This document shows positions 1 to 42,172 of a DNA stretch of 42,172 bases, one piece after another. The number at the start of each line of letters is the position of its first letter. Position 1 is the first letter of the stretch. The DNA is from a virus: positions 1 to 42,172 of IMG/VR virus record IMGVR_UViG_3300034106_004416; one strand, 5' to 3'. A program made the position numbers and the translations under genes. Below the pieces are notes generated by a model. The model had not been told where the DNA came from. It made no database searches and saw nothing but the letters and a program-made list of their open reading frames with translations.

Positions 1-1
1 G

Positions 2-949
2 AACATGAATATTGTCACCAGTAATCATGTTAAAAAAGTATTTGAATCAGCACAATATCAAAAACAATTCGAAGATGGTAGAAAAGAACTTCTTAAAAGT
101 GATAAACCAATGGAAGTATGTTTCTGGGGTGCAGATACAAACATCTATAAAAAAACCGATGAAAAAGTCGAATCAATTGAAAATGTTTTATCGTCAATTC
201 CCGAAAAGTTTGCGTTCTTGTTTGTAGGACAATGGACACATAGAAGTTTGTATAATGATCGAAAAGACATTGGAAATCTTATTAAGACATTTAGCAATGC
301 ATTTAAAAATAAATCTCCAGAGAATAGACCATGTTTGTTGTTAAAAACAAGCGGAGTGAATTTCTCGGTTGTTGATCGTGATGAAATTCTAAGTAGAATT
401 AAACAAATTCAATCAGAAGTTGGTGATAACTGTCCTAATGTATATCTACTTCACGGTGAATTAACACCCACTGAAATGAATGGTTTGTTAAATCATGAAA
501 AGGTAAGAGTTCATGTTAGCTTTACTCATGGTGAAGGATTTGGACATCCGTTATTACTTGCTACATTGAGTGGTAAACCTGTATTATCCTCAAATTGGAG
601 TGGACATTTAGATTTTCTAAATCCAAAGTATACATCCTTCTTTGAAGGTTCACTCAAACAAATAGATCCATCATCTGCAAATGATTGGTTAATTAAAGAA
701 TCAAGTTGGTTTTATGTTGCTTATGGATTAGCAGAAGATAAGTTTAAACAATATTATCATAGTTATAATCAATCATATACAGATAAAGCAGAACAACTTA
801 GACTCGAAAATATGGAAAACTTTAGTCTAAATGCAATGGATAAAAAACTATGGGGGATTTTGGATAAATATGTCCCAGAATTCGCAGTAGAAAAGAAAAT
901 TGTACTGCCTAAACTGAAGAAAATTGAACTTCCTAAGATAAATAAATAA
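2..949 (+). CDS. GT4-type glycosyltransferase, 5' truncated
   Basis: Retaining glycosyltransferase of the GT-B fold (GT4/glycogen-synthase type) that would transfer a sugar from a nucleotide-sugar donor to a growing glycan. The visible part starts at the hinge before the C-terminal Rossmann domain (TSNHVKKVF near the first residues). It carries the donor-binding segment HGEGFGHPLLLA around residues 176-187, which fits the family's EX7E region. The N-terminal acceptor domain expected for this family is missing and the frame is open to base 2, so the Met at base 5 is probably internal and the gene begins outside the window. First visible gene of the plus-strand glycan island; the next gene starts 7 bases after its stop. 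The acceptor and donor sugars cannot be told from sequence. Confidence 0.8.
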   Translation, partial: NMNIVTSNHVKKVFESAQYQKQFEDGRKELLKSDKPMEVCFWGADTNIYKKTDEKVESIENVLSSIPEKFAFLFVGQWTHRSLYNDRKDIGNLIKTFSNAFKNKSPENRPCLLLKTSGVNFSVVDRDEILSRIKQIQSEVGDNCPNVYLLHGELTPTEMNGLLNHEKVRVHVSFTHGEGFGHPLLLATLSGKPVLSSNWSGHLDFLNPKYTSFFEGSLKQIDPSSANDWLIKESSWFYVAYGLAEDKFKQYYHSYNQSYTDKAEQLRLENMENFSLNAMDKKLWGILDKYVPEFAVEKKIVLPKLKKIELPKINK

Positions 950-956
950 TTCTAAT

Positions 957-1625
957 ATGTCAACACCATTTATATCATATTTAGTAACTTGTAAAAATAC
1001 AGGATTTGAACTTCAAATTCTATTAGAAAGATTATTTAAGTATGGTCAAGACAATGAATGTATTGTATTAGATGATTATAGTGATAATGCTGATACATTA
1101 CAAATATTAAGTAATATTTCGAATAATAGTTTCTTTAAAATTTATAAACATAAATTGGACAGAAATTATAGTGAACACAAAAATTATGGTAAAAATCAAT
1201 GTAAAGGAAAATATATTTTTCAAATTGACGATGATGAATTACCTTCCGAAATGTTATTAGAATCATTAAAAGAATTGATTGAATTAAATAATGATGTTGA
1301 CTTATTTTGGATTCCTCGTATAAATGATTTTAGAGGAGTAAACCATGATAATGCAAAACAATGGGGTTGGAGACTAACTCCATATGAAGACAGATTAATT
1401 GTTAATTGGCCTGATCCACAAGGTAGAGTATTTAAAAATACATCTTACATTGAATGGAAACGACGATTACACGAAAAAGTAGAAGGTGCAAAGACATATG
1501 TTCATTTACCGGCAGTATATGATCTATCTTTACATCACAATAAAACTATAGAAAAACAAATAGACACAAATATTAAGTATAATAAATTATTTACTGAAGA
1601 AGAAAATAAAGGATTTAAAGTATGA
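957..1625 (+). CDS. GT2-family glycosyltransferase
   Basis: Probable inverting GT-A-fold glycosyltransferase of 222 residues. The N-terminus has a typical GT2 opening (beta strand ISYLVTCKN, then IVLDDYSDN, residues about 36-44). A QIDDDE stretch near residue 90 supplies the DxD-type metal and nucleotide-sugar site. A conserved acceptor-side region with Trp and His follows (WKRRLHEKV). It is short but complete for a single-domain GT2. The stop overlaps the next start by 4 bases (ATGA), which suggests translational coupling. No membrane segment is seen, so it should act in the cytoplasm. Substrate unknown. Confidence 0.8.
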   Translation: MSTPFISYLVTCKNTGFELQILLERLFKYGQDNECIVLDDYSDNADTLQILSNISNNSFFKIYKHKLDRNYSEHKNYGKNQCKGKYIFQIDDDELPSEMLLESLKELIELNNDVDLFWIPRINDFRGVNHDNAKQWGWRLTPYEDRLIVNWPDPQGRVFKNTSYIEWKRRLHEKVEGAKTYVHLPAVYDLSLHHNKTIEKQIDTNIKYNKLFTEEENKGFKV

Positions 1626-2623
1626 ATAATCAACAAAAAATTGCAATTGTATTAGGTGCTGGCGGATTTATTGGCGGACATTTAGTTAAAAGACTAAAAG
1701 AAGAAGGTTATTGGGTTCGTGGTGTTGATATTAAAAATAATGAATATCATAATTATGCAGATGATTTTGTTCTTGGAGATCTTACAGACCCAAATGTAGT
1801 AAAATCAGTAATTCCAGAAAATGCTGATGAAGTATATCAATTAGCGGCTGATATGGGTGGAGCATTATATATTTTCACAGGTCAAAATGATGCGAATGTA
1901 ATGCATAATTCAGCATTAATTAATTTAAATGTTGTTCATGAATGTACAAAGAAAAAAGTAAAGAAGGTATTTTATTCCTCTAGTGCATGTGCATATCCTG
2001 AATATAATCAAATGGACCCAAATAATCCAAAATGTGCAGAAAAAGATGCATATCCTGCTGAACCAGACAGTGAATATGGATGGGAAAAGTTATTTAGTGA
2101 AAGATTGTATTTAGCATATAATAGAAATCATAAGTTAGATGTAAGAATTGCTAGATTTCATAATATCTTTGGTCCATGTGGAACATATAAAGGTGGAAAA
2201 GAAAAGGCACCTGCAGCAATGTGTAGAAAAGCTCTTGAATCTTCTGATAATAGTGAAATCGAAGTTTGGGGAGATGGACTACAAACTCGTTCGTTTTTAT
2301 ATATCGACGACTGTGTAGAAGCAGTATTAAGATTTATGAGACAAGATAACTTCTTGGGACCAGTAAATATTGGTTCCGAAGAAATGGTAACAATTAATCA
2401 ATTAGCACAAATTGCAATCGATTTGACGGGTAAAAATATAAAGATTAAAAACCTTGCTGGCGAAGAATTCCGTCAAAAGTATGGGTTTAAATGCCCAACA
2501 GGTGTAAGAGGTAGAAATTCCGATAATACTTTATATCGTGAAAAGATGGGATGGGAACCATCACAACCATTAAAAGTTGGAATTGAAAAAACATTCAATT
2601 GGATAAAAAAACAAAATTTATAA
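1622..2623 (+). CDS. gme: GDP-mannose 3,5-epimerase
   Basis: Extended SDR enzyme predicted to convert GDP-D-mannose to GDP-L-galactose (and GDP-L-gulose). It resembles the plant enzyme closely along its whole length. The NAD-binding GAGGFIG is at residues 12-18, and the family signature AADMGG is near 75-80. The catalytic Cys lies in SSACAYPE (C123), the YxxxK pair in YGWEK (Y152, K156), the second catalytic Lys in GGKEKAPAAM (K195), and the substrate Arg in GVRGRNSDN. All residues known as catalytic in the plant protein are present. Length, 333 residues, is normal. It overlaps the preceding GT2 gene by 4 bases. In this cluster it would supply a hexose that is a close analogue of L-fucose, relevant to the downstream fucosyltransferase-like genes (inference). 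Confidence 0.9.
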   Translation: MNNQQKIAIVLGAGGFIGGHLVKRLKEEGYWVRGVDIKNNEYHNYADDFVLGDLTDPNVVKSVIPENADEVYQLAADMGGALYIFTGQNDANVMHNSALINLNVVHECTKKKVKKVFYSSSACAYPEYNQMDPNNPKCAEKDAYPAEPDSEYGWEKLFSERLYLAYNRNHKLDVRIARFHNIFGPCGTYKGGKEKAPAAMCRKALESSDNSEIEVWGDGLQTRSFLYIDDCVEAVLRFMRQDNFLGPVNIGSEEMVTINQLAQIAIDLTGKNIKIKNLAGEEFRQKYGFKCPTGVRGRNSDNTLYREKMGWEPSQPLKVGIEKTFNWIKKQNL

Positions 2624-2637
2624 CATCAAGTAAATAA

Positions 2638-3258
2638 ATGTATTACGCTGCAAATAATATTGATAAAATTGTAAGAGAAAATTTTTTCTCAAACAAACTC
2701 AATGGATTTTTTTTAGATATTGGTGCATTCGATGGTATAAGTATTAATAACACTTTACACTTTGAAGAATCTGGTTGGAACGGAATTTGTTTTGAACCAT
2801 TTCCAGAAATTTATAAACAATTAATAAATAATAGAAAGTGTAAAACCGTCAATAAAGCAATATCAAATAAAACTGAAATCCGAAAGTTTTTTAAAATTGA
2901 TGGTTATTCATCAACTTTAAGTGGATTTGTGGACACATATACACAAGAACATATAGAACGAATTGTTAGAGAAATAGAAGAAAAAAATCAAACATATGAT
3001 TATATCGATGTTGAATGCACTACATTTTCTAATGAAGTAAAAGAAAAAGAAATTGATTTATTGTCAATTGATACAGAGGGATCTGAATTGATGATTTTAG
3101 AATCTATAGATTTTTCACATTATTATATAAAAGTAATGATCTTGGAATATAACTATCATAATGAAAAAATATTAAAATTATTAAATGATAATGGATTTGA
3201 AATTCTAAAACAAATTGGTGTAGATTTAATAATAAAAAATAAAAAGTTTATTCCATAA
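2638..3258 (+). CDS. FkbM-family methyltransferase
   Basis: SAM-dependent O-methyltransferase of the FkbM family, 206 residues. The SAM-binding loop is FLDIGAFDG near residues 25-33, followed by CFEPFPEIY, where the acidic residue contacts the ribose. The family's C-terminal motif IDLLSIDTEGSE lies near residues 140-151. Such enzymes methylate hydroxyls on polysaccharides and other small substrates and are common in capsule and O-antigen loci. The gene lies between two sugar-nucleotide genes with gaps under 20 bases, so it is probably in the same operon. The exact acceptor is not predictable. Confidence 0.82.
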   Translation: MYYAANNIDKIVRENFFSNKLNGFFLDIGAFDGISINNTLHFEESGWNGICFEPFPEIYKQLINNRKCKTVNKAISNKTEIRKFFKIDGYSSTLSGFVDTYTQEHIERIVREIEEKNQTYDYIDVECTTFSNEVKEKEIDLLSIDTEGSELMILESIDFSHYYIKVMILEYNYHNEKILKLLNDNGFEILKQIGVDLIIKNKKFIP

Positions 3259-3269
3259 ATTATAAAAAA

Positions 3270-4385
3270 ATGGCAACACTAACAATGAATAAAAATATAT
3301 CTATAATTGGAATTGGTAAATTAGGCATTTGTCTAGCACTAAATTTAGAAAAAAATGGATATAATGTAATTGGAATTGATTTAAATCAAGAATATGTCAA
3401 TTCTATCAATAATAAAGATTTAATATCAGACGAACCGTTTGTAGAAGAGTATCTTAAAAATTCAAAAAATCTTAAGGCTACAACAGATATATCTAAATCA
3501 TTAGAAAATGATATTATATTCATCACGGTAGCAACACCTTCTTTGTCATCAGGAAAATACGATCACAAACAAATTGACAATGTAATAAATCGATTATTGA
3601 ACTGTGGCAAACAATTAACAAAAAAATATTTAATTATTAATTGTACTACAATGCCAATGTATTGTGAATCGTTACAGGAAAAAATACGAGAATATAACTA
3701 TGAAATTTGTTATAATCCTGAATTTATAGCACAAGGAACAATTATCAAAAACCAACAGTATCCAGATATTGTCCTTATAGGATCGAATACCAATGATATT
3801 GGTGATATAGTTGAAAGTATATATAAAGATATTTGTAAAAATAATCCAAGTGTACATAGAATATCAATCACTGAATCGGAAATAATGAAAATTGCGTTGA
3901 ATTGTTTTCTCACTACAAAAATTTCATATGCAAACATGGTAGGTGATATTGCTATTGCTGTAGGATGTGATCCAGAAAAAATATTATCTGCAATTGGAAG
4001 TGATAGTAGAATTGGTAATAAATATCTAAAATATGGATTTGGTTTTGGAGGTCCATGTTTTCCTAGAGATAATAGAGCATTTGGTTTGTTTTGTGAAGAA
4101 AATGGAATTTATCCTCATATCAGTTATGCAACGGATCAAAGTAATAAGTCTCACATATTATATCAATTAAATCACACAGAAAATAAAATTTCAAAAGATG
4201 AAACTATCACATTTGACAGTATTACTTATAAAGCAGAATCAACTATATTGGATGAGTCCCAACAATTAAAATATGCATTTGAACTGACAGAAAGAGGATA
4301 TTCAGTACATATTAATGAAAGACCGACAATAATAAATAAACTAAAAGAGTTATATGGAAACCGATTTACTTACAGTATCAGATAA
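3270..4385 (+). CDS. UDP-glucose/GDP-mannose dehydrogenase family protein
   Basis: NAD-dependent four-electron dehydrogenase of the UDP-glucose/GDP-mannose 6-dehydrogenase family, which oxidises a nucleotide hexose at C6 to the uronic acid. The Rossmann glycine motif GIGKLG is at residues 14-19 and the catalytic Cys in GGPCFPRD at about residue 263. It is short for the family (371 residues) and the C-terminal UDP-binding domain looks reduced, so the nucleotide preference is open. Two possible Met starts lie 15 bases apart (3270 and 3285); the second sits directly before the first beta strand. The 3' end overlaps the NAD synthetase gene by 32 bases. NAD is the cofactor here, an interesting pairing with that neighbour. 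Confidence 0.8.
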   Translation: MATLTMNKNISIIGIGKLGICLALNLEKNGYNVIGIDLNQEYVNSINNKDLISDEPFVEEYLKNSKNLKATTDISKSLENDIIFITVATPSLSSGKYDHKQIDNVINRLLNCGKQLTKKYLIINCTTMPMYCESLQEKIREYNYEICYNPEFIAQGTIIKNQQYPDIVLIGSNTNDIGDIVESIYKDICKNNPSVHRISITESEIMKIALNCFLTTKISYANMVGDIAIAVGCDPEKILSAIGSDSRIGNKYLKYGFGFGGPCFPRDNRAFGLFCEENGIYPHISYATDQSNKSHILYQLNHTENKISKDETITFDSITYKAESTILDESQQLKYAFELTERGYSVHINERPTIINKLKELYGNRFTYSIR

Positions 4386-5115
4386 AATAATAGATTGGAT
4401 TAAAAATTACGTACAAACAAATAAATTAACAAGCCTAGTAATAGGTGTTAGTGGAGGTGTAGATAGCGGTTTAGTAAGTACATTATGTGCAAAAACAAAA
4501 TTGTCTACATATGTGATTAGTATACCTATTCATCAAGAACATTTTCAGTTAGAAAGAGCAAAAAATCATTGTAAATGGTTAACAGATAACTTTGATAATG
4601 TAACATTTATTGAAAAAGATCTAACTAATACATTTGATGTGTTCAAATCATTATTTAGTAACGATTACAACAAAGAATTATCTTTCGCAAATAGTAAATC
4701 CAGACTCAGAATGATTACGCTTTATCAAGTTGCAGGTTCGACAAATGGAATTGTTGTTGGTACAGGAAATAAAGTAGAAGATTTTGGTGTTGGATTTTAT
4801 ACAAAATATGGTGACGGTGGAGTTGATATTTCTCCAATTGCAGATCTTACAAAAACAGAAGTAAGAAAAATGGCAAAAACCATAGGTGTTCCTGAATACA
4901 TTGTTACTGCTAAACCTACTGATGGACTATGGGAAGATAATAGAACAGATGAAGACCAAATTGGTGCTTCATATGAAGAATTAGAATGGGCAATGAAATT
5001 TGAAGGAACGCATAGTGATTTAACAGATCGACAACATCAGATATTAAAAATATACAATAAATTTAATACACAAAATAAACATAAGATGTTATCAATTCCT
5101 ATTTTTAAAAAGTAA
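4354..5115 (+). CDS. nadE: NH3-dependent NAD synthetase (NadE-like)
   Basis: ATP-pyrophosphatase that would amidate nicotinic acid adenine dinucleotide to NAD+. The PP-loop SGGVDS is at residues 33-38. Family signatures follow in order: NSKSRLRM near residue 110, GTGNKVEDFGVGF then KYGDGGVDISPIADLTK near 140-170, and PTDGLWEDN(R)TDEDQIG near 190-205. There is no N-terminal glutaminase domain, so it belongs to the ammonia-dependent form of about 250-270 residues. The start overlaps the dehydrogenase gene by 32 bases, an unusually long overlap for this cluster. A cofactor enzyme inside a glycan operon is odd. It may support the NAD-dependent sugar enzymes or replenish NAD depleted by host defence, or it may have been recruited to amidate a sugar precursor; all three are inference. 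Confidence 0.85.
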   Translation: METDLLTVSDKIIDWIKNYVQTNKLTSLVIGVSGGVDSGLVSTLCAKTKLSTYVISIPIHQEHFQLERAKNHCKWLTDNFDNVTFIEKDLTNTFDVFKSLFSNDYNKELSFANSKSRLRMITLYQVAGSTNGIVVGTGNKVEDFGVGFYTKYGDGGVDISPIADLTKTEVRKMAKTIGVPEYIVTAKPTDGLWEDNRTDEDQIGASYEELEWAMKFEGTHSDLTDRQHQILKIYNKFNTQNKHKMLSIPIFKK

Positions 5116-5117
5116 AT

Positions 5118-6167
5118 ATGAATATTTTAATTACAGGTGCGGGTGGATTAATTGGATCGGAAGCAGTAGATTTTTATTCAAAAACAGGAAATGATGTATA
5201 CGGTATAGAAAATAATCAAAGACAAATATTTTTTGGTGAAAAAGGAAATACATCTAAAAGATTAGGTGAATTAAAAAATAAATATCAAAATTTCATAAAC
5301 TTTAATATTGATATAAGAAATAAAAATCAGTTAATAAATCTATTTGAAGGATTAAAGTTTGATGTAGTAATTCATACTGCTGCACAACCAAGTCATGACA
5401 AAGCGTCTTCTATTCCATTTGATGATTTTGAGACAAATGCCAACGGTACTTTGCATCTTTTAGAATGTGTTAGACAAAAAAATAAAGATTGTATTTTTAT
5501 TCATATGTCAACAAATAAAGTATATGGGGATAAACCAAATACTATAAAATTAAAAGAATTAGAAACCAGATATGATTATGATGATGTAAATTACATTAAT
5601 GGAATAGATGAAACATTTTCAATTGACGGTTCTACACATTCATTATTTGGAGCTTCAAAAGTAGCGGCAGATATTTTAGTACAAGAATACGGCAGATACT
5701 TTCAAATTCCAACAGTTTGTTTAAGAGGGGGATGTTTAACAGGAGAAAACCATAGTGGTGTTGAATTACATGGATTTTTAAATTATTTAATAAAATGTAA
5801 TTTATCAAATGTACAATATAATATTTTTGGTTATAAAGGTAAACAAGTTCGTGATAATATACATTCGTCTGATGTTATTCAATTTATGAATTTATTTATC
5901 AAAAATCCCAGAATAGCAGAAGTATATAACATTGGAGGTGGAAAAAACAATACTTGTTCTATTTTAGAAACATTTCAAATTGTCGAAAATATTACAGGAA
6001 AAAAAATGATTTATGATTATATAGAAAAAAATCGAATTGGCGATCATATTTGTTATTATAGTAATTTAGATAAAATAAAAACTCATTATCCACAATTTGA
6101 AATAACAAAATCATTTGAAAACATTGTAAAAAGAATATACGAGAAGTACTTATATGAATCAAAATAA
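5118..6167 (+). CDS. CDP-paratose/tyvelose 2-epimerase-like SDR
   Basis: Extended SDR epimerase of 349 residues resembling CDP-paratose 2-epimerase (RfbE/Tyv), which interconverts CDP-paratose and CDP-tyvelose. GAGGLIG at residues 7-13 binds NAD. Family hallmarks are AAQPSHD near residue 93, MSTNKVYGD near 130, [11 protein letters not shown] (the YxxxK region, with Phe-Gly-Ala-Ser-Lys in place of the usual Tyr spacing) near 178, RGGCLTG near 203, and a [14 protein letters not shown] block near 236. It follows nadE after 2 bases and overlaps the methyltransferase by 14 bases. With the E1-type dehydrase encoded at 13902-15194 it points to a 3,6-dideoxyhexose. The true nucleotide carrier (CDP or dTDP) is uncertain. 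Confidence 0.82.
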
Positions 6168-6972
6168 AACAATAAATGCAGTCAAAAATTTTTGGAATAA
6201 TAGACCATGTAATATAAAACATTCTGATAAACCAATTGGTTCGATTGAATATTTTAACGAAGTTGAACAACGAAAATATTTTGTTGAACCTCATATACCA
6301 CTATTTGCAGATTTTTCTAAATGGAAAAATAAAAAAGTATTAGAAATTGGATGTGGAATTGGTACTGATTCTATTAATTTTGCTAGAGCAGGAGCAGATT
6401 TAACATGTATAGAATTGTCAGAAGAATCTTTAAATTTATGTAAACAAAGATTTGATGCTTTTGGATTAAAAGCAACATTCTTATTAGGTAATGCTGAAGA
6501 AATTGATTCATTATTAAAAGGAGAATCTTTTGATTTAATTTATTCATTTGGTGTAATTCATCATACTCCTAATCCTGAAAAAGTCATACAAGCAATTAAG
6601 AAACTAACTCATAGTAATACAATTATAAAAATCATGTTGTATTCAACGGTTTCATATAAAACCTTAGAATCATTAATTACCAATGGGTATAAATTTAATT
6701 TTAATTTTAAAAAGTCTATACAATATTATGCAGAAGCACAATTAGGTTGTCCTGTAGCAAATACATACTTAAAGAATGAATTATATGATTTATTTAAAGA
6801 TTATGATATAATCAGTTGTAAAAAAACTCACATCTTTCCTTATATAATTAAATATTACATACAAAAAATATATAAAAAACGATGGTTTTTCAAATTTATG
6901 CCAAATTTTATGTTTTCATCATTAGAATCTTTAATTGGTTGGCATTGGTTGATAGAAGTAAAACCAAAATAA
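6154..6972 (+). CDS. class I SAM-dependent methyltransferase
   Basis: Class I methyltransferase with a Rossmann-like core of 272 residues. Motif [13 protein letters not shown] lies near residue 65, an acidic ribose-binding residue in CIELS near residue 87, and motif [18 protein letters not shown] near residue 128. The C-terminal third is basic and aromatic, possibly for membrane or lipid-linked substrate contact, but no clear membrane helix is visible. It overlaps the epimerase gene by 14 bases. Position in the glycan island suggests methylation of a sugar or lipid-linked intermediate; the substrate is unknown. Confidence 0.75.
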
Positions 6973-7015
6973 AATTACTTGTGTATTAATTTTACAATGT
7001 TATTATTTAATTATT

Positions 7016-7837
7016 ATGTATATAAAATCAAATTACATTTCTTCTGACAGTTTCGTAAAACATTTTGATAAATTATCGAATGTAAATTTCAGTTTCTTTT
7101 ACGACTATATACCAACAAAAGATGAATTAAATATTAATGAAATCAATATTTTCTGTCATAGTGAACCGGATGAATATTTTGGACACCATAAGTGGATAGA
7201 AAATAATTTTAATAGTTTTTCTTTGGTATTGACTTGGAATGAAAGAATTATTAAAAAATGTTCAAATTCAGTATTATTACTTTATGGTGAACCTTGGATT
7301 GATCAATATAATGAAGAATCAATATATGAAAATGTAAAAAAAGAATTTGAAATTTGTTTTATTAGAGGAAATAAATTGATGTCAGGTGGACATCTACTAC
7401 GACATCAAATTTTTGATAGACAAGATGAAATCGTTATTCCAAAAAGATTTTATAGTCATACTGATGTATCTTCTGCAAAAAAACTAATCGACGGTAAAGT
7501 TAATGCACATCAAAAATCAATGTATTCCTTGATAGTAGAGAATACATCACATCATAATTATTTTACTGAGAAAATTTCTGACGCAATTATTATGAAATCT
7601 ATTCCAATTTATTGGGGATGTAGTAATATTGAAAAGTATTATGATATAGACGGTATAATTCAAATAAAAAGTGATGATGATGCTATAGAAAAAATTAATT
7701 CACTGACTCCTGAATTTTACGAAAGTAAGAAAGAGGTAATTGAAAAAAATTATAGACGTTCATTTGAATATAGAAATTATAATCAAAGAATAGCTAACAC
7801 ACTAGATAGTATATTTAAATTAAATAAATTTATATGA
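7016..7837 (+). CDS. GT10-like (alpha-1,3-fucosyltransferase type) glycosyltransferase
   Basis: Probable GT-B glycosyltransferase related to family GT10, the alpha-1,3/4-fucosyltransferases. The diagnostic donor-binding stretch lies at residues 172-201: LIVENTS, then YFTEKISDA, then SIPIYWG. It matches the family pattern of an Asn/Ser pair, a Tyr, TEK and PIYWG. The N-terminal half is divergent, as usual in the family. GT10 enzymes use GDP-L-fucose; no GDP-fucose synthesis genes are in the window, so the donor may be made elsewhere or may be GDP-L-galactose from the epimerase at 1622 (inference). A 43-base AT-rich gap precedes it; its stop overlaps the GT6 start by 4 bases. Confidence 0.72.
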   Translation: MYIKSNYISSDSFVKHFDKLSNVNFSFFYDYIPTKDELNINEINIFCHSEPDEYFGHHKWIENNFNSFSLVLTWNERIIKKCSNSVLLLYGEPWIDQYNEESIYENVKKEFEICFIRGNKLMSGGHLLRHQIFDRQDEIVIPKRFYSHTDVSSAKKLIDGKVNAHQKSMYSLIVENTSHHNYFTEKISDAIIMKSIPIYWGCSNIEKYYDIDGIIQIKSDDDAIEKINSLTPEFYESKKEVIEKNYRRSFEYRNYNQRIANTLDSIFKLNKFI

Positions 7838-8553
7838 GTATCGGAATTATTTGTTTGGCGAATGGACCATATTCGATTTTTATTGACAATTTAATCGAAA
7901 GTTGTGAACAACACTTTTTACTTAATCACAAAAAACAATTTTTTATTATTACGGATAATGAATTTTCAAATAAAAATAAAGAAAATGTAACAACTATTTA
8001 TAAAAAAAGAAATGGATGGCCGTTAGATTGTTTACTAAGATCACAATATTCGTATGAATTAAAAAATAAAACATCACATTTAAGTCATGTATATTTTTTT
8101 AATGCAAATATGTCATTTTATTCAACTATTGATGAAAATATACTTCCAGATAAAAGTGGATTAGTAGGTGTAGAACATGCGTGTTATGTACATAGAAACA
8201 ATAATTTATTTACATACGATAGAAATCCAAGTACACATGCATATATTCCATATGACCAAGGTAAAATATATTACCAAGCATGTCTATGGGGAGGAACAAC
8301 AGAAAAATTCATGTGTCTTAGTGAAACAATTATGAATTGGACAAATGTTGATATTCAAAACAAAACAGAACCCATTTGGTTAGATGAATCATATTTGAAT
8401 AAATATTTTTTAACTAATCCTCCTAAAACACTATCACCGTTTTATGCATGGCCTACACATATGAGTGGATATAATGATATATCTAATTTAAAAATTTTAC
8501 AATTACAGAAAAAAGATTATATCAAACAAGAAAACTTTCAATATATAGAATAA
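7834..8553 (+). CDS. GT6-family (ABO-like) glycosyltransferase with NxN motif
   Basis: Retaining GT-A glycosyltransferase of family GT6, the family of the human blood-group A/B transferases and alpha-1,3-galactosyltransferase. Diagnostic blocks in order are YFFNANMSF (residues 87-95), a GVEHACY loop at about 112-118, TYDRNPSTHAYIP (127-139), DQGKIYYQACLWGG (141-154), and IWLDESYLNKYF (181-192), holding the acidic catalytic region. The metal-binding DxD of vertebrate enzymes is replaced by Asn-Ala-Asn (90-92), the NxN form known from bacterial and cyanophage members. It has no membrane anchor and, at 239 residues, matches the catalytic domain alone. Coupled by 4-base overlap to the GT10-like gene. 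The donor is probably UDP-Gal or UDP-GalNAc (family knowledge). Confidence 0.88.
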   Translation: MSIGIICLANGPYSIFIDNLIESCEQHFLLNHKKQFFIITDNEFSNKNKENVTTIYKKRNGWPLDCLLRSQYSYELKNKTSHLSHVYFFNANMSFYSTIDENILPDKSGLVGVEHACYVHRNNNLFTYDRNPSTHAYIPYDQGKIYYQACLWGGTTEKFMCLSETIMNWTNVDIQNKTEPIWLDESYLNKYFLTNPPKTLSPFYAWPTHMSGYNDISNLKILQLQKKDYIKQENFQYIE

Positions 8554-8558
8554 TTTAA

Positions 8559-9326
8559 ATGAATATATTGATTTTAGGACATAATGGATATTTGGGATCG
8601 TACTTATCAAAACATTTAAATTCTGATATATTATTTTATAGAAATGTATATGATAATGGAAATAAATATGACTATATCATAAATTGTATTGGTAGAGCAG
8701 ACTTAGAATATTGTGAGAAAAATGGTGAAGAATCAGAATATTGTAATAAAAATATTATATCTGATATTATCAAATGTTATCCTCTTGCAAAAATAATTAA
8801 CTTTTCTTCTTATTATGTATATGATGATACGCCAATATGTTCAGAAAACTCAAATGTAACATATAAATATAATTATACCCGTCATAAATTAGAAAGCGAA
8901 CAACTAATTAAAAATGGAGTTACATTTAGAATCGGAAAATTATTTGGTAATACAATCAAAAGTCAAAATAAATTAACTGAACATATATTGTCAAACGATG
9001 TCGTTAAATTAGATAATATTAAATTTAACCCAACAAGTGTTAGTCAAATATTAGATATAATAAAATGGGAACTTGAATATAATAAATTATACGGTACATT
9101 TAATGTAGCAAACGACGAATATTGTACACACTATGAGTATGGATTATTTATAGACAAAATTTTAAACTCAAAGAAATGTATAATAAATGTAGAAAATATC
9201 GGTAAAAATTTTCATAATTATGGACGATTTTTAATGTCCTGTGATAAAATTAAACAATATATAACTCTTAGAAACTGGAAAAATGATGTTGAAAAATACA
9301 TTATTAATTATAAAAATAATATATGA
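8559..9326 (+). CDS. short RmlD-like NAD(P)-dependent sugar reductase/epimerase
   Basis: SDR protein of 255 residues. The dinucleotide-binding motif GHNGYLG is at residues 7-13, an NCIGRADLEYCE segment near 46-57 resembles the NCAAYT...E region of RmlD reductases, INFSSYYVYDD near 81-91 contains the Ser, and YTRHK near 108 gives the YxxxK catalytic pair. It is shorter than typical dTDP-4-dehydrorhamnose reductases (about 290). A plausible role is reduction of a 4-keto-deoxysugar, the step still missing after the RmlB and E1-type enzymes, but this is inference. The stop overlaps the next gene by 4 bases. Confidence 0.7.
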   Translation: MNILILGHNGYLGSYLSKHLNSDILFYRNVYDNGNKYDYIINCIGRADLEYCEKNGEESEYCNKNIISDIIKCYPLAKIINFSSYYVYDDTPICSENSNVTYKYNYTRHKLESEQLIKNGVTFRIGKLFGNTIKSQNKLTEHILSNDVVKLDNIKFNPTSVSQILDIIKWELEYNKLYGTFNVANDEYCTHYEYGLFIDKILNSKKCIINVENIGKNFHNYGRFLMSCDKIKQYITLRNWKNDVEKYIINYKNNI

Positions 9327-10207
9327 AGACTCAAATAGTAATACATCTATTACCAACAGAAATTGATGACTTTGAATGGCAAGTAAAACAATTAAAACTT
9401 GCTAGCTTTTATTTAAATAAAACCGATACTATTAATATAGATGTAACACTAAATCTAAATTTAGTTGATTGGAAAGAATCTAAATTTGAAAAACAATATT
9501 TTGTTGATAAATTTAATAATATTAAAAAACTTTGCAATTTTTGTGAAGATACAATATTTGAAATTGATGAAAATAATAAAGTACTTGGATGTGATGATAA
9601 ACGACGACAAACTATTCGAAAAGTCGATGATTCGATAAAAAATATAATTTATTTAGACTGTGATATTATTTTTACGCCCGAAACATTAAAGTATATATTG
9701 GACAGTACAGCATTAGTTGATAGTAAATACTACATTATATCACCACAAATTACAAAAGCTTGGGATAATACATGGGATTGTTTAGTTAATGATAATTATT
9801 TAAATCATCCATTGAATTATAATAGAGAATGTGATCCATATGAAACATCAATAATCAAAGATGAAATTAATTTGAAAAAAATAAACGAATTTAAATTTGG
9901 AGGTGGTTGGTTTAATCTTTTATCTACAAATCTATTAAAATTTACGGATATTCCTGATTCTTTTGGTCCATACGGTGTAGACGATACATATGTTATGATG
10001 TGTTCTCAATTGATGAAAAACAAAAGAATGGATGTTCAACAATATGTAATAGAAAACTTAATTGTCTCAGAAAATTATAAATATAGGTTTAACCCATATG
10101 AAAACTATTTAAAATGTATAAACAAAAAAGATGAATATAGAAAAAATGCGGAGGCAAATTTTTCCATTGAATTGAATAAATTTTATAATAAATTAAATAA
10201 TCTATGA
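9323..10207 (+). CDS. putative GT-A glycosyltransferase, family not recognised
   Basis: A 294-residue protein with GT-A-like features but no family I can name. A strand followed by IIYLDCDIIF near residues 107-116 supplies a DxD-like metal site. FGGGWFNLLS near 189-198 resembles the acceptor-side GGG/Trp loop of GT2-like enzymes, and FGPYGVDDTYVM near 213-224 carries an acidic pair in the usual catalytic-base position. No signal peptide or membrane segment. Four-base overlaps with both neighbours place it firmly in the glycan operon, which supports a glycosyltransferase role. Confidence 0.6.
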   Translation: MKTQIVIHLLPTEIDDFEWQVKQLKLASFYLNKTDTINIDVTLNLNLVDWKESKFEKQYFVDKFNNIKKLCNFCEDTIFEIDENNKVLGCDDKRRQTIRKVDDSIKNIIYLDCDIIFTPETLKYILDSTALVDSKYYIISPQITKAWDNTWDCLVNDNYLNHPLNYNRECDPYETSIIKDEINLKKINEFKFGGGWFNLLSTNLLKFTDIPDSFGPYGVDDTYVMMCSQLMKNKRMDVQQYVIENLIVSENYKYRFNPYENYLKCINKKDEYRKNAEANFSIELNKFYNKLNNL

Positions 10208-11034
10208 TTACAAATCAAGAAATTGGGTATAATGGTAGGCTTGGAAATCAAATGTTTCAATATGCAGTATTATTAAATCTTGCCAGTAAATTAAATACAG
10301 ATGTAGTTCTTCCGCTTAAAAATAATGATATTAAACCAGATGGATGTTTTGACTATTCTGTCAATAATTGGATTCCATATAAATTAGACTTATATGACTG
10401 TTTTAATATTACCGCAGTACAATCAAATAATATTGATATAAAACATGTATACAAAGAACCGCATTTTAATTATTCTGATACGATTAATAGTGTAATCGAT
10501 AATACATCTGTACAAGGTTATTTTCAAAGTGATAAATATTTTACTAATTCAAAAGAAAAAGTTCTATCCGAATTTGTCTTTAAAGATACAATAGAAATTG
10601 AAGCCAACTCATTCATAAATGATATTAAAAGTAATGTGGATGGAAGAGAAATAGTTGGAATACATGTTCGTCGAGGAGATGCAGTTGTAAATCCGACTTT
10701 TCATTTACTAAATGTAGAATATTTTGTATCTTGTATAACCAAATATTTTACAGATACTGAATATGCATTTGTATTTATTTCTGATGACATACAATGGTGT
10801 AAAAATACATTCGATAGTGCGGACAATGTGTTTTTTACCGGAAGATCTTCATTTGTTGATTTAAGTATAATGAGCAAATGTGATCATAATATTATATCTA
10901 ATTCTAGTTATAGTTGGTGGGGAGCTTATTTAAATAAAAATAAAAATAAAAAAATAGTATCACCATCTAAATGGTTTAAAAGCGAATCAATAATAATGAA
11001 AGATTTATATTGTAAAGATTGGATAATCGAATAA
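10204..11034 (+). CDS. GT11 alpha-1,2-fucosyltransferase
   Basis: Inverting GT-B enzyme of family GT11, which transfers L-fucose from GDP-fucose in alpha-1,2 linkage, usually onto galactose. The family start motif GRLGNQMFQYA is at residues 11-21, the donor-binding HVRRGD at 154-159, and the C-terminal SNSSYSWWGAYL near 232-243. VQGYFQSDKYF near 103-113 is also typical. At 276 residues it is near the usual 280-300. The start overlaps the preceding gene by 4 bases. Together with the GT6 and GT10-like genes it forms the enzyme trio that makes H, A/B and Lewis-type structures in other organisms. Confidence 0.92.
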   Translation: MITNQEIGYNGRLGNQMFQYAVLLNLASKLNTDVVLPLKNNDIKPDGCFDYSVNNWIPYKLDLYDCFNITAVQSNNIDIKHVYKEPHFNYSDTINSVIDNTSVQGYFQSDKYFTNSKEKVLSEFVFKDTIEIEANSFINDIKSNVDGREIVGIHVRRGDAVVNPTFHLLNVEYFVSCITKYFTDTEYAFVFISDDIQWCKNTFDSADNVFFTGRSSFVDLSIMSKCDHNIISNSSYSWWGAYLNKNKNKKIVSPSKWFKSESIIMKDLYCKDWIIE

Positions 11035-11046
11035 AATTTAAACAAA

Positions 11047-11973
11047 ATGAAAAAATTTATAGTTACAACTACAATTAATAAACCTACAAAAGCAACATTA
11101 AAGTTTTGTGAAATTGCAAAAAATCAAAACTGGCAATTTGTTATTGTTGGAGATTTGAAAACTCCTCATGACGAATATAAAGCATTAGAGAATGATAATG
11201 TAATTTATTTATCACCAGAAAAACAAGAATCTTTTTGTAAAGAATTGAGTGATATTATTGGATGGAGAACTATTCAACGAAGAAATATTGGATTTGTATA
11301 TACATACAGACAAGGTGCAGATTTAATCGCAACAGTAGATGATGACAATATTCCATATGAAAATTGGGGTGACAATATATTAGTAGATAAAGAAGTTGAA
11401 GTAGACATTTATACTAACTTATATAGTAATTATTTTGATCCAATTTCAGTAACAAATTGTAATGATCTATGGCATAGAGGATATCCAATCGAATGCCTAA
11501 ATGTTAAAAACAATAATGAATACAAAGGTAAATTTAAACGCAATGTATTAATTCAAGCCGACTTTTGGGATGGTGATCCTGATATAGACGCAATTTGTAG
11601 ATTAAGTAAAAAACCAATAGTAAAATTTAACAAATTTGATCCATTTGCATCAACTCAACTTGCACCGTTTAATTCACAAAATACATTCTTATCAAGAAAA
11701 GTATTGCCATTTTATGCAGTTTTACCATATATAGGAAGAATGGATGATATATGGGGAAGTTACATTACACAACATTATTTCCCAAATAGTGTTGTTTATA
11801 ATAAAGCTACTGTATATCAAGAAAGAAATGTTCAAGATCTAATTAAAAACATGGAAAATGAAGTAATTGGATACAAAAATACATTTAAATTATTAAATGA
11901 TATATCCAATTATCAATCATATTTACCTGAACAAACTCTCAATTTTTGGAATGTTTATAGAAACCAATTTTAA
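11047..11973 (+). CDS. STELLO/DUF288-like glycosyltransferase
   Basis: A 308-residue protein resembling the catalytic part of the STELLO/DUF288 family of GT-A-like proteins. It starts with KFIVTTTINKPT, has WQFVIVGDLKTP near residues 30-41, and shows the family's core RRNIGFVYTYRQGADLIA then TVDDDNIP near 79-103, where the DDD is the likely metal and nucleotide-sugar site. No membrane anchor is present, unlike plant STELLO proteins. Members are common in phage and bacterial surface-glycan loci, where their exact acceptors are unknown. It begins 12 bases after the GT11 stop. Confidence 0.65.
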   Translation: MKKFIVTTTINKPTKATLKFCEIAKNQNWQFVIVGDLKTPHDEYKALENDNVIYLSPEKQESFCKELSDIIGWRTIQRRNIGFVYTYRQGADLIATVDDDNIPYENWGDNILVDKEVEVDIYTNLYSNYFDPISVTNCNDLWHRGYPIECLNVKNNNEYKGKFKRNVLIQADFWDGDPDIDAICRLSKKPIVKFNKFDPFASTQLAPFNSQNTFLSRKVLPFYAVLPYIGRMDDIWGSYITQHYFPNSVVYNKATVYQERNVQDLIKNMENEVIGYKNTFKLLNDISNYQSYLPEQTLNFWNVYRNQF

Positions 11974-11976
11974 TAT

Positions 11977-12849
11977 ATGAAATTATCAGCTGTTATAGTA
12001 TCAAGAAACGACAATTACGGTGGAAATCTAATTGAAAGATCAACATATTGTTTCAATTCAATGATCGACACATTTGATGAAGTATTTTACATCGACTGGA
12101 ATAGTGACACTCACAGTTTATTATATGATGTAAAAGATAATGTTCAATTCAAAGGAAACTTTCATCACATCGTAATAGAACCAAAAATTGCTAAAATACT
12201 TACAAATTATGACCCACAAGCACAAAAATGTTGTGAAGTCTTAGGAAGAAATATTGGATTGCGAAGATCCTCAGGCGAATGGATAATTTCTACAAATATT
12301 GATATTATTGCTCCTAAAAGAGATGAATTGATAAATACTATCAATGGTTTAGACAATAACACATTTTATACAATAAGTAGAAGAGGAATTGATTTGGAAA
12401 AAATTATAGAATTCCATAAAACAGGCAATTGTGAATATAAAAAATGGAAAGAATTGAGAGAGTATGCAATAGAAACATCGGAAGAAAGATATTTCGACGA
12501 AAAAACAGTTGAAGACGACAATTATAGTATCGTAAATTGTTGTGGCGATTTTCAATTGGCACATAGAAATGTATGGCACACAATAAAAGGAATGGAAGAG
12601 GAATTGATCTATCCATTGTATGCAGATACAAATGTACAAAAGAAAGCTGTTATGCATGGTTTTGGATTAAAAGCAATCTATAATCCCGCATTATTTCATA
12701 TTAATCATGGCAAAGGAGGAGGAGGATTTTTGTCAGGAATTAATAGAAAACCAAATGATATACACCGAGCAATAACATATCAATTTAAAACACTAAATCC
12801 AGAAACATGGGGATTTAGTGATATAGAAATTGAGTATGAAATTTTATAA
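11977..12849 (+). CDS. GT2-like glycosyltransferase
   Basis: A 290-residue GT-A-type protein and the last plus-strand gene of the island. The N-terminal SAVIVSRNDNYGGN resembles a GT2 first strand and donor loop. RNIGLRRSSGEWIISTNIDII near residues 88-108 matches the GT2 helix and the DxD region (here Asn-Ile-Asp), and a GDFQLAHRNVW...GMEE block near 188-207 matches the C-terminal acceptor domain of galactosyltransferase or chondroitin-polymerase-like enzymes. Its stop codon overlaps the stop of the oppositely oriented rmlB by 6 bases, leaving no space for a separate terminator. Substrate unknown. Confidence 0.68.
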   Translation: MKLSAVIVSRNDNYGGNLIERSTYCFNSMIDTFDEVFYIDWNSDTHSLLYDVKDNVQFKGNFHHIVIEPKIAKILTNYDPQAQKCCEVLGRNIGLRRSSGEWIISTNIDIIAPKRDELINTINGLDNNTFYTISRRGIDLEKIIEFHKTGNCEYKKWKELREYAIETSEERYFDEKTVEDDNYSIVNCCGDFQLAHRNVWHTIKGMEEELIYPLYADTNVQKKAVMHGFGLKAIYNPALFHINHGKGGGGFLSGINRKPNDIHRAITYQFKTLNPETWGFSDIEIEYEIL

Positions 12850-13800
12850 ATAACTTTTTACTGTTTTTCTCAAACTTTCATTGAATTCACTCAATTTAAA
12901 ATTGGGGAATTCCATTAAAAAGTCTTTATTATCAATTGCATATCTAAAATCATGGCCAGGACGATCAGATACATATTCAAACCATTCCCAGTCAACTTTT
13001 TGATTTGTAATGGTTTCATATACAGCAACAATCGAATGAATTAATTGTATATTAGACATTTCATTGTTGCCCCCAATCAAATATTGTTTTCCTATAATAC
13101 CATCTAATAGAACATTAATTAACGCACTAACATGGTCTTTAACATAGATCCAATCTCTAATATTCAAACCATTTCCGTATAATGGTATTGTTTCTTTATT
13201 TTTTAACTTGTTAATACAGACTGGTATAAACTTTTCTGAATATTGTCTCGGTCCAAAATTATTACTACAATTTGTAATTATTGCAGGAAAATTATAAGTC
13301 TTAACATAACTTCTTACTAAGAAGTCGCTAGCTGCTTTACTTGCAGCATATGGACTGTTTGGTCTATAAGCACTATCAATATTAAATTCTCTTTCTTTAT
13401 AATTTAAACTACCAAATACTTCATCGGTAGATACATGTATGAATTTCTGTATGTTTATACTTTTAAACATTTCTAATAAATTAAAAGTGCCAACAATATT
13501 TGTGTCTATAAACTTTTTTGGTCCTACAATAGAATTATCTACATGAGACTCTGCTGCAAAATGTATTATATAATTTAAATTTAATGATTCAAAATAACTT
13601 TTTTGATTTGGAAAATATGCAGCGTATATATCCATTGTCAACTTTTGATATCTATCGTCAGATTCAAATGGAAGATTTTTATTTGATGCATATGTATTTG
13701 CATCCAAATTATATAATTTTGTAATATCGTCTTTTTTAAGGATTTCTTCAATAAAATGACTTCCAATAAATCCACTTCCGCCTGTAACTAGTATATTCAT
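12844..13800 (-). CDS. rmlB: dTDP-glucose 4,6-dehydratase
   Basis: Extended SDR enzyme that turns dTDP-glucose into dTDP-4-keto-6-deoxyglucose, the branch point for rhamnose and many deoxysugars. The NAD motif TGGSGFIGSH lies at residues 6-15, AAESHVDNSI at 82-91, STDEVFGSL (catalytic Thr-Asp-Glu) at 124-132 and YAASKAASD (YxxxK, Y151/K155) at 151-159. The length of 318 residues is normal. Third gene of a divergent minus-strand group with rmlA and the E1-type dehydrase, separated from the latter by a roughly 100-base AT-rich gap in which I see no clear hairpin. CDP-glucose dehydratase is a possible alternative, but the motifs favour RmlB. Confidence 0.9.
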   Translation of the reverse strand: MNILVTGGSGFIGSHFIEEILKKDDITKLYNLDANTYASNKNLPFESDDRYQKLTMDIYAAYFPNQKSYFESLNLNYIIHFAAESHVDNSIVGPKKFIDTNIVGTFNLLEMFKSINIQKFIHVSTDEVFGSLNYKEREFNIDSAYRPNSPYAASKAASDFLVRSYVKTYNFPAIITNCSNNFGPRQYSEKFIPVCINKLKNKETIPLYGNGLNIRDWIYVKDHVSALINVLLDGIIGKQYLIGGNNEMSNIQLIHSIVAVYETITNQKVDWEWFEYVSDRPGHDFRYAIDNKDFLMEFPNFKLSEFNESLRKTVKSYL

Positions 13801-13901
13801 AGTAATGTTTTTATTCCTTGATAAATAGAAATATATTATTAAACTTCTATTTTATTAAAATTATTCAGATTTAAATACATATATTTTATCTACAAAATAA
13901 A

Positions 13902-15194
13902 TCAACTTTCATACTTCTGAACAATTTCTTTAATATAATCTAAATTGTCCTGGGTTAATGTTGGTGAGGAACCTAAAAAGAATACATTACCAAGTACATT
14001 GGTTGCATTTGGGTAGTTCCTCCAAGTTTCTAAATGTGTATACGCAGGGTGTAATAAAATATTACCAGCAAAATAATTTCTGGTTTGAATACCGTGTGTT
14101 TCAAGATAAATAACCAACTTACTCTTTTGTTCAAATGTTTCACAAATTACTGGTACACCAAACCAAGATACATCAGCTTTATCATGTTTGATTGGAAATC
14201 TTAGTCCTTTAATCGAAGATAAAATATTTTGTATAATATCTTTGTTTTTCTTTCTTGCTTCATGAATCCCATCAGCTTTCTTTAACTGTGACAGTCCAAT
14301 GCCACCTTGTAGATCCAATGGTTTTAAATTGTATCCAATCTGGGAGAAGAAATATTTATGGTCAATTTCATATGGAAGTTCTTTAATCCATTGACTAAAT
14401 CTGCAATTACAACTACCGTTCTTTAACAAATTTGCAGGACCAACACAATAACAGTCCCGACCCCACCAAGCAAATGTTCTAGCCAACTTAACAATTTCTT
14501 CAATATTGGATGATACCATACCACCTTCACCAGTAGTGATGTGATGTGCGGGATAAAAACTACAACTTGTAGCAATAGCATATTCATCCAAATGTTTACC
14601 ATTCCATTTGCTACCATAACTGTCACAACCATCCATAATGATTTCAAGGTTATGAGTTTTAGCAATTTCTACCAATCTATCCATGTCAGGTGGATTTCCT
14701 AATACAGGAGATACAAATATAGCTTTGGTATTTGAAGTAATCTTTTTTACCAATTCATCCAAATCAAAATTAAGTGTGTTGTATTCAATATCAACAAATA
14801 CAGGTTTTAATCCATTTTGAATAACTGGATTCAATGTAGTTGGAAATCCAACAACTGATATTAGAATTTCATCAGTAGAAGTCCATTTGAAATATTGTTT
14901 AAGTGATGCAATCATTACAAGATTAGCTGAACTGCCAGAATTTACCATTACAGAATATTTTTGGTTTACTGTCTTACTAAACTCTCTTTCAAACTGATAT
15001 ACTTTTTCACCACTAACAAACCACTTGCCAAACAACAATGAATCAATTGCTTCTGTTAATTCATCTTCATCCATTAATGGACCGGAATAATATACTTTGT
15101 CTTTAGCACCTTTAAGATTATGACAATATTCCGGCACAAATTGAGTCTTTTGTACTTCTTTAATAAAATTTCTAATTAATTCTTTTTTATTCAT
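13902..15194 (-). CDS. E1-type PMP/[2Fe-2S] sugar 3-dehydrase (RfbH/DdhC-like)
   Basis: A member of the DegT/DnrJ/EryC1/StrS fold that, in its E1 subgroup, removes the 3-hydroxyl of a 4-keto-6-deoxy nucleotide sugar. The PLP-binding Lys of aminotransferases is replaced by His in SFYPAHHITTGEGG (H217), the hallmark of PMP-dependent dehydrases. Iron-sulfur cysteines are also in place: C190, then exactly 57 residues to C248, one residue to C250, then C262/C264 (the last gap is longer than the classical seven). Start chosen at 15194 because it makes an ATGAATAA overlap with the rmlA stop; an upstream Met at 15239 would add 15 residues. The expected reductase partner (DdhD/E3) is not in the window. 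Classical E1 acts on the CDP sugar, while the neighbours make dTDP sugars. Confidence 0.86.
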   Translation of the reverse strand: MNKKELIRNFIKEVQKTQFVPEYCHNLKGAKDKVYYSGPLMDEDELTEAIDSLLFGKWFVSGEKVYQFEREFSKTVNQKYSVMVNSGSSANLVMIASLKQYFKWTSTDEILISVVGFPTTLNPVIQNGLKPVFVDIEYNTLNFDLDELVKKITSNTKAIFVSPVLGNPPDMDRLVEIAKTHNLEIIMDGCDSYGSKWNGKHLDEYAIATSCSFYPAHHITTGEGGMVSSNIEEIVKLARTFAWWGRDCYCVGPANLLKNGSCNCRFSQWIKELPYEIDHKYFFSQIGYNLKPLDLQGGIGLSQLKKADGIHEARKKNKDIIQNILSSIKGLRFPIKHDKADVSWFGVPVICETFEQKSKLVIYLETHGIQTRNYFAGNILLHPAYTHLETWRNYPNATNVLGNVFFLGSSPTLTQDNLDYIKEIVQKYES

Positions 15195-16026
15195 ATTTCT
15201 GTAAATAAGATTTATACTCTGATTTTGGTAATTTATCAATCACTTTTTTAAGTTGATTTTTATTTATAAAACCTTTGTTGTAACATTCTTCTTCAACACA
15301 TCCAATTCTTATTCCCTGTCTTTCTTGAATAGTTTTAACATAAGCCGCACTTTGAAATAAAGTATCAGGCTGTCCTGCATCCAACCAAGCAGTTCCTCTA
15401 GGAAATTTGATTACATCTATAGCATCATTATTTAAATATATATTCATAATATCAGTTATTTCTAATTCACCTCTCTTGGAAGGTTTTAACGATTTAGAAT
15501 ATCCAATTACTTTATTATCAAAGAAATATAAACCTGGTATTGCATAACTACTAATAAATTCTTTTGGTTTTTCTACAATCTGTTTTATATTATCTCCATC
15601 AAATTGTACAACTGCATAATCCCATGGATTTGTTACTTCATATGCAAATACTAAAGAACCTTTAAAATCCATCTTGGTTCTAGGTATACCATGAAAAATA
15701 TTATCACCCAATATTAAAGATACATTATCATTCCCAATAAAATCTTCGGCAATAATAAACGATTCGGCAATACCATTAGGTTTATATTGTACTTTATATA
15801 CAATGTCTAATCCAAGATGATTTCCATTACCAAACATTCTTTCATACATTGGAAGATATTCAGGAGATGATATAATACAAAACTCTTTAATACCACAACT
15901 AATCATAGTACTAAGAGGATAATAAATCATGGGTTTGTCATAAACAGGCAACAATTGTTTATTTACAACAGTTGTAAGTGGATATAATCTGTTACCAGAT
16001 CCACCAGATAAAATAATTCCTTTCAT
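15187..16026 (-). CDS. rmlA: glucose-1-phosphate thymidylyltransferase
   Basis: Nucleotidyltransferase that condenses glucose-1-phosphate and dTTP into dTDP-glucose. The N-terminus has the signature GGSGNRLYPLT at residues 8-18 and KQLLPVYDKPMIYYPLS near 24-40. LGDNIFHG near 110-117 holds the catalytic Asp, and WLDAGQPD near 222-229 is the C-terminal signature. The length of 279 residues is close to the usual 290. First gene of the minus-strand deoxysugar group; it reads divergently from the small membrane-protein gene at 16068 across a 41-base AT-rich gap. A TATAAATA sequence lies about 13 bases before the start. The last 8 bases overlap the start of the dehydrase gene. Confidence 0.93.
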   Translation of the reverse strand: MKGIILSGGSGNRLYPLTTVVNKQLLPVYDKPMIYYPLSTMISCGIKEFCIISSPEYLPMYERMFGNGNHLGLDIVYKVQYKPNGIAESFIIAEDFIGNDNVSLILGDNIFHGIPRTKMDFKGSLVFAYEVTNPWDYAVVQFDGDNIKQIVEKPKEFISSYAIPGLYFFDNKVIGYSKSLKPSKRGELEITDIMNIYLNNDAIDVIKFPRGTAWLDAGQPDTLFQSAAYVKTIQERQGIRIGCVEEECYNKGFINKNQLKKVIDKLPKSEYKSYLQKYE

Positions 16027-16068
16027 AACAATATTAATATTTATACATACAAAATACTATAGTTTATA
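16009..16068. promoter_or_regulatory. divergent AT-rich intergenic region of rmlA and 16068 gene
   Basis: The 41 bases between the divergent starts are almost pure A/T. On the minus strand TATAAATA lies about 13 bases before the rmlA start, the form of the T4 late promoter. On the plus strand TATAGT lies 4 bases before the start at 16068. One copy of each is not proof in such AT-rich DNA. Confidence 0.3.
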
Positions 16069-16391
16069 TGATTTTTTTATTTGTATTTATTCTTATTATA
16101 TGGTTCAACACAGAAGCATTTGTTGAATATAGTCACTTCTTAAAACTTAAATGGTTCAAAGTAAATGATTATTTGAATGCAAAAGAAACAGACTTCACAC
16201 TCACATATCATTCATATCTATTACAAAAACATAATAACTTTTTTACCAGATTAATTACTTGTCCATTTTGTCTAAATTTTTGGTTGATTTTAATAGGAAA
16301 ATTTATTTTTGGTTATTCGTTTCTAGAAATACCTACTATTTATGTAACATCACTAATTACATACTTTGTATTCAATAAGTTATCACCATGA
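16068..16391 (+). CDS. small membrane protein with CPFC motif
   Basis: A 107-residue hydrophobic protein of unknown function. There is one N-terminal membrane helix (about residues 1-15) and two more in the C-terminal half (about 70-85 and 88-103). A CPFCLNFW motif lies directly before the second helix. The Cys pair at the membrane edge resembles the arrangement in some DUF1360-type small membrane proteins, but this is a weak likeness. A 45-residue polar loop separates helix 1 from the Cys pair. It is divergent from rmlA and overlaps the next plus-strand gene by 4 bases. Confidence 0.6.
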   Translation: MIFLFVFILIIWFNTEAFVEYSHFLKLKWFKVNDYLNAKETDFTLTYHSYLLQKHNNFFTRLITCPFCLNFWLILIGKFIFGYSFLEIPTIYVTSLITYFVFNKLSP

Positions 16392-16681
16392 GAATCTCCA
16401 ATTTAAATGAATTATACAACTATATCAAAACAAAAGAACAATTAACATCCAATGGAAGTTTAATGCAAATATGTGCTTGTGTAGATCAATTTAAAAATAT
16501 ATGCAGTTGTAAAGCAAAAGAAAAAGGTCAAAAATTATTTGACTGTAATAACAAATATGTTTCTACAATAAATAACATTGACCAACAAACCATAGATTTA
16601 TTGTTTTCAGTAACAGATGAAAAATCAATAGAATTTTATGATAATTCTATTCACATCAAAACTATTTCAGTATCTCCTTAA
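16388..16681 (+). CDS. unrecognised Cys-rich small protein
   Basis: A 97-residue soluble protein I do not recognise. Five cysteines cluster in the first half (CACVDQFKNICSC near residues 29-41, then FDC near 53), which could bind a metal or form disulfides. The rest is polar without repeats. The start overlaps the membrane-protein gene by 4 bases, so the two are probably co-translated. Its 3' end overlaps the convergent nucleotide-kinase gene by 20 bases. Its coupling to a protein with a CPFC motif suggests the two act together, but this is inference only. Confidence 0.55.
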   Translation: MRISNLNELYNYIKTKEQLTSNGSLMQICACVDQFKNICSCKAKEKGQKLFDCNNKYVSTINNIDQQTIDLLFSVTDEKSIEFYDNSIHIKTISVSP

Positions 16682-17312
16682 GACAATCCTCTACAATAAG
16701 ATTTAAATTCGGATTGTTAATCAAATCACTGTGATTTTTATCAGTAACTATTTGTTCCCATTCAACTTTATAATCGGCAAGAAATCTAATCTTAGGATCA
16801 TTCAACGCTTCATGTTGATTAGGAGCTTCTGTATAGATTTTCTTACTTTTATCATTGACTCTATAATGTCTTCCATCAGTAGAAAATCCATAAGTATATT
16901 TACTAATATGAACCAACTTGCCACCCAGTTGTTTCTTCAACCAAAATACTTCATCGTCGGTATATTCTACATAACGAATGTCGCTGATAAAATTAACATC
17001 GTTAGTATCTTTCTTTAATTCCTCATGTAATAACCCCGTCCAATATTTACCCTCAGTCTGTTTTCGTTTTACACCACCATACCATACCAACATTTCTCTA
17101 AAGGCATTCTTATCTTCGGTCTTTTCACTGAAAGAACTCAATCCCAACTTTTCTTGAATAAACGGTTCACAATCTTTTTTCAAGAAATATGCAAGTGCAT
17201 ATGTTTTAGATGTCAAGTTGTACTTTTCTTTTAAGACTTTTTGCGCAATATCACAAAATAAATTCTTGCCACTTCTAGCAAATCCAGATACTCCTATATA
17301 AATTTTATTCAT
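16662..17312 (-). CDS. P-loop deoxynucleoside monophosphate kinase-like protein
   Basis: A 216-residue P-loop kinase resembling T4 gp1 (dNMP kinase), which phosphorylates dNMPs for phage DNA synthesis. The Walker A region is GVSGFARSGKN at residues 8-18. FISDIRYVEYTDDEVFWLKK near 118-137 corresponds to the acidic DxR segment where gp1 reads PDTRQDHE, and GGKLVHISK follows. The overall order (P-loop, a Trp/Gly-containing substrate region REMLVWYGG, DIR, IH) agrees with the family. Its start overlaps the stop of the gp62-like gene with an ATGAATAA junction. It could act on modified or ordinary nucleotides; the exact base preference is unknown. Confidence 0.7.
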   Translation of the reverse strand: MNKIYIGVSGFARSGKNLFCDIAQKVLKEKYNLTSKTYALAYFLKKDCEPFIQEKLGLSSFSEKTEDKNAFREMLVWYGGVKRKQTEGKYWTGLLHEELKKDTNDVNFISDIRYVEYTDDEVFWLKKQLGGKLVHISKYTYGFSTDGRHYRVNDKSKKIYTEAPNQHEALNDPKIRFLADYKVEWEQIVTDKNHSDLINNPNLNLIVEDCLKEILK

Positions 17313-17832
17313 TCTCCATTAACCCTTCTATTTCTTTTTCTGATTTACCATATTGTTTACATATATCAATCAGACTATTAATACCACTTTCCGTTCTGAA
17401 AAATAGTACACAATAACTATAGGCATCATCTTTGCTAACCTCAAATTTATTTGATACCAATTGAATTAAATCTTTGTTGAATTTTACTTTGTTAGGTTTA
17501 ATCCACTTACAAAACCGTCTGCCATGTGGTACAAAGTCACATAATACCTTATAAAGATGTTTCTCAGGTAAGATGTCAAAATACTTGGATACAAACGCAA
17601 TTTCTTCAATAATCATTTGATCCATACCAAGTCCCATCAATAATGTATACTTATTGAACGATTTAATATCTGCTGCAGTAAGTGTATCAAAATACTTAGG
17701 ATTCTTAACTTCCCTAATTTGATTGATATGATCAAATAAAGATTTACTCTTCGTTAAGTTCTGCGTCTCTTCGCTCGATTGATTTGAATCGTTCTTTGAG
17801 AGAGGGGTTTTTTGTTTTTTGGGTCTTCCCAT
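17305..17832 (-). CDS. clamp-loader small subunit, T4 gp62-like
   Basis: A 175-residue protein whose second half resembles T4 gp62, the single small subunit that joins four gp44 ATPases to load the sliding clamp. The best block is FVPHGRRFCKWIK near residues 105-117, followed by LIQLVSNKFEVSKDDAYSY near 124-142. It lines up with the gp62 segment containing VPRGKRYGKWAK and LAKRYQVNTNDAINY (recalled, not searched). The N-terminal 35 residues are basic, Ser/Gln-rich and probably disordered. The start at 17832 makes an 89-base overlap with the preceding membrane-protein gene, long for this genome; a later start would still keep the conserved region. No gp44 or gp45 gene lies in the window. Confidence 0.72.
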   Translation of the reverse strand: MGRPKKQKTPLSKNDSNQSSEETQNLTKSKSLFDHINQIREVKNPKYFDTLTAADIKSFNKYTLLMGLGMDQMIIEEIAFVSKYFDILPEKHLYKVLCDFVPHGRRFCKWIKPNKVKFNKDLIQLVSNKFEVSKDDAYSYCVLFFRTESGINSLIDICKQYGKSEKEIEGLMENE

Positions 17833-18103
17833 AATGATTGTTGATTCGTGCTCTTAAAGCATTAATAACCGATAATACAGTCTTTTGATTCAAATACAAG
17901 GTATTTAATTCCTTTTCCAATTTTTTCTTATCGTCATCAATACTAACAAGAATTGCGTTTTTATATTCTTCCAATTTATAACTTAAATAAAAAGAATGTA
18001 ACGCCAACCACATTACTGCGAATGGCGTTACACTCTGAAACTTAAGTGATAATGAAAATAATACTACATTAATTATTATGACAACTATTGATTTAATATT
18101 CAT
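17744..18103 (-). CDS. membrane protein with C-terminal coiled coil
   Basis: A 119-residue protein of unknown function. A membrane helix spans about residues 4-20 and a second hydrophobic stretch about 26-43, followed by a charged coiled-coil-like segment (about 50-90, rich in Lys, Glu and Leu) and a basic C-terminal tail. This topology fits small phage inner-membrane proteins such as holin or spanin-type factors, but no specific signature is seen. The start overlaps the 49-residue basic ORF by 11 bases and the end overlaps the gp62-like gene by 89 bases in another frame. That long overlap leaves some doubt about where either protein begins or ends. Confidence 0.55.
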   Translation of the reverse strand: MNIKSIVVIIINVVLFSLSLKFQSVTPFAVMWLALHSFYLSYKLEEYKNAILVSIDDDKKKLEKELNTLYLNQKTVLSVINALRARINNHYGKTQKTKNPSLKERFKSIERRDAELNEE

Positions 18104-18242
18104 TATCTACTTCATCTTGGTAATTTCTTACCTTCCCTCCTTTATTTAAATATGGTTTATTTACCTTTGACAATTTTTTATTTTTTTTAAACTTAGAACT
18201 CTTGGTTCTAAATTCATTGTCTCTTCTAAATGTCTTTCCCAT
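18093..18242 (-). CDS. very small basic protein, 49 residues
   Basis: A short reading frame beginning MGKTFRRDNEF and ending DNEY. It is very Lys/Arg-rich in its first 40 residues, with an acidic last eight. It fills the otherwise empty space between two neighbours: the start lies 14 bases after the stop of the gene at 18257 and the end overlaps the following start by 11 bases. The basic body suggests nucleic-acid or ribosome contact, but nothing identifies it. I accept it because of exact packing and gene-like composition; it could still be a chance frame. Confidence 0.45.
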   Translation of the reverse strand: MGKTFRRDNEFRTKSSKFKKNKKLSKVNKPYLNKGGKVRNYQDEVDNEY

Positions 18243-18256
18243 ACTCAAACCAAAGA

Positions 18257-18466
18257 TTACTTAACTCGGGAAGCAGTAGCAAGAACCTTGCGTAGTGCCT
18301 TAACTTGACGGCCATTCAAATCAATACGAGTCTTACCATTACGAATAGTCAAACGAGTACCAGCTCGCTTGGTTCCAGCAAATGGATACGAGATGAATGT
18401 TTCTACCTTAGCAGCACTATTATATACGAAGTTAGTCTGCATCTTGTTGTTTTTACGAATAATCAT
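18257..18466 (-). CDS. small basic protein, probably early and strongly expressed
   Basis: A 69-residue basic protein of unknown function, with RAGTRLTIRNGKTRIDLNG in the middle and a Lys/Arg-rich C-terminal helix (RQVKALRKVLATASRVK). It could form a small beta-rich nucleic-acid-binding fold, but no family is recognised. Upstream lies a strong promoter (TTGACA-17-TAAAGT) followed 8 bases later by a stem-loop and an A/T-rich leader nearly free of structure, the same layout as at the gene starting at 21787. This suggests high expression soon after infection. Its codons are noticeably less AT-biased than those of its neighbours. Confidence 0.65.
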   Translation of the reverse strand: MIIRKNNKMQTNFVYNSAAKVETFISYPFAGTKRAGTRLTIRNGKTRIDLNGRQVKALRKVLATASRVK

Positions 18467-18501
18467 AACTTTATTTATTTTATTTATTTGTTTTATATTT
18501 C

Positions 18502-18519
18502 GTTAGTTTCATTACTAAC
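18502..18519 (-). promoter_or_regulatory. 5'-terminal stem-loop of the 69-residue gene mRNA
   Basis: GTTAGT and ACTAAC are separated by 6 bases and directly follow the promoter, so the RNA would start in or just before the stem. An A/T-rich leader with AAATA repeats and almost no G or C follows up to the start at 18466. Possibly an RNA-stability element. Confidence 0.55.
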
Positions 18520-18527
18520 TTGAAATT

Positions 18528-18556
18528 ACTTTACACCATGTTCACTATTTTGTCAA
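18528..18556 (-). promoter_or_regulatory. sigma70-type promoter for the 69-residue gene
   Basis: On the minus strand TTGACA (18556-18551) and TAAAGT (18533-18528) are 17 bases apart. Eight bases after the -10, close to the expected transcript start, a stem-loop begins. This architecture repeats at 21843-21871. Confidence 0.72.
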
Positions 18557-18567
18557 CATCTTTTTAA

Positions 18568-19482
18568 TTATAATTTGAATTCTTTTTCAAACCGTTCAAT
18601 TGCATAATCCTTAGCCTTGAATTCAAATTCAAAGTCAACATCATCTACACCTACATATTCTTCAGGAATACTGCGTACATAGTCACCATGCGCACGTGGA
18701 TTTTTATTGGTAAGATCATTGTCACTAAAATGAAAAAGTGGCCGATACTTACCCCAAGTAGACATAGACAACTTTACCGCTTCTTTAGCAGATAATTTGC
18801 CTGGGTTACAACGAAAATGAAGATTGTCATGCGTGATGGGAATACCAGTATTTAAATAAATTAAATCATACAATTCATCTACTTTCCAACTGTTAGGTTT
18901 GTCTTCATTCTCAAGTACCAAACGAGACTTTACATTAACAGGTAAATCATTGTATACATCAATGAACCGTTTAGCTATATCTTTAGTACCACCTTTGTAA
19001 CAATTCATATGAATATTCATTGGAGCTTCGTATGATTGCGGTAAACCAAACAAATCCATAATTGTAGCATGATTTTTCAGTTCAATAATAGACTTTTCTA
19101 CTACAGATTTCGTAGCACTTGCAGGTACAACAAATTGATCGGGATGTGTACTACATCGTAAATTATTCTTTTTGATAATATCTGCACCACGCTTGAATTC
19201 GGCATAAATACGATCTTTATCAGGAAGAACATCAAATGAAAGATTAGCTTCTGGCAAAGTAGCCAATGGAAACAAGTCACTACTAATTCTATAATTCCAA
19301 CCTTTACTTGCACAAAATGCAAATGTATTCACCGCAACATGTACATTATTAAGAGTTCGTTGTGAAACAGTAGATAAAGCATTTTTGCGTTCCAATGTCA
19401 AGAACCTAGTCTTGGTCATGGTATTAGCTTTATAACCTTTTTCTTGAAGTTGAAGAGAAATACAACACAATGATTTTTTCAT
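18568..19482 (-). CDS. uvsE: UV-damage endonuclease (UvdE/UvsE)
   Basis: TIM-barrel nuclease that nicks DNA 5' to UV photoproducts and other lesions, starting an alternative excision repair. The start (LCCISLQLQEKGYKANTMTK) and the following TLNNVHVAVNTFAFCASKGWNYRISSDLFPLATLP are typical. CSTHPDQFVVPAS near residues 109-121 holds metal-binding His, and LVLENEDKPNSW, ITHDNLHF and PLFHFSDND follow with the other metal ligands. Length, 304 residues, is standard. It has its own TTGACA-17-TAAGGT promoter with the start codon only 7 bases beyond the -10, so the mRNA may be leaderless. In a phage it would repair virion DNA damaged by sunlight. Confidence 0.92.
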   Translation of the reverse strand: MKKSLCCISLQLQEKGYKANTMTKTRFLTLERKNALSTVSQRTLNNVHVAVNTFAFCASKGWNYRISSDLFPLATLPEANLSFDVLPDKDRIYAEFKRGADIIKKNNLRCSTHPDQFVVPASATKSVVEKSIIELKNHATIMDLFGLPQSYEAPMNIHMNCYKGGTKDIAKRFIDVYNDLPVNVKSRLVLENEDKPNSWKVDELYDLIYLNTGIPITHDNLHFRCNPGKLSAKEAVKLSMSTWGKYRPLFHFSDNDLTNKNPRAHGDYVRSIPEEYVGVDDVDFEFEFKAKDYAIERFEKEFKL

Positions 19483-19489
19483 TGTTTAT

Positions 19490-19518
19490 ACCTTACCACA
19501 AAAATATAAAAATGTCAA
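19490..19518 (-). promoter_or_regulatory. promoter of the UV-damage endonuclease gene
   Basis: TTGACA (19518-19513) and TAAGGT (19495-19490) on the minus strand are 17 bases apart. Only 7 bases separate the -10 from the ATG at 19482, so transcription would begin at or next to the start codon (leaderless mRNA, inferred). Confidence 0.62.
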
Positions 19519-19522
19519 GAAC

Positions 19523-19903
19523 TTAATAGTAAGTATATGGAATTGGACAAGCAGCACAAGTACTATCAAATGGACAAGTATATCCCAAAAATTTCCAAGA
19601 CTTTTCAGTGGAAGAACTATTTTTAATCCAAGTAGCTTTTTTATTTATTCCGCTTGTAAGTAATCCACTTTTTGCATCTACTACGGTTTTGTAATAACTA
19701 GAAATATTAGTAAATTCAGTATCAGTATTTGTTCTGTACAATATATCTTTACCGTCTTTTATCAAGACTGTACCAATATCACCGTCGAAAATTCCATCAG
19801 GACTATCGTCCACATATGTACTGTCAGTTTGATTCAATGAATTAAAAGCTAATTTATTGATAAATTTAGGAAATCTATTATCTTTGATAAAATTGACGAT
19901 CAT
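19523..19903 (-). CDS. unrecognised protein, 126 residues
   Basis: I do not recognise this protein. It is rich in Asp, Thr and Ser, with beta-strand-like stretches (GDIGTVLIKDGKDILYR near residues 41-57) and a Cys-rich end (YTCPFDSTCAACP near 109-121) that may bind a metal or make disulfides. The composition resembles small virion or tail-associated proteins more than enzymes. It follows the DUF4338-like gene by 20 bases that contain an AT-only TATATTTATATA tract. Whether it has its own promoter is unclear. Confidence 0.5.
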   Translation of the reverse strand: MIVNFIKDNRFPKFINKLAFNSLNQTDSTYVDDSPDGIFDGDIGTVLIKDGKDILYRTNTDTEFTNISSYYKTVVDAKSGLLTSGINKKATWIKNSSSTEKSWKFLGYTCPFDSTCAACPIPYTYY

Positions 19904-19922
19904 TTGTTATATAAATATATAA

Positions 19923-21104
19923 CTATCGTCCAACTTCATTAAAAAACTTTGATTTAGCTTCATCATATGTCATTCCCATCATTTTGTTATAATATAGAAT
20001 GTCGGATTTAATATTACCCTCGCCATGAAGTTTTTTATATCTTTCTATAGCTTTTGGTTTCCACCAGTCCAAAACACCTTGTACATCCTTCTTAAACAAT
20101 TCCTTTAACTTCAAATCCTTTTCAGTTATCTTATTTTGTAAGAATTCTTTGGTGTTTTCATAAAAACAACTATAGTATACTCCTCTTTCATATCCATGAG
20201 TATAATCACTTGATTTAATTCCTAGTGTCTGGAATATCATATTAATAACCCTAGTCTTTGCACCAGTAACAGGTCCACTAACACCTTCTTTTTGGGTCAT
20301 TGCTTTATTATACTGTTCTGTTCTATTATCTTTTATCCATTGATGCCATACTTCATATACACTATCATCTGGTTTAATCATCATCTTACCAGTACTTGAC
20401 CCACACTTATGCCACCATTTAAGACTATTATACATACTATAACTACCATACAATGATGTGGTAGTCATGCCAACCAATTCTTCATCATATAGTTTCTTCC
20501 AAATTTCTCTGGTTTTGGATGTAGTAATCAATGCAGCTACTAACTTACCACCCAAGAAATTATAACCAAATGGTTGAGTACTCATAATACAACTACCAAT
20601 TGCACTGTGTACCAATCGTTTATCCTTTAATTTATTATCAGCAGTCCATCCAATATAATCGTCTCTATCAGTAATTACAATAACATCACTGGATATACTT
20701 ACCGCACCCAAATATCGTGGATTATCCACATTACCATCAGTAATCAACAATTTAATGAATCTACCTGGTGTTTGTGCATACTCCATAGTATGACAAAATA
20801 ACCTCAACATCAACCAATCGTGTTCATATGGACTTCCAGCAGTTACATGAACAATAGTTGGATTCAAATTTTCTAATTCCTTGATCGTCAAATCTACATT
20901 GGTAATATCAGTAGGAGTCCATATCTTAGCTTTAACAACACCAGATTTATTTAAATAATCTTTATAAGTTTGTACTTCCACCCACTTCTTATAAAATGTC
21001 TGTTCTTCAGCAGACATACTCTTCAAATAATCAATGTTTTTGATAAACTTAGATTTCTCCAGTTCAAATTCAAACTCACCAGCATCAAAAAATTCGTTTC
21101 CCAT
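19923..21104 (-). CDS. DUF4338/DruA-like protein
   Basis: A 393-residue protein that looks related to the DUF4338 family, which includes DruA of the Druantia anti-phage system. The conserved core runs from about residue 130 to 240: RYLGAVSISSDV, DRDDYIGW, a Leu/Arg helix, QPFGYNFLGGKLVAAL, then a helix with W...Y, VGMTTTSLYGSYSMYN and WWHKCGSSTGK. The order (sheet, RD..IGW, hydrophobic helix with Leu/Ala, W..Y, Thr/Ser pair, G..Y, G..G) matches the family as I remember it. The biochemical activity of the family is unknown to me. It is next to a UV-repair gene and an unrecognised small gene, without other Druantia components (no DruE-type helicase). Confidence 0.6.
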   Translation of the reverse strand: MGNEFFDAGEFEFELEKSKFIKNIDYLKSMSAEEQTFYKKWVEVQTYKDYLNKSGVVKAKIWTPTDITNVDLTIKELENLNPTIVHVTAGSPYEHDWLMLRLFCHTMEYAQTPGRFIKLLITDGNVDNPRYLGAVSISSDVIVITDRDDYIGWTADNKLKDKRLVHSAIGSCIMSTQPFGYNFLGGKLVAALITTSKTREIWKKLYDEELVGMTTTSLYGSYSMYNSLKWWHKCGSSTGKMMIKPDDSVYEVWHQWIKDNRTEQYNKAMTQKEGVSGPVTGAKTRVINMIFQTLGIKSSDYTHGYERGVYYSCFYENTKEFLQNKITEKDLKLKELFKKDVQGVLDWWKPKAIERYKKLHGEGNIKSDILYYNKMMGMTYDEAKSKFFNEVGR

Positions 21105-21117
21105 ATTTATATTTAGT

Positions 21118-21351
21118 ATGACATTTAAAAAACCAGATCCAACTCAAAAAATATACCACTATATTGAGATAGATTCAACAACAATCGCTCTGTATGATAG
21201 TTTAATGGATCAACCAATATCATACGGCAGTAAAGTCAAAATTCAAGTGGATATAAATAAATTGTTACCCAAAGATATAACTATCTACTATTATACCCTA
21301 AAACAATTAATAAAATTAAAACCAATAAAACCATATATAGGTAAAAAATAA
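21118..21351 (+). CDS. small plus-strand protein, unrecognised
   Basis: A 77-residue protein that starts MTFKKPDPTQKIY at the ATG at 21118, the only plus-strand gene within the long minus-strand half. I reject an upstream in-frame start at 21034 because it lies inside the divergent DUF4338-like gene. The protein has a beta-rich appearance (YHYIEIDSTTIALYD, SKVKIQVDINK, DITIYYYTLK) and a Lys/Pro-rich end. It ends at the first arm of a bidirectional terminator, which supports it as a real transcription unit. It is divergently arranged with the DUF4338-like gene, separated by only 13 AT-rich bases. Function unknown. Confidence 0.6.
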   Translation: MTFKKPDPTQKIYHYIEIDSTTIALYDSLMDQPISYGSKVKIQVDINKLLPKDITIYYYTLKQLIKLKPIKPYIGKK

Positions 21352-21385
21352 TGCCGTATGAATACACAAAGTACCCACACGGCAT
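21351..21385. terminator. bidirectional terminator
   Basis: ATGCCGT (21351-21357) and ACGGCAT (21379-21385) form a stem that can extend by two base pairs past one mismatch. T-runs follow on both strands (TTTTT on plus; ATTATTTTTT on minus). It lies between the convergent genes ending at 21351 and 21404. Confidence 0.75.
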
Positions 21386-21403
21386 TTTTATGTATCTTAC
21401 AGA

Positions 21404-21787
21404 TTAAGCAACTACTTCGTTAGTCTTTGACTCAGTTACGGTTTCATGTCCAGATGTATCAGTCTCAGCCTTAACATCAAGAACATTTACGGTGTTATAC
21501 TTGTCAACAAGCACAACACCAGCAGAACGAGCTGATGTAATCGCTGCTTCAGTTACTGGACTCATTGCGAAAGCAAGCTTAGGACGACCCTTACCACCAT
21601 GTACAGTTCCAATTTGGGTTACAACACCCTCATCAAGAGCATTCTTCAAACGAACTCGTAGTGTAATCGCAATAAAATCCTTATTGAGATTTGTCAACTC
21701 ACTTACACCAAAGTAAGTGTCGTTTGATGGCCAGGTTACAGTTAGGTTTGTCTTGTTCTTGCGGTCTGTCTTCTTAGTATTACTCAT
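21404..21787 (-). CDS. putative winged-helix DNA-binding protein
   Basis: A 127-residue protein that may carry a winged-helix fold in its centre: a helix pair (FGVSELTNLNKDFIAITLR, then LKNALDEG, residues about 26-54), followed by two strands linked by a basic wing (VVTQIGTVHGGKGRPKLAFA, about 55-74) that includes a GRPK minor-groove-type motif. The C-terminal 25 residues are Thr/Glu-rich and probably disordered. Its own TTGACA-17-TAAAGT promoter, a 5' stem-loop, an A-rich leader and a terminator just behind it indicate a single-gene transcript, probably abundant. A regulator or a DNA-coating protein are both possible; assignment is by fold impression only. Confidence 0.55.
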   Translation of the reverse strand: MSNTKKTDRKNKTNLTVTWPSNDTYFGVSELTNLNKDFIAITLRVRLKNALDEGVVTQIGTVHGGKGRPKLAFAMSPVTEAAITSARSAGVVLVDKYNTVNVLDVKAETDTSGHETVTESKTNEVVA

Positions 21788-21819
21788 ATATTTAGTTTTA
21801 TTTTTTGTTTATGTTTAAC

Positions 21820-21834
21820 GGTTGAATCTCAACC
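21820..21834 (-). promoter_or_regulatory. 5'-terminal stem-loop of the winged-helix gene mRNA
   Basis: GGTTGA and TCAACC with a 3-base loop begin 8 bases downstream of the -10 box, as at 18519. A G-poor, A-rich leader continues to the start at 21787. It could be an RNA-stabilising 5' hairpin or an operator. Confidence 0.58.
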
Positions 21835-21842
21835 TTGTAAAT

Positions 21843-21871
21843 ACTTTATATTATATCCTCCAAAATGTCAA
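21843..21871 (-). promoter_or_regulatory. promoter of the winged-helix gene
   Basis: TTGACA (21871-21866) and TAAAGT (21848-21843) on the minus strand, 17 bases apart. The -35 box overlaps the stop codon of the VWA gene. It has the same -10 sequence as the promoter at 18528. Confidence 0.75.
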
Positions 21872-23874
21872 TGACTTTTTTCAAGAAACATTTTGTTCAT
21901 CGTCTTGGCAACCTGTAATAGATTGTTTGGATTGATGAATGACGCATTTGTTCCATACATTTTCTTAAACAACTCTACAGAGTTTGGATTAACATAATCA
22001 TTGCACTTAATAAAATAACTCAAAACAGAATATCCTTGACTCTTGATTTTTGTTACCTGTTTCTTGGTATGAAGAGCAGCAGATTCTTGACTATAGCTAA
22101 TACGATCACCATTCTGTGTTGTATAGTTCATAGCTGGTTCACCATCACTGAAATTCAGAAAATAATAATCTGACTCAATAGATGTCTCTGGTAAATGTTT
22201 CATAATTGCTTCATATGACAATCCTTCTGGAGTAGATCCATTTGGATACAAATATGGAAACAATGACTTAATTTTACTGATCTTATCCACAGCAGAATCA
22301 TATCCAATAATCACATAAGGATTAGAAGAACAATTACTGTTACTAGAATTAAATGTAGTTCTAAATGATACGGTAACCCTTAGATTATCAATCATAGAAG
22401 CAGCCTTACAAATAGCCACAACACTAGTAATAGCTTTTGTCCATTTGTCTCCTCTCATGCTTGAACTTGCATCTACAGAAATATGAATATATGAATGTTT
22501 ATACTTTGAAACATCAATTGTATGAAATACATTTTCATTGTCAAAAGACAGTTCAGATAAAATTCTGCGGTCAATCTTACCAATAGGCTTACGCATATAC
22601 TTGGTATTATTAACCTCATTACGAATCTGTAGTTTACGACCAAGAGCCGCACCCATTACCAATCCAGCATTTACAGCCTTTTGGTTGTCTTGATTAAGAA
22701 CAGCAGTAGAATCATAACGGCCAATGTGATGATTGTATACAACATATTTCAATGGAAATACATCAGTCTCAACCAATTCTTTGGTCAATTTAGTTACAAG
22801 AATAGTATCAACACTGTAGTATCCGTCTGATTTAAGATAATCAGAACCACTCTTTACCAGTGTCATTCCACTCTGTTCAATTGCATCAAGAATCTTCTTC
22901 TCCTTTTTATTAACTCTCTTCTTCTTAATATTACCGTTCAAGAAATCTTTCTGTTTCTGAATAGCTTTCTTGATTTGTTTATTTTTACTCTCTGATACTT
23001 CAGGATCAAAACTACTATCATTCTTTACATCATTTGGCACTGGATCTGTATTTTTTCCACCCAATGCATCATCTACTGATTCTCCTTCTCCATTTAATCC
23101 ATCTTCTGATGGACCATTATCTTTCTTTTTATGTTCAGTAATGTTACTAAGAATGATTTTAGCTACTTCCATAGCAACATTCAAACGGTCTTTTGGTGTA
23201 GACAACCTTTGAATATTAGACAGGTTAATTACTTTAGCAATATCACGCAACCCAGGCAATGCATCCAAATCAGTATGTTCATTTGTAAAGTTAATCATAC
23301 GAGTTTCATAACTTTCAATACAAGGCACACGATAAAGATTGCTCTTTAACATCACTTTAATCTTTGGACTATCAAAAAACTTCTCATACAACGCCAAATA
23401 ATATCCACGATAGCCTGGAGCATTGTTATATACATACCAATCAATATAACGGTCTTCTACATAATTAAGACAGGTCTTGACCAAGACAGCTACTTCATCT
23501 TTACTAACTTGAAGTGGTTGTGCCAAATCATAAAGACTACGATCAACCTTTGTCCAAATAGTCTTAATCAAATCAAAATCAGACAATACAACATGACTAC
23601 CTTCATGCAGTGCAAGTCCTACAGCAGGATCAAAATCAGATTTATCCAGAATATCTGCGGACAAATATACAGTCTTACCATCAGTACAATTATCTTTACC
23701 TTCAGAACTAAAATAAACAGGAATAGACTTGCCTGTCAAAATATTGACGAAGTTACTTACAGCACGGCGTGCTACAGCCAACTTAATTAGATTGAAGTTT
23801 ACAGATGAACCTACATCAATATCATCTTGATAGATGTCATCATCATCCAACCAATAATCACTGTAATTACTCAT
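21868..23874 (-). CDS. VWA-domain protein with N-terminal HExxH metallopeptidase-like region
   Basis: A 668-residue partner of the neighbouring AAA+ ATPase. The N-terminal part has a zinc-peptidase-like motif ALHEGSHVVLSD (H90-E91-x2-H94), with LNYVEDRYID near 137-146 as a possible third-ligand helix. The middle (about 250-330) is a charged, low-complexity linker. The C-terminal domain is a von Willebrand factor A domain with the MIDAS motif VDASSS (D468, S470, S472) and NFSDGEP later. MoxR ATPases commonly work with VWA proteins as metal-insertion or remodelling chaperones (CobS/CobT, RavA/ViaA). The fusion with an HExxH region suggests regulated proteolysis or target binding. The stop lies 31 bases before the -35-to-leader region of the next gene, whose -35 overlaps this gene's end. 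Confidence 0.82.
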   Translation of the reverse strand: MSNYSDYWLDDDDIYQDDIDVGSSVNFNLIKLAVARRAVSNFVNILTGKSIPVYFSSEGKDNCTDGKTVYLSADILDKSDFDPAVGLALHEGSHVVLSDFDLIKTIWTKVDRSLYDLAQPLQVSKDEVAVLVKTCLNYVEDRYIDWYVYNNAPGYRGYYLALYEKFFDSPKIKVMLKSNLYRVPCIESYETRMINFTNEHTDLDALPGLRDIAKVINLSNIQRLSTPKDRLNVAMEVAKIILSNITEHKKKDNGPSEDGLNGEGESVDDALGGKNTDPVPNDVKNDSSFDPEVSESKNKQIKKAIQKQKDFLNGNIKKKRVNKKEKKILDAIEQSGMTLVKSGSDYLKSDGYYSVDTILVTKLTKELVETDVFPLKYVVYNHHIGRYDSTAVLNQDNQKAVNAGLVMGAALGRKLQIRNEVNNTKYMRKPIGKIDRRILSELSFDNENVFHTIDVSKYKHSYIHISVDASSSMRGDKWTKAITSVVAICKAASMIDNLRVTVSFRTTFNSSNSNCSSNPYVIIGYDSAVDKISKIKSLFPYLYPNGSTPEGLSYEAIMKHLPETSIESDYYFLNFSDGEPAMNYTTQNGDRISYSQESAALHTKKQVTKIKSQGYSVLSYFIKCNDYVNPNSVELFKKMYGTNASFINPNNLLQVAKTMNKMFLEKSH

Positions 23875-23905
23875 ATATTTTGACAGGCAATGTTTTGTTT
23901 ATTTA

Positions 23906-24877
23906 TTAGAACGGAGGTTGTTCTAGTGACTTAGCCAACGGATCTGAAAACAACTTGTCCTTAGTTTCAACCTTGACATACTTTTGAACCAATTGTTTTA
24001 CATATGTCCGTTCACTGTCCATACCTCCTTCAACCGCAAAGTTAGGATAAATGGCAGTCTCAGCAATTTCAAGTAAATTAAATCCATCCAAGATCAATTC
24101 TGAAATCTCAACGGTTGACCGAGTTGGAATAAAATTACTCAACTTGCTATCTTCATTCTTGACTTGATCACGGGTATGAACAGCAATTTCAACAACCGCA
24201 TTCAAAATATCAAGATGACCAACATCAGAAATATTGAAACGGTTCTTTAGATAATTGAACTCTACTTCTTTACTCAACGGACTCATTTCCAACTTGACAG
24301 GAAAACGGCTCATCAAAGCACGGTCCATAACACGGGTAGAAGTATACTCATTACCAATGTTAGCCGTACCAATGAAACATACACCTTCAGCTACACTAAC
24401 CACTTCACTGTCCTTCTTTTCATCCAAACGAAGATATCGTTGGAGATCGTCCAGAACTGTCATCAACACATTCCAAGCATCGTGATGAGCACGGCTAACT
24501 TCATCCATCAAGATAACAGCATTGGGAGTCTTAATAGCCTTAACGAATGCGGATTCATTGAAGTAAGTACCAGTATTCTTATCATAATGGGTATTACCAA
24601 TAAGAGCACTACGAGCATCTTGAGTAGCACCAAGATTGAAATAAAAGTAAGGTCGTTCTAGAGCCTTAGCTACAGTTTGTGCTGCCAATGTCTTACCGCA
24701 TCCAGTAGGACCAACGATTAGAATGTTCTTGCCACGCATTACACTGCGTACAAGATACTTCCACTTAATTGAATCCATCACCAAAGAGGATGGTTTCAAC
24801 TTGTCACAGTCCTTGATGAAGGACTTAACTTGAGCTGCGTCAACGGTTACAAGTTTCAGAGATGATTTATTCTTCAT
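23906..24877 (-). CDS. MoxR-type AAA+ ATPase (CobS-like)
   Basis: A 323-residue AAA+ ATPase of the MoxR/CobS kind. Walker A GPTGCGKT lies at residues 56-63, Walker B VILMDEVSRA near 120-129, sensor 1 in GTANIGNEY near 170-178, and an arginine finger region DRALMSRFPVKLEMSP near 183-198. The C-terminal lid contains FIPTRSTVEIS. It would form a hexamer and act on a substrate with the VWA protein encoded 31 bases downstream. A promoter (TTGACG-17-TAGAGT) lies 12 bases upstream of the ATG, so the two genes should share one transcript. Cyanophages carry a related cobS gene, but here the VWA partner is present as well and no cobalamin genes are seen. Confidence 0.88.
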   Translation of the reverse strand: MKNKSSLKLVTVDAAQVKSFIKDCDKLKPSSLVMDSIKWKYLVRSVMRGKNILIVGPTGCGKTLAAQTVAKALERPYFYFNLGATQDARSALIGNTHYDKNTGTYFNESAFVKAIKTPNAVILMDEVSRAHHDAWNVLMTVLDDLQRYLRLDEKKDSEVVSVAEGVCFIGTANIGNEYTSTRVMDRALMSRFPVKLEMSPLSKEVEFNYLKNRFNISDVGHLDILNAVVEIAVHTRDQVKNEDSKLSNFIPTRSTVEISELILDGFNLLEIAETAIYPNFAVEGGMDSERTYVKQLVQKYVKVETKDKLFSDPLAKSLEQPPF

Positions 24878-24889
24878 ATTACAGAAGAC

Positions 24890-24918
24890 ACTCTACCACA
24901 GAGATTTTGAACCGTCAA
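24890..24918 (-). promoter_or_regulatory. promoter of the MoxR/VWA operon
   Basis: TTGACG (24918-24913) and TAGAGT (24895-24890) on the minus strand, spacer 17 bases, with TGTGG just before the -10 as in the UV-endonuclease promoter. Twelve bases separate the -10 from the ATG at 24877. Confidence 0.6.
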
Positions 24919-24931
24919 CTCCAAAATAAAA

Positions 24932-24957
24932 AAACTGCTAGTTTGACCTAGCAGTTT
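24932..24957 (-). terminator. rho-independent terminator
   Basis: A perfect 10-bp stem (AAACTGCTAG/CTAGCAGTTT) with a 6-base loop, followed on the minus strand by a run of seven T. It ends the transcript of the secreted His-rich protein gene, whose stop is at 24975, and precedes the MoxR promoter. Confidence 0.88.
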
Positions 24958-24974
24958 CATGTTTAAACTTAATT

Positions 24975-25289
24975 TTAATGTCTATGCCAATGTCCGTGAT
25001 AATGTCCATGAACAACTACCACTGGTGCTGGTTGATAATAATAAACAGGTTGTGGAACATATACAACTTGTGGTGCTGGTACATATTGTACAACAGGAGC
25101 AGGTTGAACTACAACTGGTTGATTAACATATACAACTTGTGGTTGTGGAGGACATACAATCCTTTCAACTACATGAAGAGCAGCTACACCAGTAAGAACT
25201 TTACCAACTGTGGCCCACTCTCTGTCACCGGCTTTTACATTGGTAAGTGCTACAAATGCAGCCAAACCCAATGCGATTTTATTTTTCAT
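24975..25289 (-). CDS. secreted Pro/Val/Tyr-rich protein with His-rich tail
   Basis: A 104-residue exported protein. A signal peptide is evident (MKNKIALGLAAFVALTNVKA, cleavage probably after Ala20). The mature part has a short helix with a Cys (VERIVCPPQP), then imperfect repeats of the type PxPVVxYVPxP (about residues 48-92), and ends in HGHYHGHWHRH, which could bind metal or be pH-sensitive. Similar low-complexity proteins occur in bacterial genomes, so this may be host-derived. A strong terminator follows it at 24932-24957. It begins 4 bases after the stop of the upstream gene, so it is probably expressed with it. Possible roles, cell-envelope attachment or envelope change during infection, are speculation. 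Confidence 0.65.
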   Translation of the reverse strand: MKNKIALGLAAFVALTNVKAGDREWATVGKVLTGVAALHVVERIVCPPQPQVVYVNQPVVVQPAPVVQYVPAPQVVYVPQPVYYYQPAPVVVVHGHYHGHWHRH

Positions 25290-25293
25290 ATAT

Positions 25294-25953
25294 TTATTTT
25301 TTCTTTGATTTACCCTTGAATGTCTTTTGTTTGACAGTCAATTTCTTATCAGTTTGTTTAGGATACTTATAAGAAGCCTTTTCACCTTTAACACTATGAT
25401 CCACTTGTTTCTTGATCTTGTCAACTGGTTTCAATGGTTGGTCAGGTTGATCTTCTTTCTTTTCAACTTGATCTTTTACTTCAACCTTTTTAACTGTATG
25501 TTCTGGACCTTCTTCTTTCTTGGATTCTTTGTCCTTATTGTTTTCAACATTCTTATTGAATGCCTTTTGAACATAATTACCAACTGTGGTTTTTAGTGTT
25601 TCTGTAATAAATTCTTTTAATGCAGAAAATGTTAGGTTAAATTTTTTGATTCTATCGGTGTTATCTTTCATATATGTTACTGTAAAATTGTCGTCTGTCA
25701 TTGGATAGATTTTAAAATGATGTGGATTGCAAGAACATACATTGTAATAACCTGCGTCATCCAATATTACTTCTGCATCTTTATACATCTTCTTTACATC
25801 TTCGGCTAATTCTTCCATCTTATAATGGAGAGATTCACCCTTTTCAATTTTTACATCTTTCAATGATTCTTTAATCAAACTTTTAACAGATTGTTTTACT
25901 TTAACTTCAAGAATACATTCTTTGATCAATTTCTTAAATTCGCTTATGTTCAT
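25294..25953 (-). CDS. unrecognised protein with Lys/Glu-rich C-terminus
   Basis: A 219-residue protein that I do not recognise. The first 130 residues look globular: two amphipathic helices at the start (MNISEFKKLIKECILEV), then a domain with CSCNPHHFKIYPMTD near 73-87 where Cys and His could bind a metal. The last 85 residues are Lys/Glu/Gln/Pro-rich, highly charged and likely disordered, ending in a basic tail (FKGKSKKK). Such N-terminal starts are common in phage structural or scaffold proteins. It lies between the Mom-like gene (18-base AT-rich gap containing TATATAAATA) and the secreted protein gene. Confidence 0.55.
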   Translation of the reverse strand: MNISEFKKLIKECILEVKVKQSVKSLIKESLKDVKIEKGESLHYKMEELAEDVKKMYKDAEVILDDAGYYNVCSCNPHHFKIYPMTDDNFTVTYMKDNTDRIKKFNLTFSALKEFITETLKTTVGNYVQKAFNKNVENNKDKESKKEEGPEHTVKKVEVKDQVEKKEDQPDQPLKPVDKIKKQVDHSVKGEKASYKYPKQTDKKLTVKQKTFKGKSKKK

Positions 25954-25971
25954 ATTTCTATATAAATATCA

Positions 25972-26754
25972 TTAAAAAAAAGATTGTTCATTGGTATTTT
26001 CAACTTTTATCTCCATTATATCTTCTTTATATCCACCTACTAGGGGGTAGGGGCGGGAGGGGTGCTTAAGAGATTTGGTTAACTTCTTGTTTTCAACTTT
26101 ATTTGATATAAATTTAATATACCTATGTTTACCGCTTTCTTTTTTCCTCCAAAATGTTCTACCAATTTTCAATTTCAACTTATCCACATTATGCGTCTTC
26201 CATTTTGAATATACAGTTCTACTATGAATCCAGTTATAATCTGGTGGACCAGAAAGACTTACACTGTAATTAGGCATTAAAGCCACATCTACATAATTGT
26301 CTCCCTGATAAATAAATCCAGTAGCTTGATAAATCTTACCAGTGTGTCCAACTTCACTATCAGCATAACTTAAAATACACTTAATTTCTGGATAATCTAT
26401 GTTTATCTGTCTAAATGATTCCGCAATACAATAACTTTCAATATTCTTACCATATCCATCTTCAATCCATAATCTGGTCAACTCTAACACATTATCATTA
26501 TTAATGAGTGGAGTAATGCTATTACTGGCATTTCTACCCACACTGTTTCCATATACTAATACACCAATTAATTTTGCGTTAAAACCACCAAAGAATGTAC
26601 TCTCAATATATTCTTTATAATAAACACCATAAGCAACAGTACATAATGTCCATTTATGGGTATAATGATTCTTTACAATAAGATTTTTCGCAATATTCTT
26701 GTTAATCGATTTCAAGAATACCAATGATGTATCACAATACTTTTCGTCTGTCAT
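25972..26754 (-). CDS. Mom-like DNA adenine hypermodification enzyme
   Basis: A 260-residue GNAT-like protein resembling the Mom family, which adds a methylcarbamoyl group to adenines and blocks restriction of phage DNA. Supporting blocks are KNHYTHKW near residues 28-35 (His at residue 30), KLIGVLVYGNSVGR near 61-74, VLELTRLWIEDG near 89-100, and ILSYADSEVGHTGKIYQATGF near 127-147. Asp132 and Tyr142 have the same 10-residue spacing as the two residues I recall as essential in phage Mu Mom. The C-terminal 80 residues are basic, probably for DNA binding. A G-rich run on the opposite strand lies under the Pro-rich HPSRPYPLVGG segment. Start at 26754 overlaps the upstream small membrane-protein gene by 23 bases. 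Confidence 0.75.
   Translation of the reverse strand: MTDEKYCDTSLVFLKSINKNIAKNLIVKNHYTHKWTLCTVAYGVYYKEYIESTFFGGFNAKLIGVLVYGNSVGRNASNSITPLINNDNVLELTRLWIEDGYGKNIESYCIAESFRQINIDYPEIKCILSYADSEVGHTGKIYQATGFIYQGDNYVDVALMPNYSVSLSGPPDYNWIHSRTVYSKWKTHNVDKLKLKIGRTFWRKKESGKHRYIKFISNKVENKKLTKSLKHPSRPYPLVGGYKEDIMEIKVENTNEQSFF
26043..26062 (+). other. G-quadruplex-capable run
   Basis: Four runs of 5, 4, 3 and 4 guanines separated by one or two bases, on the plus strand, inside the 3' part of the Mom-like gene. It stands out in an otherwise AT-rich sequence. Confidence 0.65.
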
Positions 26755-27004
26755 ATAACCATATAAATGTTAAAATTGAACAATTCAGTATAATTGAACC
26801 AATACTATTAATATATACCCACAATCCCGAGTGGGTTAATTGAGCATATATTAATACACACAATTGACCCATGTTATTTAACCAATAAGCTGGTGCGCTT
26901 ACTCCTTTGCTGTCTTTGGAAGAAATCAACTTTGCCAATTGAAAACACGGTCCCAGTAGAAATAGGACCGTGAATAAAATACCCAAAAATGATTTTAAAC
27001 TCAT
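26732..27004 (-). CDS. SemiSWEET/PQ-loop-like small membrane protein
   Basis: A 90-residue protein with three membrane helices (about residues 3-20, 38-55 and 62-82), the size and topology of one PQ-loop/SemiSWEET repeat. GPCFQLAKLISSKDSKGVSAPAYW near residues 17-40 resembles the PQ motif (here Pro-Cys-Phe-Gln), followed by the Ser-rich loop and Trp. SemiSWEETs dimerise to transport sugars. Start chosen at 27004 because an in-frame Met at 27025 would lie inside the -10/-35 region of a promoter (TTGACA-16-TATAGT). With this start the -10 is only 6 bases away. A phage transporter would be unusual; an unrelated small membrane protein remains possible. Confidence 0.6.
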   Translation of the reverse strand: MSLKSFLGILFTVLFLLGPCFQLAKLISSKDSKGVSAPAYWLNNMGQLCVLIYAQLTHSGLWVYINSIGSIILNCSILTFIWLYDRRKVL

Positions 27005-27010
27005 GCAACT

Positions 27011-27038
27011 ACTATACCAACACAACTTACTTTGTCAA
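27011..27038 (-). promoter_or_regulatory. promoter of the SemiSWEET-like gene
   Basis: TTGACA (27038-27033) and TATAGT (27016-27011) on the minus strand, spacer 16 bases. The ATG at 27004 begins 6 bases after the -10, so the transcript would be leaderless or nearly so. This decides the start codon of the gene. Confidence 0.6.
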
Positions 27039-27407
27039 TTTCTTTTTGCCTATACTTACTTTACTTTCTGCCAACTTTGAAATCAAATCATTTGCTGCAT
27101 CTAACTTAATTTCCAATTCATTCAAATTGTTCTTTAATTCCGAATTTTCTTTCTTCTGTTCTTCCAACTCTTTCTTTATAGATTCATTTTCTTTCTTATA
27201 TACATTCAATTCACTTCTGATTGCTTCTCTGTCTTTTCTGCACTCTTCCAATTCTACTTTTACTTCGGTTCTTAACCTATCATTTGAATCATTAATTAAC
27301 TTTACTAAGTCAACTTTAGTCTTTTTAGAAGCAATTCCATAAGTTACTACAGATGCAACTACTGCTGGTACAATTCCAATCAATGATAAAATAATATTTT
27401 GGTCCAT
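27027..27407 (-). CDS. membrane-anchored coiled-coil protein
   Basis: A 126-residue protein with one N-terminal membrane helix (about residues 4-24, IILSLIGIVPAVVASVV) and a long, highly charged coiled coil (about 35-115) with regular Leu and Glu/Lys spacing, ending SIGKKKLTK. The layout fits spanin-type or other phage envelope proteins but carries no lipobox or diagnostic motif. The start codon lies inside a perfect 14-bp inverted repeat that follows nrdB, so translation may be controlled by that structure. Function unknown. Confidence 0.6.
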   Translation of the reverse strand: MDQNIILSLIGIVPAVVASVVTYGIASKKTKVDLVKLINDSNDRLRTEVKVELEECRKDREAIRSELNVYKKENESIKKELEEQKKENSELKNNLNELEIKLDAANDLISKLAESKVSIGKKKLTK

Positions 27408-27440
27408 AAGTTATACACTATAAATATATAACTTATGGAC
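27402..27440 (-). promoter_or_regulatory. 14-bp perfect inverted repeat over a start codon
   Basis: GTCCATAAGTTATA (27402-27415) pairs with its exact reverse complement (27427-27440), with an 11-base loop. The start codon at 27407 is in one arm. In RNA this would bury the AUG; in DNA it could be an operator. It lies 19 bases after the nrdB stop. Confidence 0.68.
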
Positions 27441-27458
27441 ATTATTTCAATTATTTTA

Positions 27459-28517
27459 TTACAATTTGAAGTCGTCAAATGCATTCTCACTGATAGTATT
27501 ATCTACACCTTTGACATAACTACTCAATTCAGTTTCTTGAGGAGCTACTTGTAGTTTCTTACTATCATAGTAACTATCCAACCATCCAGCTAATGGATTG
27601 GATTTAGCAGCTGGATACAACTTCTTATATCCAAGACTTGTTAATCTATTATTGGCCAACCATTCAATGTAATGTTTCAAACTTTCAGCAGTCAATCCAA
27701 TCAAACTACCCTTACTGAATAGATAGTCTGCCCAGTCTTTTTCTGCATTTACTGCCATTTCATAAGCAGCATAGATCTTGTCTTCATTCTTCTTAACAAT
27801 ATCTTGGAATCCTTCATCTGGATTATTAATCCAATTCTTCATGATATTCTGAGTAATAGCTACGTGTAGATTTTCATCACGGCTAATAAACTTAATAATC
27901 TTACTATTACCCTCCATCTTTCCACGATATCCAAAATAGAAACTACAAGCAAATGATACATAGAAGATCAACCCTTCAGTAATTTGAGTAGCTAATACAG
28001 CATCAAATAATTGTTGTTTAACATCATCTGATGGTGCCAATAGTTCATCATACTTCTTACTGATTGCAGTAGCTCTCTTAACAATTTCCTCGTCTTCTAA
28101 GACACTATCAAAGAACTTAGTAGCATCTGGATAAACATTGTTTAGAATGTATGTATAACTGTTACTGTGAATAGTTTCAAAGAAACTCCATGAATTCATA
28201 CAAATTTCTAATTCACTGTTGGTAACATGTTTCATCAATTCATGAATACTACGACTCAACATACTATCAGTCATAGTCTGAAACTTAAGATTACTATCAA
28301 ATACAAATCGTTCTTCAGGTGAAAGATTCTTATAATCACTAATATCCTTTACCAAGGAAACTTCTTGAGGTCTCCAAAAGAAATTCAATTGTTGATCATA
28401 TAGATCATAGAACTTAGGATACTTGATCAAATCATATCTTTGTAAAGAGAGATCTTCTCCCAAGAACATTGGATTTCTTAATTGGTCTATATTTTTCTTA
28501 TTTAATACTGTTTTCAT
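27459..28517 (-). CDS. nrdB: class I ribonucleotide reductase beta subunit
   Basis: Small subunit that holds the di-iron centre and tyrosyl radical for reducing ribonucleotides to deoxyribonucleotides. Ligands and radical site are visible with nearly Escherichia coli numbering: D84 (TMTDSM), E114 and H117 (FETIHS), the radical Tyr121 (SNSY), and a second set in the FACSFYFGYRGK and SRDENLHV regions. The C-terminus (ENAFDDFKL) is the part that docks on the alpha subunit. The length of 352 residues is normal. Uniquely here, an AGGAGG Shine-Dalgarno lies 5 bases before the ATG. It begins 12 bases after the nrdA stop and is surely co-transcribed. Confidence 0.96.
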   Translation of the reverse strand: MKTVLNKKNIDQLRNPMFLGEDLSLQRYDLIKYPKFYDLYDQQLNFFWRPQEVSLVKDISDYKNLSPEERFVFDSNLKFQTMTDSMLSRSIHELMKHVTNSELEICMNSWSFFETIHSNSYTYILNNVYPDATKFFDSVLEDEEIVKRATAISKKYDELLAPSDDVKQQLFDAVLATQITEGLIFYVSFACSFYFGYRGKMEGNSKIIKFISRDENLHVAITQNIMKNWINNPDEGFQDIVKKNEDKIYAAYEMAVNAEKDWADYLFSKGSLIGLTAESLKHYIEWLANNRLTSLGYKKLYPAAKSNPLAGWLDSYYDSKKLQVAPQETELSSYVKGVDNTISENAFDDFKL

Positions 28518-28522
28518 TTTAT

Positions 28523-28528
28523 CCTCCT
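28523..28528 (-). promoter_or_regulatory. canonical Shine-Dalgarno of nrdB
   Basis: AGGAGG on the minus strand, 5 bases before the nrdB ATG. It is the only full consensus ribosome-binding site I see at a start in this window; other genes have A/U-rich leaders. Confidence 0.8.
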
Positions 28529-28529
28529 A

Positions 28530-30818
28530 TTATAGAGCACAAGCTCCGCTTTCACAACCGGATTCTTGTACTACTGGTTGTTTTATTTCCGTCTTCTTTT
28601 CATCCATGGCGGTTTGTTTATCACCGTCATCAGTATTAGCATAATACAGATTCTTTAGACCATACTTGTAAGCCAATAACATGTCCTTAATTACTTCTTG
28701 AACAGGAACTTTATTCTTTTCATAACGGGATGGAATATAATAAGTATTTGTACTAATACTCATATCAGTAAATTTTTGAATGGCAGCAGCAACCTTCAAG
28801 TAACCTTCATTACTTGGCATATCAAAAGCAAAGGTATAATTATCCTTATACTTATCAATATTTGGAATTACTACTGGCAAAATGTTACTCTTGCTTCCCT
28901 TAAAACTAATAGCACTACGAGGTGGTTCAATACCATTAGTACTACTTTGAATTACACTGCTAGATTCTACAGGCATACATGCAGTCAATGTAGAATGTCT
29001 CATACCATGTTTCTTAATTTCTTCACGGAGTGTTTCCCAATCACAATGTAGTGGTTCTGTAATAAATTCATCTACATCTTTCTTGTAAGTATCAATTGGC
29101 AATACTCCTTGACTAAACTTGGTACGATCAAACTTTTCACACTTACCTACTTCTTTTGCCATTTCAACACTTGCCTTGATTAAATAGTAACTAGTCTTTT
29201 CCATCCATTTGGCAACAAAGTTAGGAGCATCTTTATCCCAATACTTCAATCCTTCTTTAGCCAATAGAGCAGCCAAATTACTTACACCTACACCAAGACT
29301 ACGGCGTTTCTTAGCAAAATTTTCTGCGGCTGGTACGAAATAATCTTGATGTTCAATCAAAGCATCTAACATTCTAACAATAATGTCACATACACTTTCC
29401 ATTTCTTCATCATCTTTGATTTCCAACCAGTTCAAAGCAGCCAAGATACAAACACCAATTTCTCCATTCTTATCATTGACATCAGTAATTGGAATCAATG
29501 GATGATTAACTTCAAGACATAGATTGCTAGTATCTACTTGATCCAACCAACTACCATGTTCATTAGCGTGATCAACAAACATTGTATAAATACGACCAGT
29601 TTCAAGTCGTTCTTTAGCCAATAATCCCATCAATTCACGGGCAGGTACTTTCTTCTTGAACTTGATATTTTTGTTAGCTTCAGCCTTTTCATATTTCTCT
29701 TTGAATCCTTCCATACCAAATGTATTCCATAGTGAAGGACATTCATGGTAACTGAATAGTGTTACATCTTGATTTTTCAAGAATCGTTCAAAGATTAGTT
29801 TGTCCAATCCAATACAATAATCCAACTTACGAACACGGTTATCATCGGTACCTTGATTGTTCTTCAATACAAGAATATCTAGAATGTCATAGTGGAACCA
29901 TGCAAAATTGACGGTGGCACTACCCCCTCTAATTCCGTTTTGGTGACAACTTTTTACAGTTGATTCAAATGCTTTAGCAAATGGAATTGGTCCAGTATGC
30001 ATTACTTCACCGTTACGAATTGGAGCATTTGTAGCACGAAGTCTGGATAGATTCAATCCAATACCATAACGACTTGCAGTAGCAAATCCTACAGCACTGT
30101 TGTTGCTGAAAATACTACGAAGATCATCATCTACAGTGAATAGTGAACAACTAGCATAGCTCTTCATTGGAGTTCTTACGCCAGCCATAATTGGGGTTGG
30201 TAGATTGATCTTATGTTTGCTAAAATAATTATAAGCTTTCTTTACATATTCAAGACGGTTTTCTTTATAGTCTTTAAAGAATGTCATTGCAATAAGCATA
30301 TATGCAAATTGTGGAGTTTCATAAATTGTCTTAGTAGCACGATTTTGTACTAAGTATTTATCACACAACTGTTTGATACCAGCATATGTAAAATTAAAAT
30401 CTCTATCATGACGGAGATATTCATCCAATTTATCAAATTCTTGTTTGGTATACCATTCTAGAATTTCTTCGTCATAAACCAATGCGTCAATATTAGCTCT
30501 AACAAGATCATGTAATTTAGGAGGATTCTTTCCACCCCAAACATTCTTTCTTAATCTATAATTCAATAGTCTTGATGCTACATATTGATAATTAGGTTTT
30601 TGTTCACTGATCAAATTTGACGCAGCTTCAATCAACATTGTATGAATATCACCAGAAGACATCTTATCAAAGAATGATAGATGTGCATTCATTGCGACTT
30701 CTTCAAAACTAACATTTTTAATATCATCGGTTGCCCATTGCAAAACCTTATTGATTTTATCTGCACTAAATTTTTCCAAATTTCCGTTACGCTTCTTTAT
30801 AAAAATTTCTTTGTTCAT
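28530..30818 (-). CDS. nrdA: class I ribonucleotide reductase alpha subunit
   Basis: Catalytic large subunit of aerobic ribonucleotide reductase, 762 residues. The N-terminus (IFIKKRNGNLEKFSADKIN) begins an ATP-cone allosteric domain. Catalytic residues appear in order: a substrate-site Cys in YASCSLF near 223, the Asn-x-Cys-x-Glu triad in SNLCLEV near residue 430, and a redox pair at the very C-terminus (CESGACAL) that passes electrons from thioredoxin or glutaredoxin. The 5' leader contains a long 74-base hairpin at 30839-30912, possibly regulatory. Downstream of a replicative helicase gene and directly upstream of nrdB, typical of T4-like phages. Complete and apparently intact. Confidence 0.96.
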   Translation of the reverse strand: MNKEIFIKKRNGNLEKFSADKINKVLQWATDDIKNVSFEEVAMNAHLSFFDKMSSGDIHTMLIEAASNLISEQKPNYQYVASRLLNYRLRKNVWGGKNPPKLHDLVRANIDALVYDEEILEWYTKQEFDKLDEYLRHDRDFNFTYAGIKQLCDKYLVQNRATKTIYETPQFAYMLIAMTFFKDYKENRLEYVKKAYNYFSKHKINLPTPIMAGVRTPMKSYASCSLFTVDDDLRSIFSNNSAVGFATASRYGIGLNLSRLRATNAPIRNGEVMHTGPIPFAKAFESTVKSCHQNGIRGGSATVNFAWFHYDILDILVLKNNQGTDDNRVRKLDYCIGLDKLIFERFLKNQDVTLFSYHECPSLWNTFGMEGFKEKYEKAEANKNIKFKKKVPARELMGLLAKERLETGRIYTMFVDHANEHGSWLDQVDTSNLCLEVNHPLIPITDVNDKNGEIGVCILAALNWLEIKDDEEMESVCDIIVRMLDALIEHQDYFVPAAENFAKKRRSLGVGVSNLAALLAKEGLKYWDKDAPNFVAKWMEKTSYYLIKASVEMAKEVGKCEKFDRTKFSQGVLPIDTYKKDVDEFITEPLHCDWETLREEIKKHGMRHSTLTACMPVESSSVIQSSTNGIEPPRSAISFKGSKSNILPVVIPNIDKYKDNYTFAFDMPSNEGYLKVAAAIQKFTDMSISTNTYYIPSRYEKNKVPVQEVIKDMLLAYKYGLKNLYYANTDDGDKQTAMDEKKTEIKQPVVQESGCESGACAL

Positions 30819-30838
30819 ATGGGTAAAAAATAATTATC

Positions 30839-30912
30839 CAATCGGGGAGAAAAAGTCCAAAATAAAAGTTTAAAAAAATCTTGTTTTATAGAAACTTTTT
30901 CTCCCCAGATTG
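30839..30912 (-). promoter_or_regulatory. long hairpin in the nrdA leader
   Basis: A 13-bp perfect stem (30844-30856 with 30894-30906) extended outward by CAATC/GATTG (30839-30843, 30908-30912) past one bulged A. The loop contains a further 6-bp ATAAAA/TTTTAT pairing. It lies between the helicase stop and the nrdA start, 20 bases before the latter. There is no terminal T-run, so a regulatory or RNA-processing role is more likely than simple termination. Confidence 0.7.
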
Positions 30913-30921
30913 ATATATAGG

Positions 30922-32301
30922 TTATTCACTGTCCTCTGAATTATGAGCATTCCACTTGTTGCTCATCATTTTCTTGACTACATTTTCTTCTTGACTCATT
31001 TCATTCAAAATACCCATACCTTCACGGCTGTTTTCCGCAAAGATTCTGATATCACCACAACCAGCATTCATTCTAGCTGGGAATGTAATACCATCAGGTC
31101 CGAATCGATTCTTAATTACATGGAATCGTGCAGTATTAGCTTGTTTATCTGACATCTTACGACTTAGTGACATAACAAAGTCAGCGGTCATAATCTTACG
31201 ATAACTATCTGAAATATTATTTGCTTGAATGATGTCTTCATCCATAGCAGCACGGTTACTCTGTGAAGCACTCCAAATAGGAACTTGTAATTCACCAGCT
31301 ACACCACGAAGTTCTTCATAAATACCACCGGCCTCACTATAACTGTTGCTATTTCGTTCACTTTGTGATGGACGAAGAATATCAGCATAGTCAACAATAA
31401 TCATATCCACCTTAGTACCTAGAGTTTGAATTCGTTCCGCATGTAGTTTCAAACTATGAGCAGATACAGTCTTAATTGGGAAATATTTAATAATCAACTT
31501 ACCAGGTACTTCTGCAATCTTCTTTTTAACAATATCAATGTTGTTACGAATATTTTGGAAATCAATTCCAGTAAAACAAGCATCATAACGAAGACCAACA
31601 TAGTTTTCATTCAATTCCAAAGTATAATGTAATACATTTTTACCTTGACGCATTGCTTCTGCACCCATCTTGGCAAGAACCCAACTCTTACCACTACCTG
31701 CACAAGCAGTGATAATTCCTAGTTCACCACCAGCAAGGCCACCATCCATAATACTATCTACTTCTGTCCAATTAGTCTTGACAGTCTTACGAGCCATTTG
31801 ACTCATACGCTTTTCAATATCAACCATGTATTCATGTCCAATATTGCGTTCCATACCAGCTTTCATCGCAACATCAACTACATGTTTGATCTTATCATAT
31901 TGACCACTCTTCAAATGATCAACACTTTCCATAATAGCATTCTTGATCTTTTGATTCTTACAAAATTCAAGAAACTGTTCTTTGATATACTTCAAATCAG
32001 TATCACTGATTTTCTGGTAAACCAAACGAAGTTGTTCTACAACGGACTGTTTCAACAAATCGTTCTCAATACCGTCAACTTTAACCTTAAAGACTGCCAA
32101 GGTTGGCAAATCTTTGTATTGAAGAAAATAACTAATCGTTTCTTTAACGATAAATTTATGCGCATCTGTCTCAAAACTATCTGGTTCCAAGATATCGCTA
32201 ATTCTTTCAATGAATGTTTTATCCGACACCAAACCACTAATACATTTGATTTGGAATTCAGATCCGAATTTTTTTAGGTTATCAATAATTTTTTCCGACA
32301 T
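30922..32301 (-). CDS. DnaB-type replicative helicase (gp41-like)
   Basis: Hexameric 5'-3' DNA helicase of the DnaB/gp41 superfamily, 459 residues. The N-terminal domain (about 1-150) matches the helical primase-interaction region. The RecA-like motor has Walker A TACAGSGKS at residues 198-206, Walker B DMIIVDYADIL near 299-309, and a later sensor region SQSNRAA near 348-354. A Lys/Arg pair for nucleotide binding follows near MSLSRKMSD and HVIKNRFG. No primase domain is fused and no gp61-like primase gene is in the window. A -10-like TATAAA lies 4 bases before the start without a good -35. It precedes the nrdA leader hairpin. Confidence 0.9.
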   Translation of the reverse strand: MSEKIIDNLKKFGSEFQIKCISGLVSDKTFIERISDILEPDSFETDAHKFIVKETISYFLQYKDLPTLAVFKVKVDGIENDLLKQSVVEQLRLVYQKISDTDLKYIKEQFLEFCKNQKIKNAIMESVDHLKSGQYDKIKHVVDVAMKAGMERNIGHEYMVDIEKRMSQMARKTVKTNWTEVDSIMDGGLAGGELGIITACAGSGKSWVLAKMGAEAMRQGKNVLHYTLELNENYVGLRYDACFTGIDFQNIRNNIDIVKKKIAEVPGKLIIKYFPIKTVSAHSLKLHAERIQTLGTKVDMIIVDYADILRPSQSERNSNSYSEAGGIYEELRGVAGELQVPIWSASQSNRAAMDEDIIQANNISDSYRKIMTADFVMSLSRKMSDKQANTARFHVIKNRFGPDGITFPARMNAGCGDIRIFAENSREGMGILNEMSQEENVVKKMMSNKWNAHNSEDSE

Positions 32302-32341
32302 AATTTTATATAATTTATCTACACCAACTATACCACACCAT

Positions 32342-32368
32342 TTCTGTAAACCAAGATTATTTACAGAA
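32342..32368 (-). repeat. inverted repeat at the exonuclease stop codon
   Basis: TTCTGTAAA and TTTACAGAA with a 9-base loop; the TAA stop of the exonuclease gene lies in one arm. There is no T-run behind it, so it may be a weak 3' stability hairpin rather than a terminator. Confidence 0.45.
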
Positions 32369-33428
32369 CCATTGAATTGATTTTTCCAAACACTTCATTT
32401 AACCACACCATGCTATTTGGAAAATTATTTTGCATACAGTCTTCTACCAACAATTTACTAAAACCAAATCTGTCAAGTTTACCGATTGGTTTTTCCATGA
32501 TTTCATTGATTCTCAATTGCGAGAATGATTGAATTTGTGTGTCATGCAATTGCATTAAATCATAATTACGCTGCATGATATCTTTGTTCTCTAATACAGT
32601 ATCATACAACTTTAATTTACCTTTGTGAGTATCACTATAATTGTATAATTCTTGTAAAGAATATTGTTTATCCTCTGTAAGAATAGGATAACACTTGATA
32701 ATAGTTTTTAACCCAGCACCTTTAATGCCGTCAATATTATCACTACTATCTCCTTCCATTATTCTATAATTGATAAAGTTCTTACAACTAATACCATATT
32801 CCAATAAAATTTCTGCACAACCATACAATTTCTTTTTGGTTGGACTCCAGATTTTAATTCTATCACCGGCTAGTTGTAAGAAATCTTTATCCGCACTCAT
32901 AATAGTAACATTACTATTCTTAAAGTACTCTTTAGCCAAATAAGCAATTGTGTCATCTGCTTCAATATGATCAATTGCCATTGTTGTTACAGGCAACTTA
33001 TCTAGATATTGTACAGTTCTCAACAACTGTTTCTTTAGATTTTTATCTTCAGTATCTGGAGTGGTAAGATCATCATAAGCTCTATTAAGCCTAATTTTAG
33101 TCTTTCTACCACTCTTGTATTCTGGATAAATCTTTCTTCTTTTCAGTGAACCCCCTTGACCATCGGATACAATAACAATCTTTGTAGGATTGATTAATTT
33201 AACCGCATAACCAATGCTTTTTAAACACCCAGCAATTCCACCGGTATGATTACCATTGGTATTGAGGGAGGGGGAGGCCATGAACGCTCTAATAAAAGTG
33301 TTCATGAAATCAACAATTAATACTTCAGAATCGGAGGATCTATTCAATCCTCCAACTCTGTCTTCTTGTTTTACATTATCGAATAACGAAAACAACCTCT
33401 TTTTTTCACTGTCAGATAGATTACTCAT
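32361..33428 (-). CDS. 5'-3' exonuclease/RNase H-type flap nuclease
   Basis: A FEN-like nuclease related to T4 RNase H and the N-terminal domain of DNA polymerase I; it removes RNA primers and 5' flaps. Metal-binding acids lie in LIVDFMNTFIR (D40), IVSDGQGGS...KIYPEYK (D89), HIEADDTIAYLA and SADKDFLQ, and the helix-hairpin DNA-binding part in GDSSDNIDGIKGAGLKT. Start chosen at 33428: it overlaps the uvsX stop as ATGAGTAA and begins MSNLSDSEKK. An upstream in-frame Met at 33488 lies inside uvsX and would add 20 unlikely residues. A GGG/GGGGG/GG run on the opposite strand marks the ASPSLN segment. A hairpin covers its stop codon. Confidence 0.88.
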   Translation of the reverse strand: MSNLSDSEKKRLFSLFDNVKQEDRVGGLNRSSDSEVLIVDFMNTFIRAFMASPSLNTNGNHTGGIAGCLKSIGYAVKLINPTKIVIVSDGQGGSLKRRKIYPEYKSGRKTKIRLNRAYDDLTTPDTEDKNLKKQLLRTVQYLDKLPVTTMAIDHIEADDTIAYLAKEYFKNSNVTIMSADKDFLQLAGDRIKIWSPTKKKLYGCAEILLEYGISCKNFINYRIMEGDSSDNIDGIKGAGLKTIIKCYPILTEDKQYSLQELYNYSDTHKGKLKLYDTVLENKDIMQRNYDLMQLHDTQIQSFSQLRINEIMEKPIGKLDRFGFSKLLVEDCMQNNFPNSMVWLNEVFGKINSMVL

Positions 33429-34572
33429 TCTCAGATGATACACCAACATCTTCGTCTGTGTCAACAACTGCGTCATCAACAATGACACTATTTGGATCTT
33501 TATATTTCATAATTACTGCGTCACAAATTTTCAAGTAAACTTCTTCACTCAAAACTTTATCCGTCTTCATTGTTTCTACAAAGTCCTTGGATTGGAACTT
33601 CCACTCACTACCATCATCCTTTTTATAAGTATAATAAGCACCACCCTGTTTAATTAGATTCTGATCCTTTAGAACCTTAATCCAACTACCATAGTCAGCT
33701 ATTCCACTGTCAAAGTAAATATCAAAACTAGCTTGACGCTGTGGTGGTCCCATACGGTTCTTGATAACAACTGCTTTACATTCATTACCAATAACATCTT
33801 CACCTTTCTTTAGTTTACCAGTGTTGTTCAAACGAACACGAACACTACAATGATATGCTAATGCCTTACCACCACTAACTACATACTTGTCACCAAATGC
33901 CATAGCATTTAGATTCTGACGTAATTGATTGGTAAATACAGTAAGAACTTTTTGTTTACCAATCATGTTGGTGATCTTACGCATTGCTTTGCTAATAATA
34001 ATAGATTTACCAGTAGCAAATCCATCTTTACCGTGATCACTCTCCAACTCTGCCTTTGTAGAAGCAGCAGCTACAGAGTCAATAATAAGTGTCAAAATAC
34101 GATCTTTATTGCTCTTACGAACAATTCCAATCATCTTTTCCATCTGTTCAAAAATATCTTCTACAGTATCTACTTGAACATATAGAAGATTCTTTAAATC
34201 TACACCCAAACTCTTCCAGAATTCAGGAGCTGCAGCATTTTCTGTATCTAGTACTACTGCGACACCACCTTTACGCTGTGTTTCTGCACAAATATGAGCA
34301 GATACTAGACTCTTACCAGTTCCTTCCAACCCATTGAATTCAACCATCTTTCCAACTGGCAATCCACCATGAGGACGATTGCTAATCGCTAGATCAAGCA
34401 TAGAAGAACCTGTACTAATCCAATCACTAATTTCTGCTGGATTTTCCTGTTCATCCAAGAAATATGCAATCTTACCGCCATCTTTATTGGCTTTATTTAA
34501 CTCATTTGCGAGTAATTCGACTAACTCATCTCTTTGAGGAGTATCTTGTGTAACTTGATTTTTCTTTTTCAT
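33421..34572 (-). CDS. uvsX: RecA/UvsX recombinase
   Basis: ATP-dependent strand-exchange protein of the RecA/UvsX family, 383 residues. Walker A GLEGTGKS is at residues 81-88, Walker B LTLIIDSVAAA near 160-170 with D165, and VFTNQLRQN near 209-217 is the L2-region switch with the sensing Gln. VIKNRMGPPQR near 270-280 resembles the C-terminal RecA motif. The C-terminal tail is acidic (DTDEDVGVSSENE). Upstream is the gp32-like gene, from which it is separated by a terminator-like hairpin at 34593-34621; the mediator UvsY is not seen. The stop overlaps the exonuclease start by 8 bases. Confidence 0.94.
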   Translation of the reverse strand: MKKKNQVTQDTPQRDELVELLANELNKANKDGGKIAYFLDEQENPAEISDWISTGSSMLDLAISNRPHGGLPVGKMVEFNGLEGTGKSLVSAHICAETQRKGGVAVVLDTENAAAPEFWKSLGVDLKNLLYVQVDTVEDIFEQMEKMIGIVRKSNKDRILTLIIDSVAAASTKAELESDHGKDGFATGKSIIISKAMRKITNMIGKQKVLTVFTNQLRQNLNAMAFGDKYVVSGGKALAYHCSVRVRLNNTGKLKKGEDVIGNECKAVVIKNRMGPPQRQASFDIYFDSGIADYGSWIKVLKDQNLIKQGGAYYTYKKDDGSEWKFQSKDFVETMKTDKVLSEEVYLKICDAVIMKYKDPNSVIVDDAVVDTDEDVGVSSENE

Positions 34573-34592
34573 AATAATATAAAACTAAAATA

Positions 34593-34621
34593 GGGGTGGC
34601 AGTAATATATACTACCACCCC
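34593..34621 (-). terminator. terminator-like hairpin after the gp32 gene
   Basis: GGGGTGG and CCACCCC pair, with an inner AGTA/TACT pair beyond one mismatch. The T-tract on the minus strand is interrupted (CCCCTATTTTAGTTTT). It separates the gp32-like gene from uvsX; it may terminate, attenuate or be an RNA-processing site. Confidence 0.65.
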
Positions 34622-34638
34622 ATTACAAACAATTTATT

Positions 34639-35448
34639 TTAACTGTTAAACAAATTATCAAAAGCGGCTGCTACATCATCCGAATTTGATTTTGCTGCGG
34701 TAGCTGTTGGTGATTTATTCGTTGCAGTTGCTTTTGGAGCAGGAGCAGGAGTTTCCTCATCAACAATTGTGTTGACTGTTCCTTCAGAAGGAATTGAACC
34801 ATCTGGATTCAACCAGGCATTCATTACTTCCTTTAGTTCGTCATAACTAAACTCAGGAAATAGATCCATGATGTTAGTCTGTTGTGCCAAGATATCCTTT
34901 TGAGAAGGATCAATTGCAACACTTGCATTTGGCTTGACACGAATTGTAGTTTCTGGGAATGACTTACCAGAATCTTCTGCGGTACGGAATTCTACAACAA
35001 TGTCACGACCATTGACCAAATCAGTAATATCACCGTAATCAACGTCACTGATGATACTTAGAATTTCTTGGTAAACATTCTTACCAAATCCCCAGAAACG
35101 AACACCTTCGTTTTCCTCACCACGAACGATGATAGGAGCATAGGTACGCATCTTTGGTTCAAACTTACGACCCAAAATCCAATCTTCCTTGTTTCCGGTC
35201 TTCTTCATACGATTGGACCATTCAACGATTGGATCAGGACGATTGAAACTATCGGGAGATAGATAAGTCTTGTTATTGATATTGTAGTGGAACTTTAGTT
35301 CGATAAAAGGATTATCGGTTTGATACTTGTAGGGAACGATACGAACTACTTGTTTACCAGGCTTTGGTTTCCAAATGAGATTGGTTTTGTTGCCTTGGTT
35401 TGTTAGAGAGCTCAAACGACTCTTCAATTTTGATATGTCTAATGCCAT
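34639..35448 (-). CDS. single-stranded DNA-binding protein, gp32-like
   Basis: A 269-residue ssDNA-binding protein of the T4 gp32 type. The basic N-terminal segment (ALDISKLKSRLSSL) fits the cooperativity domain. The core begins WKPKPGKQVVRIVPYK and contains aromatic/basic strands (LKFHYNINNKTYLSPDSF, VRFWGFGKNVYQEIL). An Ala/Thr/Pro-rich linker leads to an acidic tail ending DDVAAAFDNLF that would recruit replication proteins. There is no cysteine in the whole protein, so the zinc site of T4 gp32 is lost. The leader carries a hairpin and four AATTAA-containing repeats next to the start, resembling the T4 gene 32 translational operator. Confidence 0.86.
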   Translation of the reverse strand: MALDISKLKSRLSSLTNQGNKTNLIWKPKPGKQVVRIVPYKYQTDNPFIELKFHYNINNKTYLSPDSFNRPDPIVEWSNRMKKTGNKEDWILGRKFEPKMRTYAPIIVRGEENEGVRFWGFGKNVYQEILSIISDVDYGDITDLVNGRDIVVEFRTAEDSGKSFPETTIRVKPNASVAIDPSQKDILAQQTNIMDLFPEFSYDELKEVMNAWLNPDGSIPSEGTVNTIVDEETPAPAPKATATNKSPTATAAKSNSDDVAAAFDNLFNS

Positions 35449-35453
35449 AATTT

Positions 35454-35486
35454 TTAATTAGTTAATTTAGTTAATTAGTTAATTAG
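35454..35486 (-). repeat. four tandem AT repeats in the gp32 leader
   Basis: Four head-to-tail copies of TTAATTAG (8, 9, 8 and 8 bases; the second has one extra T). On the mRNA they read CUAAUUAA and end 5 bases before the gp32 start at 35448. Confidence 0.8.
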
Positions 35487-35507
35487 ATAACTCACACGAA
35501 TTATTTA

Positions 35508-35530
35508 ATGACAACCAATTAAGTTGTCAT
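35508..35530 (-). promoter_or_regulatory. hairpin upstream of the gp32 repeats
   Basis: ATGACAAC (35508-35515) and GTTGTCAT (35523-35530) form an 8-bp stem with a 7-base loop. The loop (UUAAUUG on the mRNA) is complementary to AAUUAA in the repeats, so a pseudoknot is possible. Also serves as a candidate 3' structure of the 130-residue gene. Confidence 0.6.
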
Positions 35531-35556
35531 CAATATATATGAAGACCAAAAAGATT

Positions 35557-35949
35557 TCAACTTATTATATCAAATATTTTGACGGAGACAATTTTCACTG
35601 ATACTTCGCTTGTTAAAATAATTGAATTTCTGTAGAGATTCCAATCCAATTGGAAGGTTTTATCAAAAACACCATTGTTTTCTTCAGCAATCAACTTATT
35701 CATTGCATTGAGAGTATACAGTGTGTTTGTTTCTTTTTTTCTATGGACACTGATGGTGTTACGAAATTTCAATTGGTTACCATCATTTATTTCTACATTG
35801 TATGTTGCGTACAATTCTTTTGGATTGTTGACATTACACAATAAAAATATTTTACCGTTAATAACACTATAGAAACTTTTTATTTCTTGTATAGTATCAT
35901 TATATTCTTTGGAATTGGTAAATGTACACAATAGTTGTTTGTTCTTCAT
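35557..35949 (-). CDS. conserved phage protein, function unknown
   Basis: A 130-residue protein. The block NTISVHRKKETNTLYTLNAMN near residues 64-84, with YATYNVE before it and FDKTFQLDWNLYRNSIILT after it, reminds me of a conserved small protein of T4-like cyanophages, but I cannot name its function and did not search. It looks mostly beta-stranded and soluble. Start overlaps the preceding stop with a 4-base ATGA junction. A 108-base gap with a hairpin and repeats follows before the gp32 gene. Confidence 0.6.
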   Translation of the reverse strand: MKNKQLLCTFTNSKEYNDTIQEIKSFYSVINGKIFLLCNVNNPKELYATYNVEINDGNQLKFRNTISVHRKKETNTLYTLNAMNKLIAEENNGVFDKTFQLDWNLYRNSIILTSEVSVKIVSVKIFDIIS

Positions 35950-36554
35950 TTATTTATTATTAGTTGTTTACCGTCAACATTCCACAATTTACCGACATAA
36001 TTTCCAGAAGAATCAAACCAACTATTTCTTTTGTTATAAAATCCAAACTTTAAAGCTTCTTGTAAAGTATATTCAGTAGTCAATGCTTTCTCAATTGCTA
36101 CTGCATCTTGTTCTTTTTCTTCGGGAGTTCTATCATCACTCTTTGATTTTTGTGGTTCTGATTGTTGAACAGGTTGGGTTTGTTGTGGTTCAAATTCAAT
36201 TTGTTGTCCACTTGGTTGTTCTGGCTGTTCGTCTCCATCAAATACATTAGCTTGACCCTTTTTTGGATTTTCTTCAAAATGGGTACCACGAGCAATAGCT
36301 TTTTGTTTATATTCTGGAGTTGGAAAGGTTACAAGAATACCATTTGTATTGTATGCTTGTCTTTCAGGATATTTACCTTCAAGCATTTTATTCAAATATT
36401 GATTTACGATATTTGAATCAACATTTGAATTCAACAAATATTCTCTTAATACTTCAATGTGTTCTTGTTTAGAAATATCAAATATACCGTTTTCAATTGA
36501 AATGTCGGTACTTGCTTTTTCTAATGCTTCTAAAAATATTTGTTTGATGTTCAT
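35946..36554 (-). CDS. unrecognised protein with Gln/Pro-rich middle
   Basis: A 202-residue protein I do not recognise. Residues 1-100 look helical and globular and include TFPTPEYKQKAIARGTHFEENP near 75-96. A low-complexity Gln/Glu/Pro linker covers about 107-140. A short C-terminal domain (YTLQEALKFGFYNKRNSWFDSSGNYVG, about 163-189) follows, with a Trp/Tyr-rich pattern that resembles a small beta motif. Such proteins are often virion or assembly components. It begins 2 bases after the stop of the upstream 603-residue gene, and its end overlaps the next start. Confidence 0.5.
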   Translation of the reverse strand: MNIKQIFLEALEKASTDISIENGIFDISKQEHIEVLREYLLNSNVDSNIVNQYLNKMLEGKYPERQAYNTNGILVTFPTPEYKQKAIARGTHFEENPKKGQANVFDGDEQPEQPSGQQIEFEPQQTQPVQQSEPQKSKSDDRTPEEKEQDAVAIEKALTTEYTLQEALKFGFYNKRNSWFDSSGNYVGKLWNVDGKQLIINK

Positions 36555-36556
36555 AA

Positions 36557-38368
36557 TTAAAATACATCCTCTTCACTTAAATTGGAACGATGAATTTCTG
36601 TTTTGAAAGAAAACTTACTTCCTCTTTCATTTCTTAATTCAATTGCAGAATAAAATGGTTTAACTTCTACCTTTCCATTTTCCTCTTCTTCTCGTATATC
36701 GAATATAATATATAAATATACAACGAAATATGTTCCTTCTTTATTTTTACTTACTTCAAACTTACTCAATCTAAAATTCTTATTTTCACTTGCATCAATT
36801 AACTTTTTACCACTTGAAAACTCAGACTTGGTTCCCATTCTGTTAATTGTCTTACCATTAAATACTACAAGCGGTAAACTATCATTGTTACCAAAGATTG
36901 CTTCGGCAGATATTTGACTTGCAAATTGAATAAATTCTTTCTTGATTTGAGATTCATTGCCAACATTCATAAATCTTTCAATGAACTTTTCATAAAACTT
37001 TATAGCTGCAATATTAGAATTAAAGATATTCATTGGTCTAAATACACCTTTATTCATCGGAACATCACCTTTAGTAGATGGATTAAAATAATCATTATAA
37101 ACTTTTATAGAAGCATTCTTGACTTCTTTTACATCGTCTGATGTAGTACCAGTTAGTTGAACCATAAACAGATTCTTATTATCAATCAATCTTACCTTTT
37201 CATTTATGGTGCTAAATAATGAATCTGGTTGAATTCTATTGATTTGTTGAATAAATATAGCAACATTTTTCTTTAAAGAATCGGTCATTTTTACTAATAC
37301 TTCATCAGCTTCTCTTGCTTCAGATAAAACACCAATTTCTTTTTCAATAGTATCCCATGTATTAAACATAGTGGAATATTGATTTCTAGCATAATTCATG
37401 TCTTCTTGACATTTTTGTTCAATATTACCAAATATTTTAACAATGGTATTTTTAACCTTTTGTGTAAAATCAGTCCATCCTTTTGTCAATTCCGCAGACA
37501 AATCTCCTATTTTTGATGAAATTCTATTGAGAGATGACTTTAACGATGATATAAATTCAATTTCAGTTAGTAATGTCTTACCCAAATATATTTCTTCAAA
37601 TACAGGAGCACCACCACTAAATACACTGCGTGGATCTTTTTCAATTGGTTTTCCATCTGGTTGTTGTGATTGTAACCATTGATAGTATTTTTCTCTTTCT
37701 GCGGGTGTACCTGAAAAACTTAATTTGTCTGGTAAAATATCAAAAGCACCTTTCATTCTACCAATACGATAACTATCTCCACCAGCTTTCAAAGAAACCA
37801 TTGCGAATTTCTTTCCAGTACCAGTAATCTCACATAAACTTTCATCGGTACCATTTACTTTTTTATCTTTTAAAGCAATTTGAATTTCTGATATACTACA
37901 ATTGTACAACAATACCGCATCAGCAGTGTTTTCTTTTTTCTTATCTTTACTGGCATACCCACTATTATTGAAGAATTCATAGAACTTTTTGATGTCTTGA
38001 TGAATAAATCCGGTTGGTTTTGCAGATGTTACATTTGCTAATGTTACACTAGTACCAGATGCCAATTCAATTCTTGCCTTTATATCAGCATAATTTTGAT
38101 ATAATTTATTTTTTCCAACCGCAGTAATTATTGCGGGATTATCTAATTGTTGTATGCTCTTTAATATCTTTTCTATTTCTTCCGATAATTTTAACCATTT
38201 TTTGATTGTGTCTTTTTCTTTCGGATAATAATCGCCATTTTCGCCGAATATCTTATATAAAGGAAAACTTTCTCTTAATTGTTGACTGAATGGCAATGGC
38301 ATAACAGTCTCAACCTGTTGTAACTTAACTTGTAAGTCTTTTAATTTTACATCGTCGTCTATATTCAT
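36557..38368 (-). CDS. large unrecognised protein, 603 residues
   Basis: The largest gene here without a recognised family. Residues 1-90 are helical; a segment near 150-215 (ADAVLLYNCSISEIQIALKDKKV, then AMVSLKAGGDSYRIGRMKG) has the Asp...Glu...SLK spacing seen in some PD-(D/E)XK-like nuclease folds, but I cannot confirm it. A helical region (about 265-400) is rich in Ser/Lys/Ile, and the last 130 residues are beta-rich (EGTYFVVYLYIIFDIREEEE). It could be a virion-associated protein or an enzyme. It is the first gene of a three-gene unit with the two following genes; a 45-base gap with an imperfect AT hairpin separates it from the DNA polymerase stop. Confidence 0.5.
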   Translation of the reverse strand: MNIDDDVKLKDLQVKLQQVETVMPLPFSQQLRESFPLYKIFGENGDYYPKEKDTIKKWLKLSEEIEKILKSIQQLDNPAIITAVGKNKLYQNYADIKARIELASGTSVTLANVTSAKPTGFIHQDIKKFYEFFNNSGYASKDKKKENTADAVLLYNCSISEIQIALKDKKVNGTDESLCEITGTGKKFAMVSLKAGGDSYRIGRMKGAFDILPDKLSFSGTPAEREKYYQWLQSQQPDGKPIEKDPRSVFSGGAPVFEEIYLGKTLLTEIEFISSLKSSLNRISSKIGDLSAELTKGWTDFTQKVKNTIVKIFGNIEQKCQEDMNYARNQYSTMFNTWDTIEKEIGVLSEAREADEVLVKMTDSLKKNVAIFIQQINRIQPDSLFSTINEKVRLIDNKNLFMVQLTGTTSDDVKEVKNASIKVYNDYFNPSTKGDVPMNKGVFRPMNIFNSNIAAIKFYEKFIERFMNVGNESQIKKEFIQFASQISAEAIFGNNDSLPLVVFNGKTINRMGTKSEFSSGKKLIDASENKNFRLSKFEVSKNKEGTYFVVYLYIIFDIREEEENGKVEVKPFYSAIELRNERGSKFSFKTEIHRSNLSEEDVF

Positions 38369-38398
38369 TCGTATATATAAATATTGATATATACACGA
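38369..38398. repeat. imperfect AT inverted repeat
   Basis: TCGTATATAT and ATATATACACGA pair apart from a 2-base insertion. It lies between the polymerase stop and the start of the 603-residue gene, directly before that start. It may be an operator or a weak hairpin; AT-rich DNA makes chance likely. Confidence 0.35.
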
Positions 38399-38412
38399 AA
38401 ATCAAATTGTTT

Positions 38413-39765
38413 TTAAATATCCACAACCGTCATACTATCATAATTCTTACCTATGTAACACTTTACAGGAAATTGATTGTTTGACATCAATCTTTTCAAT
38501 TCTACCAAAGTCTCTTTTTTATCATTCTTGTGACAATCAAACAAAACACTATCATAAGTATATAAAATAGCCTTAGTTTGTTTACCGTTCAAATATTCAT
38601 TAACTCTTACCAATGATTGCATTCCAAATTCAGTTTCACTGGCTTGTAAGATATAATTGAATAATTTGTTAGGATTTGGTTCATTTATATGGTTTGTAGT
38701 GATTCTTCTTTTATAAATCGGAGTTTCTACATAACCATTTTCATTAAAGAACTTCCATCTATGAGCAATATAATCACTCATTTTCTTAAAATATGGTATT
38801 TCTAATAATTCTGTGGGAATATTACCATACATACACTGAAATGTTAGGTTCTTTGACGCTTTAATTTCTTCGTCTGATAACTTATCCTTACCATAGTATA
38901 ACTTTCCAAGATACTCATAAGCATTTGGTGGTAAGTTATAATTGATCAACTTTGCAACTATGTGGGGGTGGTAGGCGCTATAATCAATCATAAATAACAT
39001 ACCATCATCACCATATCTACTGATAAATGAAGATCTACACCCGTTTTCTTTATTTAAAGCACTATAGTTTACATTACCAAACCTATTACTGGGTCGTCCT
39101 GTTGCAGTATATAGGTTATATTGTGTATAAACATAACCATCCTTATCTTTGATCGTTTTGTTCTCAAAATGCCTATTAAACAATTCTACATCCACTTTTA
39201 ACCTATTATGTTCAAGAATTCTAAGATTGTCAGTAATTGTACTATTGATACTATAAAAACTATCATCAATCTTGACGGATTTGAGTCTAATCAACACTGC
39301 ATCATACATACTTTCAAACTTTTCCAAATGTTTTACCATCGGAATTGCTTTATTCAATTCACCATATTTTTGAAACTTAGTTTTGATAACATTATGTGCA
39401 GTTGTATCAAATTCACTATAATCTTCAACTTTACCGTCACTAATAAAGAAAATGATGTTAATATCAAACAGATTGTTTATAGGAAATAGATGTAAACACT
39501 TTTTCTTATCAAAGACCCATTTCTTGCCTTTAAGTCTGTTAAAATCACTGATTAATGTTTCTTTATCAATAAAGATATTACAATCTGGGTGACTTAGATT
39601 GATTATATAGGTGGTTTTGGATTTGAGTATGTGGATTAACACCATACACAATTCATCTATACATGGATGTACTTTTTCATCTGATTGAATACATTCAAGA
39701 ATAAAATCAGAAGAAATATGCGAATCTAAGAATTTAGAATAGGATTGTTTATCCAGACACACCAT
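38413..39765 (-). CDS. small divergent family A DNA polymerase
   Basis: A 450-residue polymerase whose second half carries family A motifs. TATGRPSNRFGNVN near 220-233 matches the TGRLSS...NLQN region; motif A is FMIDYSAYHPHIVAKL (D261); motif B is IKASKNLTFQCMYG (K305, F309, Y313); motif C is LYTYDSVLFD (D405). Both metal-binding Asp residues remain. Substitutions: the steric-gate Glu of motif A (DYSQIELR) aligns with His266, the motif B Arg with Ile, and motif C His-Asp-Glu reads Tyr-Asp-Ser. The N-terminal 200 residues contain no recognisable DEDD exonuclease motif, and the protein is short for the family. Start chosen at ATG 39765; a GTG at 39771 is possible. A promoter lies 6 bases upstream. 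Confidence 0.84.
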   Translation of the reverse strand: MVCLDKQSYSKFLDSHISSDFILECIQSDEKVHPCIDELCMVLIHILKSKTTYIINLSHPDCNIFIDKETLISDFNRLKGKKWVFDKKKCLHLFPINNLFDINIIFFISDGKVEDYSEFDTTAHNVIKTKFQKYGELNKAIPMVKHLEKFESMYDAVLIRLKSVKIDDSFYSINSTITDNLRILEHNRLKVDVELFNRHFENKTIKDKDGYVYTQYNLYTATGRPSNRFGNVNYSALNKENGCRSSFISRYGDDGMLFMIDYSAYHPHIVAKLINYNLPPNAYEYLGKLYYGKDKLSDEEIKASKNLTFQCMYGNIPTELLEIPYFKKMSDYIAHRWKFFNENGYVETPIYKRRITTNHINEPNPNKLFNYILQASETEFGMQSLVRVNEYLNGKQTKAILYTYDSVLFDCHKNDKKETLVELKRLMSNNQFPVKCYIGKNYDSMTVVDI

Positions 39766-39771
39766 TGACAC

Positions 39772-39800
39772 AATTTAACACTATAACAACTATAAGTCAA
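39772..39800 (-). promoter_or_regulatory. promoter of the DNA polymerase gene
   Basis: TTGACT (39800-39795) and TAAATT (39777-39772) on the minus strand, spacer 17 bases. The ATG at 39765 is 6 bases beyond the -10. A weaker match than the others, but with the same short promoter-to-start spacing. Confidence 0.45.
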
Positions 39801-40181
39801 TTATTTACCACCCCAAAATTCAAGGGGATTATTTAAATAAGTCTTTAATCCTTTCATACTTTTTTCACCATCATTTAAAGTTTGAATATTTTGTTCTTGA
39901 ACTCCTTTTCTTTCAAGAATTTTATTATTATATTGATTGTTTTTTGGACCGGACACGATCCATTGTATTACAATTTTGTAATAATATTGACTATAAATTT
40001 CGTTATATTTGTCTTTATTTACTTCTGTGATCGTTAAATCATTGATTTTTTGAACAAGATAACGATAGATATATCCTTTTGAATAATCATTCTTTGTTAC
40101 ACTCGGAATAAAATAAGTTGGATATGATTGATTTGACAATTCAACTCCTCCTATATTTTTATATTGTTCTGGCGTTATCAT
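39801..40181 (-). CDS. putative small virion protein
   Basis: A 126-residue protein, Tyr/Asn/Gln-rich. It begins MITPEQYKNIGG, has a central beta-like region (GYIYRYLVQKINDLTITEV near 36-54 and YYYKIVIQWIVSGP near 66-79) and ends YLNNPLEFWGGK. Composition and position next to a baseplate-like gene suggest a tail or neck component, but no family is recognised. The start overlaps the stop of the larger structural gene by 4 bases (ATGA). The polymerase promoter's -35 box abuts the stop codon of this gene. Confidence 0.5.
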   Translation of the reverse strand: MITPEQYKNIGGVELSNQSYPTYFIPSVTKNDYSKGYIYRYLVQKINDLTITEVNKDKYNEIYSQYYYKIVIQWIVSGPKNNQYNNKILERKGVQEQNIQTLNDGEKSMKGLKTYLNNPLEFWGGK

Positions 40182-42172
40182 TTGATTGTATTAATAGAAT
40201 ATTCATTTACACCATCTGTAGTAAATGTAATTGATTGTCCTCTAATTGATCTAATTCCTGATTTGATTGTTGTGGTCCAATTACCATCTGCAAGATTATG
40301 ACTTATATCTGTAATTTGACACATAATTTCTCTTTCAGAATATGGACTTGGTAAATTTTTCAAACTAAATAGTTGAAATGTTCTTAAACCCGAAATTCCT
40401 TGCAAAGTCATTTCAACTGTAAAGTTCGGTTGTTGTCCACCATATATGTTTAAATTCTTCTCAAAATCCATGTCATTTATGATAGCAAGCAATAATGATT
40501 CGTTTGGCAATACAAGATTTACTATATTCCATGCTGTTTGTTTACCGCCAGCAATACCTCTACCACGATCTGGACGAATCGTGGTTTCAGTTTTGAATGT
40601 CATAATATATGACCCATTTGTTGTTGTAGAATTTTGTGGTGAATTTTGTAACTGTCTTATAGCTTCAAGATTGTTATCAATCAATATATTCTTTTTATTA
40701 TCAACTGGTATATCAGACCCAAATCTATCTCCATATGGAAATGGCAATATTTGATTTGCATTTACCGTTCCATTTGGAGAATTGTTAACTTTTTCGTGAG
40801 TTGATGCAGATGAAATTACTTGATTTGCAGCTACATTTGAAAGTTGAGCAGTAAAATTTATATTTTTAATAAATTGATTTGATGCACCAATATCAAATTG
40901 ATACATCTTTAATGTATTATAATTTACATACTTTCTATCAATAATTTTTAATTTGTTTTCATCTTCAATTATTGCCAAATCCCAAAATTTACCCGCAGCA
41001 TTACTAATTTTAGCCAATAAATCATTATAAAATGTTCCTACTGTATCGGCAGATTTAGCGCATTGTATAATTACATTTATATTAATATATAAATCTTCTA
41101 TTCTACCCCAAAACCCTTTTGGCTTTCCTGTGCCAGGTTCTGCCGAATCCCACCTTGGAAATGATGTTTCATATTCAGGAGTATTTTTTCTGTGTCTAAA
41201 TCTATTAATAATACGGTTTAAATCATCTCGTATTACAGCAGCGCCAGTACCTGATAATTCGTCGGTTCCACTAAATCCTGTTTTTAAACATTTTACCAAA
41301 GCTCTATCATATTCTCGTTTGTCAATTTCAAATTTTTTATAATCAAAAACTCTTTCAAAATAAGATAAATATACTGAGTCGTCTTTTAATCTACCGGTTT
41401 GTTTTTGATAATCATTATCATCAGGTAGTGTCGTAGGGTAATAATTTCCTGCATTAAATTTAGGAGACAATGCGTTTGGTATCAACAATACATTTCCATC
41501 ACAAGATATTAAATTTGGATGTGCTCCAATTGTAACTTCTTTATTATCAATCTCGTACAATTTATAATCCGACTTATTTATATCAATTGTTTGTGCGAAA
41601 AATAGATTTGATAGTTCAATTAAAAATCCAAATGTTACCCAAACCGATTCTTGCGCAGCATAATCCCAATCATAATTGGGTATACCAGTTCTTAAATTTG
41701 TGTCACCATATTCATTTTTTCTACCGACAAAAAATCTGTCTTCTGGTTTTCTTACACCATCAACAACATAAAAATCTTTTAATACTTTAAATTCTCCATC
41801 GTTTTTTGCTTTTAATTCTTGATCGTCCAATGGGTCCATGAAACTTAATCCATTAGCAGTTTTAGTAATACAATTAGGCAATTTAGTTAATCTTTTTTCT
41901 AAATATGTAGCAAAAGACGATTGAACATTTAGTGTTTCATTGTCTTTTGATGTTACCTTAGTCGCACCATTAACTTGTACACCAGATGAATTTGCATGTT
42001 TAGACATAACTTCAGTCTTGCAATCAAATGTTATTCCATCTTGTGTTGAAAAATCAAATCCGGTTATTTGTCCCATCGTAACATCGTATAATCCATATGA
42101 ATCTTTTATATTTTCATCATATAATCTTACAGACCCAGTGGTGTAAAGATTTGCCAATTCATTTATATTTCT
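40178..42172 (-). CDS. putative baseplate/tail structural protein, 5' truncated
   Basis: A protein of at least 664 residues with tail or baseplate character. The frame is open to the window edge: the codon at 42157 that could start it is TTG, and the residues before it (RNINE) read through without a stop, so the gene begins outside. The C-terminal segment EREIMCQITDISHNLADGNWTTTIKSGIR resembles the late-control/baseplate-hub pattern of a Val/Ile-x-His...W-T-T strand pair. The middle is Asn/Asp-rich with beta-strand patterns (FWDLAIIEDENKLKIIDRKYVN). No signal peptide or transmembrane region. It indicates that the structural genes continue to the right on the minus strand. Confidence 0.6.
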   Translation of the reverse strand, partial: RNINELANLYTTGSVRLYDENIKDSYGLYDVTMGQITGFDFSTQDGITFDCKTEVMSKHANSSGVQVNGATKVTSKDNETLNVQSSFATYLEKRLTKLPNCITKTANGLSFMDPLDDQELKAKNDGEFKVLKDFYVVDGVRKPEDRFFVGRKNEYGDTNLRTGIPNYDWDYAAQESVWVTFGFLIELSNLFFAQTIDINKSDYKLYEIDNKEVTIGAHPNLISCDGNVLLIPNALSPKFNAGNYYPTTLPDDNDYQKQTGRLKDDSVYLSYFERVFDYKKFEIDKREYDRALVKCLKTGFSGTDELSGTGAAVIRDDLNRIINRFRHRKNTPEYETSFPRWDSAEPGTGKPKGFWGRIEDLYININVIIQCAKSADTVGTFYNDLLAKISNAAGKFWDLAIIEDENKLKIIDRKYVNYNTLKMYQFDIGASNQFIKNINFTAQLSNVAANQVISSASTHEKVNNSPNGTVNANQILPFPYGDRFGSDIPVDNKKNILIDNNLEAIRQLQNSPQNSTTTNGSYIMTFKTETTIRPDRGRGIAGGKQTAWNIVNLVLPNESLLLAIINDMDFEKNLNIYGGQQPNFTVEMTLQGISGLRTFQLFSLKNLPSPYSEREIMCQITDISHNLADGNWTTTIKSGIRSIRGQSITFTTDGVNEYSINTIK

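Follow-up and report, generated by a model that had tools for sequence, protein, structure and literature searches.

It is a question whether three glycosyltransferase genes lying close together in a phage genome form one unit that assembles a histo-blood-group-like glycan, or belong to a different kind of pathway. The genes, resembling GT10, GT6 and GT11, the families of the human Lewis, ABO and H enzymes respectively, are in the virus contig IMGVR_UViG_3300034106_004416 (IMG/VR), a 42-kb fragment of 42,172 nt referred to here as the window. They are embedded in a larger set, a glycan cassette of approximately 18 genes filling 1-16 kb of the window:

5..949, +, GT4-like glycosyltransferase (PF00534, E=1e-4, below cut-off)
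957..1625, +, GT2 glycosyltransferase (PF00535, E=3e-13)
1622..2623, +, nucleotide-sugar epimerase/dehydratase (closest to a GDP-fucose synthase model, but far under its cut-off at 110.7 against 500 bits)
2638..3258, +, FkbM-type methyltransferase (PF05050, E=6e-18, and TIGR01444, over its cut-off)
3270..4385, +, UDP-glucose/nucleotide-sugar 6-dehydrogenase, for a uronic acid donor (TIGR03026, 234 bits, which exceeds the cut-off)
4354..5115, +, NAD-synthase-like amide ligase (PF02540, E=9e-51)
5118..6167, +, NDP-sugar epimerase/dehydratase (PF01370, E=7e-36)
6154..6972, +, SAM-dependent methyltransferase (PF13847, E=2e-20)
7016..7837, +, GT10-like glycosyltransferase, GT-B fold (PF00852; AF2 model)
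7834..8553, +, GT6 (ABO-type) glycosyltransferase (PF03414, E=2e-31; NAN motif 90-92)
8559..9326, +, RmlD-like NDP-sugar reductase (PF04321, E=1.5e-12; relative in the L014 cassette, below)
9323..10207, +, conserved protein, suspected GT-A-like transferase (DxD at 112-114; no family)
10204..11034, +, GT11 fucosyltransferase-family protein (PF01531, E=4e-29; HVRRGD)
11047..11973, +, cassette protein (no family in Pfam or PHROG)
11977..12849, +, cassette protein (no family in Pfam or PHROG)
12844..13800, -, RmlB-like dTDP-glucose 4,6-dehydratase (TIGR01181, 342 against a cut-off of 365 bits; 60% identical in the sister phage)
13902..15239, -, RfbH-like DegT-family PLP enzyme (NF011936, 370 against 423 bits; 74% identical in the sister phage)
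15187..16026, -, RmlA-like glucose-1-phosphate thymidylyltransferase (TIGR01207, 337 against 361 bits; 77% identical in the sister phage)

The preliminary description placed the three genes on one strand within 4 kb, joined by 4-base overlaps. The strand and the distance are right and such overlaps are real (7834/7837, 9323/9326 and 10204/10207), but the GT6 gene and the gene at 8559 are separated by a 5-base gap. The genes at 8559 and 9323, which were not mentioned, lie between GT6 and GT11, so the three glycosyltransferase genes are not consecutive. The 9323 protein belongs to no PHROG family and reaches the cut-off of no Pfam family, and its structure model, made from a three-sequence input, has a pLDDT of 38.7, too low to give a fold; the suspected GT-A-like assignment comes from its sequence.

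The earlier GT11 and GT6 identifications hold. The GT11 protein scores 102.1 bits against PF01531 (curated cut-off 23.9) and carries both GRLGNQMFQYA and the HxRRxD motif, as H154-V-R156-R157-G-D159, in which H154 and R156 are invariant and R157 and D159 nearly so (alignment A3). A sequence search against solved structures gave no convincing match for it. The GT11 family also includes alpha-1,3 enzymes such as HhFT2 (PMC4202792), and an alpha-1,2 linkage for the phage enzyme is therefore not certain.

The GT6 protein scores 109.4 bits against PF03414 (curated cut-off 25), and a sequence search of solved structures matches it to B. ovatus GT6 at E=1e-39 and, more distantly, to human ABO at about 1e-24. 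As had been noted, NxN (N90-A-N92) stands in place of DxD. The catalytic block is W182-L-D-E185-S, with the Glu (E185) present and a Leu replacing the usual His before Asp-Glu. The NxN form is found in 8 of 88 sequences in a motif census of phage GT6, but is common in bacterial GT6 and was rejected as unusual in itself. The donor-site triad is Q148-A149-C150, where many GT6 have a triad that ends in GG, and this QAC sequence suggests Gal or Glc, not GalNAc, as the donor sugar. Single-sequence scans with the window GT6 or the 9323 protein returned one relative each, and an alignment query was then used for GT6.

The cautious wording "GT10-like" for the gene at 7016 was apt. The protein scores 22.5 bits against PF00852 (E=1e-4) and does not reach the curated cut-off of 23.9; it is therefore named GT10-like and not filed as GT10. 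When its viral relatives are combined into a profile, H. pylori FucT is matched at 7.5e-14 and FUT9 at 9e-8. The GT10 donor motif E-N...T-E-K is present, with N176 and E185-K186 aligning with N240, E249 and K250 of H. pylori FucT and R129 aligning with FUT9 through the family profile; N176, E185, K186 and R129 are invariant in alignment A4. The AF2 model is a GT-B fold (pLDDT 76.8), in which the lead of FUT9 (Z 14.2) over plant FUT13 (13.4) and GT4-type enzymes (13.4) is slight, and Foldseek ranks other structures first.

The surroundings bear on the type of glycan. The neighbouring genes, with a nucleotide-sugar dehydrogenase, the NAD-synthase-like protein, RmlA-, RmlB- and RfbH-like enzymes and methyltransferases, favour an O-antigen-type chain over an animal-type glycan. 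The NAD-synthase-like protein may possibly amidate a uronate; its gene adjoins the nucleotide-sugar dehydrogenase gene in S-SCSM2R and Sf-FS3 too. The cassette conforms to the T4-like cyanophage LPS type, with contiguous sugar-nucleotide, glycosyltransferase and methyltransferase genes together with T4-like replication genes. The source is an uncultured T4-like phage, probably aquatic. The closest replication genes of named cyanophages are just 42-47% identical, and no photosynthesis gene was recognised in the 42-kb fragment. Flippase, polymerase, ligase and lipid-sugar initiator genes were not recognised among the scanned window proteins. Some of the comparable annotated cyanophage clusters include GDP-fucose genes; no GDP-mannose dehydratase was recognised in the 42-kb fragment, so GDP-fucose would come from the host or from the unsequenced part of the genome.

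It is clear that GT6 and GT11 are a recurrent pair in phages, with the GT10-like gene a looser extra that is not tied to the pair. A GT11 gene is present within 10 kb of 66 of 80 phage GT6 genes (40 of 50 after clustering at 90% identity) and of 7 of 80 phage GT10-like genes; the Fisher p for this difference is about 1e-22 unclustered and 5e-17 clustered, for loci that are not fully independent. None of the 80 GT10-like loci has a GT6 gene nearby. The GT10-like loci do contain relatives of the GT4-like gene at 5..949 (within 10 kb in 56 of 80 loci), the GT2 gene (59 of 80) and the 9323 gene (36 of 80). The bacterial assemblies Hoeflea MAG L264 and Candidatus Kuenenia MAG L283 each encode a protein that combines GT6 and GT11 domains, as expected if the two enzymes catalyse consecutive steps.

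The trio was described as unusual for a phage, which is fair, but it is not unique: five other IMG/VR contigs have all three, in one of them (L041) as adjacent genes. Inheritance of the trio as one module is rejected on the GT6 tree, in a quick version of which the trio label requires about 5 gains or losses, and on the content of a sister phage. The sister contig has related replication genes and a matching cassette with GT11 (43% identical), RmlA, RmlB, RfbH-like and 9323 (56%) relatives, a GT4-like gene (66%) and a GT2 gene (60%) that there adjoins GT11. Neither GT6 nor a GT10-like gene was found in it. The history of the cassette is mosaic.

Named phages carry parts of the trio. In P-SSM2 and ACG-2014f, both Kyanoviridae, the LPS clusters resemble that of the window in having annotated GT11 and GT6 less than about 2 kb apart, epimerases and other cassette genes. 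They differ in that their GT6 is of the DxD type rather than NAN, in having a GDP-mannose dehydratase, and in the absence of a GT10-like gene from the whole record. One paper (PMC12016548) assigns the GT6 and GT11 of phages to glycosphingolipid carbon sequestration and regards GT11 as new in phages; that view is not followed here, GT11 being annotated in P-SSM2. The clusters of S-SCSM2R, Sf-FS3 and S-SRM01 combine GT10-like and GT11 genes, as here, and the first two share the NAD-synthase-like and UDP-glucose dehydrogenase genes with the window, but GT6 is absent from the whole records of all three. The closest GT6 (65%) is in IMGVR_UViG_3300012665_001356 (L014), which also shares the GT11, RmlD-like, 9323-like, GT4-like, GT2, UGDH-like and RfbH-like genes, yet is without a GT10-like gene, and its 40-kb record is without a relative of the window DnaB.

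These comparisons make it very unlikely that the trio is a dedicated mimic module, with GT10, GT11 and GT6 jointly building histo-blood-group A/B-Lewis-type structures. The close spacing on one strand and the five other contigs are what such a module would lead one to expect, but GT10-like loci are enriched for neither partner, the trio label changes repeatedly on the GT6 tree, of the three genes the sister phage has GT11 alone, nothing was found pointing to an animal-associated host, and the cassette indicates non-animal sugars. Of the single branched oligosaccharide once proposed for the trio, the GT11-GT6 sequence is supported by co-occurrence and the bacterial fusions, while the trio as a unit is not. 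Similarly, "histo-blood-group-like" would apply at most to a terminal trisaccharide.

The reading favoured here, and judged somewhat better than an even chance, is an LPS/O-antigen-type surface-glycan cassette in which GT11 and then GT6 make an A/B-type cap, the GT10-like enzyme acts elsewhere, and the product coats the infected host. What the enzymes use, which linkages they form and in what order they act, like the target surface and the purpose of the glycan, is inferred from the genes and their relatives. GT11 would add alpha-1,2-fucose to a terminal galactose, the H-type step, and GT6, whose NAN type needs no metal in bacteria, would then add an alpha-1,3-linked hexose onto the same galactose, giving X-alpha-1,3-[Fuc-alpha-1,2-]Gal, an A/B-type trisaccharide. 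The GT10-like enzyme may transfer fucose, or the sugar of another GDP donor, at a different place in the chain, as part of a separate, interchangeable portion of the cassette, and the products of neighbouring genes would give the chain deoxy-sugar, uronate and O-methyl groups. No published biochemistry was found for phage GT6, GT11 or GT10-like proteins. For bacteria, E. coli O86 makes its B antigen with a GT6 (WbnI) and a GT11 fucosyltransferase (PMC4202792), and B. ovatus GT6a, an NXN form like that of the window, is metal-independent and uses 2'-fucosyl-lactose as acceptor (PMC3961637). In both, GT6 uses a fucosylated H-type acceptor from a GT11-type step, the order proposed for the window. 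Those systems are bacterial and biochemically demonstrated, whereas the window pair is phage-borne and read from sequence, and the B. ovatus donor triad is AGG rather than QAC.

The glycan most likely covers the infected cell, altering its appearance to other phages or grazers. That the cassette instead glycosylates the virion, on tail fibres or capsid, is unlikely, if less so than mimicry. Some large viruses, such as chlorovirus PBCV-1, glycosylate their own capsid (PMC7826918), and in ACG-2014f a tail-fibre gene is directly downstream of the LPS cluster. However, the window genes look like those of LPS/O-antigen sugar pathways, published work on related phages interprets such clusters as host-surface modification, and the scanned window proteins include none recognised as structural. 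It is also very unlikely that the genes are carried along as passengers or as filler for the genome, with little function. "Stuffer DNA" has been proposed for cyanophage LPS clusters (PMC3037559) and cassette content has turned over between the sister phages, but the reading frames are unbroken and closely spaced, with overlaps of 4 bases, the motifs are conserved in distant relatives, and the GT6-GT11 linkage persists despite the shuffling.

The cassette is thus a further example of the known cyanophage-type glycan cassette, with blood-group mimicry unlikely. A more specific proposal is a mobile, recurrent phage GT11-GT6 module that A/B-caps infected cells and exists in DxD (metal-dependent) and NxN (metal-independent) versions, and that in some phages, including this one, is joined by a GT10-like step to give a doubly fucosylated, Lewis-b/y-plus-A/B-like product; it has only an outside chance of being correct. 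If the GT11-GT6 pair works as proposed, many aquatic phages would encode the final two steps of an ABO-type antigen, and the control of superinfection by phages would be tied to the ecology of blood-group-like glycans. Gene shuffling between sister phages turns the cassette into a natural experiment on the remodelling of host surface sugars by phages.

The open reading frames, strands and motifs given for the three glycosyltransferases in the preliminary description were as stated when re-checked on the sequence, and its GT6 and GT11 assignments are both far above the Pfam cut-offs. Its GT10-like call for the gene at 7016 falls just under the Pfam GT10 cut-off, but is upheld by profile match and a GT-B model. 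The glycosyltransferases and neighbouring genes discussed here are:

5-949, plus strand, GT4-like
957-1625, plus strand, GT2
7016-7837, plus strand, GT10-like
7834-8553, plus strand, GT6
9323-10207, plus strand, conserved protein, suspected GT-A-like transferase
10204-11034, plus strand, GT11
12844-13800, minus strand, RmlB-like
13902-15239, minus strand, RfbH-like
15187-16026, minus strand, RmlA-like

The gene 7016 profile matches solved GT10 enzymes, and among the structural matches of its predicted model FUT9 and a plant fucosyltransferase lead, closely followed by GT4-type enzymes. In H. pylori FucT the counterparts of residues N176, E185 and K186 are N240, E249 and K250; the profile alignment pairs R129 with an arginine of FUT9. 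All four are invariant in distant phage relatives. In the GT10 family such donor-site residues are known to bind GDP-fucose, and they would be expected to do so here. The three enzymes are real, with gene 7016 described as 'GT10-like' only.

The window, an IMG/VR virus record of 42,172 bases, has no end repeats and is therefore probably a fragment. In its right half, the minus strand encodes replication and nucleotide functions: NrdA/NrdB, DnaB-like helicase, UvsX-like recombinase, 5'-3' exonuclease, gp32-like protein and family A DNA polymerase; one further match, to a clamp loader, is weak. A search of the window found no tRNA genes. Synechococcus and Microcystis phages are the nearest named for NrdB and DnaB (42-47% identity), and DnaB is 45% identical to that of an uncultured phage. 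Other minus-strand genes, some shared with the 96 kb sister phage IMGVR_UViG_3300032237_000764, are:

18568-19482, UvdE-type UV endonuclease (E=1e-39), sister-phage counterpart 58% identical
19923-21104, match to Druantia protein DruA (E=1e-21), within a phage genome
25972-26754, strong Mom family match (E=3e-42), suggesting DNA modification against restriction
40178-42157, 659-aa ORF, no match in Pfam, PHROG or named phages, 36% identical to a sister-phage ORF

Across 5-12849 (plus) and 16026-12844 (minus), the family-assigned genes are nearly all for sugar-nucleotide synthesis, glycosyl transfer or methylation. The RmlA-, RmlB- and RfbH-like proteins, each below its own equivalog cut-off, suggest a deoxy sugar, and two methyltransferases suggest O-methyl groups. 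An NAD-synthase-like gene (4354-5115, plus) adjoins a nucleotide-sugar dehydrogenase, as in phages S-SCSM2R and Sf-FS3; it may amidate a uronate donor rather than make NAD, and together the two genes point to a possible amidated uronic acid. Among the scanned window proteins, none was recognised as a flippase, polymerase, ligase or initiating transferase.

DxD is present in 80 of 88 phage GT6 proteins and NxN in 8, all of the latter having a QGC or QAC donor triad; NxN predominates at the bacterial GT6 loci compared. Among the retrieved contigs, the nearest relative of the window GT6 (65%) is that of L040/L014 (L014 being IMGVR_UViG_3300012665_001356); together they occupy a long branch on a quick GT6 tree. 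The donor choice of human ABO depends on its residues 266 and 268. The window triad Q148-A149-C150 aligns with this region and, as far as alignment indicates, speaks weakly against GalNAc as donor.

Of 80 GT6 loci, 66 have GT11 within 10 kb (40 of 50 when grouped into 90%-identity clusters), compared with 7 of 80 GT10-like loci, although the loci compared in the statistical test are related and the GT10-like loci, largely drawn from another phage lineage, are an imperfect control. GT11 is also nearby at 45 of 80 bacterial GT6 loci. Single bacterial ORFs with a GT6 then a GT11 domain (L264:9416-11590, Hoeflea MAG; L283:2008-3738, Candidatus Kuenenia MAG) suggest that both activities are paired in bacteria. 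It is plausible that the GT11-GT6 pair represents the H-to-A/B step. GT11 is fused to GT10 in an Akkermansia MAG (L247:12781-15084) and to GT2 in a Gastranaerophilales MAG (L217:8229-9989).

Relatives of the window GT4-like gene occur at 56 of 80 GT10-like loci versus 2 of 80 GT6 loci, those of GT2 at 59 versus 2, and those of the 9323 gene at 36 versus 3; the window therefore joins two gene pools. Among the 80 best-matching IMG/VR contigs for GT6, nine have a GT10-like gene, five of them (L041, L043, L055, L093 and L108, all viral) with the full trio. This combination requires five changes on the quick GT6 tree, and thus was probably assembled more than once; the proposal that the trio is one unit is not supported. 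In L041:4730-5995 and L043:9377-10702, an FkbM methyltransferase domain precedes GT6 in one fused ORF.

In the public phage collection, 71 records matched GT6, 102 GT11 and 19 GT10-like, for the most part Synechococcus and Prochlorococcus phages. The annotated GT6-GT11 spacing is about 0.8-1.5 kb in P-SSM2 and ACG-2014f, the two adjoin in DSL-LC02, DSL-LC03 and B23, and S-SRM01, S-SCSM2R and Sf-FS3 carry GT10-like and GT11. Of the named records tested, GT6 phages had no GT10-like gene and GT10-like phages no GT6. Phage GT6 was known by 2014 from two cyanophages (PMC3961637), and LPS clusters by 2010 from P-SSM2, S-SM2 and S-SSM7 (PMC3037559).

The sister phage has a DnaB 74% identical to that of the window, with other replication genes at 36-69%. 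It shares RmlA (77%), RfbH-like (74%), RmlB (60%), GT4-like (66%), GT2 (60%), a 9323 relative (56%) and GT11 (43%); neither GT6 nor GT10-like was found in its 96 kb. The sister phage has its GT11, GT2 and GT4-like genes together at 49.6-52.4 kb, encoded, like those of the window, on the other strand from RmlA/RfbH/RmlB. The comparison shows turnover within one matching cassette. The DnaB of large GT10-like contigs is mostly 37-44% identical to that of the window, and that of the two GT6 contigs with a match only 28%, which suggests that the GT10-like gene may be at home in the lineage of the window and that GT6 may be a newcomer.
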